This document shows, one piece after another, positions 1-64,000 of a stretch of DNA of 64,000 nt. A program made the position numbers and the translations under genes. The DNA is from Poecilobothrus nobilitatus (taxonomy: Eukaryota; Arthropoda; Insecta; Diptera; Dolichopodidae): NCBI GenBank assembly GCA_947095535.1, contig OX352773.1, positions 103,865,948 through 103,929,947 of the forward strand. The letters run 5' to 3'. Below the pieces are notes generated by a model. The model was not told where the DNA came from. It searched no databases and saw only the letters and a list, made by a program, of their open reading frames with translations. Within the stretch, counting starts at the first letter, position 1, and every line of letters begins with the position of its first letter.

Positions 1-104
1 TCATTATCATCACTATCATCACCACTATACACATTATCTTCTGGCAGTAAAATGCCATATAATATATTATTATTATCTTTAATATTATATAGATTGTAGC
101 TCAA

Positions 105-1745
105 TTAAGAAATGCATTCATTTAAGGTTATTTTCTTTTTGTTCAATTTTGCGATAAGTGCTTCAATGATTATGTCGCGATTTAACGAATTCGTTCTTTT
201 ATTGTTGAACATATCCAGAGTTGCACCCTCAATTGACGCCAAAAAATTAATCGTAGCGTTATATTCCTCATTTACTAAACAATCTACAAAATTGTAGAAT
301 TGACCATGAGTATTTAGCTTTTTATTTAGTTTGCCATTGTAGTTTTCTAATTGGCTAGTTGTTCTAATATTTTGTTTATAAACTGTAAAACTCTTTGGAG
401 TTTCCTAGTTTTAGAAAACAAAATTTCAAAAATAGAAAATGATAATCCAATTCAAAAGATATGAATTTACCTTCTGCATCCATTGGTTTTTAAAATAATT
501 AATAAATGATGTTAAAATTTCGTGTTGGCTAGCTATATTACGAAGAATTTCAAATGTTGATACTATATCTGTAGGCTTCAGTAACGGTAAAATGAGAAAT
601 TTTGAAACAATTTTTCCAACCGCACTATTTTTTTTTATTGTTTTTAAAAGATTGGGAATTTTAGCAATTCTCCTTTTTATGGCTCTTGTATAGTTGGAAC
701 CAACAACCATTTAATACTACAGTTGGAAAAACATTTTTTAGTGCATTTCGTAGTCCTCTTTCATAATCACTGCGAAAAGAATATGGCTTAAATTTGAATA
801 AATTATTATTAATAAATTGCAGTAAATGTGTGTAAGTTTCCTCCGACTTATTATTTAATAGTATGTAAAGAAACGGAAACACCTAAAATAAACAATTTAA
901 AGAATTTCTTTTGTTCTCAATTAATTATTAAATATATTAATAATGGGACATCGTACCGAGCGGCTTGGCTCAGTACGTAGCGGAGCGGCGCGACATGGTC
1001 GGGCGCGTCATGGCCCGGCGCAACTGGCCGCTTTGTAATGCTTATCAATTAACAAAACATTTTTTATGTACAACATATTTTACGCCTACTCACATGTTCT
1101 GCATGAGCAATATATACAATTAATAGTTGTGTGTATCCACATCGTGGCACACAACTAAATGTACCATCGATAAAATAATGACGATCATTTTCACTAATAT
1201 TATCCATAATTAATTGAACGATTTTCGAAGCCATGAAAATTGTATAATTTATGTTATCGTCCAAAATGGTGTATTTATAAAAACTTTCATTTTCATTACA
1301 TTTAGATGTTCCAAACTCCTTCATAATCATTTCGTTTTCGAAACACTGTTTTATCTCTTGCGGAGTTGCAGGTGGCTTAGGTAATAAATCATATTTTGCA
1401 CGGTATAAACTTCTCTTTATTTTCTTAAAGCTTACCATATTCACGGCTTCAGAATGTGTTAGCCGGTTTGATTCAAACATTTCTTTTACAGTTGCCGCTC
1501 TTTTTAATGAAGTTTTGCAATCTTTTTTCATTGCATTTATTACTTCCATTTTTTTCATTGTGTCTTCCTGATTGGGATGAGTGTGTAATGCGGAATTTTC
1601 TTTATGGATTATTTTTGTTTTAGTATTAATGATTATGCTAGCTTTGCATATTTTGTTATAACACGTGCACCGTATTTTATTATTTTTATAATCTGTTTAT
1701 CTAATATATAATTGTTTTTCATTTGGCACATAAACTAATTTGCTA
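105..1745 (-). pseudogene. MULE-type transposase with FLYWCH-like N-terminus, spliced, decayed
   Basis: The reverse strand reads a Mutator-like (MULE) transposase core. Exon at 1558-1094 contains the segment HYFIDGTFSCVPRCGYTQLL, typical of the MULE catalytic domain. It ends at a GTGAGT donor (1093); the next exon starts at 882 after a TTTATTTTAG acceptor and runs VFPFLYILLNN... to a GCWFQ motif. A small frameshift near 690 separates this from the rest (710-471), which ends at a GTAAAT donor (470). The last exon starts at 404 after ...ACTAG and stays open to TAA at 105-107. Both inferred introns (211 and 66 bp) are phase 0 and of insect size. Upstream (about 1560-1745) a Cys/His segment ending in HTHPNQ resembles the tail of a FLYWCH zinc finger but carries a stop near 1698. 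With the frameshift and stop it is probably dead. The family call rests on motif recognition; splice sites are seen in sequence. Confidence 0.65.
951..1036. other. GC-rich block inside the transposase intron
   Basis: An isolated stretch rich in CGGCGC, GGCGCG and GGCCCGG steps lies in the 211-bp intron of the MULE transposase relic, in otherwise AT-rich DNA. It contains short imperfect inverted motifs. It may be a fragment of another repeat; I recognise no coding content. Confidence 0.4.
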
Positions 1746-2592
1746 TTTTAATTTAAACCAGTTATATGTATAAAATTATTATTAGCAACACTAACAATTT
1801 TATTTTCGTTTTTATTAATTTATTTTTTCTATATAAGTTTTAATATATTATTTATTTCTTGTCACAACAAGACCACGTTTACGACTAATGATAATTACAA
1901 ATTTAAGATAACAACTATTACATATTGTAAAGTACAATATAAAAATACCGTATTAATTATTAATTCTCTGAGAAGTTTGATGATAAGGTCCCTATAATAA
2001 TCCTAATTTACAAAATATAATATTATCTAAAATTCCAGTATTACAAAATCCAGTAATTTTTCAAGTTTCAAAATGAAATTTTATTCTTAATTTTTCGGAA
2101 AGGAGGTAATTAATTAATTAAAATAAATTAATAAATAAATTTTCTTGAAAAAGGCCGTTAATTTATTTTAATAAATAAATTTTCTGGAAAAGAGCGGTAG
2201 GTTTATTGCCTCTCACCCTTATAATCATTGAAGCAGGTGCATTAAATTTAAATAAATAAATTGATTATGTTTTTGATTTTGATAAAGAAATTTAAATGGG
2301 GACTAACAAAAAAGATAATGTTGCCCTTTTGAATGTTGATGGCAACAATCTCTTTTTTCTTACAATATAGTACTAATTCCAAAACCTTTTAGAATTCTTT
2401 TGGAAAAGGGCAACATTCTCTGTTTTGTTACAATTTAGTTATAATTCCAAACAAAAAATTTTTCCGGGGAAAAATGTCACATATTTTGAGGGACTTATGA
2501 CATACTAAGGTGTGTTATTACTCCCAGGGAACTAATGATATATTTGGATCTTGGGGACAAATGACAAAGGGACAAATGTCATGCCGCCGAAC
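1746..2592. other. AT-rich spacer without recognisable genes
   Basis: No credible reading frame. It holds TAATTAATTAATT runs, an approximate direct repeat around 2125-2190 (AATAAATTTTCTTG/AATAAATTTTCTGG) and two segments around 2320 and 2410 that share GGCAACA and AAAAGGGCAACATT words. Nothing else is supported. Confidence 0.5.
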
Positions 2593-3324
2593 AGCAGGTA
2601 TTAATTGTATCAGACATTTACTTAAACCAAGCATCAGTTATGTTGTTCATTTAGTGAACTATCACAATTAACTGAAAAAGTTATCATTTACAAGAGTTAG
2701 AATTTTAGTATATTAGTAATTTAGTAAATGATGATACATAGATATTAGAAAATCTTAATACTTAAATTAGTCGTTACCACTGTTAGTAACTACTAATTAA
2801 TGTTAGTAATGATATTAAAGGAAATAAACAACAAAAAAAAAAATAGCATTGCAGAAAAAAGAAAACTAACATGCATGTTAGATTGAAAATGACAGACTAA
2901 TGATGCAGACTCAGAGAATTTACCATACTAGTGTAAGGCTGACTCTCAGTGTTAATTTGTTAACGCTAATATCGAAGAGCTCAGACCTTGAGTTAGTCTC
3001 TCTTGACATATGCGAAATAGGCTCAAATTTGCCGAATCCTGTAAAATGGTTAATGGTTAACATTTTAACACTGAGAGTCAGCCTTACACGGGCATGGTAA
3101 ATTCTCGGAGTCTGCATCATTAGTCTGTCATTTTCAATCTAACATGCATGTTAGTTTTCATTTTTTTTTTTGCAATGCTATTTTTTTGTTGTTTATTTCC
3201 TTTAACATCATTACTAACATTAATTAGTAGTTACTAATAGTGGTGATGACCAATTTAAGTATTAAGATTTTCTAATAGCTATGTATCATCATTTACTAAA
3301 TTACTAATACACTAAAATTCTAAC
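2593..3324. repeat. Foldback (long inverted repeat) element with flanking repeat sequence
   Basis: Arms of roughly 250-270 bp face each other: the left starts at 2696 (GTTAGAATTTTAG) and the right ends at 3324 with the complement (CTAAAATTCTAAC). Both arms contain the words TAACATGCATGTTAG and GAATTTACCAT/ATGGTAAATTC in opposite order, so the same peptide start MMQT(Q/P)RIYH appears on both strands. The spacer carries words (GAAATAGGCTCAAATTTGCCG) that recur at 37390 beside a LINE reverse transcriptase. The DNA just left of the arm (2593-2690) recurs at 37060 and 42835, each time followed by one arm. It may be an inverted duplication of a LINE 3' tail or a MITE-like foldback; I cannot decide. 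Confidence 0.7.
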
Positions 3325-3552
3325 AAATTTTAAAAAATCTGTAATATACTACATAAAACAATTAAAATAAATCAAAATACATAGTAATAGATAACTTAGT
3401 TTTAGTTTTCATTTATATGTTCAAATAGACAAATATATATATATATATATAACATATATATATTAAATATATTTATATCAAATATATTTATTAAATATAT
3501 ATATATATTTAATATAAATATATTTATATATATAATATTTAATTGTATATGT
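3325..3552. other. Left host flank of Polinton-A, a dispersed repeat
   Basis: This stretch matches 44340-44475 closely (TAATATACTACATAAA, ATAGTAATAGATAAC, AATAGACAAATATATATAT), then runs through an expanded TA-rich microsatellite. Together with 28194-28420 it reconstructs the uninterrupted locus seen at 44338-44720, so Polinton-A inserted into a repeat. Confidence 0.75.
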
Positions 3553-3558
3553 TATTTA
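3553..3558. repeat. Target-site duplication, left copy
   Basis: TATTTA sits directly before the AG that opens the left TIR; the same six bases follow the CT that closes the right TIR at 28188-28193. Six-base duplications are the known signature of Polinton integration. Confidence 0.9.
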
Positions 3559-3744
3559 AGTAGATAGAATCTGGCGATTACAGCACAGTTTTGACAGCTG
3601 TCATTTATTTTGACAGCTATAAAAAAAGTAGTTATAATTTATGCTTATAGAGGTTTCGCGTTAGCGGCGGTTAATTTTGAAATTTAAAAAAATTTTAATT
3701 TAAATTAGCGTTAGTGGCGGTTAATTTTGAAATTTAAAAAAATT

Positions 3745-4464
3745 TAAGAACTCTAAGAACTCTAAAACATAGAAGAAATTCAGCAACTATAATTGAAGAT
3801 GGTCTTAAGTGCATTAAAAGTACTTTTAATGAGAGAATAGAGTCGTTTATATATGATAATGACGTAGAGAAATTACAATCACCTAATGAGTTTTTTATTA
3901 AAGGAAAAGATAAAATAATTAAATTGTTGCAAACTGCATTGGAAAAACATAAAGCTCTAAAATATAATTTGGAATTATTCGCTGAGTATATTAAAACTTG
4001 GAAGGATGGTGAAGATGAGGAATATGATGGTAATATGGATCTATCGGTGAAATCTTTCAATACTAGAATGAGAACTGTCAATCAAAGTAAGCAGCTTTCA
4101 GAGTTTTATGATGATATGGTTAATAATATTGTTAAAAAATGTGACGAGTTTCAAGAACGAGATAGCGGTTGTGCTTTATTACGAATTTTACATGTAGAAA
4201 TCAACATTAATCAGTACAAGCCTTTACGATGCTCACAATATTTACCATTACCGAAATTCATTCAAAACTAAAATGCTCAGGACAAAAATGTTTGTATTAA
4301 CGTTAACAATTCAGATGAATATTGCTTTAAATGGAGTATAATATCAGCCCTTTATAAAGGAAATCAAAATTTACAAAGAACATCGATTTATAGAATACCT
4401 GATATTGAAAGTAGCACAATACATTTAAATGAAAATTTTGAAGAGTTTACTTTAGAATTTGGTA
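3745..4464 (+). pseudogene. Displaced N-terminal segment of Polinton-A DNA polymerase B
   Basis: An open plus-strand frame, with one TAA at 4269-4271, reads the region that normally lies between the N-terminal zinc-finger-like segment and the exonuclease domain of arthropod Polinton polymerases. Recognisable parts are LRILHVEININQYKPLRCS and LPLPKFIQN, then YCFKWSIISALY after the stop. The true gene lacks exactly this part between about 5617 and 5619. The last 22 bases of the segment (4443-4464) are repeated at 5619-5640, so this is a copy or move from the gene rather than unrelated DNA. It splits a TIR module between AAAAAAATTT and ATTTGAATTTAAATTCGCG. It cannot be translated with the rest of the polymerase in this position. 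Confidence 0.75.
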
Positions 4465-4621
4465 ATTTGAATTTAAATTCGCGTTAGTGGCGGTTAATTT
4501 TGAATTTAAAAAAATTTGAATTTAAAAAAAAGTCAGTGTGGGGTATAATGGAATTGAATTTTAGTTTTGAAATGAATGCAGGTTTTTTTTGTTGCGGGTA
4601 GAGTTTTTGTTGGCTAGAGTC

Positions 4622-4703
4622 TGGGTGCTAGAGGTTGGGTGGCTGAGGGTTGGGTGCTTAGGGGCTAGGGGTCTGGGGGCCTGTAGCTGGTGGGGGGCTA
4701 GGT
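4622..4703 (+). other. G-rich block of the TIR, potential G-quadruplex
   Basis: The plus strand has at least seven runs of three to six G separated by short loops, in a TIR that is otherwise very AT-rich. The complementary C-rich form lies at 27770-27860 in the right TIR, so the G-rich strand runs inward from both ends. Function is unknown. Confidence 0.6.
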
Positions 4704-5521
4704 TCTGAGATATTGTCTAGATTGGAAACTGAGAGAAGTTAGGTTTGCCGATTCTAGTACAGTTGGGAGTATTATGAGATTGAATTTTTGTTTATGAAAT
4801 GAGTTTACACACATAATAATAAAATATAATTTTTGCTTATTATTGAAAATGAAATTGTTGGGAATTGAGTAGCTTATAGTAGGTAGGTGTATTATTTAAA
4901 TTCAAATTTCTTCTTATTAAAATAATATGTTATAGTGGTTTTCAAATATAAAATTAGATAAGAAAATTTAATAAAATTTAAATTCAAATTTTTTCTTAGT
5001 AAAATATGTTATAGTGATTTTCAAATATAAAATTAGATAAGAAAATTTAATAAAATTTAAATTCAAATTTTCAAATTTTTTCTTAGTAAAATAAGTTATA
5101 GTGGTTTTCAAATATAAAATTAGATAAGAAAATTTTGATTTGAAGAATAAAAGAAAAAGTCTAATTTGTAAAAAATTACGTCAGGGGATTCCGTAAACGT
5201 TTGGCTGATAAAAGTTTAATGAAATAAAAAGTTCATAGATTCATATAGAAAGTGAGTAAAGTAAAAAAAAAATTTAAATTATGAAATATGTTTGCATTTA
5301 AAACTTTTGATAACAAAAATGTTTCAAGAATTAAAATAGGATGAGTGCGGTTTTATAACCCCCGTATTATTACTCTTCTTCTGTATTTTACAGACATAAA
5401 ACTTATTGTATTATGAAATATTTTGGTATATAAATTAAAAAACAATGAAAAATTTGATCATTCTAAAAGAAGTATTTGATTTCAAATAGTGAACTATTTC
5501 TATAAATAACTATATAGTAAA

Positions 5522-8496
5522 ATGAAACGCAATTCAAACCAAATTTCTGGAAGTGAAGAAAAATATTGCTCTTCTTGTAAAATCTCTGTTCCCATTAAAG
5601 GATGGATGTATCACCTTAGAGTTTACTTTAGAATTTGGTACTTTGGAATTCCCACTTAAAGTAGCAGACATAGATTTATTTGAAGAATTAAATCCTAATT
5701 AAATCCTATTAGTGTAAATGTTTTTGGAATTGAAGAAATTAGCTCACAAAAAGAGATTTTTTATGAAATAGTAGGACCGTATTACTCAACTAAAAAAGAA
5801 AAAATTAAGCATATTAATGTTTTATTGGTTGAAAATGAAGAAAGAGCTCATTATGTTTGGATAAAAAATATATCAAGGCTGATTAGATCGCAAATAACAC
5901 AACATGGTCATGGTTTGTACTTATGCAATACATGCTTACAATATTTTCACAACGAAGAGTCTTATCATATACATAAAAAAGAATGCTGTAAAATTGTTAC
6001 GTTGATGCCTACTGAGGAAAATAAATGGATAAAATTTACAAAATATGAAAGAAAAATTGATGTACCTTTTACCGTTTATGCTGATTTTGAATTCTTACTT
6101 CAAGACATTTATACATGTCATCCTGAAGAAACAAAATCAGGAACAACAGATATGCAAGAGCATATTCCATGTGCATTTGCTTACAACATAAAATGTTCCT
6201 TCAATCACAATTGGGATTTATTTAGAATGTACACAAGTGAGAATTGTATTGATATTTTTATAGATAAGTTAATTGAAGATGTTATTGTTATTTCGCGTGA
6301 ACACCTTCAAAAAGTGATACCAATGAAAAAGTTAACAAATTTAGAACAAAAACATCAGATAGAAAGTAAAATATGTCATATTTGTGAATTAGATTTAGGT
6401 ATAGATAGGGTTGCTGACCATTGCCATTTAACCGGCACATACCGTGGACCTGCTCATTATACATGTAATTTAAATTATTCACACGCTCATTTTATTCCAG
6501 TTTTATTTCACAATTTTTCGGGATACGATTGCCATTTATTAATAAAAGCGCTATCAAATCACCCCGGTCAAATAAAGTTGATACCAATCAACAAAGAAAA
6601 TTACATTTCTGTTTCAAAACATATAAATATTGATGAAGAAAATGTGATTGAAATACGATTTTTAGATTCTTTTAGATTTATGGCTTCAAGTATTGATAAT
6701 CTAGCCCGTAATTTATCGAATGATAATCTAATTAGCACTAGGAAAATATGTATTGATGATGAGCAATTTATGCTTTTACGACGAAAAGGTGTATTTCCTT
6801 ATGAGTTTTTAAATTCATGGGAAAAGCTTAATTTTGAAACATTACCTTCTCGGGAAAAATTTAATAATAAATTATCTGATTATACTTGTTCTGATGAAGA
6901 TTATGAGCATGCTAAGAAAGTGTGGGAAAAATTTAACTGTAAAAATTTTAAAGACTATTTAGATATTTATTTAAAAACTGATGTATTCCTATTAACTGAT
7001 ATTTTTGAAAATTTCCGTAAGCTTTGCAAAAACATATATTCTTTAGATCCATGTCATTATTACACGGCGCCAGGCTTATCTTGGGATGCCATGTTAAAAT
7101 ATACCAAAATTGAACTTGAACTATTTACGGATATTAACATGTATAATTTTATTAAAAAAGGAATTAGGGGGGGAATAACACAATGCGCTTTGAGGCATTC
7201 AGTAGCGAATAATAAATATATGGAAAATTTTGACAGTTCCAAAACTTCTAAGTTTATTGTGTATTTAGATGTTGTTAATCTATATGGTTGGGCTATGTCA
7301 CAATTTTTACCTTTTTCTGATTTTCTATGGGTGGAAAATTTTGAAACAAATATTTTAGATATACCGGATGATTCTAATATAGGTTATATTTTAGAAGTAG
7401 ATTTAGAGTATCCCATTTCTAAGCATGACGAACATAAAGACTTACCATTTTGCTGTGAACATAAAATGAATCAATATATGAAGAATACCAAGTTGATACT
7501 GATCTTGAAGATCACAATCATTATGTCATTCATTATCGAAATCTTAAACAATGTTTAGAGCACGGGTTAATTTTAAAAAAAATTCATAGAGTATTACAGT
7601 TTAGACAAACATGTTGGCTTAAAAGCTATATTGATTTAAATAATTGACATAGAATAAGAGCTGTAACACAATTTGCTAAAGATTTTTTTAAGCTATTAAA
7701 TAATGCTGTTTTCGGGAAAACTATTGAGAATATTGATAAAAGAAAAGATGTTAAAATAGTGACAAGTTGGGAAAGTCGGGGAAGACATTGAGGTGCTAGA
7801 GCTTTGATTGCTAAAGCAAATTTCAATAGTATAGCCCATTTTACAGAAAATATGATTGCTGTTCAATTGGACAGAGTAAAAACGTTTTATAATAAACCTA
7901 TATACGTCGGATTTTCAGTATTAGATGTTTCAAAATGGAAAATGTATAACTTCTTATATAATTATATGAAACCAAAATATGGAGATAATGTTGAGCTAAA
8001 TTATATGGATACAGATTCTTTTGTATTAACAATTGAAACAGATGATTTTTATAAAGATATTATACCTGATATAGATCTAAATTATGATACCTCTGATTAT
8101 AATGTAAATAATATTTACGGTATACCCTTGAAAAATAAAAAGGTTCTCGGTATGATGAAGGATGAATGTAGTGGCAGTATAATAAGAGAATTTATAGGTT
8201 TAAGATCCAAAATGTATTCTATAGATATTATTAATAAAAATGAAATAAAAAAAGCAAAAGGTGTTAAGAAATATGTAGTTAAAAATCTAACTTTATCAAA
8301 TTATAGAGATTATTTATATAAAAGGAAAATATATGTAAATAAAATGTATATATTTAGAAGTAAGTTGCATACTTTATACACACAATGTTTAAATAAAGTA
8401 TCTTTAAGCTATTTTGATGATAAGAGATTTGTACATTCTAATGGTGTCAATACATTACCTTGGAATCATTATTCAATTGGTACAGAATTATTGTAA
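5522..8496 (+). pseudogene. polB: Protein-primed DNA polymerase B of Polinton-A, broken
   Basis: The gene starts at ATG 5522 with a CSSC zinc-ribbon-like N-terminus, then about 720 bp are missing (see 3745-4464). After a short templated duplication near 5690-5705 that shifts frame, a long frame (about 5705-7558) carries Exo I (YADFEF), an HNH-like Cys/His insert (CHICELDLG...DHCHLTGTYRG), Exo II (HNFSGYDCHLL), Exo III (YLKTDVFLLTDIF) and polymerase motif A (YLDVVNLYGWAMSQ). A frameshift near 7500 and stops at about 7645 and 7788 precede motif B (LLNNAVFGKT) and the final frame 7804-8496, with motif C (YMDTDSFVL) and an apparently complete C-terminus. It would replicate the element from terminal-protein-primed ends, but with these lesions it is inactive. 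Polymerase and 3'-5' exonuclease identity is certain from motif order. Confidence 0.93.
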
Positions 8497-8814
8497 AATA
8501 AATTTAATGTAATGAAATAAAAATAAAATATTGTACCATAAAACCACATTCATCCTCCTATTTAAGCTTTAAAACATTTTCTGCGGAATTTATATCTGAT
8601 TAATTAAAAGCAGTTTTTTAACAATCTTTTATTACCAGCATAAGGAAAAATAGTATAAATAGGCTGTATATTTTAATTAATTATTCAGTTATTACCTACA
8701 CTAATTACCCTAATAAAGCATTAAAAAAAAAAAAAATAAAAAATTAGTTTTTTAAATAACTTAAATAAAAAATCCGAGTCGCGAAAATTCAAAAATACAG
8801 TCACAGTTTCAACT
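8497..8814. other. Spacer between polymerase and small ORF
   Basis: AT-rich, with AATAAA signals just after the polymerase stop (8522-8530) that could serve polyadenylation. No coding frame seen. Confidence 0.4.
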
Positions 8815-9123
8815 ATGCTGTATAAAAAATTATATAAAATAGAGAGACTGATGAAGATAAATACTAAATTCGGAGAAAGGGTTACAGCAGAATTGGGAGA
8901 ATTTAAGATATTTCTTCCAATACGATTTAATGCCCTTACACAGGATGAAATTACAAAATTAAATGATGGATCATATGGATTGGTAAATTATGGTCACAAA
9001 TGAAAATCCTTTGATTTAAAAATTTTTAAAAAAGATGAATGGACTGGGAGTATGGAGCACACAGATGACGATTATGAAGATGATGAAGACGCTGATATTC
9101 TTGAAGAAAACCAGGCCATATAA
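8815..9123 (+). pseudogene. Small conserved Polinton protein, OB-fold-like, with internal TGA
   Basis: The frame opens MLYKKLYKIERL and contains KINTKFGERVTAELGEFKIFLPIRF, a pattern found in small proteins next to the polymerase in insect Polintons and resembling single-strand DNA-binding OB folds. An in-frame TGA at 9001-9003 is followed by 39 further open codons ending in a very acidic tail (TDDDYEDDEDAD) and TAA at 9121. Acidic tails are typical of ssDNA-binding proteins, which supports the idea, but the fold assignment is an inference. The TGA makes this copy a likely pseudogene unless read through. Confidence 0.55.
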
Positions 9124-9456
9124 TAATTATGTAATCAATACAAAATAAATAAATAAATAAATATTTTGATTTTTATGATAATTATATAGTTTTCTTTTAT
9201 TTTATAAATTGTATCTTAATTTTCAGGGCGCACTTTTTATAGGTTTTATAGGTTTATTCTTATAGGTTTATTTTTTACTTTTTTATAGGTTTTTTTTTTG
9301 CAAATTAGCTGAAAGGGTGGAAAAAATCAAAGCGAAAAAAAAAAAATATGTTACAGTAAAACTGTTCATTCATTTTTATTTAATCATTATTAGTACATAT
9401 CACAATTAAATCATAAAAATCATAACAATAAAATAATAAAATGTTTACAATAGTGA
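9124..9456. other. Spacer spanning the left breakpoint of the tandem duplication
   Basis: Contains four to five copies of TATAGGTTT within 9228-9292 and no coding frame. The duplicated block begins inside it at 9316 (GGTGGAAAAAATCAAAGCG). Confidence 0.6.
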
Positions 9457-9913
9457 TTTTAATAAATAAACATTTTCAAAAGCGCACATACCAACATGAT
9501 TGAACGAGCATCTTTGAGCAGGGGTATTTTGTTGCCTTTTTAAAAATTTTAGGCTTGTGTAATCTTGTCTGTTTAAATCTACAACATTATTATAATGTTT
9601 TGAATCCAAATTCTCTTTTCATCACCCTTTACGTAAATGCAAGTATTGGTATTTATAAACAATTTTAAAAAAATGTTCACAAAATCACATCACAAAAACT
9701 TGTTTTACCATCAGACCATTTAAATCCATGGTGATTTTTTGTTAACCATTTATTGATATATTTTGATTGTGACTCAAGTACGTGATAACTGTATGGAGGT
9801 TTAATTATGAAATGTTGAATTTCATTACTTGAAGTTAATATTGCAATTTCTTTTAGAATAAATTTGTTACTATTATCTCGGAAGCCTTGAATATCAAGTA
9901 TTGCATATTCCAT
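9457..9913 (-). pseudogene. Exonuclease-like conserved Polinton protein, copy 1
   Basis: From ATG 9913 the frame reads MEYAILDIQGF, then HFIIKPPYSY and WLTKNHHGFKW, the N-terminus of a protein often seen in insect Polintons. The ILDIQGF start recalls the first acidic motif of DEDD-type 3'-5' exonucleases; this is an inference. The frame stops at 9677, yet the expected C-terminal zinc-like end (a Cys/His run followed by CAFENVYLL) can still be read further downstream to about 9457 in shifted frames. Hence the gene is truncated by several frame lesions, all shared with copy 2. It is the last gene of the leftward set that starts with the core protein. Confidence 0.5.
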
Positions 9914-10063
9914 TGCTTAGATGTCTATAAAACAAGTAAATTAAAAATGTTACTCCAAAACAGAGTCGTATATAAAATGTATAAAACGATTTTAAATGAT
10001 TGATTTTGTCTATTCAGTGATTGTTGTTGTAATTTCATTAGAAAAGCTCATTGATTTGTAATT

Positions 10064-11252
10064 TTAATTTATTTTATTAACATCCCCGCTCAAAGGTTGA
10101 AATTCAACTAGTCGATCGTGTAACAAAAGACAGTAGGCTGTGGTACTTGCTGGAATGCTACTTGCAGTTTTAAGCTGTATTTTAACATCAATTGACCCCG
10201 TTTTTAAATTTTCATTTTGATAACGAGTGTCTATTACGAAAATTGTACTACTTTTCTTAAACTCTTCCCATGTTAATAAAGGTTCAGGTATAGAATAATT
10301 ATAATAATTGCAACGAAAGTTAATGTATGCCTCGTAAGCTATTCCATAGCGATGTCTTTCAAAATTTAAATTCATATCTTCATATGGATAAGCTTCTGAA
10401 TTTAAGAAAACTTTTAAATCTTCTACATACAAATGATCAAATTTCGATGGATCTTCTTTAAGTTGATTTAACTTATTTGTTTGTAGAGCGAAAATAATGA
10501 AACGCGGGTTTTCAAGTAGAGTTGTAGTTTTAACGTTCTAAATATGATGGTTAGTATTTGACGGTAATGTTGGATATTCTAAAAGCTAATATAATTTTAG
10601 CATTATTATCAATATTCTTGTACAGGTTTAATTTGAAGGAATCAGCTAAATTCAGCTAATGTTGTACTCGCCATTGCACTTTAAGTAATTGAATTTTCGG
10701 TTTTTCATTAATATCAGAGCAAAGTAAAGATTTATCATCAGATCTTGAACGTATCAAAATTAATTCATGTTTTGCATTCGGTATAATGTTTTTATGATCT
10801 TCAGCAAATCCCAAGAGTCTTTTCAATGGAACACAATAGTTAAAAAATTGTGTTTTTGAATCAATTGTTGCTTTAGGAGACCAACATGCATTCATAAGAG
10901 CTTGAATCTCATTTTCATTTAGCGAAATAAAATTTTTTAAACATGTTGTTATACCAACATTTCGACAATGATCAATTTCCTTCCCATTTAATTCATAGCG
11001 TACTTCTTCGAATAGAAATGCCATTGCGTTATTAATTAAATTTGTTTTTGTTGCAAGACTTCCATCTTGTTTTGAAATAAAGCCTTCAATATAAAGAATA
11101 CTGGTAGACGGTAAGATATTTAGATTTTGATTTTGTATTTGTATGCGAATAATATCGCTTTTATTAAATGAATCTGTGAATGCTGAATATGTGCGCCAAT
11201 GAGCACTTGTTATACTTACATCAATGACAGGGCTATGAAATAAATTATCCAT
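10064..11252 (-). pseudogene. MCP: Major capsid protein (double jelly-roll hexon), copy 1
   Basis: ATG at 11252 opens MDNLFHSPVIDVSITSAHW, and the C-terminal part (to 10064) contains YPYEDMNLNF and TTAYCLLLHDRLVEFQPL, the conserved end of Polinton/adintovirus major capsid proteins. An in-frame TAG at 10656-10658 splits the product after 198 codons, and a 17-base deletion at about 10579 (absent from copy 2) shifts frame before the C-terminal part. The intact length would be about 400 residues, normal for the family. The product would form the pseudo-hexagonal capsomers. Its start lies just downstream of the 59-residue ORF, and the penton gene precedes that on the same strand. Confidence 0.88.
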
Positions 11253-11255
11253 TTT

Positions 11256-11435
11256 TTAAAACGTTTTTAATTTAAGGCCAATTGATTTTAAAAATTGTTG
11301 TCTTTCTATTGTTAGAGTTCCTTTGTTTATTCTGTGAGATCTTATTCCTCTTAACGTTGACATGCTATTAAAATGATCCTTGACATGTGCTAAATATTTA
11401 TTGTGTTTCTGATAATTATTATCATATATTATCAT
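11256..11435 (-). CDS. 59-residue conserved small ORF between penton and capsid genes, copy 1
   Basis: ATG at 11433-11435 overlaps the penton stop by four bases (ATGA), and TAA at 11256 lies just before the capsid ATG. The product begins MIIYDNNYQKHNKYLAHVKD and ends ERQQFLKSIGLKLKTF. Lys-rich, no membrane segment. Short proteins with a similar FLKSIGF-type ending occur between capsid genes of insect Polintons as far as I recall. The tight overlap suggests translation by reinitiation from a polycistronic message. Function unknown. Confidence 0.6.
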   Translation of the reverse strand: MIIYDNNYQKHNKYLAHVKDHFNSMSTLRGIRSHRINKGTLTIERQQFLKSIGLKLKTF

Positions 11436-12133
11436 TTTTCCTGTTTTTTCAAGTGCAAGCGCACTGTTATAGTTTCACCTCGAAAATTAATTAAATTACC
11501 GTTCTGGTCGAGTAATTTTATGTTTATCGATTTGATTTGATTGACAGCTACTGGTAAATAGATAAGATTTCGAGGAACTTCAATTATTTTATAGCCGGGG
11601 CCAACATGAATTGAAAATATGTAAATATGTAAAATATGTACTCTCTGATCATTAATATTTGTTCCTTGAATAATGTTGCATTCAAATCGTATAATATTAA
11701 TTTTGTTTATATCAACAGGAAGATCTGAAATATTCCACTTATTTGGTTTTAATCTTCTTTTACTAAAATCTAACAATCCACCAATAGTGTCTTCTCGTTC
11801 AAAATCAATCTCTTCATCTGAAAAAATTTCACAATTTAATGTATTATTGTTAGCTTTTATATAGAGTTTCCGTTTTTCAGTTTTTGTATTTGTAATTTCT
11901 AGTTTCTTCTTAAGATAATCTTCGATATCTTCAATTTCATAGGAGCCTGTTGGAAGAATGATGCTTTTATCCCCAATAAGAAATCTATTATTTCCTTCAT
12001 CTACATTCGGTATAGAATTGTATGTCTGAAAATCAACTAATGCACAAATATATTCCCCTTCTAAATCTATGGGTGGAAAATATTCTGCTGTTAGTACAGA
12101 AATTTTACCATTTAAGGTAAACGTTAAAGACAT
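11432..12133 (-). CDS. mCP: Minor capsid (penton) protein, single jelly-roll, copy 1
   Basis: I start at ATG 12133 (MSLTFTLNGKISVL), giving 233 residues. Conserved family segments are GGLLDFSKRRL, FECNIIQG, GPGYKIIEVPRNLIYLPV and the end INFRGETITVRLHLKKQ, diagnostic of Polinton penton proteins, which form the fivefold vertices. Copy 1 reads HILHIYIFSIHV where copy 2 reads HILHEFSIHV, a small in-frame insertion in copy 1. The frame is intact, one of few virion genes here that is. The stop overlaps the start of the next ORF by ATGA. Confidence 0.88.
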   Translation of the reverse strand: MSLTFTLNGKISVLTAEYFPPIDLEGEYICALVDFQTYNSIPNVDEGNNRFLIGDKSIILPTGSYEIEDIEDYLKKKLEITNTKTEKRKLYIKANNNTLNCEIFSDEEIDFEREDTIGGLLDFSKRRLKPNKWNISDLPVDINKINIIRFECNIIQGTNINDQRVHILHIYIFSIHVGPGYKIIEVPRNLIYLPVAVNQIKSINIKLLDQNGNLINFRGETITVRLHLKKQEK

Positions 12134-12148
12134 GGTTGCTCTTAACAA

Positions 12149-12474
12149 TTATTAAACAATTAAACAATTATTGAAACGTATTATCTTTTATATAACCATT
12201 ATCATAATTTATTATAAATTAAATTACCTACACATATATATATACAATTTATGATGAAAATTCAATTTTAATTTCAATAACCTTAAATTTCATTTAAAAA
12301 TCATATGATTTTTATCAAGAAAATAAAAAACAAACCTTGAACTTAAAATTTGAATTGCATAATAAAAAAAACTATGATTCTATTCAATATCTCTATTGAA
12401 AGAAAACAAAAATAACCTTGAATTTACTTTTTTGTCACGCTTAAAAAGAAAAAAAAAATGTGATATATTTCTTA
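12149..12474. promoter_or_regulatory. Spacer between protease end and penton start, likely penton promoter region
   Basis: About 330 AT-rich bases with TATATATATACAAT-like stretches and no frame. It lies upstream of the minus-strand set penton, small ORF, capsid. The promoter role is inferred from position only. The same spacer is at 19740-20065. Confidence 0.35.
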
Positions 12475-12864
12475 TTAATTTTTTATTTTGTTTTTTTTGT
12501 TTTGCTTATAAAAAATAGTATTAGATAAGAAAGTTAAACATAAATGACCACAATTGTATGCATTAAATTTTTGATATTTATAATAATTATATGAAAGCTT
12601 ATTTCCTAAATATTTTACAATTTCATTTGGTGGTTTTAAATTTCCAAAGCTATCAAAATATTTTATATCATTTAAATTCTTATAATATGCTACCCAATGA
12701 ATTCCATCTCCGATTGAGTTATCTAAATTGACGATTCCACATTCACATTTCCAAGGTTTAGTTTTAGGAAGATCGTCTCTCATAAAAACTCCACGAAAAT
12801 ATTTTAAGTATTTGGTTCCAAAATTATTTAAATCAATATTGGTTAAAGCCCGTTTGGGTAGCAA
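12475..12864 (-). CDS. PRO: Adenain-like cysteine protease, copy 1
   Basis: The 129-residue frame has the family's order: N-terminal LTNIDLNNF, FRGVFMRDDLP, ECGIVNLDNS, catalytic His in GIHWVAYY (about residue 56), Asp in YFDSFG (71), Gln in YQKFN (98) and Cys in NCGHLC (105). It would cleave virion precursors during maturation. No ATG exists: the frame can open only with TTG at 12864 after the core-protein stop (12867-12869), or is open back to a TAA near 12905. The start codon may therefore be lost, or the protease may be reached by coupling to the upstream core gene. The C-terminus is short and Lys/Asn-rich. Confidence 0.85.
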   Translation of the reverse strand: MLPKRALTNIDLNNFGTKYLKYFRGVFMRDDLPKTKPWKCECGIVNLDNSIGDGIHWVAYYKNLNDIKYFDSFGNLKPPNEIVKYLGNKLSYNYYKYQKFNAYNCGHLCLTFLSNTIFYKQNKKNKIKN

Positions 12865-12866
12865 AC

Positions 12867-13692
12867 TTAGCGGTTTTTTGATGTCAGAAATAATCCAAGT
12901 CCCTGTTTATATGGTTTTAAATGTAAACCCCTTCCTCTTAGAGCAATAGCTTCCATTGTTTTATTATGACATTCACTTTCATTTAACTGCACCTTAGCAT
13001 TTTTAGCATCATTAACAGCTTTAGTTATACCAGCAGCACCACCTGCAAGAGCTCCGACAGCTGATAAACCTGCGAACATTGGAATTAATGGTAGAATGCC
13101 ACCAGTTTTAGGAACAGAAATAATGCGTGGTATTTTAATTGATTTTCTATTTTTGCTTATATTTCTAGCAGCTTTCAGCGCAATTTTGATAGCGTCATTT
13201 TGCTTATTAGATTTATACCCTTTAATAGCTATTCTAGCTTCTTGAATGACTCTTCTTAAGGGTTGCTTTTTCGGTGCTTTCTTTGCTTCCTTCTTGCAAC
13301 CCATACCAAGTCTAATTTTTGTTTTCATTGCGTTTGTAACAAGAAATCCGTTTGCTTTTTCACTTAAAGTTGAATCACGCGATTTAACTCTTTGCCAAGC
13401 TTTCTCAGCTAATATTTTATCAGCTATATGACGATCAGAAATATTAATATGTATGATAAATATTAATATGTTTAGAATATGCACTATCGTGTTCACGACA
13501 TGCATCATCTAATTGGTTTATTCCTTTATCCCCACGTTCTAGACGTTTTTTAAGTTTTGTTCCTGGTTCACAATAATTATATCCAGGTATATGTGCTTCA
13601 AATGGTAATTTAGTAATTATGGAATTTAATACACCACCTTTTTTTTTGATTTCTGATTTACAACTGATTGCATTTCTCTTGTAACTGATCAT
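12867..13692 (-). pseudogene. Phospholipase A2 / virion core (pX-like) fusion protein, copy 1
   Basis: ATG 13692 opens a frame with a parvovirus-like phospholipase A2 motif: calcium loop YNYCEPGT (38-45) and catalytic pair in CREHDSAYSK (His68-Asp69). A tandem 19-base duplication around 13440-13472 (AAATATTAATATGT twice) shifts frame right after it. The second frame (to 12867) continues SDRHIADKILAEKAWQRVK, a basic GMGCKKEAKKAPKKQPLRR stretch, a Gly/Ala-rich hydrophobic segment (GGILPLIPMFAGLSAVGALA) that looks membrane-active, and a Gly/Lys C-terminus. Such fusions are described in adintoviruses and probably help endosome escape. In copy 1 the calcium-loop Gly is Glu. Both copies share the frameshift, so neither makes the fusion. 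Confidence 0.75.
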
Positions 13693-13783
13693 ATTTAATC
13701 TTATATCGGTGAAAGTTCAATATGGATTGTTTTGATTAAGACATATAAATATAGTTTTATATGAAATTGATTTAGTTGCTAAA
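13693..13783. promoter_or_regulatory. Divergent promoter between core protein and ATPase genes, copy 1
   Basis: Only 91 bases separate two opposed ATGs, so both start signals should lie here. It contains TATAAATATAG at about 13744. Same layout in copy 2 (21284-21374). Promoter role inferred from geometry. Confidence 0.45.
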
Positions 13784-14486
13784 ATGAAGTTTATCAAAAA
13801 AGGTGAAACAATAAAGATTATGAATTTGATGAGAAATGTAATATTATTAAAGAGTATAAGAAACACGGAGAAATACTACCAAACAGTATTCGAGGATTAA
13901 TTGTTGGACCATCTAATTGTGGTAAAACAAATGTCATGTTAAGCATGTTATTAGATCCAAAAGGTCTTAAATTTCAAAATATATACATTTATTCGAAATC
14001 ATTACACCAGCCGAAGTATCAGTATTTTAAAAAAATTATAAAACCTATTAAAGGAATGGGATATAATGAATTTTCAAATAATTCAGATGTAGTTAAACCA
14101 TCAGAATCCCAGCCTAATTCAATATTCATATTTGATGATGTTGCATGTGATAAACAATATAAAGTGAGGGAATATTTTTGTATGGGACGGCATCAAAACG
14201 TCGACAATATTTATGTCAATCTTTCTATTTATGTCAATCATATACTCGAATTCCTAAACATTTAATAAGAGATAATGCAAATTTTATAATTTTATTTAAG
14301 CAAGATGATTTAAAATTAAAGCATATCTATAATGATCATGTTAATGCAGATATGTCCTTTAAGCAATTTAAAGATATATGCACACATTGTTGGCGAAATA
14401 GCTATGGATTTTTACTTATTGATAAAGATAGAGCTTTAAATAATGGTCGCTATAAAAGAAATTTTGAAGAATGTGTTCAATTATAA
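13784..14486 (+). pseudogene. ATPase: Packaging ATPase (FtsK/HerA type), copy 1
   Basis: Same gene as 21375-22078, with Walker A GPSNCGKT and Walker B IFIFDDVA. A T missing at about 13826 (ATGAATTTGATG against ATGAATTTTGATG in copy 2) adds a private frameshift after 14 codons. The shared lesion near 14205-14230 separates the Walker domain from the C-terminal part (RIPKHLIRDNANFIILFKQDD). The enzyme would pump DNA into the capsid. Inactive here. Confidence 0.88.
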
Positions 14487-14496
14487 ACATATATAA

Positions 14497-14633
14497 TATA
14501 CCGTTCATAACAACAACAGATCAGATCAACAACAGCAGCATATCAGATCAGGAACAACAACAGATCAGATCAGACCAGTTTCGATTCAATACAGATCAGG
14601 TCAGATCAGTTGCAGTTCAATAGCAGTTCAATC
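14497..14633 (+). repeat. CAGATCAG-rich leader before the conserved 317-residue protein
   Basis: Between the ATPase stop and ATG 14634 the sequence is a degenerate array of CAGATCA(G) and AACAACAG words. Identical in copy 2 (22089-22225). It forms the 5' leader of the next gene; no function is known to me. Confidence 0.6.
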
Positions 14634-14977
14634 ATGAATAAAACCTTTAATGAAAAAGTCTTAAAAGACATAATTAAAACGAGAAAAAATTTGCAAAGGA
14701 AATATAAAACATTAAAAACTGGAAAAATAGCAGAGGAGCAATATTTGGAGGAAACATTTAAGCCAATTGTAGAGCCAATTAAAAAATTAACTAATATTGT
14801 GAAAAAGCAGGAAGTGAAACCGGAAGATGAATCCAAAACTACTGATAATGATAAAATTAGTATGACACCATTCATGCATAAAACGGAAACACCAAAGAAA
14901 AAGAAATCAGATTTTGAAAGTTTTAAGACATCAACACCTAACACTACTACATTTTCAACTTCTAAATTGACTGCCGA

Positions 14978-15008
<31 letters not shown>

Positions 15009-15587
15009 CCTTTATACAGCTATAATAAATCAAAAATTGATAAGAGTTATGGACCATATCTTGACCTAAAATCAAACATAAGAAAATTAGGTAATTCAAC
15101 GTTTAGTATTAATGAAAATAATCATAACATAATTATTAATGGTGAGACCTTTGAGGGAACTGAAGGTTTGCATAACCTTATATTTAAAAAGAAACCAGTG
15201 AATTATACTGAAAATGATTTAAAACAGTATCAAAGAATTTTGGAAAAAACTAATGCTCATAGGAGAAATTATGATTCATTGGAACAAATTAAAGGAAATA
15301 AGGGTTATAAATATCAAAATATTATAAAACACCTGTATAAACATGAATATAATACGAGAACTAAAAAAGGAAATTCTTATTCTAATAAAAATTTATTAGC
15401 ATTGCCACACTCTTCTAATATGTTATATTCAAACCGCCAGATTCAATATACTTATTGGGATGACCCTAATGAATTAGTTGATAGATTGGAGCTTTTGATT
15501 GCATCAGAAATGTCTGGTAACAATAATCATCATAATGAAATCAATTCCATTATTGAAGAACTCAGAGAAGCTAATATAATTGAGTAA
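14634..15587 (+). CDS. Conserved Polinton protein (DUF8207-like), copy 1
   Basis: I choose ATG 14634 (MNKTFNEKVLKDIIKTRKNL), giving 317 residues. Order: Lys-rich helical N-terminus, a disordered Ser/Thr/Pro region with a run of ten Ser encoded by a TCA repeat (14980-15008), a middle segment SYGPYLDLKSNIRKLG, and a C-terminus YTYWDDPNELVDRLELLIAS ... SIIEELREANII. The C-terminal motif is common to a protein of insect Polintons that I believe is catalogued as DUF8207 (not verified). It is probably a virion or assembly protein, located right after the ATPase. Frame fully open and identical in both cassettes. Confidence 0.75.
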
Positions 15588-15611
15588 TAAATATTTTAAA
15601 GTAACACTTAC

Positions 15612-16109
15612 ATGATGACAATTGACAAATTTGGTCATACTCGAGCTCAACCATATAAAAATAAACCGTTAAACAGCCATATAATAAGTTTTCCTTTAAC
15701 TTCAGAAGGAAATTATGATCTATAAAATAAGCAATTCGCAAATGTTAGAACACCCATTAATCCAACAGATGTTGTAACAAAAAGTTATATTGATAATCAA
15801 TTCGATATTCATGATGAAAGTATAACAAATCTTTTTATAGATTTTCAAAGAGAAAATGCTGACTGGGTAAATACACAACTTTCAGATGCAAATGAAACCA
15901 TAAAACAATATACTGAAAATGAAATTAGCAAATTAGATGATAAATTAAAAACTTTTATTGAAGAAAAAATTGAAAGACATAATTCGTTTATCTGGAGCAG
16001 CATGGAAAAGGAAATTAAAAATGCTATGCATTTCGTAGATACGAATGCTGCAGAAATTCTTAAAAACTTTGAACTTCGAATAAAACTTTTGGAAACAAAT
16101 AGTAAATAA
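15612..16109 (+). pseudogene. Fibre-like coiled-coil protein, copy 1, one in-frame stop
   Basis: ATG 15612/15615 opens a 165-codon frame ending TAA 16107, interrupted only by TAA at 15723-15725. Before the stop it reads TRAQPYKNKPLNSHIISFPL; after it come NVRTPINPTDVVTKSYIDNQ, which resembles the neck motif of phage tail fibres (N-x-P-x-D-x-x-TK-x-Y-ID), and then a heptad-rich coiled coil to the end. This suggests a trimeric vertex or attachment protein; the assignment is inferred from motif and coiled coil. The stop is shared with copy 2. Confidence 0.55.
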
Positions 16110-16141
16110 ATTTGTCTGTACTAAAGATTTAGGCATTAAAC

Positions 16142-16432
16142 ATGGATATATCACGAATCGGATATAAATTGAATAATTTTCTAAATATATATGAAGATAT
16201 TCTATTAGAAGAACATTATACTGAATTAAAAGATCATTTTAATTTTTTGGTGCAGTTCAAAAATTCAGTGCAGTTGGAAACAAGAAATCATGGTATTCAT
16301 TATACTATATGCCCATATGCATCAGATTCATCTGATTCATACCCAGATACATGTCCATGTATGTCGGCTGAACGAATAATGATAAGAATTGTGAAATTAA
16401 TGAAATTATATGAGAGAATTAAAAATAAATAA
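16142..16432 (+). CDS. Unidentified 96-residue protein, copy 1
   Basis: Open frame from ATG 16142, 33 bases after the fibre-like gene. N-terminal half is an acidic amphipathic helix region (NNFLNIYEDILLEEHYTELK); the middle is HYTICPYASDSSDSYPDTCP with CPCMSAER, giving four Cys that could bind metal or form disulfides; the C-terminus is a basic helix. I do not recognise it. It is identical at the protein level in both cassettes, and sits between virion genes and the PPP1R15-like gene. Confidence 0.6.
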   Translation: MDISRIGYKLNNFLNIYEDILLEEHYTELKDHFNFLVQFKNSVQLETRNHGIHYTICPYASDSSDSYPDTCPCMSAERIMIRIVKLMKLYERIKNK

Positions 16433-16491
16433 AACTATTTAAATTAAAAAAAAAAATAAATAAGCATTATAATTATTGTTTCATATTTAAA

Positions 16492-16857
16492 ATGAGTCAG
16501 AGTGAGGTGGTTGATTTATTTGAATGGCTTAACATTTTGGATTCCTCTGAAGAGAGTGATGTAGAGAAGGAGGAGGAGGAAGTGAAAGACGATGGCCAAA
16601 AGCTGATGAAAAGAGTTCGTTTTGATTTAAAACCTCAAATCCATATATTGTACACATGGAACTCTGCGCATAAATTAGCTCGACAAAAATATTGGGAGAT
16701 TATAGCTCTAGATCGAGTAAGATTTAATAAAAGAATTGAAAATACTGATAACCTTATCTCTAACGTTTTAAATAAAAACCATCGTCAGCATATTTTTAAT
16801 GACAGATTTTCTAATTACAACCTCATAACAGAAATAAAACTAGATCATTCATCATGA
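16492..16857 (+). CDS. PPP1R15/GADD34-like PP1-recruiting protein, copy 1
   Basis: 121 residues from ATG 16492. An N-terminal helix (SEVVDLFEWLNIL) and an acidic stretch (19-34) precede KRVRF (40-44), a canonical RVxF PP1-docking motif. After it follow HILYTW, LARQKYWE (62-69) and A-x-DRVRF-x-x-RI (72-82). This order, spacing and end (W-E-x-x-A-x-D-R-x-RF-x-x-RI) is the hallmark of the PPP1R15 family, whose members bring PP1 to phosphorylated eIF2alpha and restore translation; some large DNA viruses carry such proteins to undo PKR-type shutdown. Here it would be a host-countermeasure gene. Function is inferred; the motif is seen directly. One residue differs from copy 2 (Asp34 against Asn). 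It ends with an ATGA overlap with the integrase start. Confidence 0.75.
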   Translation: MSQSEVVDLFEWLNILDSSEESDVEKEEEEVKDDGQKLMKRVRFDLKPQIHILYTWNSAHKLARQKYWEIIALDRVRFNKRIENTDNLISNVLNKNHRQHIFNDRFSNYNLITEIKLDHSS

Positions 16858-16905
16858 CTAAGAGAGAGGTTGTTGAAGAATTACATAAGCCAGCTCATTA
16901 CATAA
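16854..16905 (+). pseudogene. Truncated integrase start and duplication junction with templated filler
   Basis: ATG 16854 begins the integrase frame (MTKREVVEELHKPA) but homology ends at 16896. Then ATTACATAA (16897-16905) precedes the start of copy 2. The filler repeats the bases ATTACATAAG found just upstream at 16880-16889, so the junction was joined after local templated synthesis. Confidence 0.85.
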
Positions 16906-17046
16906 GGTGGAAAAAATCAAAGCGAAAAAAAAAAAATATGTTACAGTAAAACTGTTCATTCATTTTTATTTAATCATTATTAGTACATATCACAATTAAA
17001 TCATAAAAATCATAACAATAAAATAATAAAATGTTTACAATAGTGA

Positions 17047-17503
17047 TTTTAATAAATAAACATTTTCAAAAGCGCACATACCAACATGATTGAACGAGCA
17101 TCTTTGAGCAGGGGTATTTTGTTGCCTTTTTAAAAATTTTAGGCTTGTGTAATCTTGTCTGTTTAAATCTACAACATTATTATAATGTTTTGAATCCAAA
17201 TTCTCTTTTCATCACCCTTTACGTAAATGCAAGTATTGGTATTTATAAACAATTTTAAAAAATTGTTCACAAAATCACATCACAAAAACTTGTTTTACCA
17301 TCAGACCATTTAAATCCATGGTGATTTTTTGTTAACCATTTATTGATATATTTTGATTGTGACTCAAGTACGTGATAACTGTATGGAGGTTTAATTATGA
17401 AATGTTGAATTTCATTACTTGAAGTTAATATTGCAATTTCTTTTAGAATAAATTTGTTACTATTATCTCGGAAGCCTTGAATATCAAGTATTGCATATTC
17501 CAT
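17047..17503 (-). pseudogene. Exonuclease-like conserved Polinton protein, copy 2
   Basis: Identical 78-codon start to copy 1 and the same decayed C-terminal part; a single base differs just after the stop (TTGTTCAC against ATGTTCAC). See the entry at 9457. Confidence 0.5.
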
Positions 17504-17653
17504 TGCTTAGATGTCTATAAAACAAGTAAATTAAAAATGTTACTCCAAAACAGAGTCGTATATAAAATGTATAAAACGATTTTAAATGATTGATTTTGTC
17601 TATTCAGTGATTGTTGTTGTAATTTCATTAGAAAAGCTCATTGATTTGTAATT

Positions 17654-18859
17654 TTAATTTATTTTATTAACATCCCCGCTCAAAGGTTGAAATTCAACTA
17701 GTCGATCGTGTAACAAAAGACAGTAGGCTGTGGTACTTGCTGGAATGCTACTTGCAGTTTTAAGCTGTATTTTAACATCAATTGACCCCGTTTTTAAATT
17801 TTCATTTTGATAACGAGTGTCTATTACGAAAATTGTACTACTTTTCTTAAACTCTTCCCATGTTAATAAAGGTTCAGGTATAGAATAATTATAATAATTG
17901 CAACGAAAGTTAATGTATGCCTCGTAAGCTATTCCATAGCGATGTCTTTCAAAATTTAAATTCATATCTTCATATGGATAAGCTTCTGAATTTAAGAAAA
18001 CTTTTAAATCTTCTACATACAAATGATCAAATTTCGATGGATCTTCTTTAAGTTGATTTAACTTATTTGTTTGTAGAGCGAAAATAATGAAACGCGGGTT
18101 TTCAAGTAGAGTTGTAGTTTTAACGTTCCAAATATGATGGTTAGTATTTGACGGTAATGTTGGATATTCATATAAATCCCAATTTCTAAAAGCTAATATA
18201 ATTTTAGCATTATTATCAATATTCTTGTACAGGTTTAATTTGAAGGAATCAGCTAAATTCAGCTAATGTTGTACTCGCCATTGCACTTTAAGTAATTGAA
18301 TTTTCGGTTTTTCATTAATATCAGAGCAAAGTAAAGAGTTATCATCAGATCTTGAACGTATCAAAATTAATTCATGTTTTGCATTCGGTATAATGTTTTT
18401 ATGATCTTCAGCAAATCCCAAGAGTCTTTTCAATGGAACACAATAGTTAAAAAATTGTGTTTTTGAATCAATTGTTGCTTTGGGAGACCAACATGCATTC
18501 ATAAGAGCTTGAATCTCATTTTCATTTAGCGAAATAAAATTTTTTAAACATGTTGTTATACCAACATTTCGACAATGATCAATTTCCTTCCCATTTAATT
18601 CATAGCGTACTTCTTCGAATAGAAATGCCATTGCGTTATTAATTAAATTTGTTTTTGTTGCAAGACTTCCATCTTGTTTTGAAATAAAGCCTTCAATATA
18701 AAGAATACTGGTAGACGGTAAGATATTTAGATTTTGATTTTGTATTTGTATGCGAATAATATCGCTTTTATTAAATGAATCTGTGAATGCTGAATATGTG
18801 CGCCAATGAGCACTTGTTATACTTACATCAATGACAGGGCTATGAAATAAATTATCCAT
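17654..18859 (-). pseudogene. MCP: Major capsid protein (hexon), copy 2, single in-frame TAG
   Basis: Here the whole gene stays in one frame from ATG 18859 to TAA 17654, 400 codons broken only by TAG at 18263-18265 after residue 198. N-terminal (VIDVSITSAHWRTYSAF) and C-terminal (TTAYCLLLHDRLVEFQP) family motifs are present, and the 17 bases lost in copy 1 are retained (near 18170). One substitution separates the N-terminal parts (Asn against Lys at residue 174). The TAG predates the duplication. Read-through would restore full length, but nothing in the sequence argues for it. Confidence 0.9.
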
Positions 18860-18862
18860 TTT

Positions 18863-19042
18863 TTAAAACGTTTTTAATTTAAGGCCAATTGATTTTAAAA
18901 ATTGTTGTCTTTCTATTGTTAGAGTTCCTTTGTTTATTCTGTGAGATCTTATTCCTCTTAACGTTGACATGCTATTAAAATGATCCTTGACGTGTGCTAA
19001 ATATTTATTGTGTTTCTGATAATTATTATCATATATTATCAT
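18863..19042 (-). CDS. 59-residue small ORF between penton and capsid genes, copy 2
   Basis: Same ORF and same four-base ATGA overlap with the penton stop as at 11256; one difference in the nucleotide sequence is seen (GACGTG against GACATG). Function unknown. Confidence 0.6.
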   Translation of the reverse strand: MIIYDNNYQKHNKYLAHVKDHFNSMSTLRGIRSHRINKGTLTIERQQFLKSIGLKLKTF

Positions 19043-19734
19043 TTTTCCTGTTTTTTCAAGTGCAAGCGCACTGTTATAGTTTCACCTCGAAAATTAATTA
19101 AATTACCGTTCTGGTCGAGTAATTTTATGTTTATCGATTTGATTTGATTGACAGCTACTGGTAAATAGATAAGATTTCGAGGAACTTCAATTATTTTATA
19201 GCCGGGGCCAACATGAATTGAAAATTCATGTAAAATATGTACTCTCTGATCATTAATATATGTTCCTTGAATAATGTTGCATTCAAATCGTATAATATTA
19301 ATTTTGTTTATATCAACAGGAAGATCTGAAATATTCCACTTATTTGGTTTTAATCTTCTTTTACTAAAATCTAACAATCCACCAATAGTGTCTTCTCGTT
19401 CAAAATCAATCTCTTCATCGGAAAAAATTTCACAATTTAATGTATTATTGTTAGCTTTTATATAGAGTTTCCGTTTTTCAGTTTTTGTATTTGTAATTTC
19501 TAGTTTCTTCTTAAGATAATCTTCGATATCTTCAATTTCATAGGAGCCTGTTGGAAGAATGATGCTTTTATCCCCAATAAGAAATCTATTATTTCCTTCA
19601 TCTACATTCGGTATAGAATTGTATGTCTGAAAATCAACTAATGCACAAATATATTCCCCTTCTAAATCTATGGGTGGAAAATATTCTGCTGTTAGTACAG
19701 AAATTTTACCATTTAAGGTAAACGTTAAAGACAT
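19039..19734 (-). CDS. mCP: Minor capsid (penton) protein, copy 2
   Basis: 231 residues from ATG 19734, intact. It has HILHEFSIHVGPGYKIIEV, which fits the family better than copy 1's HIYIF version, so copy 2 is the ancestral form. One further change (Tyr against Asn in IIQGTYI). Single jelly-roll vertex protein by homology. Confidence 0.88.
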   Translation of the reverse strand: MSLTFTLNGKISVLTAEYFPPIDLEGEYICALVDFQTYNSIPNVDEGNNRFLIGDKSIILPTGSYEIEDIEDYLKKKLEITNTKTEKRKLYIKANNNTLNCEIFSDEEIDFEREDTIGGLLDFSKRRLKPNKWNISDLPVDINKINIIRFECNIIQGTYINDQRVHILHEFSIHVGPGYKIIEVPRNLIYLPVAVNQIKSINIKLLDQNGNLINFRGETITVRLHLKKQEK

Positions 19735-20065
19735 GGTTGCTCTTAACCAATTAAACAATTATTGAAACGTATTATCTTTTATATAACCATTATCATAATT
19801 TATTATAAATTAAATTACCTACACATATATATATACAATTTATGATGAAAATTCAATTTTAATTTCAATAACCTTAAATTTCATTTAAAAATCATATGAT
19901 TTTTATCAAGAAAATAAAAAACAAACCTTGAACTTAAAATTTGAATTGCATAATAATAAAAACTATGATTCTATTCAATATCTCTATTGAAAGAAAACAA
20001 AAATAACCTTGAATTTACTTTTTTGTCACGCTTAAAAAGAAAAAAAAAATGTGATATATTTCTTA

Positions 20066-20455
20066 TTAATTTTTTATTTTGTTTTTTTTGTTTTGCTTAT
20101 AAAAAATAGTATTAGATAAGAAAGTTAAACATAAATGACCACAATTGTATGCATTAAATTTTTGATATTTATAATAATTATATGAAAGCTTATTTCCTAA
20201 ATATTTTACAATTTCATTTGGTGGTTTTAAATTTCCAAAGCTATCAAAATATTTTATATCATTTAAATTCTTATAATATGCTACCCAATGAATTCCATCT
20301 CCGATTGAGTTATCTAAATTGACGATTCCACATTCACATTTCCAAGGTTTAGTTTTAGGAAGATCGTCTCTCATAAAAACTCCACGAAAATATTTTAAGT
20401 ATTTGGTTCCAAAATTATTTAAATCAATATTGGTTAAAGCCCGTTTGGGTAGCAA
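20066..20455 (-). CDS. PRO: Adenain-like cysteine protease, copy 2
   Basis: Identical protein to copy 1 with His, Asp, Gln and Cys of the active site present. The same missing-ATG problem applies (TTG 20455), and the core-protein stop lies two bases away. Confidence 0.85.
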   Translation of the reverse strand: MLPKRALTNIDLNNFGTKYLKYFRGVFMRDDLPKTKPWKCECGIVNLDNSIGDGIHWVAYYKNLNDIKYFDSFGNLKPPNEIVKYLGNKLSYNYYKYQKFNAYNCGHLCLTFLSNTIFYKQNKKNKIKN

Positions 20456-20457
20456 AC

Positions 20458-21283
20458 TTAGCGGTTTTTTGATGTCAGAAATAATCCAAGTCCCTGTTTA
20501 TATGGTTTTAAATGTAAACCCCTTCCTCTTAGAGCAATAGCTTCCATTGTTTTATTATGACATTCACTTTCATTTAACTGCACCTTAGCATTTTTAGCAT
20601 CATTAACAGCTTTAGTTATACCAGCAGCACCACCTGCAAGAGCTCCGACAGCTGATAAACCTGCGAACATTGGAATTAATGGTAGAATGCCACCAGTTTT
20701 AGGAACAGAAATAATGCGTGGTATTTTAATTGATTTTCTATTTTTGCTTATATTTCTAGCAGCTTTCAGCGCAATTTTGATAGCGTCATTTTGCTTATTA
20801 GATTTATACCCTTTAATAGCTATTCTAGCTTCTTGAATGACTCTTCTTAAGGGTTGCTTTTTCGGTGCTTTCTTTGCTTCCTTCTTGCAACCCATACCAA
20901 GTCTAATTTTTGTTTTCATTGCGTTTGTAACAAGAAATCCGTTTGCTTTTTCACTTAAAGTTGAATCACGCGATTTAACTCTTTGCCAAGCTTTCTCAGC
21001 TAATATTTTATCAGCTATATGACGATCAGAAATATTAATATGTATGATAAATATTAATATGTTTAGAATATGCACTATCGTGTTCACGATATGCATCATC
21101 TAATTGGTTTATTCCTTTATCCCCACGTTCTAGACGTTTTTTAAGTTTTGTTCCTGGTCCACAATAATTATATCCAGGTATATGTGCTTCAAATGGTAAT
21201 TTAGTAATTATGGAATTTAATACACCACCTTTTTTTTTGATTTCTGATTTACAACTGATTGCATTTCTCTTGTAACTGATCAT
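20458..21283 (-). pseudogene. Phospholipase A2 / virion core fusion protein, copy 2
   Basis: Same layout and same 19-base frameshifting duplication (around 21031-21063) as copy 1. In copy 2 the calcium loop is the canonical YNYCGPGT, but the Cys before the catalytic pair is Tyr (DAYREHDSAY). So the two copies have lost different conserved residues since the duplication, as expected for decay without selection. Confidence 0.75.
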
Positions 21284-21374
21284 ATTTAATCTTATATCGG
21301 TGAAAGTTCAATATGGATTGTTTTGATTAAGACATATAAATATAGTTTTATATGAAATTGATTTAGTTGCTAAA
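21284..21374. promoter_or_regulatory. Divergent promoter between core protein and ATPase, copy 2
   Basis: The same 91-base divergent spacer as at 13693-13783, with TATAAATATAG near 21335. Confidence 0.45.
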
Positions 21375-22078
21375 ATGAAGTTTATCAAAAAAGGTGAAAC
21401 AATAAAGATTATGAATTTTGATGAGAAATGTAATATTATTAAAGAGTATAAGAAACACGGAGAAATACTACCAAACAGTATTCGAGGATTAATTGTTGGA
21501 CCATCTAATTGTGGTAAAACAAATGTCATGTTAAGCATGTTATTAGATCCAAAAGGTCTTAAATTTCAAAATATATACATTTATTCGAAATCATTACACC
21601 AGCCGAAGTATCAGTATTTTAAAAAAATTATAAAACCTATTAAAGGAATGGGATATAATGAATTTTCAAATAATTCAGATGTAGTTAAACCATCAGAATC
21701 CCAGCCTAATTCAATATTCATATTTGATGATGTTGCATGTGATAAACAATATAAAGTGAGGGAATATTTTTGTATGGGACGGCATCAAAACGTCGACAAT
21801 ATTTATGTCAATCTTTCTATTTATGTCAATCATATACTCGAATTCCTAAACATTTAATAAGAGATAATGCAAATTTTATAATTTTATTTAAGCAAGATGA
21901 TTTAAAATTAAAGCATATCTATAATGATCATGTTAATGCAGATATGTCCTTTAAGCAATTTAAAGATATATGCACACATTGTTGGCGAAATAGCTATGGA
22001 TTTTTACTTATTGATAAAGATAGAGCTTTAAATAATGGTCGCTATAAAAGAAATTTTGAAGAATGTGTTCAATTATAA
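21375..22078 (+). pseudogene. ATPase: Packaging ATPase (FtsK/HerA type), copy 2, one frame lesion
   Basis: ATG 21375 opens a frame with Walker A GPSNCGKT (residues 42-49), IYIYSKSLHQPKYQYF, Walker B IFIFDDVA (114-121) and the arginine-bearing MGRHQNVD. Near 21797-21825 the sequence TTTATGTCAATC occurs twice; this templated insertion shifts frame. The C-terminal part (TRIPKHLIRDNANFIILFKQ ... RNSYGFLLIDKD) continues in another frame to TAA 22076. Expected full product about 230 residues, normal for Polinton packaging ATPases. Broken in both cassettes. Confidence 0.9.
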
Positions 22079-22088
22079 ACATATATAA

Positions 22089-22225
22089 TATACCGTTCAT
22101 AACAACAACAGATCAGATCAACAACAGCAGCATATCAGATCAGGAACAACAACAGATCAGATCAGACCAGTTTCGATTCAATACAGATCAGGTCAGATCA
22201 GTTGCAGTTCAATAGCAGTTCAATC
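22089..22225 (+). repeat. CAGATCAG-rich leader, copy 2
   Basis: Same degenerate GATC-rich array as at 14497-14633. Confidence 0.6.
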
Positions 22226-22569
22226 ATGAATAAAACCTTTAATGAAAAAGTCTTAAAAGACATAATTAAAACGAGAAAAAATTTGCAAAGGAAATATAAA
22301 ACATTAAAAACTGGAAAAATAGCAGAGGAGCAATATTTGGAGGAAACATTTAAGCCAATTGTAGAGCCAATTAAAAAATTAACTAATATTGTGAAAAAGC
22401 AGGAAGTGAAACCGGAAGATGAATCCAAAACTACTGATAATGATAAAATTAGTATGACACCATTCATGCATAAAACGGAAACACCAAAGAAAAAGAAATC
22501 AGATTTTGAAAGTTTTAAGACATCAACACCTAACACTACTACATTTTCAACTTCTAAATTGACTGCCGA

Positions 22570-22600
<31 letters not shown>

Positions 22601-23179
22601 CCTTTATACAGCTATAATAAATCAAAAATTGATAAGAGTTATGGACCATATCTTGACCTAAAATCAAACATAAGAAAATTAGGTAATTCAACGTTTAGTA
22701 TTAATGAAAATAATCATAACATAATTATTAATGGTGAGACCTTTGAGGGAACTGAAGGTTTGCATAACCTTATATTTAAAAAGAAACCAGTGAATTATAC
22801 TGAAAATGATTTAAAACAGTATCAAAGAATTTTGGAAAAAACTAATGCTCATAGGAGAAATTATGATTCATTGGAACAAATTAAAGGAAATAAGGGTTAT
22901 AAATATCAAAATATTATAAAACACCTGTATAAACATGAATATAATACGAGAACTAAAAAAGGAAATTCTTATTCTAATAAAAATTTATTAGCATTGCCAC
23001 ACTCTTCTAATATGTTATATTCAAACCGCCAGATTCAATATACTTATTGGGATGACCCTAATGAATTAGTTGATAGATTGGAGCTTTTGATTGCATCAGA
23101 AATGTCTGGTAACAATAATCATCATAATGAAATCAATTCCATTATTGAAGAACTCAGAGAAGCTAATATAATTGAGTAA
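22226..23179 (+). CDS. Conserved Polinton protein (DUF8207-like), copy 2
   Basis: Identical 317-residue frame to copy 1, with poly-Ser region and YWDDPNELVDRLELLIAS C-terminus. Complete conservation while neighbours decay may only reflect the recent duplication. Confidence 0.75.
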
Positions 23180-23203
23180 TAAATATTTTAAAGTAACACT
23201 TAC

Positions 23204-23701
23204 ATGATGACAATTGACAAATTTGGTCATACTCGAGCTCAACCATATAAAAATAAACCGTTAAACAGCCATATAATAAGTTTTCCTTTAACTTCAGAAG
23301 GAAATTATGATCTATAAAATAAGCAATTCGCAAATGTTAGAACACCCATTAATCCAACAGATGTTGTAACAAAAAGTTATATTGATAATCAATTCGATAT
23401 TCATGATGAAAGTATAACAAATCTTTTTATAGATTTTCAAAGAGAAAATGCTGACTGGGTAAATACACAACTTTCAGATGCAAATGAAACCATAAAACAA
23501 TATACTGAAAATGAAATTAGCAAATTAGATGATAAATTAAGAACTTTTATTGAAGAAAAAATTGAAAGACATAATTCGTTTATCTGGAGCAGCATGGAAA
23601 AGGAAATTAAAAATGCTATGCATTTCGTAGATACGAATGCTGCAGAAATTCTTAAAAACTTTGAACTTCGAATAAAACTTTTGGAAACAAATAGTAAATA
23701 A
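23204..23701 (+). pseudogene. Fibre-like coiled-coil protein, copy 2, same in-frame stop
   Basis: Same frame and same TAA (23315-23317) as copy 1; one substitution (Arg against Lys in DDKLRTFIEE). Fibre-like TDVVTKSYID motif and coiled coil present. Confidence 0.55.
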
Positions 23702-23733
23702 ATTTGTCTGTACTAAAGATTTAGGCATTAAAC

Positions 23734-24024
23734 ATGGATATATCACGAATCGGATATAAATTGAATAATTTTCTAAATATATATGAAGATATTCTATTAG
23801 AAGAACATTATACTGAATTAAAAGATCATTTTAATTTTTTGGTGCAGTTCAAAAATTCAGTGCAGTTGGAAACAAGAAATCATGGTATTCATTATACTAT
23901 ATGCCCATATGCGTCAGATTCATCTGATTCATACCCAGATACATGTCCATGTATGTCGGCTGAACGAATAATGATAAGAATTGTGAAATTAATGAAATTA
24001 TATGAGAGAATTAAAAATAAATAA
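23734..24024 (+). CDS. Unidentified 96-residue protein, copy 2
   Basis: Identical protein to copy 1; one silent change (GCG against GCA in the PYASDS segment). Unrecognised. Confidence 0.6.
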   Translation: MDISRIGYKLNNFLNIYEDILLEEHYTELKDHFNFLVQFKNSVQLETRNHGIHYTICPYASDSSDSYPDTCPCMSAERIMIRIVKLMKLYERIKNK

Positions 24025-24083
24025 AACTATTTAAATTAAAAAAAAAAATAAATAAGCATTATAATTATTGTTTCATATTTAAA

Positions 24084-24449
24084 ATGAGTCAGAGTGAGGT
24101 GGTTGATTTATTTGAATGGCTTAACATTTTGGATTCCTCTGAAGAGAGTGATGTAGAGAAGGAGGAGGAGGAAGTGAAAAACGATGGCCAAAAGCTGATG
24201 AAAAGAGTTCGTTTTGATTTAAAACCTCAAATCCATATATTGTACACATGGAACTCTGCGCATAAATTAGCTCGACAAAAATATTGGGAGATTATAGCTC
24301 TAGATCGAGTAAGATTTAATAAAAGAATTGAAAATACTGATAACCTTATCTCTAACGTTTTAAATAAAAACCATCGTCAGCATATTTTTAATGACAGATT
24401 TTCTAATTACAACCTCATAACAGAAATAAAACTAGATCATTCATCATGA
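24084..24449 (+). CDS. PPP1R15/GADD34-like PP1-recruiting protein, copy 2
   Basis: Same 121-residue protein with KRVRF docking motif and W-E...DRVRF...RI core. It differs at one acidic-region residue (Asn34 for Asp). The TGA stop overlaps the integrase ATG by four bases (ATGA at 24446-24449), so in this copy the gene is directly coupled to an intact integrase. Confidence 0.75.
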   Translation: MSQSEVVDLFEWLNILDSSEESDVEKEEEEVKNDGQKLMKRVRFDLKPQIHILYTWNSAHKLARQKYWEIIALDRVRFNKRIENTDNLISNVLNKNHRQHIFNDRFSNYNLITEIKLDHSS

Positions 24450-25366
24450 CTAAGAGAGAGGTTGTTGAAGAATTACATAAGCCAGCTCGAAAAAATTTTA
24501 AAAGGCGTAGAGTAATTATCAAAGGTTATGATGATCTCTGGCAAGCAGATTTGGTAGAAATGGGTTTATATGCTAAAGAAAATAAAACATTTCGATTCTT
24601 ACTAACCGTAATCGATACCTTTTCGAAATATGCCTGGGCTATTCCAATAAAAAATAAAACAGCTCAAAATGTTGCTCAGGCAATGCAATCAATTTTCACA
24701 AAATTTAACAGATATCCAAAAAATCTTCAGACTGATGATGGAAAAGAATTCTTCAACATAACTTTTAAAAATTTAATGAGAAATTATAAAATCAATCATT
24801 ACTCAACTTTTAGCTCATTAAAAGCACCTATTGTAGAGCGCTTTAATCGCACTTTAAAAGAAAAAATGTGGAAAGAATTCAGCTTTAATGGAAATTACAA
24901 ATGGATAGGCATAATTGAAAGTTTAGTTCATCAATATAATCACAAAAAACATCGCACAATTGGAAGATCTCCATCAGATATAAATGAAAAAAATGCTAAT
25001 GAGCTGCTGTCAAGTGTTTATAATCATATAAAAATTTCACCACCGGCTAAATTCAAAATTGGTGACTCAGTTCGGATAAGCAAGTTTAAACACGTTTTTG
25101 AAAAAGGTTATACACCCAATTGGACAACTGAAATATTTAAGATAAGAAAACTGCAAATTACTAATCCCGTAACATATTTGCTAGAAGATTATCAACACAA
25201 TCCAATAGAAGGAAGCTTTTATGAAGCAGAACTATTAAAAACAAAAATTAAAGATATTTACTTAATTGAAAAAATATTAAAATATAAGGATGATAAAGCT
25301 TTTGTTAAATGGCTTGGGTTTCCTTCAAGTCATAATTCATGGATAAATAAAACAGATTTAATTTAA
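24446..25366 (+). CDS. INT: Retroviral-like integrase of Polinton-A, intact
   Basis: 306 residues. The start MTKREVVEELHKPARKNF followed by a basic stretch is the usual Polinton beginning. Catalytic DDE triad: D35 (WQADLVEMG), D97 (LQTDDGKEFF) and E131 (APIVERFNRTLKEKMW), about 33 residues between the last two, as in retroviral integrases. Around residues 205-230 an SH3-like segment (AKFKIGDSVRISKFKHVFEK) and at the end a chromodomain-like module (KAFVKWLGFPSSHNSW). It would insert the linear element with a six-base staggered cut, matching the TATTTA duplication. No stop or frameshift: the only core replication/integration gene still open. Confidence 0.95.
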   Translation: MTKREVVEELHKPARKNFKRRRVIIKGYDDLWQADLVEMGLYAKENKTFRFLLTVIDTFSKYAWAIPIKNKTAQNVAQAMQSIFTKFNRYPKNLQTDDGKEFFNITFKNLMRNYKINHYSTFSSLKAPIVERFNRTLKEKMWKEFSFNGNYKWIGIIESLVHQYNHKKHRTIGRSPSDINEKNANELLSSVYNHIKISPPAKFKIGDSVRISKFKHVFEKGYTPNWTTEIFKIRKLQITNPVTYLLEDYQHNPIEGSFYEAELLKTKIKDIYLIEKILKYKDDKAFVKWLGFPSSHNSWINKTDLI

Positions 25367-25462
25367 AAAAATTCATTTTATTTATATAAAAAATATTTAA
25401 TATATATCCATATTATATGTTTGCTTAATATTACGTAAATCAATTAAAGTATTCTGTGATTT

Positions 25463-26017
25463 TTACAGAGTATCATAAATCGTATATTTTTCCAATTCTC
25501 CATTACTTAAAATTCTATTAGAAGCAATTTCCATATATTCCAAACATTCAATTTTTAACGAGTGTTGCTTAAATTTTGCATCATATGAACAGCGAACTTT
25601 TATTTCTTCATTTTCAGCATATTCTAAACGAAAATGTCTATAAAAAACGTTTTCACTTTCTATGATACCACCAATACTTCTTTCCTTTAACAAAAGATCT
25701 TGTCTAAATGCTTCAATTGCTTGCTCTGCTGTTATATATTGTGGAATTGAATCAGCTTTCATAATTTGATCATCAGCAATAAGTTTTTCAGTTATACCAT
25801 CAAATGTTGGAGTGGTTATTGTTGTTGTTGTTGGAATTTCAGATGAAAGTACATATTTTAACAATTTTACAGATAAATTTATTTGAATAGTTTCATTATT
25901 TGGAAGTATAACATTGAAATTTGCGCTTCCATAAGCTGACTGATCTAGTCTTATATTAGGAGTAGGTGCTGAATAGATTCCAATGGTTAATAAACTCAAC
26001 AAATAAAATAATTTCAT
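25463..26017 (-). CDS. Secreted or virion-surface protein of unknown function
   Basis: 184 residues from ATG 26017. The first 20 residues, MKLFYLLSLLTIGIYSAPTP, form a clean signal peptide with a likely cleavage after IYS-A. The mature part has a Thr-rich linker (PTTTTITTP), an acidic helical region (YITAEQAIEAFRQDLLLKE) and a C-terminal domain with a Cys pair (VRCSYDAKF ... KIECLEYM). No transmembrane helix after the signal. I do not recognise the family. Its place beside integrase at the element's right end, opposite in direction, marks it as accessory cargo. Confidence 0.65.
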   Translation of the reverse strand: MKLFYLLSLLTIGIYSAPTPNIRLDQSAYGSANFNVILPNNETIQINLSVKLLKYVLSSEIPTTTTITTPTFDGITEKLIADDQIMKADSIPQYITAEQAIEAFRQDLLLKERSIGGIIESENVFYRHFRLEYAENEEIKVRCSYDAKFKQHSLKIECLEYMEIASNRILSNGELEKYTIYDTL

Positions 26018-26185
26018 AATGCTTGTAAAAATTAATATGTAAATATAATAATGATGATGCAGAATTAACACTTCACTCTACGAAAGTTAAATTTTAGTCT
26101 TTAAGTCTTTAAGTCTTTAAAATACTTTCATTTCTAGTAATATGTACAACCAAATAAATTTTTTCAACTTTTTTTTGTTGTTCTT

Positions 26186-26500
26186 TTACTTTCTAGAACT
26201 TTCTTTATCATGTAAAAATTTTACTTGACTTATGATGGTGCAAACGTATAAAAACAATGGTAAATAGCGATCTCTTCCATCTGAAAAAGCTTCCATAAAA
26301 TCTAAATACTCATCTTTTAGTTTTTCAAGTAATATTCTAAACTTAGTTAAAATGTCACCAACTTTTGATTTATTATTTTTTTCATTATACATGTTTTCTA
26401 TTGATGATATATATAAAATTTCGTCATCAATTCGTTTTCTTATCATTGACTTTTTTGACTCATTTTGATTCTCTTCATATTCATTAAAAGTAGAAGACAT
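26186..26500 (-). CDS. Unidentified 104-residue helical protein
   Basis: Starts MSSTFNEYEENQNESKKSMI; charged and helical, with a Lys/Glu-rich centre and a hydrophobic patch YLPLFLYVCTIISQVKFL near residues 79-96, too short and mixed to call a membrane helix confidently. Unknown function. Second of three minus-strand ORFs at the right end. Confidence 0.5.
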   Translation of the reverse strand: MSSTFNEYEENQNESKKSMIRKRIDDEILYISSIENMYNEKNNKSKVGDILTKFRILLEKLKDEYLDFMEAFSDGRDRYLPLFLYVCTIISQVKFLHDKESSRK

Positions 26501-26553
26501 TGACTCAATGTGTTGAGTTTGAGATTCTTACCGAAATCATTTGGTAATATGCT

Positions 26554-26919
26554 TCAAATATTTTTCTCTATCATCTCCCAATCTTCTTCCTCTGCAAATG
26601 GGCAATCAGCATCAAACTTATTTGGTATTTGAGGCTTTTTTTTATTTTGTGGGTTTCTTATTGCTCCAATAATACAAATATCTCCTCCATATACTTCAAT
26701 TTTTATACGTTGCCAATCAAAATGCGGTAGCATTAACTTGCCAGTTGATGACTCACCGTTTCTAATTTTAAATACACAAACTCTTTGTCCCTGTTCTGGA
26801 GTTACGTATATCTCCAAAAAATCATGAAATATTTTCCAATTAATTATTTGTATTGATTTCCATTTGTGTCCACAAATACAATATTTATACCCATGTGCAA
26901 TTATATCACACCAAAACAT
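26554..26919 (-). CDS. Unidentified 121-residue protein with N-terminal Cys/His cluster
   Basis: Starts MFWCDIIAHGYKYCICGHKW, with Cys and His spaced like a zinc-binding knuckle, then a beta-rich region (LEIYVTPEQGQRVCVFKIRN, WQRIKIEVYGGDICIIG) and an acidic end. No family recognised. It is the gene nearest the right TIR, so its promoter probably lies in the TIR-proximal 230 bases. Confidence 0.5.
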   Translation of the reverse strand: MFWCDIIAHGYKYCICGHKWKSIQIINWKIFHDFLEIYVTPEQGQRVCVFKIRNGESSTGKLMLPHFDWQRIKIEVYGGDICIIGAIRNPQNKKKPQIPNKFDADCPFAEEEDWEMIEKNI

Positions 26920-27151
26920 GTCTATCCTTACTAATCTTGTTGTGTAATGATGATCTTAATCTTACAAATACCCCTTTTAACCAACAAATTTTTAACAGTC
27001 TTTAGAAAAATCACATTTTGTTTTTGCTCTTTTTCTTTTTATTTTTTCAATATTAAAATTTGAACATTTTTTATATCAACAATTATTCAATAACTCATCG
27101 GAATTCCCTGACGTCATTATTCATTTCTTCATATATCTTTTTTTTATTCAA
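26920..27151. other. Spacer between last ORF and right TIR
   Basis: AT-rich with poly-T tracts. It contains GACGTCATTA near 27110; a related GACGTAATTTT lies in the TIR at 27258. No coding frame. Confidence 0.4.
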
Positions 27152-28187
27152 AACATATTTCATAATTTAATTTTTTTTTTACTTTACTCACTTTCTATAT
27201 GAATCTATGAACTTTTTATTTCATTAAACTTTTATCAGCCACGTTTACGGAATCCCCTGACGTAATTTTTTACAAATTAGACTTTTTCTTTTATTCTTCA
27301 AATCAAAATTTTCTTATCTAATTTTATATTTGAAAACCACTATAACATATTTTACTAAGAAAAAATTTGAAAATTTGAATTTAAATTTTATTAAATTTTC
27401 TTATCTAATTTTATATTTGAAAACCACTATAACATATTTTACTAAGAAAAAATTTAAATTTAAATTTTATTAAATTTTCTTATCTAATTTTATATTTGAA
27501 AACCACTATAAAATATTATTTTAATAAGAAGAAATTTGAATTTAAATTTTATATTCTTATCACAAAAGAAACCACAATAATACACCTACCTACTATAAGC
27601 TACTCAATTCCCAACAATTTCATTTTCAATAATAAGCAAAAATTATATTTTATTATTATGTGTGTAAACTCATTTCATAAACAAAAATTCAATCTCATAA
27701 TACTCCCAACTGTACTAGAATCGGCAAACCTAACTTCTCTCAGTTTCCAATCTAGACAATATCTCAGAATCTAGTCCCCCACCAGCTACAGGCCCCCAGA
27801 CCCCTAGCCCCTAAGCACCCAACCCTCAGCCGCCCAACCTCTAGCACCCAGACTCTAGCCAACAAAACTCTACCCGCAACAAAAAAAACCTGCATTCATT
27901 TCAAAACTAAAATTCAATTCCATTATACCCCACACTGACATTTTTTTAAATTCAAATTTTTTTAAATTCAAAATTAACCGCCACTAACGCGAATTTAAAT
28001 TCAAATTTTTTTAAATTTCAAAATTAACCGCCACTAACGCTAATTTAAATTCAAATTTTTTTTAAATTTCAAAATTAACCGCCACTAACGCGAAACCTCT
28101 ATAGGCATAAATTATAACTACTTTTTTTATACCTGGCAAAATAAATGACAGCTGTCAAAACTGTGGAATTGCCAGATTCTATCTACT
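27152..28187. repeat. Right terminal inverted repeat
   Basis: 1036 bases complementary to the left TIR. Holds three inner direct repeats (around 27300-27520), the C-rich form of the G block (27770-27860) and three outer modules with AATTAACCGCCACTAACGC (27975, 28021, 28073). Ends ...GATTCTATCTACT. It is uninterrupted and represents the ancestral TIR. Confidence 0.93.
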
Positions 28188-28193
28188 TATTTA
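28188..28193. repeat. Target-site duplication, right copy
   Basis: TATTTA directly after the element's terminal CT; identical to 3553-3558. Confidence 0.9.
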
Positions 28194-28450
28194 ATTAAAA
28201 TTATTTAATACTATTGTTTCGTTAAAATAATCAGCGTCTCCTTCTTGATGATTTATATCCCAAATTTCTTCTTCTTCAACATCGTCTGCGATTTGGTCTT
28301 CCTCCTTCAATTTAAGAAGCTCCGGCACAAATTCTTTTGTATCTGCCAACTCCTCATCCTCCACAGTGGATGTAATTTTGTCTTCCAGAATATGACTTTG
28401 TGTATTTATGTGCTCAGGAATATTGAGTACGTTAACGGTAATATGAGTAC
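28194..28450 (-). pseudogene. Acidic protein C-terminus (repeat family shared with 44.5 and 56.2 kb)
   Basis: Reverse reading gives an acidic frame with DEELADTKEFVPELLKLKEE and ending EEIWDINHQEGDADYFNE. The same protein is found on the minus strand at 44485-44740 and on the plus strand at 56200-56430 (IWEINNQEGDPDYF). Those copies lie near Polinton-B gene relics, so it is probably a Polinton-B gene. It forms the right flank of Polinton-A. Confidence 0.55.
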
Positions 28451-28889
28451 CATTTTAACACTCCCTGTTTCAAATGTTTAACTAAAATCTGCTTAAAAAA
28501 ACGATGATGTACTTAATGTTGCTCATTTAACATAAGAATCTTATACCCTAAGATCGATCGTACTGAAATTTTCAAAACAAATGTGTATGTCGTGGTTGAA
28601 TTCTGATTAACCCTTTGATTGCGTGAGAATACCTGGTTTCAAGTTATACCGGAATTATAGGGATAAAGTTGGTGGCTGGATTCGTGTTAGTGGTGTTGCA
28701 ATATATGTGTGATGTGGTATGGCAATTAGAATACTTAGCAAATGAACTCCAAATGATAAAATTCAGTACATGTTTGCTAAAAACTAAGTTAAAAACTAAC
28801 AAAGACCCTGTTTAACTTGGTGGTGTATATTTTCCGCATCCTTCTATAACACGCCTTATACCACTTAAACAAACACTTAATAATCTCTG

Positions 28890-29760
28890 CTAAATATAGT
28901 CATTGCTGGTGATTTTAATGTTGATCTGCTTGACACCAGTGAAGGTATGAAAACCAGATTTCTTAGTATGGATGATAATCTTTCCCTCAGTGTTATCAAT
29001 GACTACATTCCCACACGTTTTAGTACTAATCGTTCCTCTCTATTGAACTGTTTTCTTACTGTAATCAATCGAGTTGGTGATGTTGTATCTGTTGGGCAGA
29101 CCTCGATTCACGGTCTATCTGATATATGATCTGATATATCTTGCTTAGAAAACATCTATTTCAATTTCTAAAGATAATGTAACTTACCGGGATAACAAAA
29201 AATGGGAGTTGCAATGGTTCAATATTTATCTTTTACATGATATAAATGACAAAGTGCAGTTCTTCAACAGCTTCTTCAACAGTGGAAATCTAATAAATCG
29301 TCTCAAAATGGAGATAAATTTGTAACAGGGTAATCTTACTAAACCGGCAACCTAAAAAGCGCTACGTCGTCGGTAAATTAGATCCAAATTTGTCTTCTTC
29401 GACCTTCTGGGATAATGCATCCAAATTAAGCTTAAGTAAATCTAAAAACTGTGAACAAGTTGGAATATTGATGCTAATGAATTAAATAGAAATTCTTTAG
29501 TCAGTGGACCTTTGATTTCACAAGCTAACTCTTATAACAATCATTTATGGCTAAGATCTGGTATGGATGAATAAGTAATTTCAACTGATGTTGACTTCTC
29601 ATTCAATAATATTAATTGTACTTTCAATAATTTTATTCAATTTAAGTATGTTTGTGTTCTGCACAATCTGATTCCTTTTGCAACTCCTCAGTACTTATAT
29701 AACAAAGTTTGCTTTGGAGATCCACCAGATCAATAATCATCACTATTCCTCGACATAATA
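28890..29760 (+). pseudogene. Jockey-like LINE endonuclease relic
   Basis: AGDFNVDLLD near 28910 is the conserved endonuclease motif of Jockey-type non-LTR elements. The frame 28947-29129 continues RFSTNRSSLLNCFLTVINRV and IHGLSDI, followed by a decayed inter-domain region up to about 29760 with multiple stops. No reverse transcriptase follows, so it is truncated. Confidence 0.6.
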
Positions 29761-30280
29761 GCTGGAAACGTCTTCTATCCTTTTTTGTAAGATTTGCGTC
29801 CCTATCGAAGTCCCTTCAAAATTATGTTAAAAATCTCAAACACAAAATAAATTTTTAAAGCCTTGCTTTCAATATCTTAAGGATAAATAAATAATTCTAA
29901 AATTCTTAATTTTTAAATAATTATTCTTAAATTGTGTTATTATCTATAATGTTTGAATTAATGGAATTAATGTTTGAATTTTAATTTAATTTTAGTTTAG
30001 GATACTTAGTTCTTTTTTATTGTATTAAAATTTTGAGAACCTTATTATTATTATTATTATTATTACTGTGTTGGGTTAATTGAATTAATTTACTATATAT
30101 ATTTATATTTTAGAAACTTCTCGTCTCAATGTATATTGCGAAAAAATAAAATAAATAAATATTTTTTATAAAAATATAAATAATAATAACTTATTTTTCG
30201 TTCCAGAAAAAATACGAAGTCAGATAATCAAATAGGTCCATGACAAAAGTTATTTTCACCACAAGAAGATGCAGAATATC
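29761..30280. other. AT-rich spacer
   Basis: Contains a short (TTA)n run near 30040-30065; nothing else recognised. Confidence 0.4.
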
Positions 30281-30289
30281 ATATAGAAA

Positions 30290-30425
30290 GGTTTTTTTAT
30301 ATATATTTTTTCAAGTGATCAAAAAGTATTACAAATATATTTTTCGGTGTTGGATTCTTTTTCAAAAATTATATGGCTGTTTCCAACAAAAACTGTAATC
30401 AGGGACGAAGTAATCGAAGTAAGTA
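30290..30425 (+). pseudogene. Retroelement integrase fragment
   Basis: A short plus-strand frame reads VLDSFSKIIWLFPTKTV near 30345-30395, the first-Asp segment of gypsy/retroviral integrase cores. Nothing else of the element is certain; a piece around 30495-30660 is also partly open but unrecognised. Confidence 0.5.
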
Positions 30426-30429
30426 AAGT

Positions 30430-31555
30430 AGACAAGCATATCTTCGTAATTAATAAATATAAAAACATACACTTTTTATCTTACACTACATAACAGTTGG
30501 ACCATCCCGTCGAAATAGACAAATTGAAAGGGGGCAAAGTTAGAAAAGAAGGTGACCACGAAGGATTCCTAATAACAGATAGCGCTACTGATAAGATGAA
30601 GCCATGGTGCATGAATATAGCGATTACAAAATATTATCTCCAAGTGAAGAACATGAAAAGGAAGATAATTTAGAATCATACCAACAGTAGCAAGTTTTCA
30701 GGGGCTGAAGACATTTTCAGGAAATACCGTGTGGAATTATAATATTAACTTAATAATGGATATGAGTATTAATGTTCGATAACTTATTCAACTAAAATTG
30801 TACAACATTTAATCTACTACAAAATCAACTGAAAAACACATTCATTTTATATTTAACAATTTCTGTCTCTTCTAAAGTAAGCCGTAGACGTGGATGGACA
30901 TCAAATTATTAAAATCGTAATTATTTTAAAGATTATTATATTAAAGAATTTAATTATATGTAACTAAATTATATTAAAAAACTTTGAAAAATACTATAAT
31001 TTATTTGCTGAAGAATCATATTCTAAATCTTATTATATTGATGAATCATACTAAAATATTTACTATAAAGTGTTGTAAAGAACCATTTTATATTAAATAA
31101 TTTCTTAATATTATATAGAAATATAATTTGAATTAAAATTTAATTATAAATAATTAACTTTTATTATCAATTAATGAAAACAATTACATTGAACTATATG
31201 AACATATTCTATTACATTTTATCAATAATCTATATACAAATACAAATTACATTTTTAATTATATTTTAATTATATATTACTTATTTTCATACATAATTTA
31301 CTATTTTATTAACAAATTTAGAAAAAAACACAATTAAATATTTTAGAGTACAGTTAATCAGTAGCACATTTCCAAAAAATTTTTATTGTTATCAGTATTT
31401 AAAAATAGTTTTTCTTTTTTAACAATTATAAAAAAATGTAGCAAATTTTGAAAAAATGTTTGTTTGTTTAACATTAAAATTTAAAATCAAAACAAAAATT
31501 CACACCAAAACCAAAACACAACTAGTTCAATAAAACGTTAGAGACGAACTTTATC
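30430..31555. other. AT-rich stretch without recognisable genes
   Basis: A fragment near 30430-30475 (AAGCATATCTTCGTAATTAATAAATA) belongs to the repeat unit of 31800-32170. The rest is AT-rich with no supported feature. Confidence 0.4.
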
Positions 31556-31559
31556 CTTG

Positions 31560-32280
31560 ATTTTTATACCCTACACATTAATTATAGGGTAACTTTGGTA
31601 TGGTGTTTGTAACCACCAATAGGAAGCGAGTTAGATATGGACATGTATATATATTCTGAATCAGGATCACCTCCTGAGTCGATTTGGCGCTGTCCGTCCG
31701 TCCGTTCGCACGATAACTCAAAAACTAGTGAAGCTATCTTGATGAAATTTATATAGTAATAATTACGAAAGAAAGGCTAAGTTCGAATCTGGACAAAATC
31801 GGTCCATGGGTTTAGGTACCTGCCATACAACTCCCAAAACCGAACAAGCATATTTTCGAAATTAATAAAGGTAGAAACTGCAAATTTAATAAGAGGGTGT
31901 TGTTTCCTGAATCTCTGATTTGCCTAAAATTTCATATGAATTCGAATGGTTGTTCAAGTATCTTCCACACAACTCCCAAGACGGAACAAGCATATCTTCG
32001 TAATTAATAAATATAAAAACTTCAAATTTGATATAAGAGTATTCTGTTCTGATAATGTCTCTAAAATTTGAGATGAATTGTGGAGGTAGTCCGGCTGCCT
32101 TCACACACTTTCCAAGACTTAACAAGCATATCTTCGATTTTAATAAAGATAGAAACTTGAAATTCTGTACAAAGGTTGTAAAAGCATTTATTTTTTTATT
32201 TTATTTTAAATACCTAACTAAAATAACATGGATTTATAATTTAATTTGAATTTTTTAAGTGTAGGGTATAAATAAGTCGT
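31560..32280. repeat. Dispersed repeat with GTCCGTCC head and about 138-bp tandem units
   Basis: Opens with TTTTATACCCTACA, then GCTGTCCGTCCGTCCGTTCG near 31690. Three diverged direct repeats follow, each holding ACAACTCCCAA(G/A)AC..GAACAAGCATATCTTCG and a downstream AATTAATAAA...TAGAAAC segment (about 31806, 31962 and 32090). It ends with AGTGTAGGGTATAAATAAGT, matching the head in inverted form. GTCCGTCC heads are common in fly repeat families. Confidence 0.6.
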
Positions 32281-32397
32281 TTACATCGACTTACTGTTAC
32301 ATTTACTTGTTAAAGGAAGGATTGCGAATTGTTTCAAGTTTTTTGTATAAAATATTTACAAACATATATACATGTAGTTTTCAATTCAAATAAAAAA

Positions 32398-33410
32398 CAA
32401 GGTAGAATGTAAACAAACGGATTTTAAAAGCGCACATTTCCAAAAGATAATACAAACTGTTTAGAATTCTGACTTGCACAAAAATTTTAAAATTTAAAAA
32501 TATAATTTAAGAAATTTTTTGTAATAAGAAAATATGTGAAAATATTACTTTTCTGGAATTTTGAGGGGCTGTAAGTCCGGAACCCTATATAACTAAGAAA
32601 AACCGTTAACACACGTAAAAATATATTACAGCTTTGATATGTATGCCTTGCCGAAAAAAAATGTGTACAGGTGCTTAAGTTGCAGGTGCCTAAAAATAGC
32701 AAATTTTCAATTTTTCAGCCCTATTACCTCTTAAACAGGCGGTGGTGTAAAAAAATTTTCTAAGGAAACTTATAATAATTCTATAAGTTCTTTCAGGTCT
32801 CAAAATTACAGATTCCTATCAAAAGATGTTCCGAAGTTATGAAAAAAGAAATTTCATGCAAAATGTGGTTTTTACATAACGGTAAATTTAAATATTAAAT
32901 TACAAAATATTGCATTATTTTGATATTTTTTTATGTAGACAATAAAATTTTCGGTCTTCTGGCGGTTTTAGATTGTAAAACTATTACGCAGAGCCTGAGA
33001 TATATACATCTGAAAATGGAGCTTTTTTCCAATTTTGAAGAGCTGTAACTCTAAAACCCTATACAACTAAAATAAACCTTTAACACACGTAAAAATATAT
33101 CCCTGTAGCTTTAATTTTTATATCTTGCCGAAGTAAAATGTGTCCAGGTTCTTAAGTTACAGGTTTTTAAAAATAGCAAATTTTCAATTCTTGAACCCTA
33201 ATAGCTCATAAATATGGGGTAGTCCAAAAAATTTTCTGTGCAAACTTATACTAATTCTAAAAGTTCTTTCTTGCCTAAAAATTTCAAACCTCTATCTAAA
33301 AGCGTGCCGGAGTTTTTCAAAGTTTGAGTGGCTGAAGCTCCGTAATGGATGGGGCTACATGAAAAAGTTCTTCCACAAAATAATTTTTTTTACAAGACCT
33401 ACCCATGGTT
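32398..33410. repeat. Dispersed non-coding repeat R1, copy 1
   Basis: Begins AAACAAGGTAGAATGTAAAC and ends near GGACGCAACTT. It contains two diverged internal halves, each with GGGGCTGTAAGTCCGGAACCC/GAGCTGTAACTCTAAAACCC and CATAACGGTAAATTTAAATA words. The same family is at 47232-48760 and, inverted, at 54640-55460. The 63-90-residue frames within it are not credible genes. Confidence 0.7.
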
Positions 33411-34020
33411 AAACATTTTTTTCTCAGACGGACGCAACTTATTTCATTTTTAATTTTAATAATTTCATTGAACTTATTTCATTATGAATATGTTCAATGA
33501 AATTCATTGAACTTATCAAATTAAAAATGAAATAAATTCGATAAAAAATTGTAAATTTTTAATCGAAGTTATATAATTCTTAGAATCAAAGTTATTTCAA
33601 TCGAACTTATTTCGTACCGCCATAAAAAGTACAAAATTACATAATATACCTTCAACTTGTAAAATGCCGCAACTAATAATTGTTTTATTTTTAAAAAAAT
33701 ATAAGGTAACATAAATTTATTTATAACTGCAGTAAATTTTATTTGATAAAAATGATGACAAAACAATTTGTTGTTATTTACGCTAATACTTGATATTAAA
33801 TAATTTTAGAAAATGAAATAGAAATATATAAAAATTTTGAAAAAAGGACAATCCTGATTTTGTAACCAAAGTCTCGCATACATTAATAAATACTCTGGAA
33901 AAAGGATCAACTTTGATTTTTTAACCAACTGAAATATGTTTCCTAATATAGAATCTCGCATAGACAAATACATAAATATAAATACATATTGTTTTACATC
34001 TAAGTAGAAAGGTAGGCACT
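33411..34020. other. AT-rich spacer
   Basis: Includes an imperfect inverted repeat of TCATTGAACTTATTTCATT words at 33440-33540. No coding content recognised. Confidence 0.4.
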
Positions 34021-34024
34021 TGGG

Positions 34025-34137
34025 CCAGACAGGTCAGTAGGTCAAGCTCACCCGGAAGTAGGTCAAACCGTAATTAGGTCAGACAGGAAGTAGGTTAATG
34101 TCATAAAAATAGGTCAGACAGGCGGCGGCGGCCGCCA
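34025..34137 (+). promoter_or_regulatory. Cluster of AGGTCA half-sites with GC-rich end
   Basis: Five perfect AGGTCA hexamers (34031, 34039, 34060, 34076, 34111) and one AGGTTA (34092) lie within 86 bases, with CCGGAAGT at about 34052 and a CGGCGGCGGCCGCC end. AGGTCA is the nuclear-receptor half-site; the first two form a direct repeat spaced by two. It could also be a decayed minisatellite. No gene start is visible nearby. Confidence 0.4.
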
Positions 34138-35085
34138 GTCAAGTTTATTTGTTTATAAAGATTGTATACTTATTTTAAGTAATAGGTAAACATGGAAATA
34201 GTGAGAAAAAATTGCTTTTTATTTTTGCTTGCAATTTTGAGATCTTTTTGCTTGCCTTTTTGATATGTTTGCATTTATTTCTTGTTTTTTTTTTCTTTCG
34301 TTTTTTTTTTTGTAGGACAAGTATTTAAAGAAGAGGAAGGAAAAACCATTAATTAATTGTTATGTAAGAATGTTGAAAAAAAAAAAAACAGGAAATCAAA
34401 AAAATATCCAAATATGCAAAATATGTTTACTTATTGATGTATAAGTAATAGGCTTAAGTAATAGGCGCATATGAAAATAATAAGAAAAAATGCTTTATAA
34501 AATTTAAAGAGAAAAATGAAAACAGACCAAAATAAGTGTAACTACATTTCTTTAAAATTTTGCAACTATTTTTAAAAATTAAAAGAAAAAGTGAAAACTG
34601 GTTGTTTAAATCTTACATAAAGATTCAACCTTGACAAAATTGATGCAATTTTGAGAAGAATTTATTTCTTGTTGCTTTTTTTCTTTTCTATGAAGTACTT
34701 AAAGAAGAGGAAAGAAAATATTGTTAGTATCACCGTATAAGATGTTATTATTATGTAGGAATGTTGGAAAACAAGAAAAAGAATAAAAAGCGATTCAAAA
34801 TAAGTTAATTGCTTTTTGGTACTTATAGTTCTACATACTAGTGTAAAAATAAAAAAAATAAAACAGATTGTTTATATGTTTGAAATAATTTTTTCAAATA
34901 ACAAGCAAGACATTATGTATAAATTGTGTAAAAAGTTAAAAAATGGTTAACAGAGGCAAAATTCTAAGATTGGAAACGTTCGCGGTCGGTTGTTGTAAAT
35001 AAAAAAAAATCGAAAATAAAAAATTAATACAGAAAAATTCACGATAAGATCTATAAAATCAGTGAATGTAAAACGATTCAACATT
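34138..35085. other. AT-rich spacer
   Basis: Two related segments (around 34200-34390 and 34480-34800) share words such as AAGAGGAAAGAAAA and TATGTAGGAATGTTGG, an old direct duplication. No genes. Confidence 0.4.
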
Positions 35086-35089
35086 TTAT

Positions 35090-36660
35090 TCAACATTCAA
35101 CAAATACCTTGACATTTGGGAAGATATTTCAAAAATTTTCCAAAGCAACTCCGAAGAATTATCTACAGATACGTGCTGTATAAATGTTACATATGTACGA
35201 CTTCCAGCGCGAAGAGGTAGAGGAAAAAGATACAACAATTTTGAAGAAGAATGTAATAAAAGAATAGGCATAATTTCAATTAAAAACAAAGATAATCTAT
35301 GCTTACCACGTGCGTTAGTTGTTGCTATCTCATTCATAGAAAAATCTGTTGACTACTGTAAAATGCGAAAAGATGTAGGTCAACTTCAATTGAAAGCAGC
35401 GTTAAAACTAATTAGAAATTCAAATGCAAGCATCCCAGCAAAAGGTGCTAGTAACAGTGAGCTGAAAAATTTTTAACTGTACCTCTCTAAATATCAAATT
35501 GTAGTTTTTGATTTCAGATGAAAAGGAAAATCGATTATTTTTCAAGGTGAAGAAGATAAGGAGAAAAGATTGAATTTGATATACGATGAAGGTCACTTCA
35601 ATGTAATTACATCATTAACAGCAGCATTTAGTTGTGATTACTTTTGCCAAACATGTAATGTGCCGTATAACAATAGATTGTCTCACAGATGTAAACAGTC
35701 GTGTTTCTTTTGCAAATCATCTCCACCATGTGACGCAAATTTTCCAAATATTAAATGTGATGTATGCAATCGAAGTTTTAAAGGTCTGTTTTGATCTACA
35801 AATAAAGAATCTATTTGCACTCTAATAAATTCCTGTACAAAATGCTTTAAGGTATACAGAGCTGATGTAAATGATATATGCTATGGACATTTGTGTAAAA
35901 ACTGTAATACAAATGTTGCTTCAGATCACCAATGCTTTAATACACCATGTAAAGAATTAGCTGAATTTAAGAATACATTATATATTTTCTACGATCTCGA
36001 AACAGCTCAAGATGATATCATCGGGGAGAAACTTCATGAAGGTATAAGGATTCATAAAAATATAATTGAACATCAACCTGATTTATGTATTTTTGAAAAA
36101 CGCTGCACGCATTTTATATTATCTAATGTTGAAAGATGCAATTTTTGTGGACTTCGACAACATGTGTTGAAACAAAATCCAATACAAATGTTTTTAGAAT
36201 ATATACTCAACCAAAGAAAAATATTTGATAAAGTTGTAGTTATTGCACATAATGGACAAGCATTTGATAAACAGTTTTTATTAAACTATATCTTAGAAAA
36301 AAGCATCATCAAACCAAAACTAATTATGAGGGGAACAAAGATAATTTTAATGCTGTTAGATAACGTGAAATTTATTGATTCATTAAACTATTTTCCAATG
36401 CCGTTATCTAGTTTACCGAAGGCGTTTGATTTAGACATAAATTTGAAAAAAGGATATTTTCCTCATATGTTTAATCGTAAAAATAATAGAAAATATAATG
36501 GAAAGTTACCCGATCGTAAATATTACTGTTATAATTCAATAAAAACAAGTCTTTTAACCTCCAAAATGAACTTGTAGAATATTGTATGAATGACGTAAAA
36601 ATTTTAACAGCAGCCTATATTAAATTCAGACAACTATTTTTGAAGGGCAAAGGTTAATTA
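35090..36660 (+). pseudogene. polB: Polinton-B DNA polymerase B, N-terminal half, decayed
   Basis: Plus-strand frames read the N-terminus (IWEDISKIFQSN; IKNKDNLCLPRALVVAISF), a Cys-rich zinc region (CQTCNVPYNN...CFFCKSSPPC...CDVCNRSF and CKNCNTNVASDHQC), Exo I (YIFYDLETAQDD) and Exo II (VVIAHNGQAFDKQFLL), then KFIDSLNYFPMPLSSLPKAF, GYFPHMF and a decayed YCMNDVKIL (Exo III). Several stops and frame changes interrupt it (35475, 35520, 35793). This is the other major polymerase type of insect Polintons, distinct from Polinton-A's. Motifs A-C are missing: the gene is cut off near 36660 and joined to protease-like DNA. Confidence 0.8.
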
Positions 36661-36779
36661 GAGAATCGCGGACTAGAAAAATTTGACGCTATTATAACAA
36701 ATAAAAAATCAAAAAAAATTTTTAATGAAGTTTTTGCTTTAGATCAACTCGCCAAAATAATTGAAAACAAACTTTTTTA

Positions 36780-37121
36780 ATTGTAAACACCGACAAAGCA
36801 AAAGATCCAGGGACACATCTGTTAGCTATTTATACTCCAAAACATGGCTGTATTGAAGATTATGATTCGTTTGGTAAAAAACCAAATAAATTAGAAATGT
36901 TGAATTACTTAAAAAACCAAAGTATAACTATTAACAGAGAAGAAGCAGGAAAACTTTACTATATAAATAATTTCCTTAATGCTGTGATGACCTATAATAA
37001 AAATGCTGAGGTTAATGTAAAACAATATGTTGAAGAATATCTAAAAGTACATGGTGAACAGCAGGTATTAATTGTATCAGACATTTGCTTAAACCAAGCA
37101 AAAGTTATGTCGTTCATTTAG
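36780..37121 (+). pseudogene. Adenain-like protease relic fused to polymerase remnant (Polinton-B)
   Basis: DPGTHLLAIYTPKHGCIEDY with DSFGKKPNK (36808-36890) is a decayed version of the protease segment GTHW...YFDSFG, keeping the catalytic His and Asp positions. The frame runs on through LNYLKNQSITINREEAGKLY to VLIVSDICLNQAK and stops at 37119. The latter part recurs at 42695-42890. The Cys box is not seen. An internal deletion has joined this to the polymerase half upstream. Confidence 0.5.
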
Positions 37122-37129
37122 TGAACTAT

Positions 37130-37600
37130 CATCATTTACAAGGGTTAGTATTTTTGTATATTAGTAAGTTAGAAAATGATGATGCATAAATACTAGAAAA
37201 ACTTAATACTTAAATTGTTCATTACCACAGTTCGAAACTACTAATTAGCATTGCAAAAAAGAAAAAAAAGAAAACTAACATGCATGCTAGATTGAGAATT
37301 TATCATGCTCGCGTAAGGTCTGGCTCTCAGTGTTAATTTGTTAACGCTAATATCGAAGAGCTCAGACCTTGACTTGTCCCCTTAACATACGCGAAATAGG
37401 CTCAAATTTGCCGCACTCTGTAGAATGGTGTGACATATTAAAAAGCTTGACCGATCTCAAATTATTTAGATTTTCTCTATTCCTCATTTCTTTGCGAATA
37501 GAAGGGGAGTTGATATCACCGCGAATAATCAGCTGAACGAATTTGATAATCGCCACTAGAACGCTTGACTGGAGGGACTTCAAAGTAATAAACTCTCTGT
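37130..37600 (-). pseudogene. LINE 3' part with one arm of the foldback repeat
   Basis: Minus strand frame 37616-37362 contains IIRGDINSPSIRKEM and GKFEPISRMLRG, resembling the C-terminal end of Jockey-type reverse transcriptase. It is followed by the foldback-arm sequence also seen at 2696-2960 and 42900-43200. The upstream part of this LINE is probably at 38243-39600, split by the (ATT)n insertion. Confidence 0.5.
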
Positions 37601-37930
37601 AGTAAAATAATAACAATTATAATTAATAGTAATAATAATAATAGTAATAACAATAATTATAATAATAATAATAACAATAATTATAATAATAATAGTAGAT
37701 GCTATAATGGAGCTATCTTTGGTTATATCATGCAAGTAAGATGTTATATACTGCTGCACGTTGTAATCCACTGATGGCCCTGACTCTGTAGTAAAATAAT
37801 AATAATATTAATAAGAATATTAATACCAATAATAGTAGCCGCTAATAGTGACAGTGGAGGTTACCTTCAATAATTACCTCATGTAGTAAGGTGTTATATA
37901 CTACTACATGCTGTAACTGTTGTAACGAAT
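37600..37930. repeat. (ATT)n-containing repeat units, inverted relative to 58.8-59.6 kb
   Basis: Runs of TAATAATAATAA joined to a non-simple segment (GAGCTATCTTTGGTTATATCATGCAAGTAAG, ...GTTATATACTGCTGCACGTTGTAATCCACTGATGGCCCTGACTCTGTAGTAAA). The complement of this segment is repeated three times at 58903-59470. Confidence 0.7.
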
Positions 37931-38240
37931 ATAATTAAAGAATGTCAAGCTTCATATGGAGGAAGACGTGTAGGATCAGGCCAAGCAAGGTTGCGTAAAG
38001 CGAAACGAAAAAATCTTTTTTGGCCTGATTCAATACGTGAAATGTCTATGTAACGATATGGAAACCACACCAGGCTTCAGCGTTCAGGTATAGGTAATGA
38101 AAAGTTGCTTAGTGATATAGGGATCAGAAAATTGACCAACTAACCAACGCATAATAAATCCAAGATTTGAGTTAGCTTTATTTATTATTATACTATCAAG
38201 GAGCAGTCCCGAATCAGAATTACGATCCGTTCATTTAATA
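37931..38240. other. Unassigned segment
   Basis: An interrupted plus-strand frame (IIKECQASYGGRRVGSGQAR around 37940-38000) is open for a while but unrecognised. No firm feature. Confidence 0.3.
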
Positions 38241-38242
38241 GA

Positions 38243-39600
38243 TTAATCGTTGAGGACGTAATCATAATTGATTGTTGAGTTAGCTCGTAACCTTGAAAAT
38301 CTCATAATTAAGCATTTGCCAACATTTAGTTCGAGATGGTTGTTTCTGCAACATGAACGAAATTGATTAAGATCATATTGCAACAATTGGCAATCATGAG
38401 TGTAAGTTATAATTCTGCAGATTTTGGTATCATCAACGAAACTAAGAAGACGTGAGTGGGATAAACATAGGGGACTGTCATAGGTTGACATTAGGAAAAT
38501 AAAGGACATAGACGGCTTGCTTGTGCCACTCCTGCAACATAATTTGCAACATGAGTTCCAGTAATGGTAAATCTAAAAAGGACCTGGTATAGCTTATATG
38601 ACAAACAAGACGAAAACCGATTAAGGCTATGACTTGAAAATCCTACTGCTTTATGCTTTTCAAAGATAATTTTATAGGGAATTAGATCAAAGGCCTTACT
38701 GATATCAGTGAATACCACATCAACTTGTTTTTTAGTTTCCATTGTATTCCAAATATCAGAAATGAATTCAGACATATTAGTAACTGTGGATCTACCTTTT
38801 TGAAAACCATGTTGTTCTGGTGGAATAAATGGTTGACTATAATCAACAACATACGAGCACATTATTTTTTCAAATAATTTGGAAATAGTTGACAGTTTAG
38901 CAATGGGTCTATAATTGCTTACATCGCAACGAAATCCTTTCTTATATATAGGGTTACCAAATGAAAGTTTCCAGAGGTCAGAGAAAGAGCAACATTGAAT
39001 TGACAAATTAAATTATTTGCAAATGGGACCTACCAAATTCTGGGCACAAAATTTTAATATTATTGGTCCGTACGTGAAGTCATATTTTAGATTTAAGAGG
39101 TGAGGCATTAAGATATCTTCAGTTATTAGAATGGTCTTAATGTTAAAATTTGGAAGAGATGGAGGAACTACGTTATCTAAATATGACCAATTTGGCTCAA
39201 AATCCTGTTCTGGTAAGTTCTGGAGAAGAATGTGGCAAAAAAGTTGAAAACAGCCTGCGAGTTATCTGATGTTATTTCTTCGTATCGCAAAGCCTATGAG
39301 TAATCATCAGTCCTACGTTTATTATTAACAAGATCAAAAAAACACTGCGGATTGGAAAAAAAAGTGCCTTTTAATTCTGTCAATATAATTTTTTAGTAAA
39401 GTATCAGATAGAACGCAATTCTTTAGATGACCATGATGCTGAGTAATTATTCATGAGATTTTGTAGGAATTGCTAAGCGAAAACATGTTGCTAGCATCTT
39501 ATAAAACCGTTTAAGCAGATATTCAGATTTGATTAAGAAAAAAATTGATTCCACATTGAGTGATCCTATAAGTGAGTTTAAATATGTGAAATCAGTTTTG
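38243..39600 (-). pseudogene. Jockey-like LINE reverse transcriptase, decayed
   Basis: Minus-strand frames show NPIYKKGFRCDVSNYRPIAK, LSTISKLFEKIM, PEQHGFQKGRSTVTNM and DVVFTDISKAFDLIPY (RT domains 1-4), and after a frame change the catalytic region LLSFVDDTKICRI (the aligned YADD box). Upstream (39006-39600) is decayed. A second copy of the same family is at 43240-43950. Confidence 0.8.
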
Positions 39601-39604
39601 GTAA

Positions 39605-39790
39605 AATGACACGGAAAGATCATTAATAGGTACTTGGATGATCGATGAAGTCGTAAAAGCTATTGAAAAGGGCTACGAACTTCTAAATATTTACGAAGAT
39701 TGGAGATCGAAACAGTAAAATATGATCAAACTAATTCAATTGATGCACTATTTACAACGATGATGAATAAATTTATAAAAATTAAATAAC
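39605..39790 (+). pseudogene. Polinton-B polymerase fragment
   Basis: SLIGTWMIDEVVKAIEKGYE with NIYEDW (39613-39705) matches the segment LVGTWVIDEIKKAIEKGYKP seen in the better copy at 52627-53313. Very short and followed by stops. Confidence 0.6.
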
Positions 39791-39829
39791 TTAACAACCT
39801 TTTTAGAATCTTTGATTGGTCATTCTGCT

Positions 39830-41000
39830 TCCGAAATAGAAATGTTAACTTTGCTGCAAATGCGATTAGTGAAACTATTTTATTTGGAATGAGGTTATTC
39901 ATTCCCCACTTCATGAAAACTGATAAAAGGAGTCCCAAATCTTGGTTTAATCGCATTTGCAAAGAAGCCATTTATATAAAAGGGGAGGCTTTTAAACGGT
40001 ACAAAAACAACAGGTCGGAAGCTCACAGGATCAACTATATATTGGTTAGAAACAGATGCACAACAAAAAAATTCTTGTTCAACCAAAAGTTGAAACGTAA
40101 AATTATCCACATGCTAAAGAATAAAAAATCTTTTTTGGCAAATCTTATTTGCCAAAAGTCTAATAGATGATGTGAGAAGGTTTTCCTTTCCACCACTTGT
40201 TGATAATAATAACAGAACCAGTATCAGATTCTAAAAAGAGAGAGAACTTATTTGGCAAGCAGTTGGCTTCCAATTTAACACTGCCAAAGTCAGCTCAGAT
40301 GCCACCTTCCTGATCCAGAAGTTGGCTGCTCCTTCAGTAAAATTTACTTTAGGACGCAGGTGGTGATGTAGATATTGAAAAATCTTGATGCAAATAAATC
40401 AGTATTTCAAAACCTCTGCGCAACCATTTCTACCTTTCCTTCACTTCGGTTATCCATCCTATCCAATGGAAGGTTGCACATGTTTTCCCAATTCCCAAAA
40501 AAACCCAATTCCTCAAACTACCGCTCCATTGCTATAACCCAATTGCTCAAACTACTGCCCCATTGCTATAACTTCGGTCCTTTCGAGAGTAATGGAAAAA
40601 ATTGTGAATCAAAAACTTCTAAAATACCTGGATCACAAAGATTTGCTTCATGATAGACAATACGGGTTCATAGCCCGTCGTTCAACCGGTGATCTCATGA
40701 CTTAGCTTTGTGAGAAACCAAACATCAGCCTCCATCATTCTTGTGAGTCAGATGTTGTGTGTTTTGATATTTGTAAGGCTTTCTATACCTTCGCAGACGA
40801 CAATTTCAACGACAACAACCTTCGATTATCAATTTCAATGTCATCTTTATTCATAATATTATTTGTGTTATCTTCTACCTTTACAGTTTCGAATGCTTTT
40901 CAATCTAAGTATTCAACCAATACTTCTGTGTCTTCTTAACAATTTCTGTGTCTTCTTGACATTGTTTAAAGATGCATTACCAATTAAAATTCTGGTTGAT
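39830..41000 (+). pseudogene. Second LINE relic, inter-domain and RT start
   Basis: Frame 39889-40170 reads IPHFMKTDKRSPKSWFNRIC and a Lys/Arg-rich helix, typical for the stretch before RT in Jockey/I-type LINEs. RT motifs KKPNSSNYRSIAITQLL and the later YGF...RRSTGDLM and VCFDICKAF appear in changing frames up to about 40790. Dead. Confidence 0.6.
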
Positions 41001-41450
41001 ACTATGCGGCCTAATATGTATCCCAATTTAAATGCAGTTAAGTGGAAATTATTGTCATTTCGAACTCTATATAATCCAAATAAAATTTCGATGATATCCT
41101 ATGAAATAAGTAATAATATGTTTTGTATATTGTGATAATTGCAAGTCTATATATAAGTAAATTTAATTAAAAATTTTAATAAATTTAGGAATATAAATAT
41201 GAATTCAACTTTAGAAATTTTAGGTTTGGAAAATTATTGAACACCGAAGAGTTTTTCACATTAAAACAGCTTTAATTTTTGCATTAGTCCATTTAAACAA
41301 TATTTTTCCTTTTCCGTTTTCCTGCAATACTTTTATATTACTTAGATTACTTTAGTTTAATATATATTACTTCATATTACTTTAATTTCATCCCATAAGG
41401 AAAGGACAGCCTAAGCTAGATATGGTTTAATAGTAGATTATGTTTTAATA
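41001..41450. other. AT-rich spacer
   Basis: No credible coding or repeat feature recognised. Confidence 0.35.
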
Positions 41451-41454
41451 AACT

Positions 41455-42050
41455 TTATATAATATTTTTTATAAAATTATATAACTTATTTTTTTTTTTC
41501 AATGACCAACTAAATATAATTTTTTTATAGTTTTCTAGAAATTTCTCATTTACTCCTGGCTGGAAATTTTTAAATGGAATCCATTTATAAATTGATGCAA
41601 TACATGGAATATTTAAGTTCCATTTTTTCTTTAATAAATTATAAAGTGCATTCGATTTATATTTAATATTTAAAGCTACATATTTTTCGTTTTCTGAATA
41701 TTTTTTACCTTGTTTTTTGGAAAGCATAATAATTAAAGTTTTTCCATATTCACTTACACGGTATGTATCGCATTATTTATTTAAACTGTGCTTTAAAATA
41801 TTGTATATAATTTCCCTGTTAATTATTTTCTTATTTTGGGTTTTTGAAACTGATTTTTCTCTATAATATTTTTTTTTTAATCTACGATTTTGGTTTAATA
41901 ATACAATATACATTTTTATATATTTTTCGCAAAGCTTTTGGTTAGTTAGACAAATTGAACAACCTCCATTTATTTCATCAATCGAAGATCTTTTGGCATA
42001 GGCCGGTTCATATTTTTCAAATTCTACAAGTTAAATCCGCAGAATCTATA
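41455..42050 (-). pseudogene. P-element-like (THAP9-type) transposase fragment
   Basis: The frame 41727-41455 contains GKKYSENEKYVALNIKYKSN followed by LYNLLKKKWNLNIPCIASIY and W, matching the pattern at the start of the P-element/THAP9 core after the coiled coil. Upstream on the same strand a Lys-rich coiled segment is visible up to about 42050, with a stop near 41775. Partial and dead. Confidence 0.55.
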
Positions 42051-42424
42051 TCTATTAAATTGTCTTGTGATTGAACAACAGGAAAATTTTGCTACGTTGA
42101 AATACTACATTGTGATACTACATTAATATAACAACAAATCAATCAGTTTAAAAAAATAAAAAGATCGTCAAAATAGATTTTAATAATTATACCTGGTGTC
42201 AATTCGAGAGTTAGAATCTTTCACCACTCTACAAGATGAAACAACGCAGCACACGCCCCAAATTTTTTTATTTGTTTTTGTCTGATAAATCAACTAGAAA
42301 ACGACAAATTGATTCTAAAAACCTTTCAAATTGTATTTGGAAAGTATGACTCACTACAAACTTGTGTTCCTAAAACGTATAAATAATAAAAATTATATAA
42401 ACAAATTTCAGTAAAATTAAAGTA

Positions 42425-42655
42425 ATGGAGGAAACAGGTAAAAATACAAATTTATTGATAAGTTACATTTATTTTCTCACTAAAAGTCATACACTAAAAA
42501 TTTCTGTTGAGTTTGACTGCGAGTTGTTTAAAGCTTTAACTATATTTCATCGTACCGGTAAAAAGGAAATTACTTTAAAATATCATGAATGGAATAAATT
42601 TTATTACCAATTTAACAAAAAACTCGATGGGCAGATAATAAAAGACATAAAATAG
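42425..42655 (+). CDS. Unidentified 76-residue ORF, perhaps 5' half of a split gene
   Basis: MEETGKNTNLLISYIYFLTK ... KKEITLKYHEWNKFYYQFNK. Acid/basic mixed, no membrane segment. The 64-residue frame at 44148-44342 (KNRRVLWYFELRRDFKFLHS) could be the other half, with LINE and duplicated DNA between them; this is speculative. It lies near the empty site that matches Polinton-A's flanks. Confidence 0.3.
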   Translation: MEETGKNTNLLISYIYFLTKSHTLKISVEFDCELFKALTIFHRTGKKEITLKYHEWNKFYYQFNKKLDGQIIKDIK

Positions 42656-42689
42656 AGTTTTCATCATGGGCTAATATCGGCAAACGGAC

Positions 42690-43235
42690 AAAGCATAACT
42701 ATTAACAGAGAAGAAGCAGAAAAATTTTACAATTTAAATAATTTCCTTAATGCTATGATAAGATATTGTTATAAAAAATGCTGAGCTTAATGTAAAACAG
42801 TATGTTGGAGAATAGCTAAAAGTATGTGGTGAACAGCAGGTATTAATTGCATCAGATATTTGCTTAAACCAAGCATCAGTTATGTTGTTCATTTAGTGAA
42901 CTACCACAATTAACTGAAAAAGTTATCATTTACAAGGGTTAGTATGTTAGTATATTATTAAGTTATTAAATGGTCATTACCACAGTCAGTAACTACTAAT
43001 TAATGTTAGTAATGATGTAAAGGTAATAAAAAACAAAAAAAACTAGCATTGCAAAAAAGAAAAAAAAGAAACTAACATGCAAGTTAGATTGCAAATGACA
43101 GACTAATCATGCAGACTACGAGAATTTACCATGCTCGTGTAAGGTCTGGCTCTCATTATTAATTTGTTAACACTAACATCGAAGAGCTCAGACCTTGAGT
43201 TAGTCTCAGATCATTCAGAGCACTCCTGAATTCGC
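42690..43235. repeat. Duplicated segment: protease-adjacent frame plus foldback arm
   Basis: 42695-42895 repeats 36918-37120 with frame damage, and 42896-43200 repeats the foldback arm of 2696-2960. The order is the same as at 36.9-37.4 kb, so the block was copied as a unit. Confidence 0.65.
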
Positions 43236-43239
43236 AATA

Positions 43240-43950
43240 TAAGTGGCAGAAATGGTAGATGTAACATAAGTCGTAGAAATAGTAGATCTAAAAAGGACCT
43301 GGTATAACTTATATGACAAATAAGACGATAACCATTTAAGGCTATGACTTGAAAATCCTACTGCTTTATGCTTTTCAAGGATAATTTTATAGGGAATTAG
43401 ATCAAAGGTCTTACTGATATCTTTGAATACTACATCAACTTTTTAGTTTCCATTGTATTCAAAATATCAGAGACGAATTCAGTCATATTAGTAATTGTTG
43501 ATCTACCCTTTTGGAAATCATGTTGTTCTGGTGAAATAAATGGTTGATAATAATCAACAAAATACGAGCACATTATTTTTTCAAATAATTTGGGAATTGT
43601 TGGCAGTTTAGCAATGGGTCTTTAATTCCTTAAATCGTAACGAGCTCCTTTCTTATGTATTGTGTTAATAAATGAAAGTTTCCAGGGGTCAGGGAAAGAG
43701 CCACATTGAATTGACAAATTGGATATTTAACAAATAGTATCTACAAAATTTTTTGACACAAAATTTTAATATTATTGGTGGAACTCCGTCGGAGCCGTAC
43801 GTGAAATCATCTTTTAGAGCTAAGAGATGAGGCATTAAGATATCTTCAGTTACTAGAATGGTCTTAATGTTAAAATTTGGAAGAGATGGAGGAAGTTGGT
43901 TATCTAATTAGACTGATTTGGCTCAAAAACCCCTTCTGGTGAAATCTACT
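43240..43950 (-). pseudogene. Jockey-like LINE reverse transcriptase, second copy
   Basis: Very close in sequence to 38540-39170 (same family), in the same orientation, with frameshifts in the domain that reads DVVF(K)DISKTFDLIPY. It includes a GSDGVPP-like motif near 43780-43800, present only as a gap at 39060. Confidence 0.7.
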
Positions 43951-44147
43951 ACACTACTCAAAAGCGTTGTTTTGACAGCTAATAAAACTTCACCGGCGCA
44001 TAGGCCAAGAGAGGAGGTAATATTTCTATCAGTACGATGGACTAAAAATCTTTAGAAAACATTTGTAACTATTGAAATTGGAGTTGACAATTAGAGTCAG
44101 ACAAACCTAGAACGCCGTGAGGAAGAGTAATAGATTTTAAGCGCAGA

Positions 44148-44342
44148 GTGCGTACGGAGATCCAACACTTTTTAGTAAAAAATCGAAGGGTCCTGTGGTA
44201 TTTTGAATTGCGAAGAGATTTCAAATTTTTACACAGTCCAAATTCAATTAGTATTTCAGGTTACAACAAGAAATTTGTATACCAATGCAACATTTCAACG
44301 TTCAATGCAATTATTGAAGATTATTTTTTGAAACTCCTGTAA
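44148..44342 (+). pseudogene. Unidentified 64-residue frame
   Basis: MRTEIQHFLVKNRRVLWYFE to IIEDYFLKLL. Unrecognised. It lies immediately left of the repeat that equals the left flank of Polinton-A, and convergently faces the acidic-protein relic. Confidence 0.3.
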
Positions 44343-44482
44343 TTTTAAAGGAAAAATCTTTAATATACTACATAAAGCAATTAAAATGAATCAAATACAT
44401 AGTAATAGATAACCTAGTTTTATTTGTCATTTATATGTTTAAATAGACAAATATATATATTTGTTATTGTATATATAACTAA
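44338..44482. repeat. Empty-site paralogue of the Polinton-A insertion point
   Basis: 44338-44475 matches 3325-3552; TAACTA (44476-44481) stands in place of the TATTTA target; 44482 onward (ATTAAAATTATTTAA...) matches 28194 onward without interruption. This shows the locus before insertion. Confidence 0.85.
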
Positions 44483-44484
44483 TT

Positions 44485-44740
44485 AAAATTATTTAAGATT
44501 AATAATTCGTTAAAATAATCAGGATCTCCTTGTTGGTTATTTATATCCCAAATTTCTTCTTTTACTTCAATATCGTCTGCGTATTGGTCTTCCTCCTCCA
44601 ATTCAAGAAACACCGCCACTAACTCTTCTGTATCTGCGAACTGCTCCACATTGGATGTAATTTTGTTTTTCGGAATCTGACTTTGTGTATTTATGTACTC
44701 AGTTTCTTCAAACGGAAATGTTGTTGAATCAGCTTGCGTT
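44485..44740 (-). pseudogene. Acidic protein, second copy
   Basis: Minus strand reads DSTTFPFEETEYINTQS at the N-terminal side, then a decayed middle and a C-terminus with IWDINNQ-like words. Related to 28194-28450 and 56190-56433. Confidence 0.5.
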
Positions 44741-45009
44741 TAAGTGTTTTGTTGAATAAAAATCAGAATGGGAATAAAAATTGAAAATAAAACTCAAGTT
44801 AAATATTCTTTCAGAAAAGTATAAAAGCAAATTAAACTCAAGGAAACGGTTAGTTTAAACCGTGCCTTGGTTTATTATTTTATGTATAATAATTATTATC
44901 TTAATACCTTCAACACCTCTAAAATTACCTTACGTAATGCTTTAATATAAATAGAACGTCAAGAGCCCAAATAGCAACTGAAATTCATAGACAGGGCATA
45001 ACGTAAATT

Positions 45010-45880
45010 TTCTAGAATAAAATTCAAACAAAAAGGATTAAATGAGTCATAGCAAATTGATTTAGTGGAAATGATACCTTATGCAAAGTTTAATTACGGT
45101 TATATATATATGCTTGCGGTCATTGATATTTTTTCTAAATATACCTAAGCTGAACCTCTAAAAACATAAATGCTGAAAATGTTTTAAATGCTTTAAAATC
45201 AATTATTAGTAGAGCTAAAGTTATACCATAAAATATTCACTCTGTTCAAGGAAAGGAATTTTTTAATTCACAATTCCAAAATTATATGAACGAAAAATGA
45301 ATGAATCATTATCGTAACTTTAGCATTTTAAAAGCATTAATTGACGAATTCATTGAAAATGTCCATGTGGAAAAAATTTAGTTTAAACGGGAATTATAAA
45401 TGGTTATCTATTATACAAACACTAATAAAAGAATATAATTCCTCCTCCTGGAAAAATCACAAAGAAAAACGAAAAAAATATACTTAGGAAAGTGAATACT
45501 GAACCTAAAATTATTTAAAAAAATTAATATATGGTTTGAAATTTTGTAAGAATAAGTAAATATAAAGGTCATTTCGAAAAAAGTTATCAACCGAATTGGT
45601 CATCTGAAATATTTAGAATTGAAAAGATCAATAATATTTTTCCTGTTACATATCAATTATCGGACTACACTGGCACACCAATTTCTGGAGGCTTTTATCA
45701 AGCTGAGTTTACCACTGTATGATACTTAGCTCACCTTAAATATAATTATAAAATACACTGCCAGATACTTAGCTCACCTTAAATATAATTATAAAAGCAA
45801 GGAAATAAAGTATATGTAAAATGGCTTGGATTTGGTAACAATCATAATACATAGATAAATAAAAATGATATTGTTTAACT
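45010..45880 (+). pseudogene. Polinton-B integrase, heavily decayed
   Basis: In changing plus-strand frames: LVEMIPYAKFNYGYIYMLAV, IDIFSKYT, NVLNALKSIISRAKVIP, VQGKEFFNSQFQNYM, NHYRNFS, LNGNYKWLSIIQTLIKEYN, and the chromodomain-like end YVKWLGFGNNHNT at 45805-45860. Many stops. A 33-base piece (GATACTTAGCTCACCTTAAA...) is duplicated at 45722 and 45765. The third catalytic residue cannot be placed with confidence. Confidence 0.75.
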
Positions 45881-45933
45881 TAAGTGTGTTTTATTCTTTA
45901 AATAAATTTATAATAGAAATACAAACTCATATT

Positions 45934-46883
45934 TTATTGTATCTTTTGTCTCTTAAACCCGCATAGTAAAAAACTGTGATCTTGTAATATTCGACGCTTT
46001 TTTGATCCTGGTTGATGTCGCTTAGTTTCTGGTGTTGTAACCATATCATGATTTTTGGTCCTTTCAATATTATCCGGAATTACATATATATCTGTTGTAT
46101 CTTGAAAATTCAAAACATCTTCTTTAATACTCTCAAAATTGACTTGTTGACTTGACTTACAGCAGTATAATTTAAAGAAATACATTTGACTTTGCATACT
46201 ACTTTTTCAGAATTATCTTTTGTATAATATAATTTATATGCATACTTTTTCGGTCCTCCCCAAACAAATTCTGTAATATAACTGTCAGAACCATAATATT
46301 CTAATTCATCAAACATATCACCAATGTATTCTCCTGCTTTGCTTATATACATGACAGAATCTCTGTCATAATACAATACTCTATCATTATGCTGCTTTAA
46401 ATAACTATTCAGTTTAAGTCGTGCTTGTGACGTTGTGTATGCTGCAATACACACATTGATGGTTGATAAAGAAGTTCCTGCTTCATCTTTATATTGCCAG
46501 CTAACTATTATGTTTTCTTAATTTATTGCCAATATTGAACACACTGCACCAGAAGGATTTGTTAACAGCTCATATAATTGGAGAGGTTGATTTACAATCA
46601 TTGTTTGTTGTTAGTTTTCACGCTGCCCAAACTTACTCCAAAATGAGTTCAACATTAATTTAGCAAATGATCTTAAGCGGAGGTTATTATAAACTTTTTG
46701 GTATTCTAACTTAATTTCCTCTACGTTTAAAAAGTTTTCTAAATAATTTTCTTTAGAATTAATTATAATTTTGACACATATTAGGTCTTTTCGGAATGAT
46801 GCCGAATGATGAAAATGTGCAGAGCAAAAATATAAACATAAAATACTTGAAATACTTACTTGCATTAAATCCTCGAGATGCAT
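45934..46883 (-). pseudogene. Polinton-B polymerase C-terminal half
   Basis: Minus strand, motif B LRSFAKLMLNSFWSKFGQRE (46690-46625), then ARLKLNSYLKQ and motif C RVLYYDRDSVMYIS (46385-46345; the usual DTD is DRD), EFVWGGPKKYAYKLYY, and after a frame change VNFESIKEDVLNFQDTTDIY and a basic C-terminus to 45934. It abuts a motif-A fragment on the opposite strand at about 46800, a head-to-head rearrangement. Confidence 0.85.
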
Positions 46884-47170
46884 TTTACGGGGGTAGGACT
46901 GGAAATGTTTACACGTACTATAAATGTAAACTTGGAGAAAAAATTAAATATATAGATATATGCTCTCTCTATCCATATATCTGCAAACGTGGAAAATTTC
47001 TTATTATGCATCCAACAGGTTACTTAGGAGAAAATACTCCTAAATTAAATTTATCAACTATTATTGTATATAAGTGTAAAATTTTACCTCCACCACATCT
47101 TTTACACACCCCTTCCAGTTTGGCGCACATGTGGCATGCTTTTAGAAATGTAAAGGATAAAAAATCATAA
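46840..47170 (+). pseudogene. Polinton-B polymerase fragment with motif A
   Basis: Plus strand LNPRDAFYGGRTGNVYTYYK and motif A YIDICSLYPYICKRGKF, then ILPPPHLLHTP, ending at 47167 within an inverted repeat. Orientation is opposite to the motif B/C part next to it. Confidence 0.85.
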
Positions 47171-48102
47171 ACTTTTGTAATTGTAAACCATGTGGTATAA
47201 TTTTACAAAGGTGAAGCATTAAGAATCATAAAGTCTGAAAAAAAACAAGGTAGAATGTAAACCAACGGTTTTTAAAAGCGCACATTTCCAAACTCAATAC
47301 AAACTGTTTAGAATTTTGACTTGGACAAAAATTTGAAAATTTCATGTAATAAGAAAAAACGTGAAAATAGGACATTTTTGAAATTTTGAGTGGCGTAAGT
47401 CCGGAATCCTATATAACTAAAAAAAGCCGTTAACACGCGTAAAAATATATTATTGAACCTTTAATTTTCATGCCTCGCCGAAGAAAAATTTTTACAGGTG
47501 CCTAAGTTACAGGTGTCTAAAAATAGCAAATTTTCAATTTTTGAGGCGTAATAACTCTTAAACAGGGGGTGCTACCAAAAAATTTTCTGAGGAAACTTAC
47601 ACTAATTCTAAAAGTTCTTTCTTGTCTCAAAATTTCAGGTTTCTATCTAAAAGTGTGCCGGGGTTATGAAAAAAGAAATTTCATGCAAAATATGGTTTTC
47701 ACATAACGGTAAATTTAAATAGTAAATTACAAAATATTGCATAATTTTGATATTGTTTTATATAGATAATAAAATTTTCGATCTTCTGACGGTTTTAGAT
47801 TGCAAAACTATTATGCAGGGCCTGAGATATATATATCTGAAAATGGGACTTTTTCGCAATTTTGAAGAGCTGCCCTATTTTCACGTTTTTTCTTATTACA
47901 TGAAATTTTAAAATTTTTGTCCAAGTCAAAATTCTAAACAGTTTGTATTGAGTTTGGAAATGAGCGCTTTTAAAAACCGTTGGTTTACATTCTACCTTGT
48001 TTTTTTTTAGACTTTATGATTCTTAATGCTTCACCTTTGTAAAATTATGCCACATGGTTTACAATTACAAAAGTTTATGATTTTTTATCCTTTACATTTC
48101 AA
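47148..48102. repeat. Inverted repeat with about 225-bp arms around R1 sequence
   Basis: 47148-47375 and 47875-48102 are near-perfect reverse complements (AATGTAAAGGATAAAAAATC; AAACAAGGTAGAATGTAAAC; GTAATAAGAAAAAACGTGAA). The outer ends contain the tail of the polymerase fragment at 47150, so the inversion duplicated the junction between Polinton-B and the R1 repeat. Confidence 0.85.
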
Positions 48103-48760
48103 CTTTGGAACCCTTTACAACTAAAACAAACCTTTAACACACATTAAAATATATTACTCTAGCTTTAAATTTTATATCTTGCAGAAGTAAAATGTGTACA
48201 GGTTCCTAAGTTACAGGTGTTTAAAAATAGCAAATTATCAATTTTTAAGCCCTCATATCTCATAAACAGGGGGTGGTCCAAAAAAATTTTCTGAGCAAAC
48301 TTATACTAATTCTAAAAGTTCTTTCTTGTCTCAAAATTTCAAGCCTCTATCTAGAAGCGTGCCGGAGTTATGAAAGTAGAAAAATCATGCAAAATTTGGG
48401 TTTCACATAACGTTAAATTTAAATACTAAATTTAAAAAAATTGTATAATTTTGATAATAATTTACAAAGATAAAAGAAGTACCTGTCGAATGACGTTTTC
48501 AGATTGAAAAAATCTTAAGCAGAACATAATATATATGCATTTAAAAATAGGGCTTTTCAAAGTTTGAGGGGCTGTAGCTCCGTAATGCGGGGGGCTACAT
48601 GAAAAAGTTGTTCCACAAAATTATTTTTTTTATGAGACCTACCCATGGTTAAAATTTTTTTTCTCTATCTTTAACGGTGTAGAAGTTTTGTAAACAGACG
48701 GACGGACGGACGGACAGAGTGAAACTAATAAGCACATTTTTTCAAAATTTTTTTGGAAAT
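47232..48760. repeat. Dispersed non-coding repeat R1, copy 2
   Basis: Same family as 32398-33410, ending with AGACGGACGGACGGACGGACAG near 48695-48716. Contains the inverted duplication described separately. Confidence 0.7.
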
Positions 48761-50040
48761 GTGCTAAAAATCTAAAAAAAAGAAAAACTAATAAAATACA
48801 ATTAAGAATTCTAACAACTAATAAAACTTAATTGTACCAATAATTCTACTCGAACACAATCGATCCTAACATATAGAATTTCACTCAACAAAATTGCAAA
48901 TTATACTCAAAGCATTTTAACAACACTCAAGAGAATTCCAAATTATACTCAACATTTCATACAGCACTCAACAGTATTCGGAAATTCCACTCAAGAAAAA
49001 TTTACATACCTACACACTTCAGATACGAAACAATTTATTTTTTTTTTACTAGCCAATTAATTTTAGGTCACTACTAATAAAAATTACATGAACGAAAACT
49101 AAATAAAACTTAACTTAGCTATTATTATTGTTATTTCTAAAAATGAATTTAATTTTTTTTTATGTTAAAAAAATATAAAATTTGTCTATTATCTTTTTGT
49201 TAGTTCTAAAATGAATTTAATTTTTTTTCCCCTCAAATAGTAAATATATAACATATCAAATTATTATTTTATTTTCTTCCGTACAAAAATTATTATTTTA
49301 ATTAAGTTGAAAAAAAACATAAAAATGACCGATATTGTAAATATTGTATTCATTTATTTTTTGCAAAAATAATAAAGTATAATAACATTAACAATATAGA
49401 ATTATAAACTCGTAGGGGCAGTAACTAACAATTAAATCAGTTCATAAGAATATATCAACAATAATCTATATATATACATACATGCATAATATTAATTACT
49501 GAATTATCAGATCAAAATAGTTTTTTTTTCTATCGTTCGTTTTAATATTTTTGATACAGGGTGAGCAGGAAATAGTTAAACATATTTTTTTTCTCTGGAT
49601 TTAAAAGTTTAAGTTAATTGAAACATAATTTATAATATTTTTTTTTTTTGTAATCGTAACTTATGTCTATACAATCTAACATAAAATTGTTTGTGCTCTT
49701 ACTATTTCAATAAGTTTTTTTAATTTTTTATAACTACATATTACTATTGCATCACTATATTAATTCACGCTTCAGTAGTCACATTCAATTAAGTTAATTC
49801 AATTTGTCGTATTAAGAATATTAAATATAAGATAAACTGAGAAACTAAACTAAAAACAAATAATAAAGAATATGTTAAAATATTAACAAAGTGGATTTTT
49901 AACGTTAGTATAATAGATATAATAATTAATAAAAAAAAAGAAAAAAGAGAAAAATTTTAAAACAAATTAGATTATAACTATTTAAAAGTTAAATTTTTAT
50001 CTTCTTCTCTTCTTTCTTCGTTGCTTGTATTGAAATTATA
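48761..50040. other. AT-rich stretch without genes
   Basis: Includes short tandem-like ACTCAACA words near 48890-48990 and poly-A/T tracts. No coding region is supported. Confidence 0.4.
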
Positions 50041-50049
50041 AATGTTTTC

Positions 50050-52620
50050 CGCCGATGATCTAGAGAAGACCATTATGTAAAATTGAATAGAACCATTCAA
50101 GGTCGAACCTATTATGGGTACCTCTAATACTTAGCAAAATGCAGCGGCTTCCGTTGTACTAAAACTATCCCCCCTTTTGACTGAATTCCCAAAAACATGG
50201 TTCATTCAGATTGAATCACAATTTGAATTACACAAAATAAGTTCTGACAGTAAAAAATGCAACTATGTGGTAGCGTCACTACCTGCAGAAATTTTAAGAA
50301 AAGTAATTGATATCATTGAAACTAAACCAGAAAATGGCAGTTATAATAATTTAAAAAATGCAATTTTGTCCAGACTGATGCAAAGCTAGGAATGGAGAGT
50401 TTCTAAATTATTACACCATGCCGAATTAGGTGACCGAACTCCTTCAGAGTTTTATAGACCTTTATACCAGTTAGCAGGCACTTCTAGCGAGATAGGTTTA
50501 GGAATAATGCGTAAAATTTGCTCAGCAAGCTTCCGAAGGAAATCAGAATTCACTTAATTTCATCGGATGACAAACCAATCGAAGAATTCTTAACAATCGC
50601 TGACAAAATCACGGATGCAACGACAAACAATTGCTTGGCACTCGCCAACTTTTAAAAATCGAATCCTACTAAACCAACTAGTAACATCCAAGCCAGTGCT
50701 GCCACGTACTCGCATATGCAATCTTTATAAACTCAAATATCTGAATTAAGATCACTAGTTTCACAAATGGCTTTCAATAAAGATAACTATCAAAACTGAA
50801 ACAGAGGTCGAATACGTTATAATAATCATAATGTTAGGAATAGAAGTGGTTCGCGCAATAATATACGGTCAAAATCGCTTACAAGCATTTGTCGGTATCA
50901 TAAAAAAATTTGTATAAAAGCAACAAATCTCCTTGCGGTTTTATTTCCAAACCAAATTCAAACATATCGGAAAACCAGATTATCCTTTAGAAATTGCGAC
51001 TAATTTAATGGAAAATTTTACATCGTGTCGCCTTTTTATTCATGACTCGCTAACCAATTTTACTCATTTGATTGGCACTGGAGCCGATATTTCAGTGGTA
51101 CCATATGATTGTTTTGGAGTAACAGTGAGAGACCCCGATCCCAGTCTGTCAGCTGCCAACGGAACAGTGATACAAACATTTGGCATCAAGCTACTGGAAC
51201 TTAATATCGGACTCAAATGTTCATTTCGTCACTCGTTTGTTTTGGCTTCCTCTGGCCTCGTCCAATCATTGGAGCCGATTTTCTTTCCAAATTTAATTTA
51301 TTAGTAAACTTAAATAAAAATCGCCTGAATCGACCCTAAACCAAATTTGTCTGTAAAAACTGCGATAGCCTCAATAAATTTAGAAACTCATACTCCTAAA
51401 CACCCAGTGATTAATAACGAATTCGGTCGTATATTGCTAAAGTTTCCAATTTGGACGCAATCGCCAAATTATCATCAACCAGTAAATCATCACGTGGTAC
51501 ACCATATATTAACGAAAGGCCTACTACCAAATGTACCCAATTCCTTACCTACACAATTTTACCATGAATTTGAATGGCTGCAGTTTTTTTTAACTGGATA
51601 TTATACGAGCGTATCATCTCATTCCCGTTGCGCAACAATATGTTCCAAAACAGCCATAATCACCCCATTTGGTCTCTTCGAATCCACAAGAATTTCTTAG
51701 TCTTAGAAACGCGGCACAGACGTTTCAACGCTTCATTAATGAAGTAGTCCGAGAGTTGGATTTCGCGTTCGTTTACATTGATCATATACTCGTGGCCAGC
51801 ACAAATGAAGACGAACATAAAATCTACCTTCAAAAATTGTTTGAACGTCTCTCATCATATGGAATTCAAATAATTCCAACGAAATGTATTTTTGGTGTTC
51901 AAATTTTAGAATCTTTAAGCCACCTCACCACTGCTCATTCAACCAAGCCCTTCCAAAGTCGAAGCTGTTACTTCATGTCGTATGTCCAATACCAAAGAGA
52001 CTTAAATAGTTTCATACCAAATATCGCTCAAATTTTATCACCCTCTATACTTTATCACTCTCTACGAATTTGTCATTAGTTCAAAAACAACTTACAAAAA
52101 GACGGAAAAAAATGTTGGTGGTCTAATGAATGTATTGCTACCTGTGCCAAAAGTAAATTTGCCAGCAACGGAGTAGAGGAGCTTGGGAACCACGTGGTTT
52201 CTTTTCCAAAAAACTATCTACTATCGAATTTAAATATTCGACTTTTGCTAGGGAGTTGTTAGCAGTTCACCTAGCAATAAAACATTGTTGATATTCATTG
52301 GAGGGTAGAGATTTTTCAGTTTTTACTGATCATAAACCACTCATTCATGCTTTTTTTTTCAAGACGGATCGAAGTCCAAGATAGCAAATTACCTGGATTT
52401 CATCTCACAATTCACTAGTGATATTCGATACGTCCCAGGGAAAGAAATATCGTAGCGGATACACTATCAAGGTTTTTCGAAAAAGAAATCCAGGTCCACA
52501 CTATTAAGATTGATCTTGAAACATTATCGAAACACCAAAAAGATGATGCAGATCTTCAAAAGTTACTTTTAACATCTTTTAACTCAAAAAGCAATTTCAA
52601 ACTGGAATTAAACAAGTTAG
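50050..52620 (+). pseudogene. Ty3/gypsy-type LTR retrotransposon, internal part, decayed
   Basis: In order: gag frame 50177-50389 (FPKTWFIQIESQFELHKISS) continuing as LLHHAELGDRTPSEFYR; protease segment in 50933-51304 with LIGTGADISVVPYD (retroviral-like aspartic site, usual DTGAD changed to GTGAD); RT in 51669-52079 with AQTFQRFINEVVRELDFAFV and YIDHILVAS (usual YIDDILVAS, one catalytic Asp lost); RNase H near 52185-52340 with FARELLAVHLAIKH and FSVFTDHKPLIHAF. Stops and frameshifts separate them. No LTRs recognised. Confidence 0.85.
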
Positions 52621-52626
52621 CAGACT

Positions 52627-53995
52627 TTAACATTTATTTATAAAGTCAAAAAATTTTATAAAGTCAAAAAATTTATTCATCATTTTAGTGAATAAACCAT
52701 CAATACCATTGCAATTGTCATATTTTACTGCTTCGTATTCCCAAACTTCATAAATATTTAATGGTTTATACCCTTTTTCAATTGCTTTTTTAATTTCATC
52801 AATTACCCAAGTTCCTACTAATGCTCTTTCATCGTCTGTATGTTCACAGTATTTTCCTTGATATTTTTGTTCACTACAAGTGTTACGTAGTGAGAACATC
52901 AGTTGATTATTTTGTTTGACAGGTAACACGGGGTGTAATAGATTTGTTGGTGGTAAGATTTTATATTTAATAATACCGTCAATAGTCATTCTGTTTAACC
53001 TAGAGCAAGTATCTTCTCCAACATAAATCTTAGGATGGTTTATGGGAAATTTTCCTCGTTTGCAAATATATGGGTATAAGGAACATACATCTATGTATTT
53101 AATTTTTTCTCCTTGTTTACATTTATAATATATGTAAAAATTTCCCGTTCTTCCGCCATAAAATGCATTACGAGGATTTAAAGAAACTAAATTAAATAAT
53201 GAATGATTTTCTAAATATCTCATATTTTTATTGTGTCTCATTAGCTTCCGGAATTCACATTCCCACATCTCAATAACTTTATATTCACATGATTTTATAG
53301 ACGCTGATCTCATTAATGTTTTTCATATCGTAGATTTAAAGTATCACCATAGTTATCATGTAATGGTATATCCATCTGGTTTGTTAAACATTTTGAATGT
53401 CCATGATAATGACAACCTTCGCAAAATTCATCGACTTTAACATTTCCAATTTGTTTTTCTTTTCCATTAAATGTACATTTCAAATCAATTTTTCTCAAAT
53501 GTTTTTCCCAAATAAGCCATTGCATGACAATTTTTGACTGATTATCTACCATCCTATATCCTTTTCTTGGTATAATAACTATAGTTTCCTACCTATATAT
53601 TATATAGTTGCTTCTATATACAATATTACAAGCGGAAGCTATTGTTGTTGCTTCTAAACACGGATATACATTACATTCTTCTAAAAACGATTTTCTAAAA
53701 ACCAGACATGCTTTAGTTAGAATTTCAAGATTATTTTTACAGTATTCTAAAATATCTTTCTCGATATTAAATTCTGAGTTTCTATTTTTGTTCATACCAC
53801 ATTAAAAATTCATTACGCTCATCTGCTTTCATTGTATTAGAATTATAGTATTAAATTGCTGGAAGTGAGCCAATGTAATTTTCATTTTCCAATTTATTAA
53901 ATAGATGTGGAAAATAACCCTTTTTTAAATTAATCGATAAATTAAAACCTTTTGGTAATTTTTGCCTAGGACATAGGTAAGTAGTTCATAGAATC
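52627..53995 (-). pseudogene. Polinton-B polymerase, middle part, decayed
   Basis: Minus strand, from about 53990: decayed IDSMNYLP, GYFPHLFNKLEN, then DILEYCKNNLEILTKACLVF (Exo III region) and TIASACNIVYRSN, QWLIWEKHLRKIDLKC, VDEFCEGCHYHGHSKC, and the long frame 53313-52627 with LNPRNAFYGGRTGNFYIYYK, motif A YIDVCSLYPYICKRGKF, RALVGTWVIDEIKKAIEKGY and YEVWEYEAVKY. The longest single frame of this family in the window (228 codons). It ends in a duplicated FFDFI segment at 52640-52675. Confidence 0.85.
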
Positions 53996-54189
53996 AATAA
54001 ATTATAGTTATAAGTTTTTATATTATAGAATTTGTTCTATATTAAGATGTATTATTAAAAATTAGTATTAAAAAATTACGGTTTTTATATTAAGGATTTT
54101 ATATAAAGAATTTGTTCTATAAAAAATTATATTTCAAATAAATTTGTACTGTTCTAAAATTATTTTTATTTTTCATATTTTCATTTTCA

Positions 54190-54480
54190 TGTTAGGATTT
54201 TATTTTATTTTTCTGATGTTAAGATTTTATTTAATTTTTCAGATGTAATTTTTAATTGGTCAGCATAAGCATATTTGGAAAATATATCTATAACGGTTAA
54301 CATATATTTAAAACTTTTGTTGAATTTTCCATAAGGAATCATTTCAACTAGATCAATTTGCCACGTATCATTTACTCTTTTCTGCTTAATTTTCCTTCAA
54401 AGATACCCTTTTCTAGCTGGTCTATTATTTCTATTTGAGATCTTGACATGATTTTTACATCATCTAGTTAGAAATCCAAT
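54190..54480 (-). pseudogene. Polinton-B integrase fragment
   Basis: Minus strand SRSQIEIIDQLEKGIFEGKL, then NDTWQIDLVEMIPYGKFNKS and YMLTVIDIFSKYAYADQLK: N-terminal part of the catalytic core with the first Asp. One stop near 54390. The second half of the gene is absent. Confidence 0.75.
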
Positions 54481-54639
54481 TTTACATTTCTTTATTTATA
54501 TACTCTGACAACTTTGAATTTTGACTGGGTTCTACGGTATATAATGCGCTTCAATTTTACTGGCAAATCATTATACTCGTACGATAGGATCGGGTATAAT
54601 AAAATTACTCCTCCGTTTGTAACACCTCGAAATAAGCGA

Positions 54640-55465
54640 GCTAGATATACCTTCAAAGGTATGGATCGGATCAGAAAAAAATTCTAAGACTTTTGAGCCA
54701 TGTCCTTCCGTCCGTCCGTCAGCACGCTAACTCAAAAACTAAGAAAGCTAGAATATTGAAATTTACACAAAATATTCTGGGTTTTGAAGTTCTCTTCTGA
54801 GTAATTTGTAGGTTCTCTATTTTTTTTCGTTGAGTTTGGACCAAACCTTAAGGTAGCTCTCAAACACCTAACTTTTAGATCCCCACATTTTTTTTGAAAT
54901 AGAGCTATGAAATTTTAACTACTGATAGATCTCATAAAAATATTAATTTTATTTTTAATACTTTTTGTAGCCCCACCCATTACGGAGCTACAGCCCCCCA
55001 AAGGTTCAAAAAAGCTCTATATTTAAATTGTTATAGCAAAAGTTGTATAAGGTATATCTTTATTTGGAAAACGCCAAACGATTACTACTTTTATTAGCTT
55101 TAAAAGTATATATACAATAAATATATATTTGTGACATACGGCGTCTTAATTTACCGTTATGCGAAACTAAAATTTTGCAAAATCCTTTAACCCTTCTATC
55201 TTCTAAACGGTTTAAGTTGGAAATTTGAAATTTTGAAAGAAGTTAGATCTTTGAAAATAAGTATGAGTCATTTCAGAAATTTTTTTTGTATCACTCCCCG
55301 TTTAGGAGCTGTAAGGGGTCAAAAACTGAAAATTTCCTATTTTTAAACACCTGTAACTTGAACACCTGTTAAAATTTTTTTGAAGTAATACACAAAAATT
55401 AAAGCTTCAACATTATACTCTTATTTCTGTGAACAACTTTTTTTAATAATATAGGGTTACTTTAT
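54640..55465. repeat. Dispersed repeat: GTCCGTCC head plus inverted R1 sequence
   Basis: TCCTTCCGTCCGTCCGTCAGC near 54705 followed by CTAACTCAAAAACTAAGAAAGC, similar to 31710-31740; then 54955-55440 resembles R1 in reverse orientation (CCCATTACGGAGCTACAGCCCC against GGGGCTGTAGCTCCGTAATG at 48572). Confidence 0.6.
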
Positions 55466-56185
55466 AATTGAGGAAAGTGTTACTTGATTTTTTCAAATTT
55501 TCTAACAAATTTCTTTAACGAATTTTTTGCATTTGTTTTACTCGATAATTTAAAATTGTTGAGGATATAATGCGTAGTACAAAAAAATGTAAATAAATAA
55601 ACAACATAACGGTTGCTTGAAGAATTTTTATTTATATGATATTGATATACATACATACTTATATAATATCATGTTTATTTACATATCGTATATGTCACTG
55701 ATGAATGAATGATAAGAGTATAAATGTATATTATATAGCGCCGTATTTACATACATACATATATGTATTTTATTGTACTTATAAGAAATTACTCTGTCAA
55801 TGGAATATTTAAATATAATATAATATTTAAAATTATATTTACCATTTTGTACTAAGTAAATTTAATATACATTTACCGCTTAGTATTAAATGGTACTATA
55901 TAGAATATTTGAAAAAGTTTTGGATTGATAATCGGTATGTGGAAGGTTAAAATCTGCTTTCAAAGAATGTATAAACATATAGTTTGAATATATGTACAAC
56001 CCATAGTTGTAGAAATCATAAAATTCACCCAAATTATTTTAAAATACTAAAATATTAAAAAAATAATATTGTAAGCAGAGTGACAGGCTGTGAATATACT
56101 AACGGTTCGTACGGGTATCTAAGAGTTGACAAAGGCAACTGTATTCTTCCTCGTTTTTAATTCAATTTTGCTAAGATATTTTACA
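55466..56185. other. AT-rich spacer
   Basis: TATATACATACATAC microsatellite-like runs; no genes recognised. Confidence 0.4.
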
Positions 56186-56200
56186 AAAAAAAAAAAGAAA

Positions 56201-56430
56201 ATGGAACCTGATTCAACAACATTTCCATATACTGAGGGAACTGCAAAATGAAATTCAAGTTGATGAAATTACATATTTTGTAGATGAGGAGGAATTAATG
56301 GAAACTGAAGAATTCATACTACCGTTTCAAGTCTTAGATGAAGATACAGAGGAGCAACAAATTTGGGAAATAAATAACCAAGAAGGAGATCCTGACTATT
56401 TTGCAGAATTTTTTAGAAATAATTTGTAGC
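56201..56430 (+). pseudogene. Acidic protein of Polinton-B, third copy
   Basis: ATG 56201 reads MEPDSTTFPYTEGTAK and hits a stop; from about 56252 another frame continues VDEITYFVDEEELMETEEFI and ends IWEINNQEGDPDYFAEFFRN before TAG 56427. A frameshift near 56250 breaks it. Strongly acidic with a conserved Trp/Asp C-terminus. Function unknown. It lies about 90 bases from the start of a minus-strand cluster of Polinton-B virion relics. Confidence 0.55.
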
Positions 56431-56521
56431 CTAAAATAATATATAAGAATATTTATATAAATGTATATGTATCTATAAGTATTTCATAATAAAAACAAAT
56501 TAAATAAATTTTACAAATTTT

Positions 56522-56713
56522 TCATTTATTGTTGTTCTTGACTAAAATATTACAAATTTTATTTTCTAGTAGCACAGGTATTTCAAAAAACGATTTGGAA
56601 TAATTGCATTGAACGCTATAACGTTGTATAGAATATATATTTCTTCGTGCAATTTCATAGCATGTTTTTCTAGACACGTTTTGATATGTATTTAATAATA
56701 TATTCCCGTACAT
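56522..56713 (-). pseudogene. Small Polinton-B-associated frame, unidentified
   Basis: MYGNILLNTYQNVSRKTCYE to a Lys/Asn tail. Unrecognised; placed between the acidic protein and the protease relic. Confidence 0.3.
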
Positions 56714-57227
56714 TTGATTCAGAATTTTTATTGTGTATCATTAAAGCTTGAAGAAAATCAATTAAGTTGTAAAATGTGTCAGCTTCCTCCTTGTTAATAA
56801 TACTAAGCGACATCGGCCAATTACAATTCTTAACCCTTATTGTAAACATCTTTTGTATTCTTTATTGATTGTTTCGAGTACCTTTCATAAACTTGCTGAT
56901 AGAACTTACACCAATTATGATATTTTAAAATAGCTGACTTTTTTCCAATACGGTGAAAAATGCAAATTGCTACAAGAGATTGAGAACTGATTTCTGTTGA
57001 GAAAATATGTATAGCTCAACATCGAATTTGTATTCGAACCTTGATCTTCCATTACTAACTAAAGCTTTTTAATATTAATTATATTGCTGAGGTATACAAG
57101 ATTGTGAAAAATTTAAATTTTGCAAATAAGTTGTAAAACATATTAATAATCAGATTATCGTTTTCTATATGATTATCTTTGTAAATACCATTCAAAAAAG
57201 TTTTCATTTTTTAAACCAAATTATCTA

Positions 57228-57420
57228 TACCAGCCATAAACGCGACAGTATTGCCCACATACATCTGAAAGAATACCCTGTATCTGCCTATTATTAAAAA
57301 CTATGCACTGATTTTTCAAGTATTTCAAAATTTCCGGTTTATCTGGAACTCCACCATACGAATCAAAATATTCTGTGCAACCTTGCTTTGGAATATAAAG
57401 GGCAAACCAATGTGTTACGG
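57228..57420 (-). pseudogene. Polinton-B adenain-like protease fragment
   Basis: Minus strand VTHWFALYIPKQGCTEYFDS (catalytic His and Asp), YGGVPDKPEILKYLKNQ and SDVCGQYCRVYGW (Cys nucleophile in CGQYC). All three catalytic positions are present, but upstream sequence is missing. Confidence 0.75.
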
Positions 57421-57433
57421 ATCTTTTATCTTG

Positions 57434-57790
57434 TCAGTGTTTACAATTAAAAAAGTTGGTTTTTCTAATTGGCTTGTTGTTTTTATACTCATCTTTGATA
57501 TATTTTTGAACGGCATTTTTGTCTGGATTACACCAAATTATACTATTAATATGTGGTGGTATATTTTCTTTTTTATATTTTATTAAATTATATTTAAAAA
57601 CTCCACCGAAAAAACTCCCTAACCATTGACCCATTTGGTAAGGGACAATAGAATGCAACAATAATAACAAACAATACAACTTTTGTTGGAATACTACTAG
57701 TATAGAAATTGATTGGCCTACCATACTTATCACATAATAAAATAGAAATATTGTCAAAACTTTTCTTTTCAGCAGGAAAATATTGAACAT
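57434..57790 (-). pseudogene. Core-protein (pX/pVI-like) relic of Polinton-B
   Basis: The frame includes YQMGQWLGSFFGGVFKYNLI, like the GhGiGSfLGGlfR start of small membrane-active core proteins in Polintons, and an RKTNFFNCKH tail. The first 60 residues overlap the penton fragment in another frame and are probably spurious. Confidence 0.4.
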
Positions 57791-57905
57791 TTTTAAATTC
57801 TATTAAATTATATTCATAAACATTTTTAATTGTTATTGCTTTTAAACATCTTGTTTTATTATCTCCAACGATATGTGATTGAATAATATCAATATATAAT
57901 ATTAT
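57745..57905 (-). pseudogene. Polinton-B penton fragment, copy 1
   Basis: Minus strand SHIVGDNKTRCLKAITIKNV and EYNLIEFKNVQYFPAEKKSF in sequence with slight damage; typical of the C-terminal half of penton proteins in this Polinton group. A copy is at 59870-60123. Confidence 0.55.
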
Positions 57906-58129
57906 TGAATCACATATCGTAGGAGATAATATAATAAATATCAGATATAATTACAGGTATCAGATTTATAATAACAGGTATCAAAATATAATATCAGATT
58001 TAATAACAGGCATCAGGAATAATATTTCTAAATATAATTTATATAGTTCTACAATTCTATTTTAATGCTTTTTAAAGTCTGAGAATTTTTGTAAAATTTA
58101 GTTAAAACATTCCTTAATAAAAAAGTTTA

Positions 58130-58440
58130 TTGTAAAATCACCATTTCCGCGTAGCTTTTTTTACACTTTTGCATTATTAACACAAATTATAATTAAATCT
58201 CCAACATACGATGTTGATTCTTTAGATTTTATATAACTAGAATTTTTATAAATATAATCATAAATTTTCCATACAAGTTGTCGTTCACATTTTGTCTTTG
58301 TATATCCATCAAATGGTTGCATATTTTGTATTAGTGTTGGTAAAACAAATGCTTTCCAATCACAATTAATTTGTTCAGATCTGTACGGAATGTATGTTGT
58401 AATACTATTATATTTAACTTCTAACTACTAAAAGACACCT
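58130..58440 (-). pseudogene. Unidentified Polinton-B frame, copy 1
   Basis: Decayed copy of the sequence at 62535-62840 (CDWKAFVLPTLIQNMQPFDG; SKESTSYVGDLI). Function unknown; both copies lie on the minus strand near penton and polymerase relics. Confidence 0.45.
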
Positions 58441-58499
58441 TTGCATAAAGATTCTAGTGAACATTAAATCAGAGGCATGAAAAAACATTCTCAAAATCT

Positions 58500-58785
58500 G
58501 AACACTTTTTTTTTTTCCTAAGGGAGGTGGGAATCTTCCAAAGACACCAAGAATTTCCTCCTTGGTAGTGTCAGATTCTTACTGACTAAACCCACCTCCC
58601 TCTTTTAGCCAACATAATGGGATGAAAACCCTTACCTGCGAACCCGTTCATTGGCTAGGGAGTAGGGATAGGAAAGGATAGGAAATGGATACGAAAACAT
58701 TGAATTGGGAGTGGGACTGTAGGGAAACAATGAAACCGCCTATTATTATTACTATTTAGCTAACAGTGACTAAAGCAGTCACAAC
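58500..58785. other. Unassigned, moderately GC-balanced segment
   Basis: Contains an imperfect inverted pair GGGAGGTGGGAATC / CACCTCCCTC (58520-58602) that could form a hairpin, possibly a small non-autonomous element end. Nothing else recognised. Confidence 0.3.
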
Positions 58786-58789
58786 AGTT

Positions 58790-59620
58790 ACAACATGTAG
58801 TAGTAGTATATAGTAACTATTGAAAGCAACCCCCACTGTCACTGTAGCGGCTACTATTATTGGTATTAATATTCTTATTAATATTATTATTATTTTACTA
58901 CAGAGTCAGCGCCATTAGTGGATTACAACATGCAGCAGTATATAACACCTTACTTGCATGATTTAACCAAAGATGGCTCCGCTGTAGTAGCTATTATATT
59001 ATTACTATTATTATTATTATTATTTAATTATTGTTATTATTGTTATTATTATTATTATTATTACTATTATTATTATTATTATTATTATTGTTATTATTAT
59101 TATTACTATTATTATTTTTTATTATTGTTATTATTTTACTACAGAGTCAGCGCCATCAGTGCATTACAACATGCAGCAGTATATAACACCTTACTTGCAT
59201 GATATAACCAAAGATGGCTCCACTGTAGCAGCTATTATTATTATTTTACTATTATTATTATATTTATTGTTATTATTACTATTACTATTATTATTATTAT
59301 TATTATTTTTATTACTATTACTATTATTATTATTATTAATATTATTATTTCTATTATTATTATTTCTATTATTATTATTGTTATTATTTTACTACAGAAT
59401 CGGCGCCAACCGTGGATTACAACACCTTACATGCATGATATAACCAAAGATAGCCCCACTGTAACAGCTATTATTATTATTACTATTATTATTACTATTA
59501 TTATTATTATTATTATTATAATTATTGTTATTATTACTATTACTATTATTATTATTAATATTATTATTGTTATTATTACTACTATTAATTATACGATATA
59601 CATTATTACGATATAAAAGT
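58790..59620. repeat. Three roughly 240-bp tandem units with (ATT)n tracts
   Basis: Each unit has ACTACAGA(G/A)TC(A/G)GCGCCA..., GATTACAACATGCAGCAG, CACCTTACTTGCATGAT(T/A)TAACCAAAGATGGCTCC and a long (TTA/TTG/CTA)n tract; unit starts near 58900, 59141 and 59390. The inverted equivalent is at 37600-37930. Open frames here (poly-Leu, poly-Tyr, poly-Asn) are products of the repeat. Confidence 0.85.
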
Positions 59621-59636
59621 ACTGCATATTTTTTAT

Positions 59637-59712
59637 TTATGACCCGACCGGGGTTTGAACCCAAGACCCTTCGATTGAAAGGTTGGCGACTTAGCCACTG
59701 CGCCATGACTCA
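59637..59712 (-). other. tRNA-like sequence, probable SINE head
   Basis: Minus strand contains an A box TGGCGCAGTGG and a B box GGTTCAAACCC with correct spacing, a T-arm that pairs and a partial anticodon stem ACCTT/AAGG. The acceptor ends do not pair well and position 33 is C rather than T, so this is not a functional tRNA. It follows directly on the (ATT)n array, as SINE or RNA-polymerase-III-derived repeats often do. Confidence 0.5.
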
Positions 59713-59814
59713 GATAAAATTTCTTGGGTACAGTGTTGTTGCGAATTCCGCGAGGAACTGAGAAAAAATATAAAGATGAAATACTTGCAAAATGACCCAC
59801 TATTGAACACAGCT

Positions 59815-59872
59815 CCATTTAATCCTCGAGATGCATTTTATGGGTGTAGGACTGGAAATGTTTACACTTAAA
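59815..59872 (+). pseudogene. Polinton-B polymerase fragment (tiny)
   Basis: FNPRDAFYGCRTGNVYT, the segment just before motif A, immediately followed on the opposite strand by a penton fragment. Same joint pattern as at 62995. Confidence 0.6.
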
Positions 59873-60123
59873 ATAGAAATATTGTCAAAACTTTTCTTTT
59901 CAGCAGAAAAATATTGAACATTTTTAAATTCTATTAAATTATTTTCATAAACAGTTTTAATTGTTATTGCTTTTAAACATCTTATATTATTATCTCCAAC
60001 GATATGTGATTCAATAATATCAATATATACAAATATAATATCAGATTTAATAACAGGTATCAAGAATAATGTTTCTAAATATGATTTATATAGTTCTACC
60101 ATAAAGTAACTATGTATATACAT
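59873..60123 (-). pseudogene. Polinton-B penton fragment, copy 2
   Basis: Frame with VYIDIIESHIVGDNNIRCLK, LIEFKNVQYFSAEKKSFDNI: single jelly-roll vertex protein signature of this Polinton group. Truncated at both ends. Confidence 0.6.
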
Positions 60124-60129
60124 AGAGAA

Positions 60130-62325
60130 CTCACTTAGAAGAAAAAATCGTAGTCAACTGCATTGATTTGAAATCACCCCAAGATCGTATTTGGGGTTAT
60201 TTCGTAAAAAGATGAGCGTATTTTTGGTACACCATCAAAGAACATAAGAAAAACAGAACAAAACAATATTTTTTCATTCATTCAGTTCATAATTCATTTT
60301 CTTCGAACTCATTTTTTTTTCTCTAAAAATTGATTTTATATTGTTAACATAAATACATATATACATATATATTTATCATGCTATGCATCTCAAACAAATG
60401 TTCTTATAATTTTAAAATGTAATTTTATAGATCTCATAAAGAATACGCAACACATAGATAATATTTGAAGGCCAACAAAATTTTATTATAATATTACAAG
60501 TCAAATGTAAATTGTAACGAAGATCTATTTGTTTTTATTTTTTTTCATTTTTGTTTAGAAGAATATTTTTCTAAAAATTAAAAAATATTTTTGGATGGAA
60601 TATTGAAATTTTCTAAAATATTGGTATTAACCTCTGTGGACCCACAAAGGTGTAGTAAGTTAAGATCAAATTTACTGAATGTATAATTACATATATTAAG
60701 GCTGGCTTTCATTAGACCGACATATCCACGAAAATGTTAGAGTATAGGCAGAACATACAAAATTGATATGTGTTTGAAAGATATTAAGCTAAAAAAAATA
60801 TTCATGAAACATTTGAAAATATCCAAGAAAGTAACCATAAATATCCACGAATTACATATCTATGCAAAAATTAAACTTACAAACAAAACTTGCAAAAATG
60901 GAAAAATTAAACTTAAAAACATATTTACAAAAAAATTTCTACTACCATGGCATTTAAATTTTGAAGTGTCAAAAAAATAAACAAATGTTCAAATTTTATT
61001 TTTGAGTGAGAAACTATATTAAAATGACTAAATTAAAATGTTCGGTATAAAAATATTATTAATAAACTACATATGTATATATTATTTTTAACAACTTTAT
61101 AAATAAAAAAATTTAAATTTTTAACTAAATATGAATATAAACATTAATAAAGTAGGTTAGTACATAATAGATAGGCAGTGAAGAAAATATTTTCAGCCAA
61201 TTTTGAGAAACAGCTGAGTGAACCGTAAGTATGTATTGCTTTAGTTTCCTCAGAAATAGGTTCCTAAAAGGAGAAATAATTTCATTTCTAATTTTTAAAA
61301 AAATGTTATCACTACTTTACAAGTAGTTAAAATTTTGAATAACCTTAATTATATTCAATTTTAATTTTAAAAACAAAATTTATCAATTATGAAGTAATAT
61401 AAAAACTTAAAATCTCTTAATGAAACTGGTTATGAAAAACTGCTTTACATTATTTTAATAAATAATAAGTGAACGAAATGTATACATATTATAAAATGCA
61501 TATGTATTTTTTTGACTGAATACCTTAAGACAGGAAAACACATAAGAAAAAAGAAATGACTATACCTAACTTCCCATCTATTAGTTAATATATCTATGGT
61601 TACGTACAATTTTAACTGTCAAAGTGTTGCTGTAATATTTTTACTAATATAATTTTCTATCTCCCTCTTTCCCACTGGTAGTGCACTATATTTTTCTCTT
61701 TCTAAAGTTGCGATAATATTCATGAAATTTCTCATGAAAACTAACCTTTATAACTATAGATAGATATGTAATTTTTCCTAGGTAGCAGCTTTCTTAAAAG
61801 TATTTTTTGATATTGAATAAGGTAGAAGATAGTTAGTCATATTAAAAAACAGAGTTTAAAAATTAAGAAGGTATTTTTAAAAGATAAAACATTCGGCACC
61901 AAGGGGTTAAACAACTTCCATATCTTTACATACAAAAAAATATTAAATTAAGAAGAAACAACTACACATAACAAAAATTTATTTTAATGCACGATATTTA
62001 TAACAACGCCTTTACACTTACAAGCTGCAACATTCAACGAAAACTTTGAAGAAAAAGGCTATTTGTGTACAAAATAAATTGAGTTCCGATCCGGCTTGTA
62101 AGATATTTAGGCCTAGTTTATAAAATATTTTAAAATTTATTATGAATATTTTTTTTGTAACTGATGTATGGACATACATACATATCTATACAGATATTCC
62201 TCTCGTAATACTTTTAAATTTTATTTTTAGAATATAAAATATAGAATTCAGATATTCGTCTTGTAAGACTTTTAGAAATTATTAAAAAAATTTGAGAAGT
62301 TTGTTCAATATTGGTATTATAATAC
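60130..62325. other. AT-rich stretch without supported genes
   Basis: The 70-codon Lys-rich frame at 60768-60980 has no recognisable feature and is probably chance. Nothing else supported. Confidence 0.4.
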
Positions 62326-62331
62326 GGGAAA

Positions 62332-62840
62332 TTACTTGTGACTAAGCTTTAGCCAAAGTTTTTTCGTTGCTAGAAATAACACCTGATAAACCATTTTGTA
62401 ATTATAATAATAAAACATTTTTTGCTTATTCGATTTTCCCCATCTAATCAAATCTCTTAGAAATACATTAATGAATTCCAATTTAAAAACTTCAGATGAT
62501 TTGGGAATTTTTGTATAATTTGGGTAAAACATTCCTTAATAAAAAAAGTTTATGGTAAAATCACCTTCTCCGCGTAACTTTATTTCCACTTTTGGATTAT
62601 TAACACAAATTTTAATTAAATCTCCAACATACGATGCTGATTCTTTAGATTTTATATAACTAAAATTTTTATAAACATAATCATAAATTTGCCATACAAG
62701 TTGAAGTTCACATTCTGTCTTTGCATATCCATCAAATTGTTGCATATTTTGTATTACTGTTGGTAAAACAAATGCTTTCCAATCACAATTAATTAGTTCA
62801 GATCTGTACGGAATGTTTGTTGCAACACTATTATATTTAA
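62332..62840 (-). pseudogene. Unidentified Polinton-B frame, copy 2
   Basis: Minus strand, about 62840 down: IPYRSELINCDWKAFVLPTV, MQQFDGYAKTECELQLVWQI, YVGDLIKICVNNPKVEIKLR; after a frame change FYPNYTKIPKSSEVFKLEFI. Better preserved than the copy at 58130-58440. Possibly a virion protein of Polinton-B; I cannot name it. Confidence 0.5.
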
Positions 62841-62994
62841 CTTCTAACTACTAAAAGACACATTTGCATAAGTTTTCCATTGACACATTAAATCAAAGGT
62901 ATGAAAAAACATTCTCAAAATCTGAACACTTAAAATATCTTTAAGTTTAAGCGAGGAACTGAGAAAAAATATAAAGATGAAATACTTGCAAAAT

Positions 62995-63760
62995 GACTTA
63001 CTAATGAACACAGCTCCATTTAATCCTTTTTTTACGGGTGTGGGACTGGAAATGTTTACACGTACTATAAATGTAAACCTGAAGAAAAAATTAAATATAT
63101 AAATATATGCTCTCTCTATCTATATATCTGCAAACGAGCAAAATTTGTTATTAAGCATCAAACAGGTTACTTAGGAGAAAATGCTTCTAAAGTAAATGTA
63201 TCAGCCATTGATGGAATTATTAAGTATAATATTTTACCACCACCACATCACACCCTGTTCTTCCAGTAAAGCAAAATAACAAATTAATGGTCTCGCTTTG
63301 TAGAAGTTGTAGTGAAGAAAAATATCAAGGAGAATTGTTATCATACTGAAACGGATAGATCATTAATAGGTACTTGGATGATGGATGAAGTTGTAAAAGC
63401 AATTGAAAAAGGCTGCGAACATCTAAATATTTATGAAGATAGAGGATCAAAACAATAAAATATGATAAAATTACGGACTATTTACAACGATGGTGAATAA
63501 ATTTATAAAAATTAAACAAGAAGCTTCCGGCTGGTTTAATATGTTTCAAACTGAAAAAGAAAAACAAAATTATTTAGAAATTTTTTAACCGTAGAGGGAA
63601 TTAAGTTACAATACCAAAAAATTTATAATAACCTTTAAGATCATTTACTAAATATTAATGTTGAACTCATTTTGGGGTAAGTTTGGGGTTTGCGTGTATT
63701 GCAGCATACACAATGACATAAGCACGACTTAAAAGCACGACTTCTAAAAGAATCTTTTAG
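62995..63760 (+). pseudogene. Polinton-B polymerase fragment, motifs A and B
   Basis: YGCGTGNVYTYYKCKPEEKI, motif A decayed to YINICSLYLYICK, DRSLIGTWMMDEVVKAIEKG and motif B MLNSFWGKFG near 63660 in plus-strand frames separated by stops. Confidence 0.75.
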
Positions 63761-63825
63761 AATCAATAGATTTGAATTGAAACTGAAACAGTGTGTATTT
63801 ATTTTTGAAGTACAGTGTTCGTCAT

Positions 63826-64000
63826 TTATACTCTGAAAATGATATCTCCCATGTGACCATCTCTTGCGTCTCTACAGTACCTGATTCTTTTATCCAAATC
63901 TTCGGTCACATTCTGGCATAGTTGCGGCTCTATCTCAACAATAACTCGAATAAATTCTTCTTTCAGTGCTTTCATCGTTTCGAGGATTATCCTTGTAGAC
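63826..64000 (-). pseudogene. Tc1/mariner-like transposase C-terminus, cut by window end
   Basis: Minus strand reads QNVTEDLDKRIRYCRDARDG and HMGDIIFRV before a stop near 63826, the usual C-terminal end of Tc1/mariner transposases (R-x-x-x-C...GGH-x-x-D-x-x-F). Continues beyond the window, so its state is unknown. Confidence 0.6.

Follow-up and report, generated by a model that had tools for sequence, protein, structure and literature searches.

A Polinton accessory gene that probably encodes a minimal PPP1R15 (GADD34/CReP) family protein

Does a virus-like mobile element carry its own means of relieving host translation shutdown? This question is raised by a short open reading frame (ORF) in the 64-kb stretch of DNA analysed here as a whole (the window), for which a preliminary description, made from the letters alone, had proposed a Polinton-encoded PPP1R15/GADD34-like protein coupled to integrase. 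The 121-codon frame is present as described, as are the KRVRF sequence at residues 40-44 of its product and the W...DR.RF block, WEIIALDRVRFNKRI, at residues 68-82 (Table 1). At the local base composition, an open stretch of this length has a probability of ~2e-5 per starting position. As set out below, the ORF very probably encodes a minimal protein of the PPP1R15 (GADD34/CReP) family, maintained as a Polinton accessory gene whose product would counter translation shutdown via PP1, actin, and eIF2alpha.

Table 1. Positions of the features discussed, counted from the first letter of the window.
Feature	Position	Strand	Evidence or remark
Target-site duplication, left, TATTTA, 6 bp	3553..3558		
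Left terminal inverted repeat; the sequence at ~3746-4463 is unpaired and interrupts it	3559..5293	+	Repeat comparison
Tandem duplication, 9316-16896 and 16906-24488	9316..24488		99.4% identical
Second ORF copy in the tandem duplication	16492..16857	+	PF10488 E=2.4e-6, 27.9 bits, above cut-off of 26.1
Gene for the double-jelly-roll major capsid protein, split into two frames	17657..18862	-	PF21738 5.5e-45 (N part), 2.6e-64 (C part)
Possible adenovirus-type protease	20069..20497	-	Peptidase_C5 E=0.0029, below cut-off
317-aa open frame	22226..23179	+	Without Pfam match
96-aa open frame	23734..24024	+	No Pfam match reaching the cut-off; related loci likewise have it as the neighbour upstream of the PPP1R15-like ORF
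PPP1R15-like ORF, 121 aa	24084..24449	+	PF10488 PP1c_bdg E=2.1e-6, 28.0 bits against cut-off of 26.1
RVxF PP1-docking motif, R41-V42-R43-F44	24204..24215	+	V and F in 27/27 distinct group A proteins
Residues 64-82 (Arg64, Trp68, Phe78, Arg81, Ile82), PP1 arginine-pocket and actin-contact block	24273..24329	+	Roles from available parts of PMC4394352, PMC8500838
Residues 98-106, counterpart of actin-binding C-terminal helix	24375..24401	+	Roles from available parts of PMC8500838, PMC4394352
Polinton integrase, rve core	24446..25366	+	rve 4.5e-14; weak Chromo match 8e-4, below cut-off; start overlaps ORF stop (ATGA)
Right terminal inverted repeat	27151..28187	-	Repeat comparison
Target-site duplication, right, TATTTA, 6 bp	28188..28193		

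Comparison of the 121-aa product with PDB sequences returns four matches at E<=1, all to PPP1R15 or a viral relative: PPP1R15A (1.5e-4 and 1.6e-3), PPP1R15B (1.1e-3), and the African swine fever virus protein DP71L (3.7e-3). Human PPP1R15A aligns with the product without gaps over 55 residues, 21 of them identical, which bears out the earlier claim that the block stands at the ungapped spacing of animal PPP1R15 proteins; the PPP1R15B alignment contains 17 identities over 40 residues. The Pfam profile for the PPP1R15 C-terminal domain likewise gives a significant match, with both window copies of the ORF above the PF10488 cut-off. This profile (PP1c_bdg) recognizes 16 of 17 aligned family members at E<=0.001 (best 9.3e-12) and misses one, and the subfamily represented by L083 scores 22.4 bits, under the Pfam cut-off of 26.1. 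In the reverse direction, a profile built from the family alignment and searched against PDB at E<=0.01 retrieves six distinct sequences, every one of which is PPP1R15B (best 2.1e-9), PPP1R15A (best 1e-8), or DP71L (1.4e-5). In three such searches with the element proteins, DP71L scores lower than the best PPP1R15A or PPP1R15B chain.

With its small size and its acidic, lysine-rich stretch, the product could invite chance similarity, yet that explanation is effectively refuted by shuffling controls. With a PPP1R15A fragment as the query, the ORF product scores 29.2 bits against a best of 9.6 among 20,000 shuffles, and the corresponding values with a PPP1R15B fragment are 26.5 and 8.6 bits. A divergent relative elsewhere in the genome, L043, reaches 44.5 bits on PF10488 (E=1.9e-11), with a PPP1R15B match of 6.2e-9. 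The window has 1296 stop-to-stop frames of 25 aa or more, and the two ORF copies are the only ones to stand out, the runner-up reaching 4.3 bits with the PPP1R15A fragment and 6.6 with the PPP1R15B fragment; beyond these two copies, no PPP1R15-like frame of that size was found in the 64 kb. Structure prediction for the single protein was uninformative: run without an alignment, it produced a single long helix, and run with one, a model of low confidence (mean pLDDT 48.9). This is expected for a family whose core is natively unstructured until wrapped around PP1 (PMC4394352, available part).

The correspondence extends to individual residues to which a role has been assigned. In the available parts of PMC4394352 and PMC8500838, V641 and F643 of PPP1R15B dock PP1, Y650 and I652 lie at the phi-phi site, and R658 occupies the arginine pocket. 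Altering W662, F672, or I676 makes PPP1R15B less responsive to actin, and deletion of F696-Q700 abrogates actin stimulation. Actin contacts in human PPP1R15A, from the same sources, are F592, R595, and R612. Eleven such literature-tied PP1- or actin-contact positions agree in the ORF product (V42, F44, H51, L53, R64, W68, F78, R81, I82, R98, and F102), the counterpart numbering being our own, derived from the PDB-match alignments and the positions given in these papers. The RVxF, phi-phi, and Arg docking residues (V42, F44, H51, L53, R64) occur in order and at the family spacing, and the phi-phi pair is identical to that of PPP1R15A (His, Leu), unlike that of PPP1R15B (Tyr, Ile). Farther along, W68, F78, R81, I82, and R98 are the counterparts of PPP1R15A Trp582, Phe592, Arg595, Ile596, and Arg612, and F102 is that of PPP1R15B Phe696. 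There is also a mismatch: W616 and L619 of human PPP1R15A, mutated in the study available in part as PMC4394351, would by running number fall on F102 and R105. Mouse PPP1R15A carrying F585A or I589A still reversed the stress response in vivo in a wild-type-like manner (PMC4394352, available part), and F78 and I82, the counterparts of these residues, are therefore weak evidence of activity.

The element that carries the ORF is a Polinton, and it is not intact. It spans 24.6 kb between target-site duplications and contains an internal 7.6-kb tandem duplication (14 mismatches and 5 gaps between its halves), which is either real or an assembly artefact and without which the element would measure ~17 kb. 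An ATPase_2 match (E=0.0013) lies below the cut-off, and the element frames tested gave no DNA_pol_B_2 match, and no PDB match for a polymerase either, but only a sub-threshold endonuclease VII match. The unpaired ~0.7 kb within the left inverted repeat (3746-4463) holds most of a 177-aa stop-to-stop frame (3738-4268). In its integrase and capsid genes and in its size, the element resembles the insect adintoviruses or Polintons associated with Drosophila, for which twelve proteins are predicted, among them polymerase B, integrase, capsid, protease, and FtsK, together with possible distant relatives of one hytrosavirus gene and one ichnovirus gene (PMC8363768, available part). Unlike the present element, those adintoviruses are not credited with a PPP1R15 gene in the available part of that account.

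The window contains two copies of the ORF because of the tandem duplication, and since both lie within one 99.4%-identical repeat they do not constitute independent evidence; they differ at 1 of 366 bases, resulting in N33D. The preliminary description had stressed that both copies are open while the neighbouring virion genes are broken. The ORFs are indeed both open, and the capsid gene is split. In both copies, however, the frames of 317 aa and 96 aa are open as well, and the integrase is open in its complete copy, so that openness alone does not single out the PPP1R15-like gene. Because its element is broken at the capsid gene, the window copy may no longer act. That the window copies are decayed, unexpressed relics of a gene useful only to past elements is accordingly a real possibility, if a somewhat doubtful one: the capsid is interrupted, a polymerase domain was not found in the frames of the element, and the two open copies amount to one duplication. 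Such a fate for the window copies would nevertheless be compatible with a PPP1R15 function for the family, in which another subfamily was recently mobile with its gene open and selection between subfamilies is supported (see below).

A protein search of the genome from which the window derives (944 Mb, 84 contigs) yielded at least 150 scored matches among 2034 first-look candidates; these counts are lower bounds, and they include both window copies as well as many that are truncated or interrupted. Recurrence of the ORF next to integrase, a check that the preliminary description had proposed, is seen within this genome: a same-strand integrase relative lies downstream in 27 of the first 30 loci retrieved (L008-L037, including the two window copies, L008 and L009), some of these integrases being themselves in pieces. 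The exceptions are L009, which is cut by the tandem duplication, L030, without a match in its 3-kb locus, and L037, in which the gene is elsewhere in the element. Coupling to integrase in the stricter sense of overlapping genes holds for part of the family. Among the 19 of 56 complete frames whose 3' ends were inspected, 13 share the ATGA overlap of ORF stop and integrase start (12 from the window lineage, plus its sister L027), whereas the other six stop with TAG. In L032-L035 and L083 a spacer of 43-48 nt precedes the next ATG, and in L081 no ATG is visible in the inspected stretch. Integrase relatives were located downstream of L083 and L081 (in L092 and L093); the 1.15 kb adjoining L077 shows a polymerase-region frame (L094), not integrase. 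Because one subfamily (L074, L094) has the gene in a position that is not upstream of integrase, the PPP1R15-like gene has changed place within the elements. Proteins of the window lineage and L027 carry an extra C-terminal tail; those of the other listed subfamilies end earlier. In L083, L084, and L085 the 360-nt gene copies are identical on three contigs, from which it follows that one subfamily moved recently with its gene open.

Relatives beyond this genome were sought in IMG/VR, where searches by protein, integrase, capsid, motif, and the shorter protein described next returned none. Three IMG/VR pattern matches (L001-L003) contain a stop within the motif stretch and are due to chance; another four, from bacteria (L004-L007), were likewise judged chance because their flanks are unlike the core outside the searched motif.

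Searching the same genome with the PF10488 model uncovers a second type of protein. At least 150 scored matches exceed the cut-off, among 1569 candidates, and 26 of the 30 such loci fetched (L038-L067) encode a ~74-aa family that consists of the core alone, some copies being interrupted; the other four (L039-L042) are of another, interrupted type. Matches between this bare-core family (group B) and the 121-aa ORF are 40-47% identical. The divergent frame beside the core in L073 matches the packaging-ATPase family Pox_A32 above the cut-off (E=2.5e-6), and a relative of this ATPase is present in 28 of the 30 3-kb loci L038-L067 (all except L063 and L066). It is found in 7 of 7 wider group B contexts versus none of the 30 loci (L008-L037) of the longer type (group A). 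Integrase relatives occur in three of the seven wider contexts (L070, L071, and L072; not L068, L069, L073, or L075), two of the three having been fetched after a nearby integrase match had already been seen. From this gene content, group B is read as a second Polinton-like lineage. A locus first taken as a possible host gene (C1:99508354) proved to be another group B copy beside element genes. The PPP1R15 gene of the host itself was not found among the 30 3-kb loci together with L068 and L075, which represent part of the at least 150 scored PF10488 matches.

Conservation was assessed in 84 partly overlapping loci (L008-L091). Frames were counted if they span 70 aa or more and have a start codon close to the position expected, which excludes copies that are shorter, truncated, or without a start; the loci provide 56 such frames, of which 44 are distinct. 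Group A comprises 27 distinct proteins of at least 95 aa and group B 17 of 65-94 aa. In group A, V42, F44, W68, F78, R81, and I82 are invariant, R64 and F102 occur in 26 of 27, L53 in 24, and R98 and H51 in 23. F44, R64, W68, F78, R81, I82, R98, and F102 are found in all 17 group B proteins, V42 in 16, and H51 in 14; L53 is absent from all 17 (Met in 15, Val in 1, Ile in 1). Representatives at 58-78% identity retain the motifs, and the RVxF and W...RF elements are present in the other copies and in the second Polinton-like lineage, as homologues of a PPP1R15-like protein were expected to show. When eight group A representatives are compared region by region, identity averages 0.74 over the core, 0.71 over the head, and 0.43 over the acidic linker. 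Group A shares a conserved head (residues 1-15) and an acidic stretch, neither of which group B possesses.

Nei-Gojobori dN/dS was calculated for 18 representatives, all copies from one genome, with pairs scored if dS fell between 0.08 and 1.3; of 153 pairs, 71 were scored and 82 were not (74 with dS >1.3 and 8 with dS <0.08). The ratio is below 1 in all 71 scored pairs, which share branches and are therefore not independent, with a maximum of 0.67 and 46 values between 0.20 and 0.36. The bootstrap upper bound stays below 1 in 55 pairs, whereas 16 intervals reach 1, including all four within group B. The preliminary description had also proposed a test for selection; among these copies of one genome, the ratios support purifying selection between group A subfamilies. 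For group B the evidence is residue conservation and not selection, because all four of its intervals reach 1.

These data also bear on whether the gene is a functionless passenger, a fragment of host PPP1R15 acquired by passive capture. In favour of this view, PPP1R15 is a host gene family, and mobile elements commonly capture host sequence. Passive capture is nonetheless very improbable given start-to-stop frames in several subfamilies and in two lineages, a core that is kept while the acidic linker has diverged, and the dN/dS values of 0.20-0.36 that make up most of the scored pairs. A Polinton-encoded protein of the PPP1R15 family, as originally proposed, is instead supported by the profile match, the residue match, the Polinton context, and conservation across copies.

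Placed beside known systems, the element proteins are a pared-down version of an animal regulator. PPP1R15 is described as a metazoan component (PMC8500838, available part), which makes it likely that the host is an animal. Like PPP1R15A (GADD34) and PPP1R15B (CReP), the element proteins have the RVxF motif, the phi-phi pair, the Arg, the Trp, and most of the actin-contact residues, and the spacing from RVxF to Trp is ungapped, as in PPP1R15A. Unlike the human proteins, which measure 674 aa (R15A) and 713 aa (R15B; PMC7615683, available part), they are ~74-121 aa in length, lack the long N-terminal region, and are encoded by intron-less frames in a mobile element. In this they resemble the viral PPP1R15 relatives, short proteins taken over by DNA viruses and presumably undoing eIF2alpha phosphorylation. 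The list in the available part of PMC4394352 comprises ICP34.5 of HSV-1, DP71L of African swine fever virus, and relatives in Amsacta moorei entomopoxvirus, Glossina salivary gland hypertrophy virus, Choristoneura granulovirus, and Trichoplusia ascovirus; four of these six DNA viruses are named after insects. The gene described here, unlike those viral ones, resides in an integrated 24.6-kb Polinton and has at least 150 scored matches in one genome. The six viral carriers listed are free DNA viruses with large genomes. In an open-access library of papers we found no report of a PPP1R15/GADD34 gene in Polintons or Mavericks; an earlier mention outside it is possible.

By analogy with the action attributed to viral PPP1R15 proteins, the element protein would dock host PP1 through RVxF, phi-phi, and Arg, its C-terminal part would recruit G-actin, and the resulting PP1-actin complex would most likely dephosphorylate eIF2alpha. 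Translation might then be kept on despite shutdown by host kinases during replication of the element or production of its capsid, and in this we infer the benefit of the gene to the element. How the substrate would be engaged is less straightforward. In the available part of PMC7615683, substrate recruitment is assigned to a short helix (H1) that precedes the core on its N-terminal side and is conserved in viral relatives too, and the C-terminal core is held to be unable by itself to raise activity toward eIF2alpha; on whether the core suffices for eIF2alpha phosphatase activity, PMC4394352 and PMC7615683 differ in their available parts. The conserved head of group A could be a helix of this kind, and, as a guess by analogy, the head and the acidic stretch could serve substrate recruitment in the manner of the H1 helix and ED motif of PPP1R15B. 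The position taken in PMC7615683 makes it less likely that group B acts alone.

The same considerations apply to the alternative that the protein binds PP1 without acting on eIF2alpha, as a PP1 decoy or as an adaptor for another substrate. Many PP1 regulators share the RVxF motif (PMC4394352, PMC7615683, available parts), the core alone may not recruit eIF2 (PMC7615683, available part), and group B proteins are too short to hold a recruitment region upstream of the core. Against this alternative, the residues beyond the Trp (F78, R81, I82, R98, and F102) are kept in nearly all distinct proteins, and we regard it as unlikely. The group B protein lends itself naturally to testing whether the bare core is enough for eIF2alpha phosphatase activity.

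The two protein types suggest a broader scenario, for and against which the balance is nearly even: Polintons may have taken over the animal PPP1R15 core at least twice, once as a protein of 110-121 aa usually beside integrase and once as one of ~74 aa beside the packaging ATPase, each selected as an anti-stress-response gene. Such a twofold capture, if true, would imply a replicative or infectious phase that the host fights by eIF2alpha phosphorylation. The many copies and two element lineages suggest that these elements counter host translation shutdown, and a selectively maintained PPP1R15 gene would be a direct hint that animal Polintons meet such a shutdown. The observation thus bears on whether animal Polintons still behave as viruses facing host defences, and it would extend PPP1R15 capture, known from large DNA viruses, to integrated elements.

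Outside the carrier element, the window contains further Polinton-related sequence. Fragments of DNA_pol_B_2 genes lie at 36188-36577 (+), 46796-47170 (+), and 52627-53313 (-), and are probably derived from additional, decayed Polintons. Decayed relatives of the integrase are located at 44996-45875 (+) and 54250-54426 (-), with 35-53% identity to the integrase of the element.
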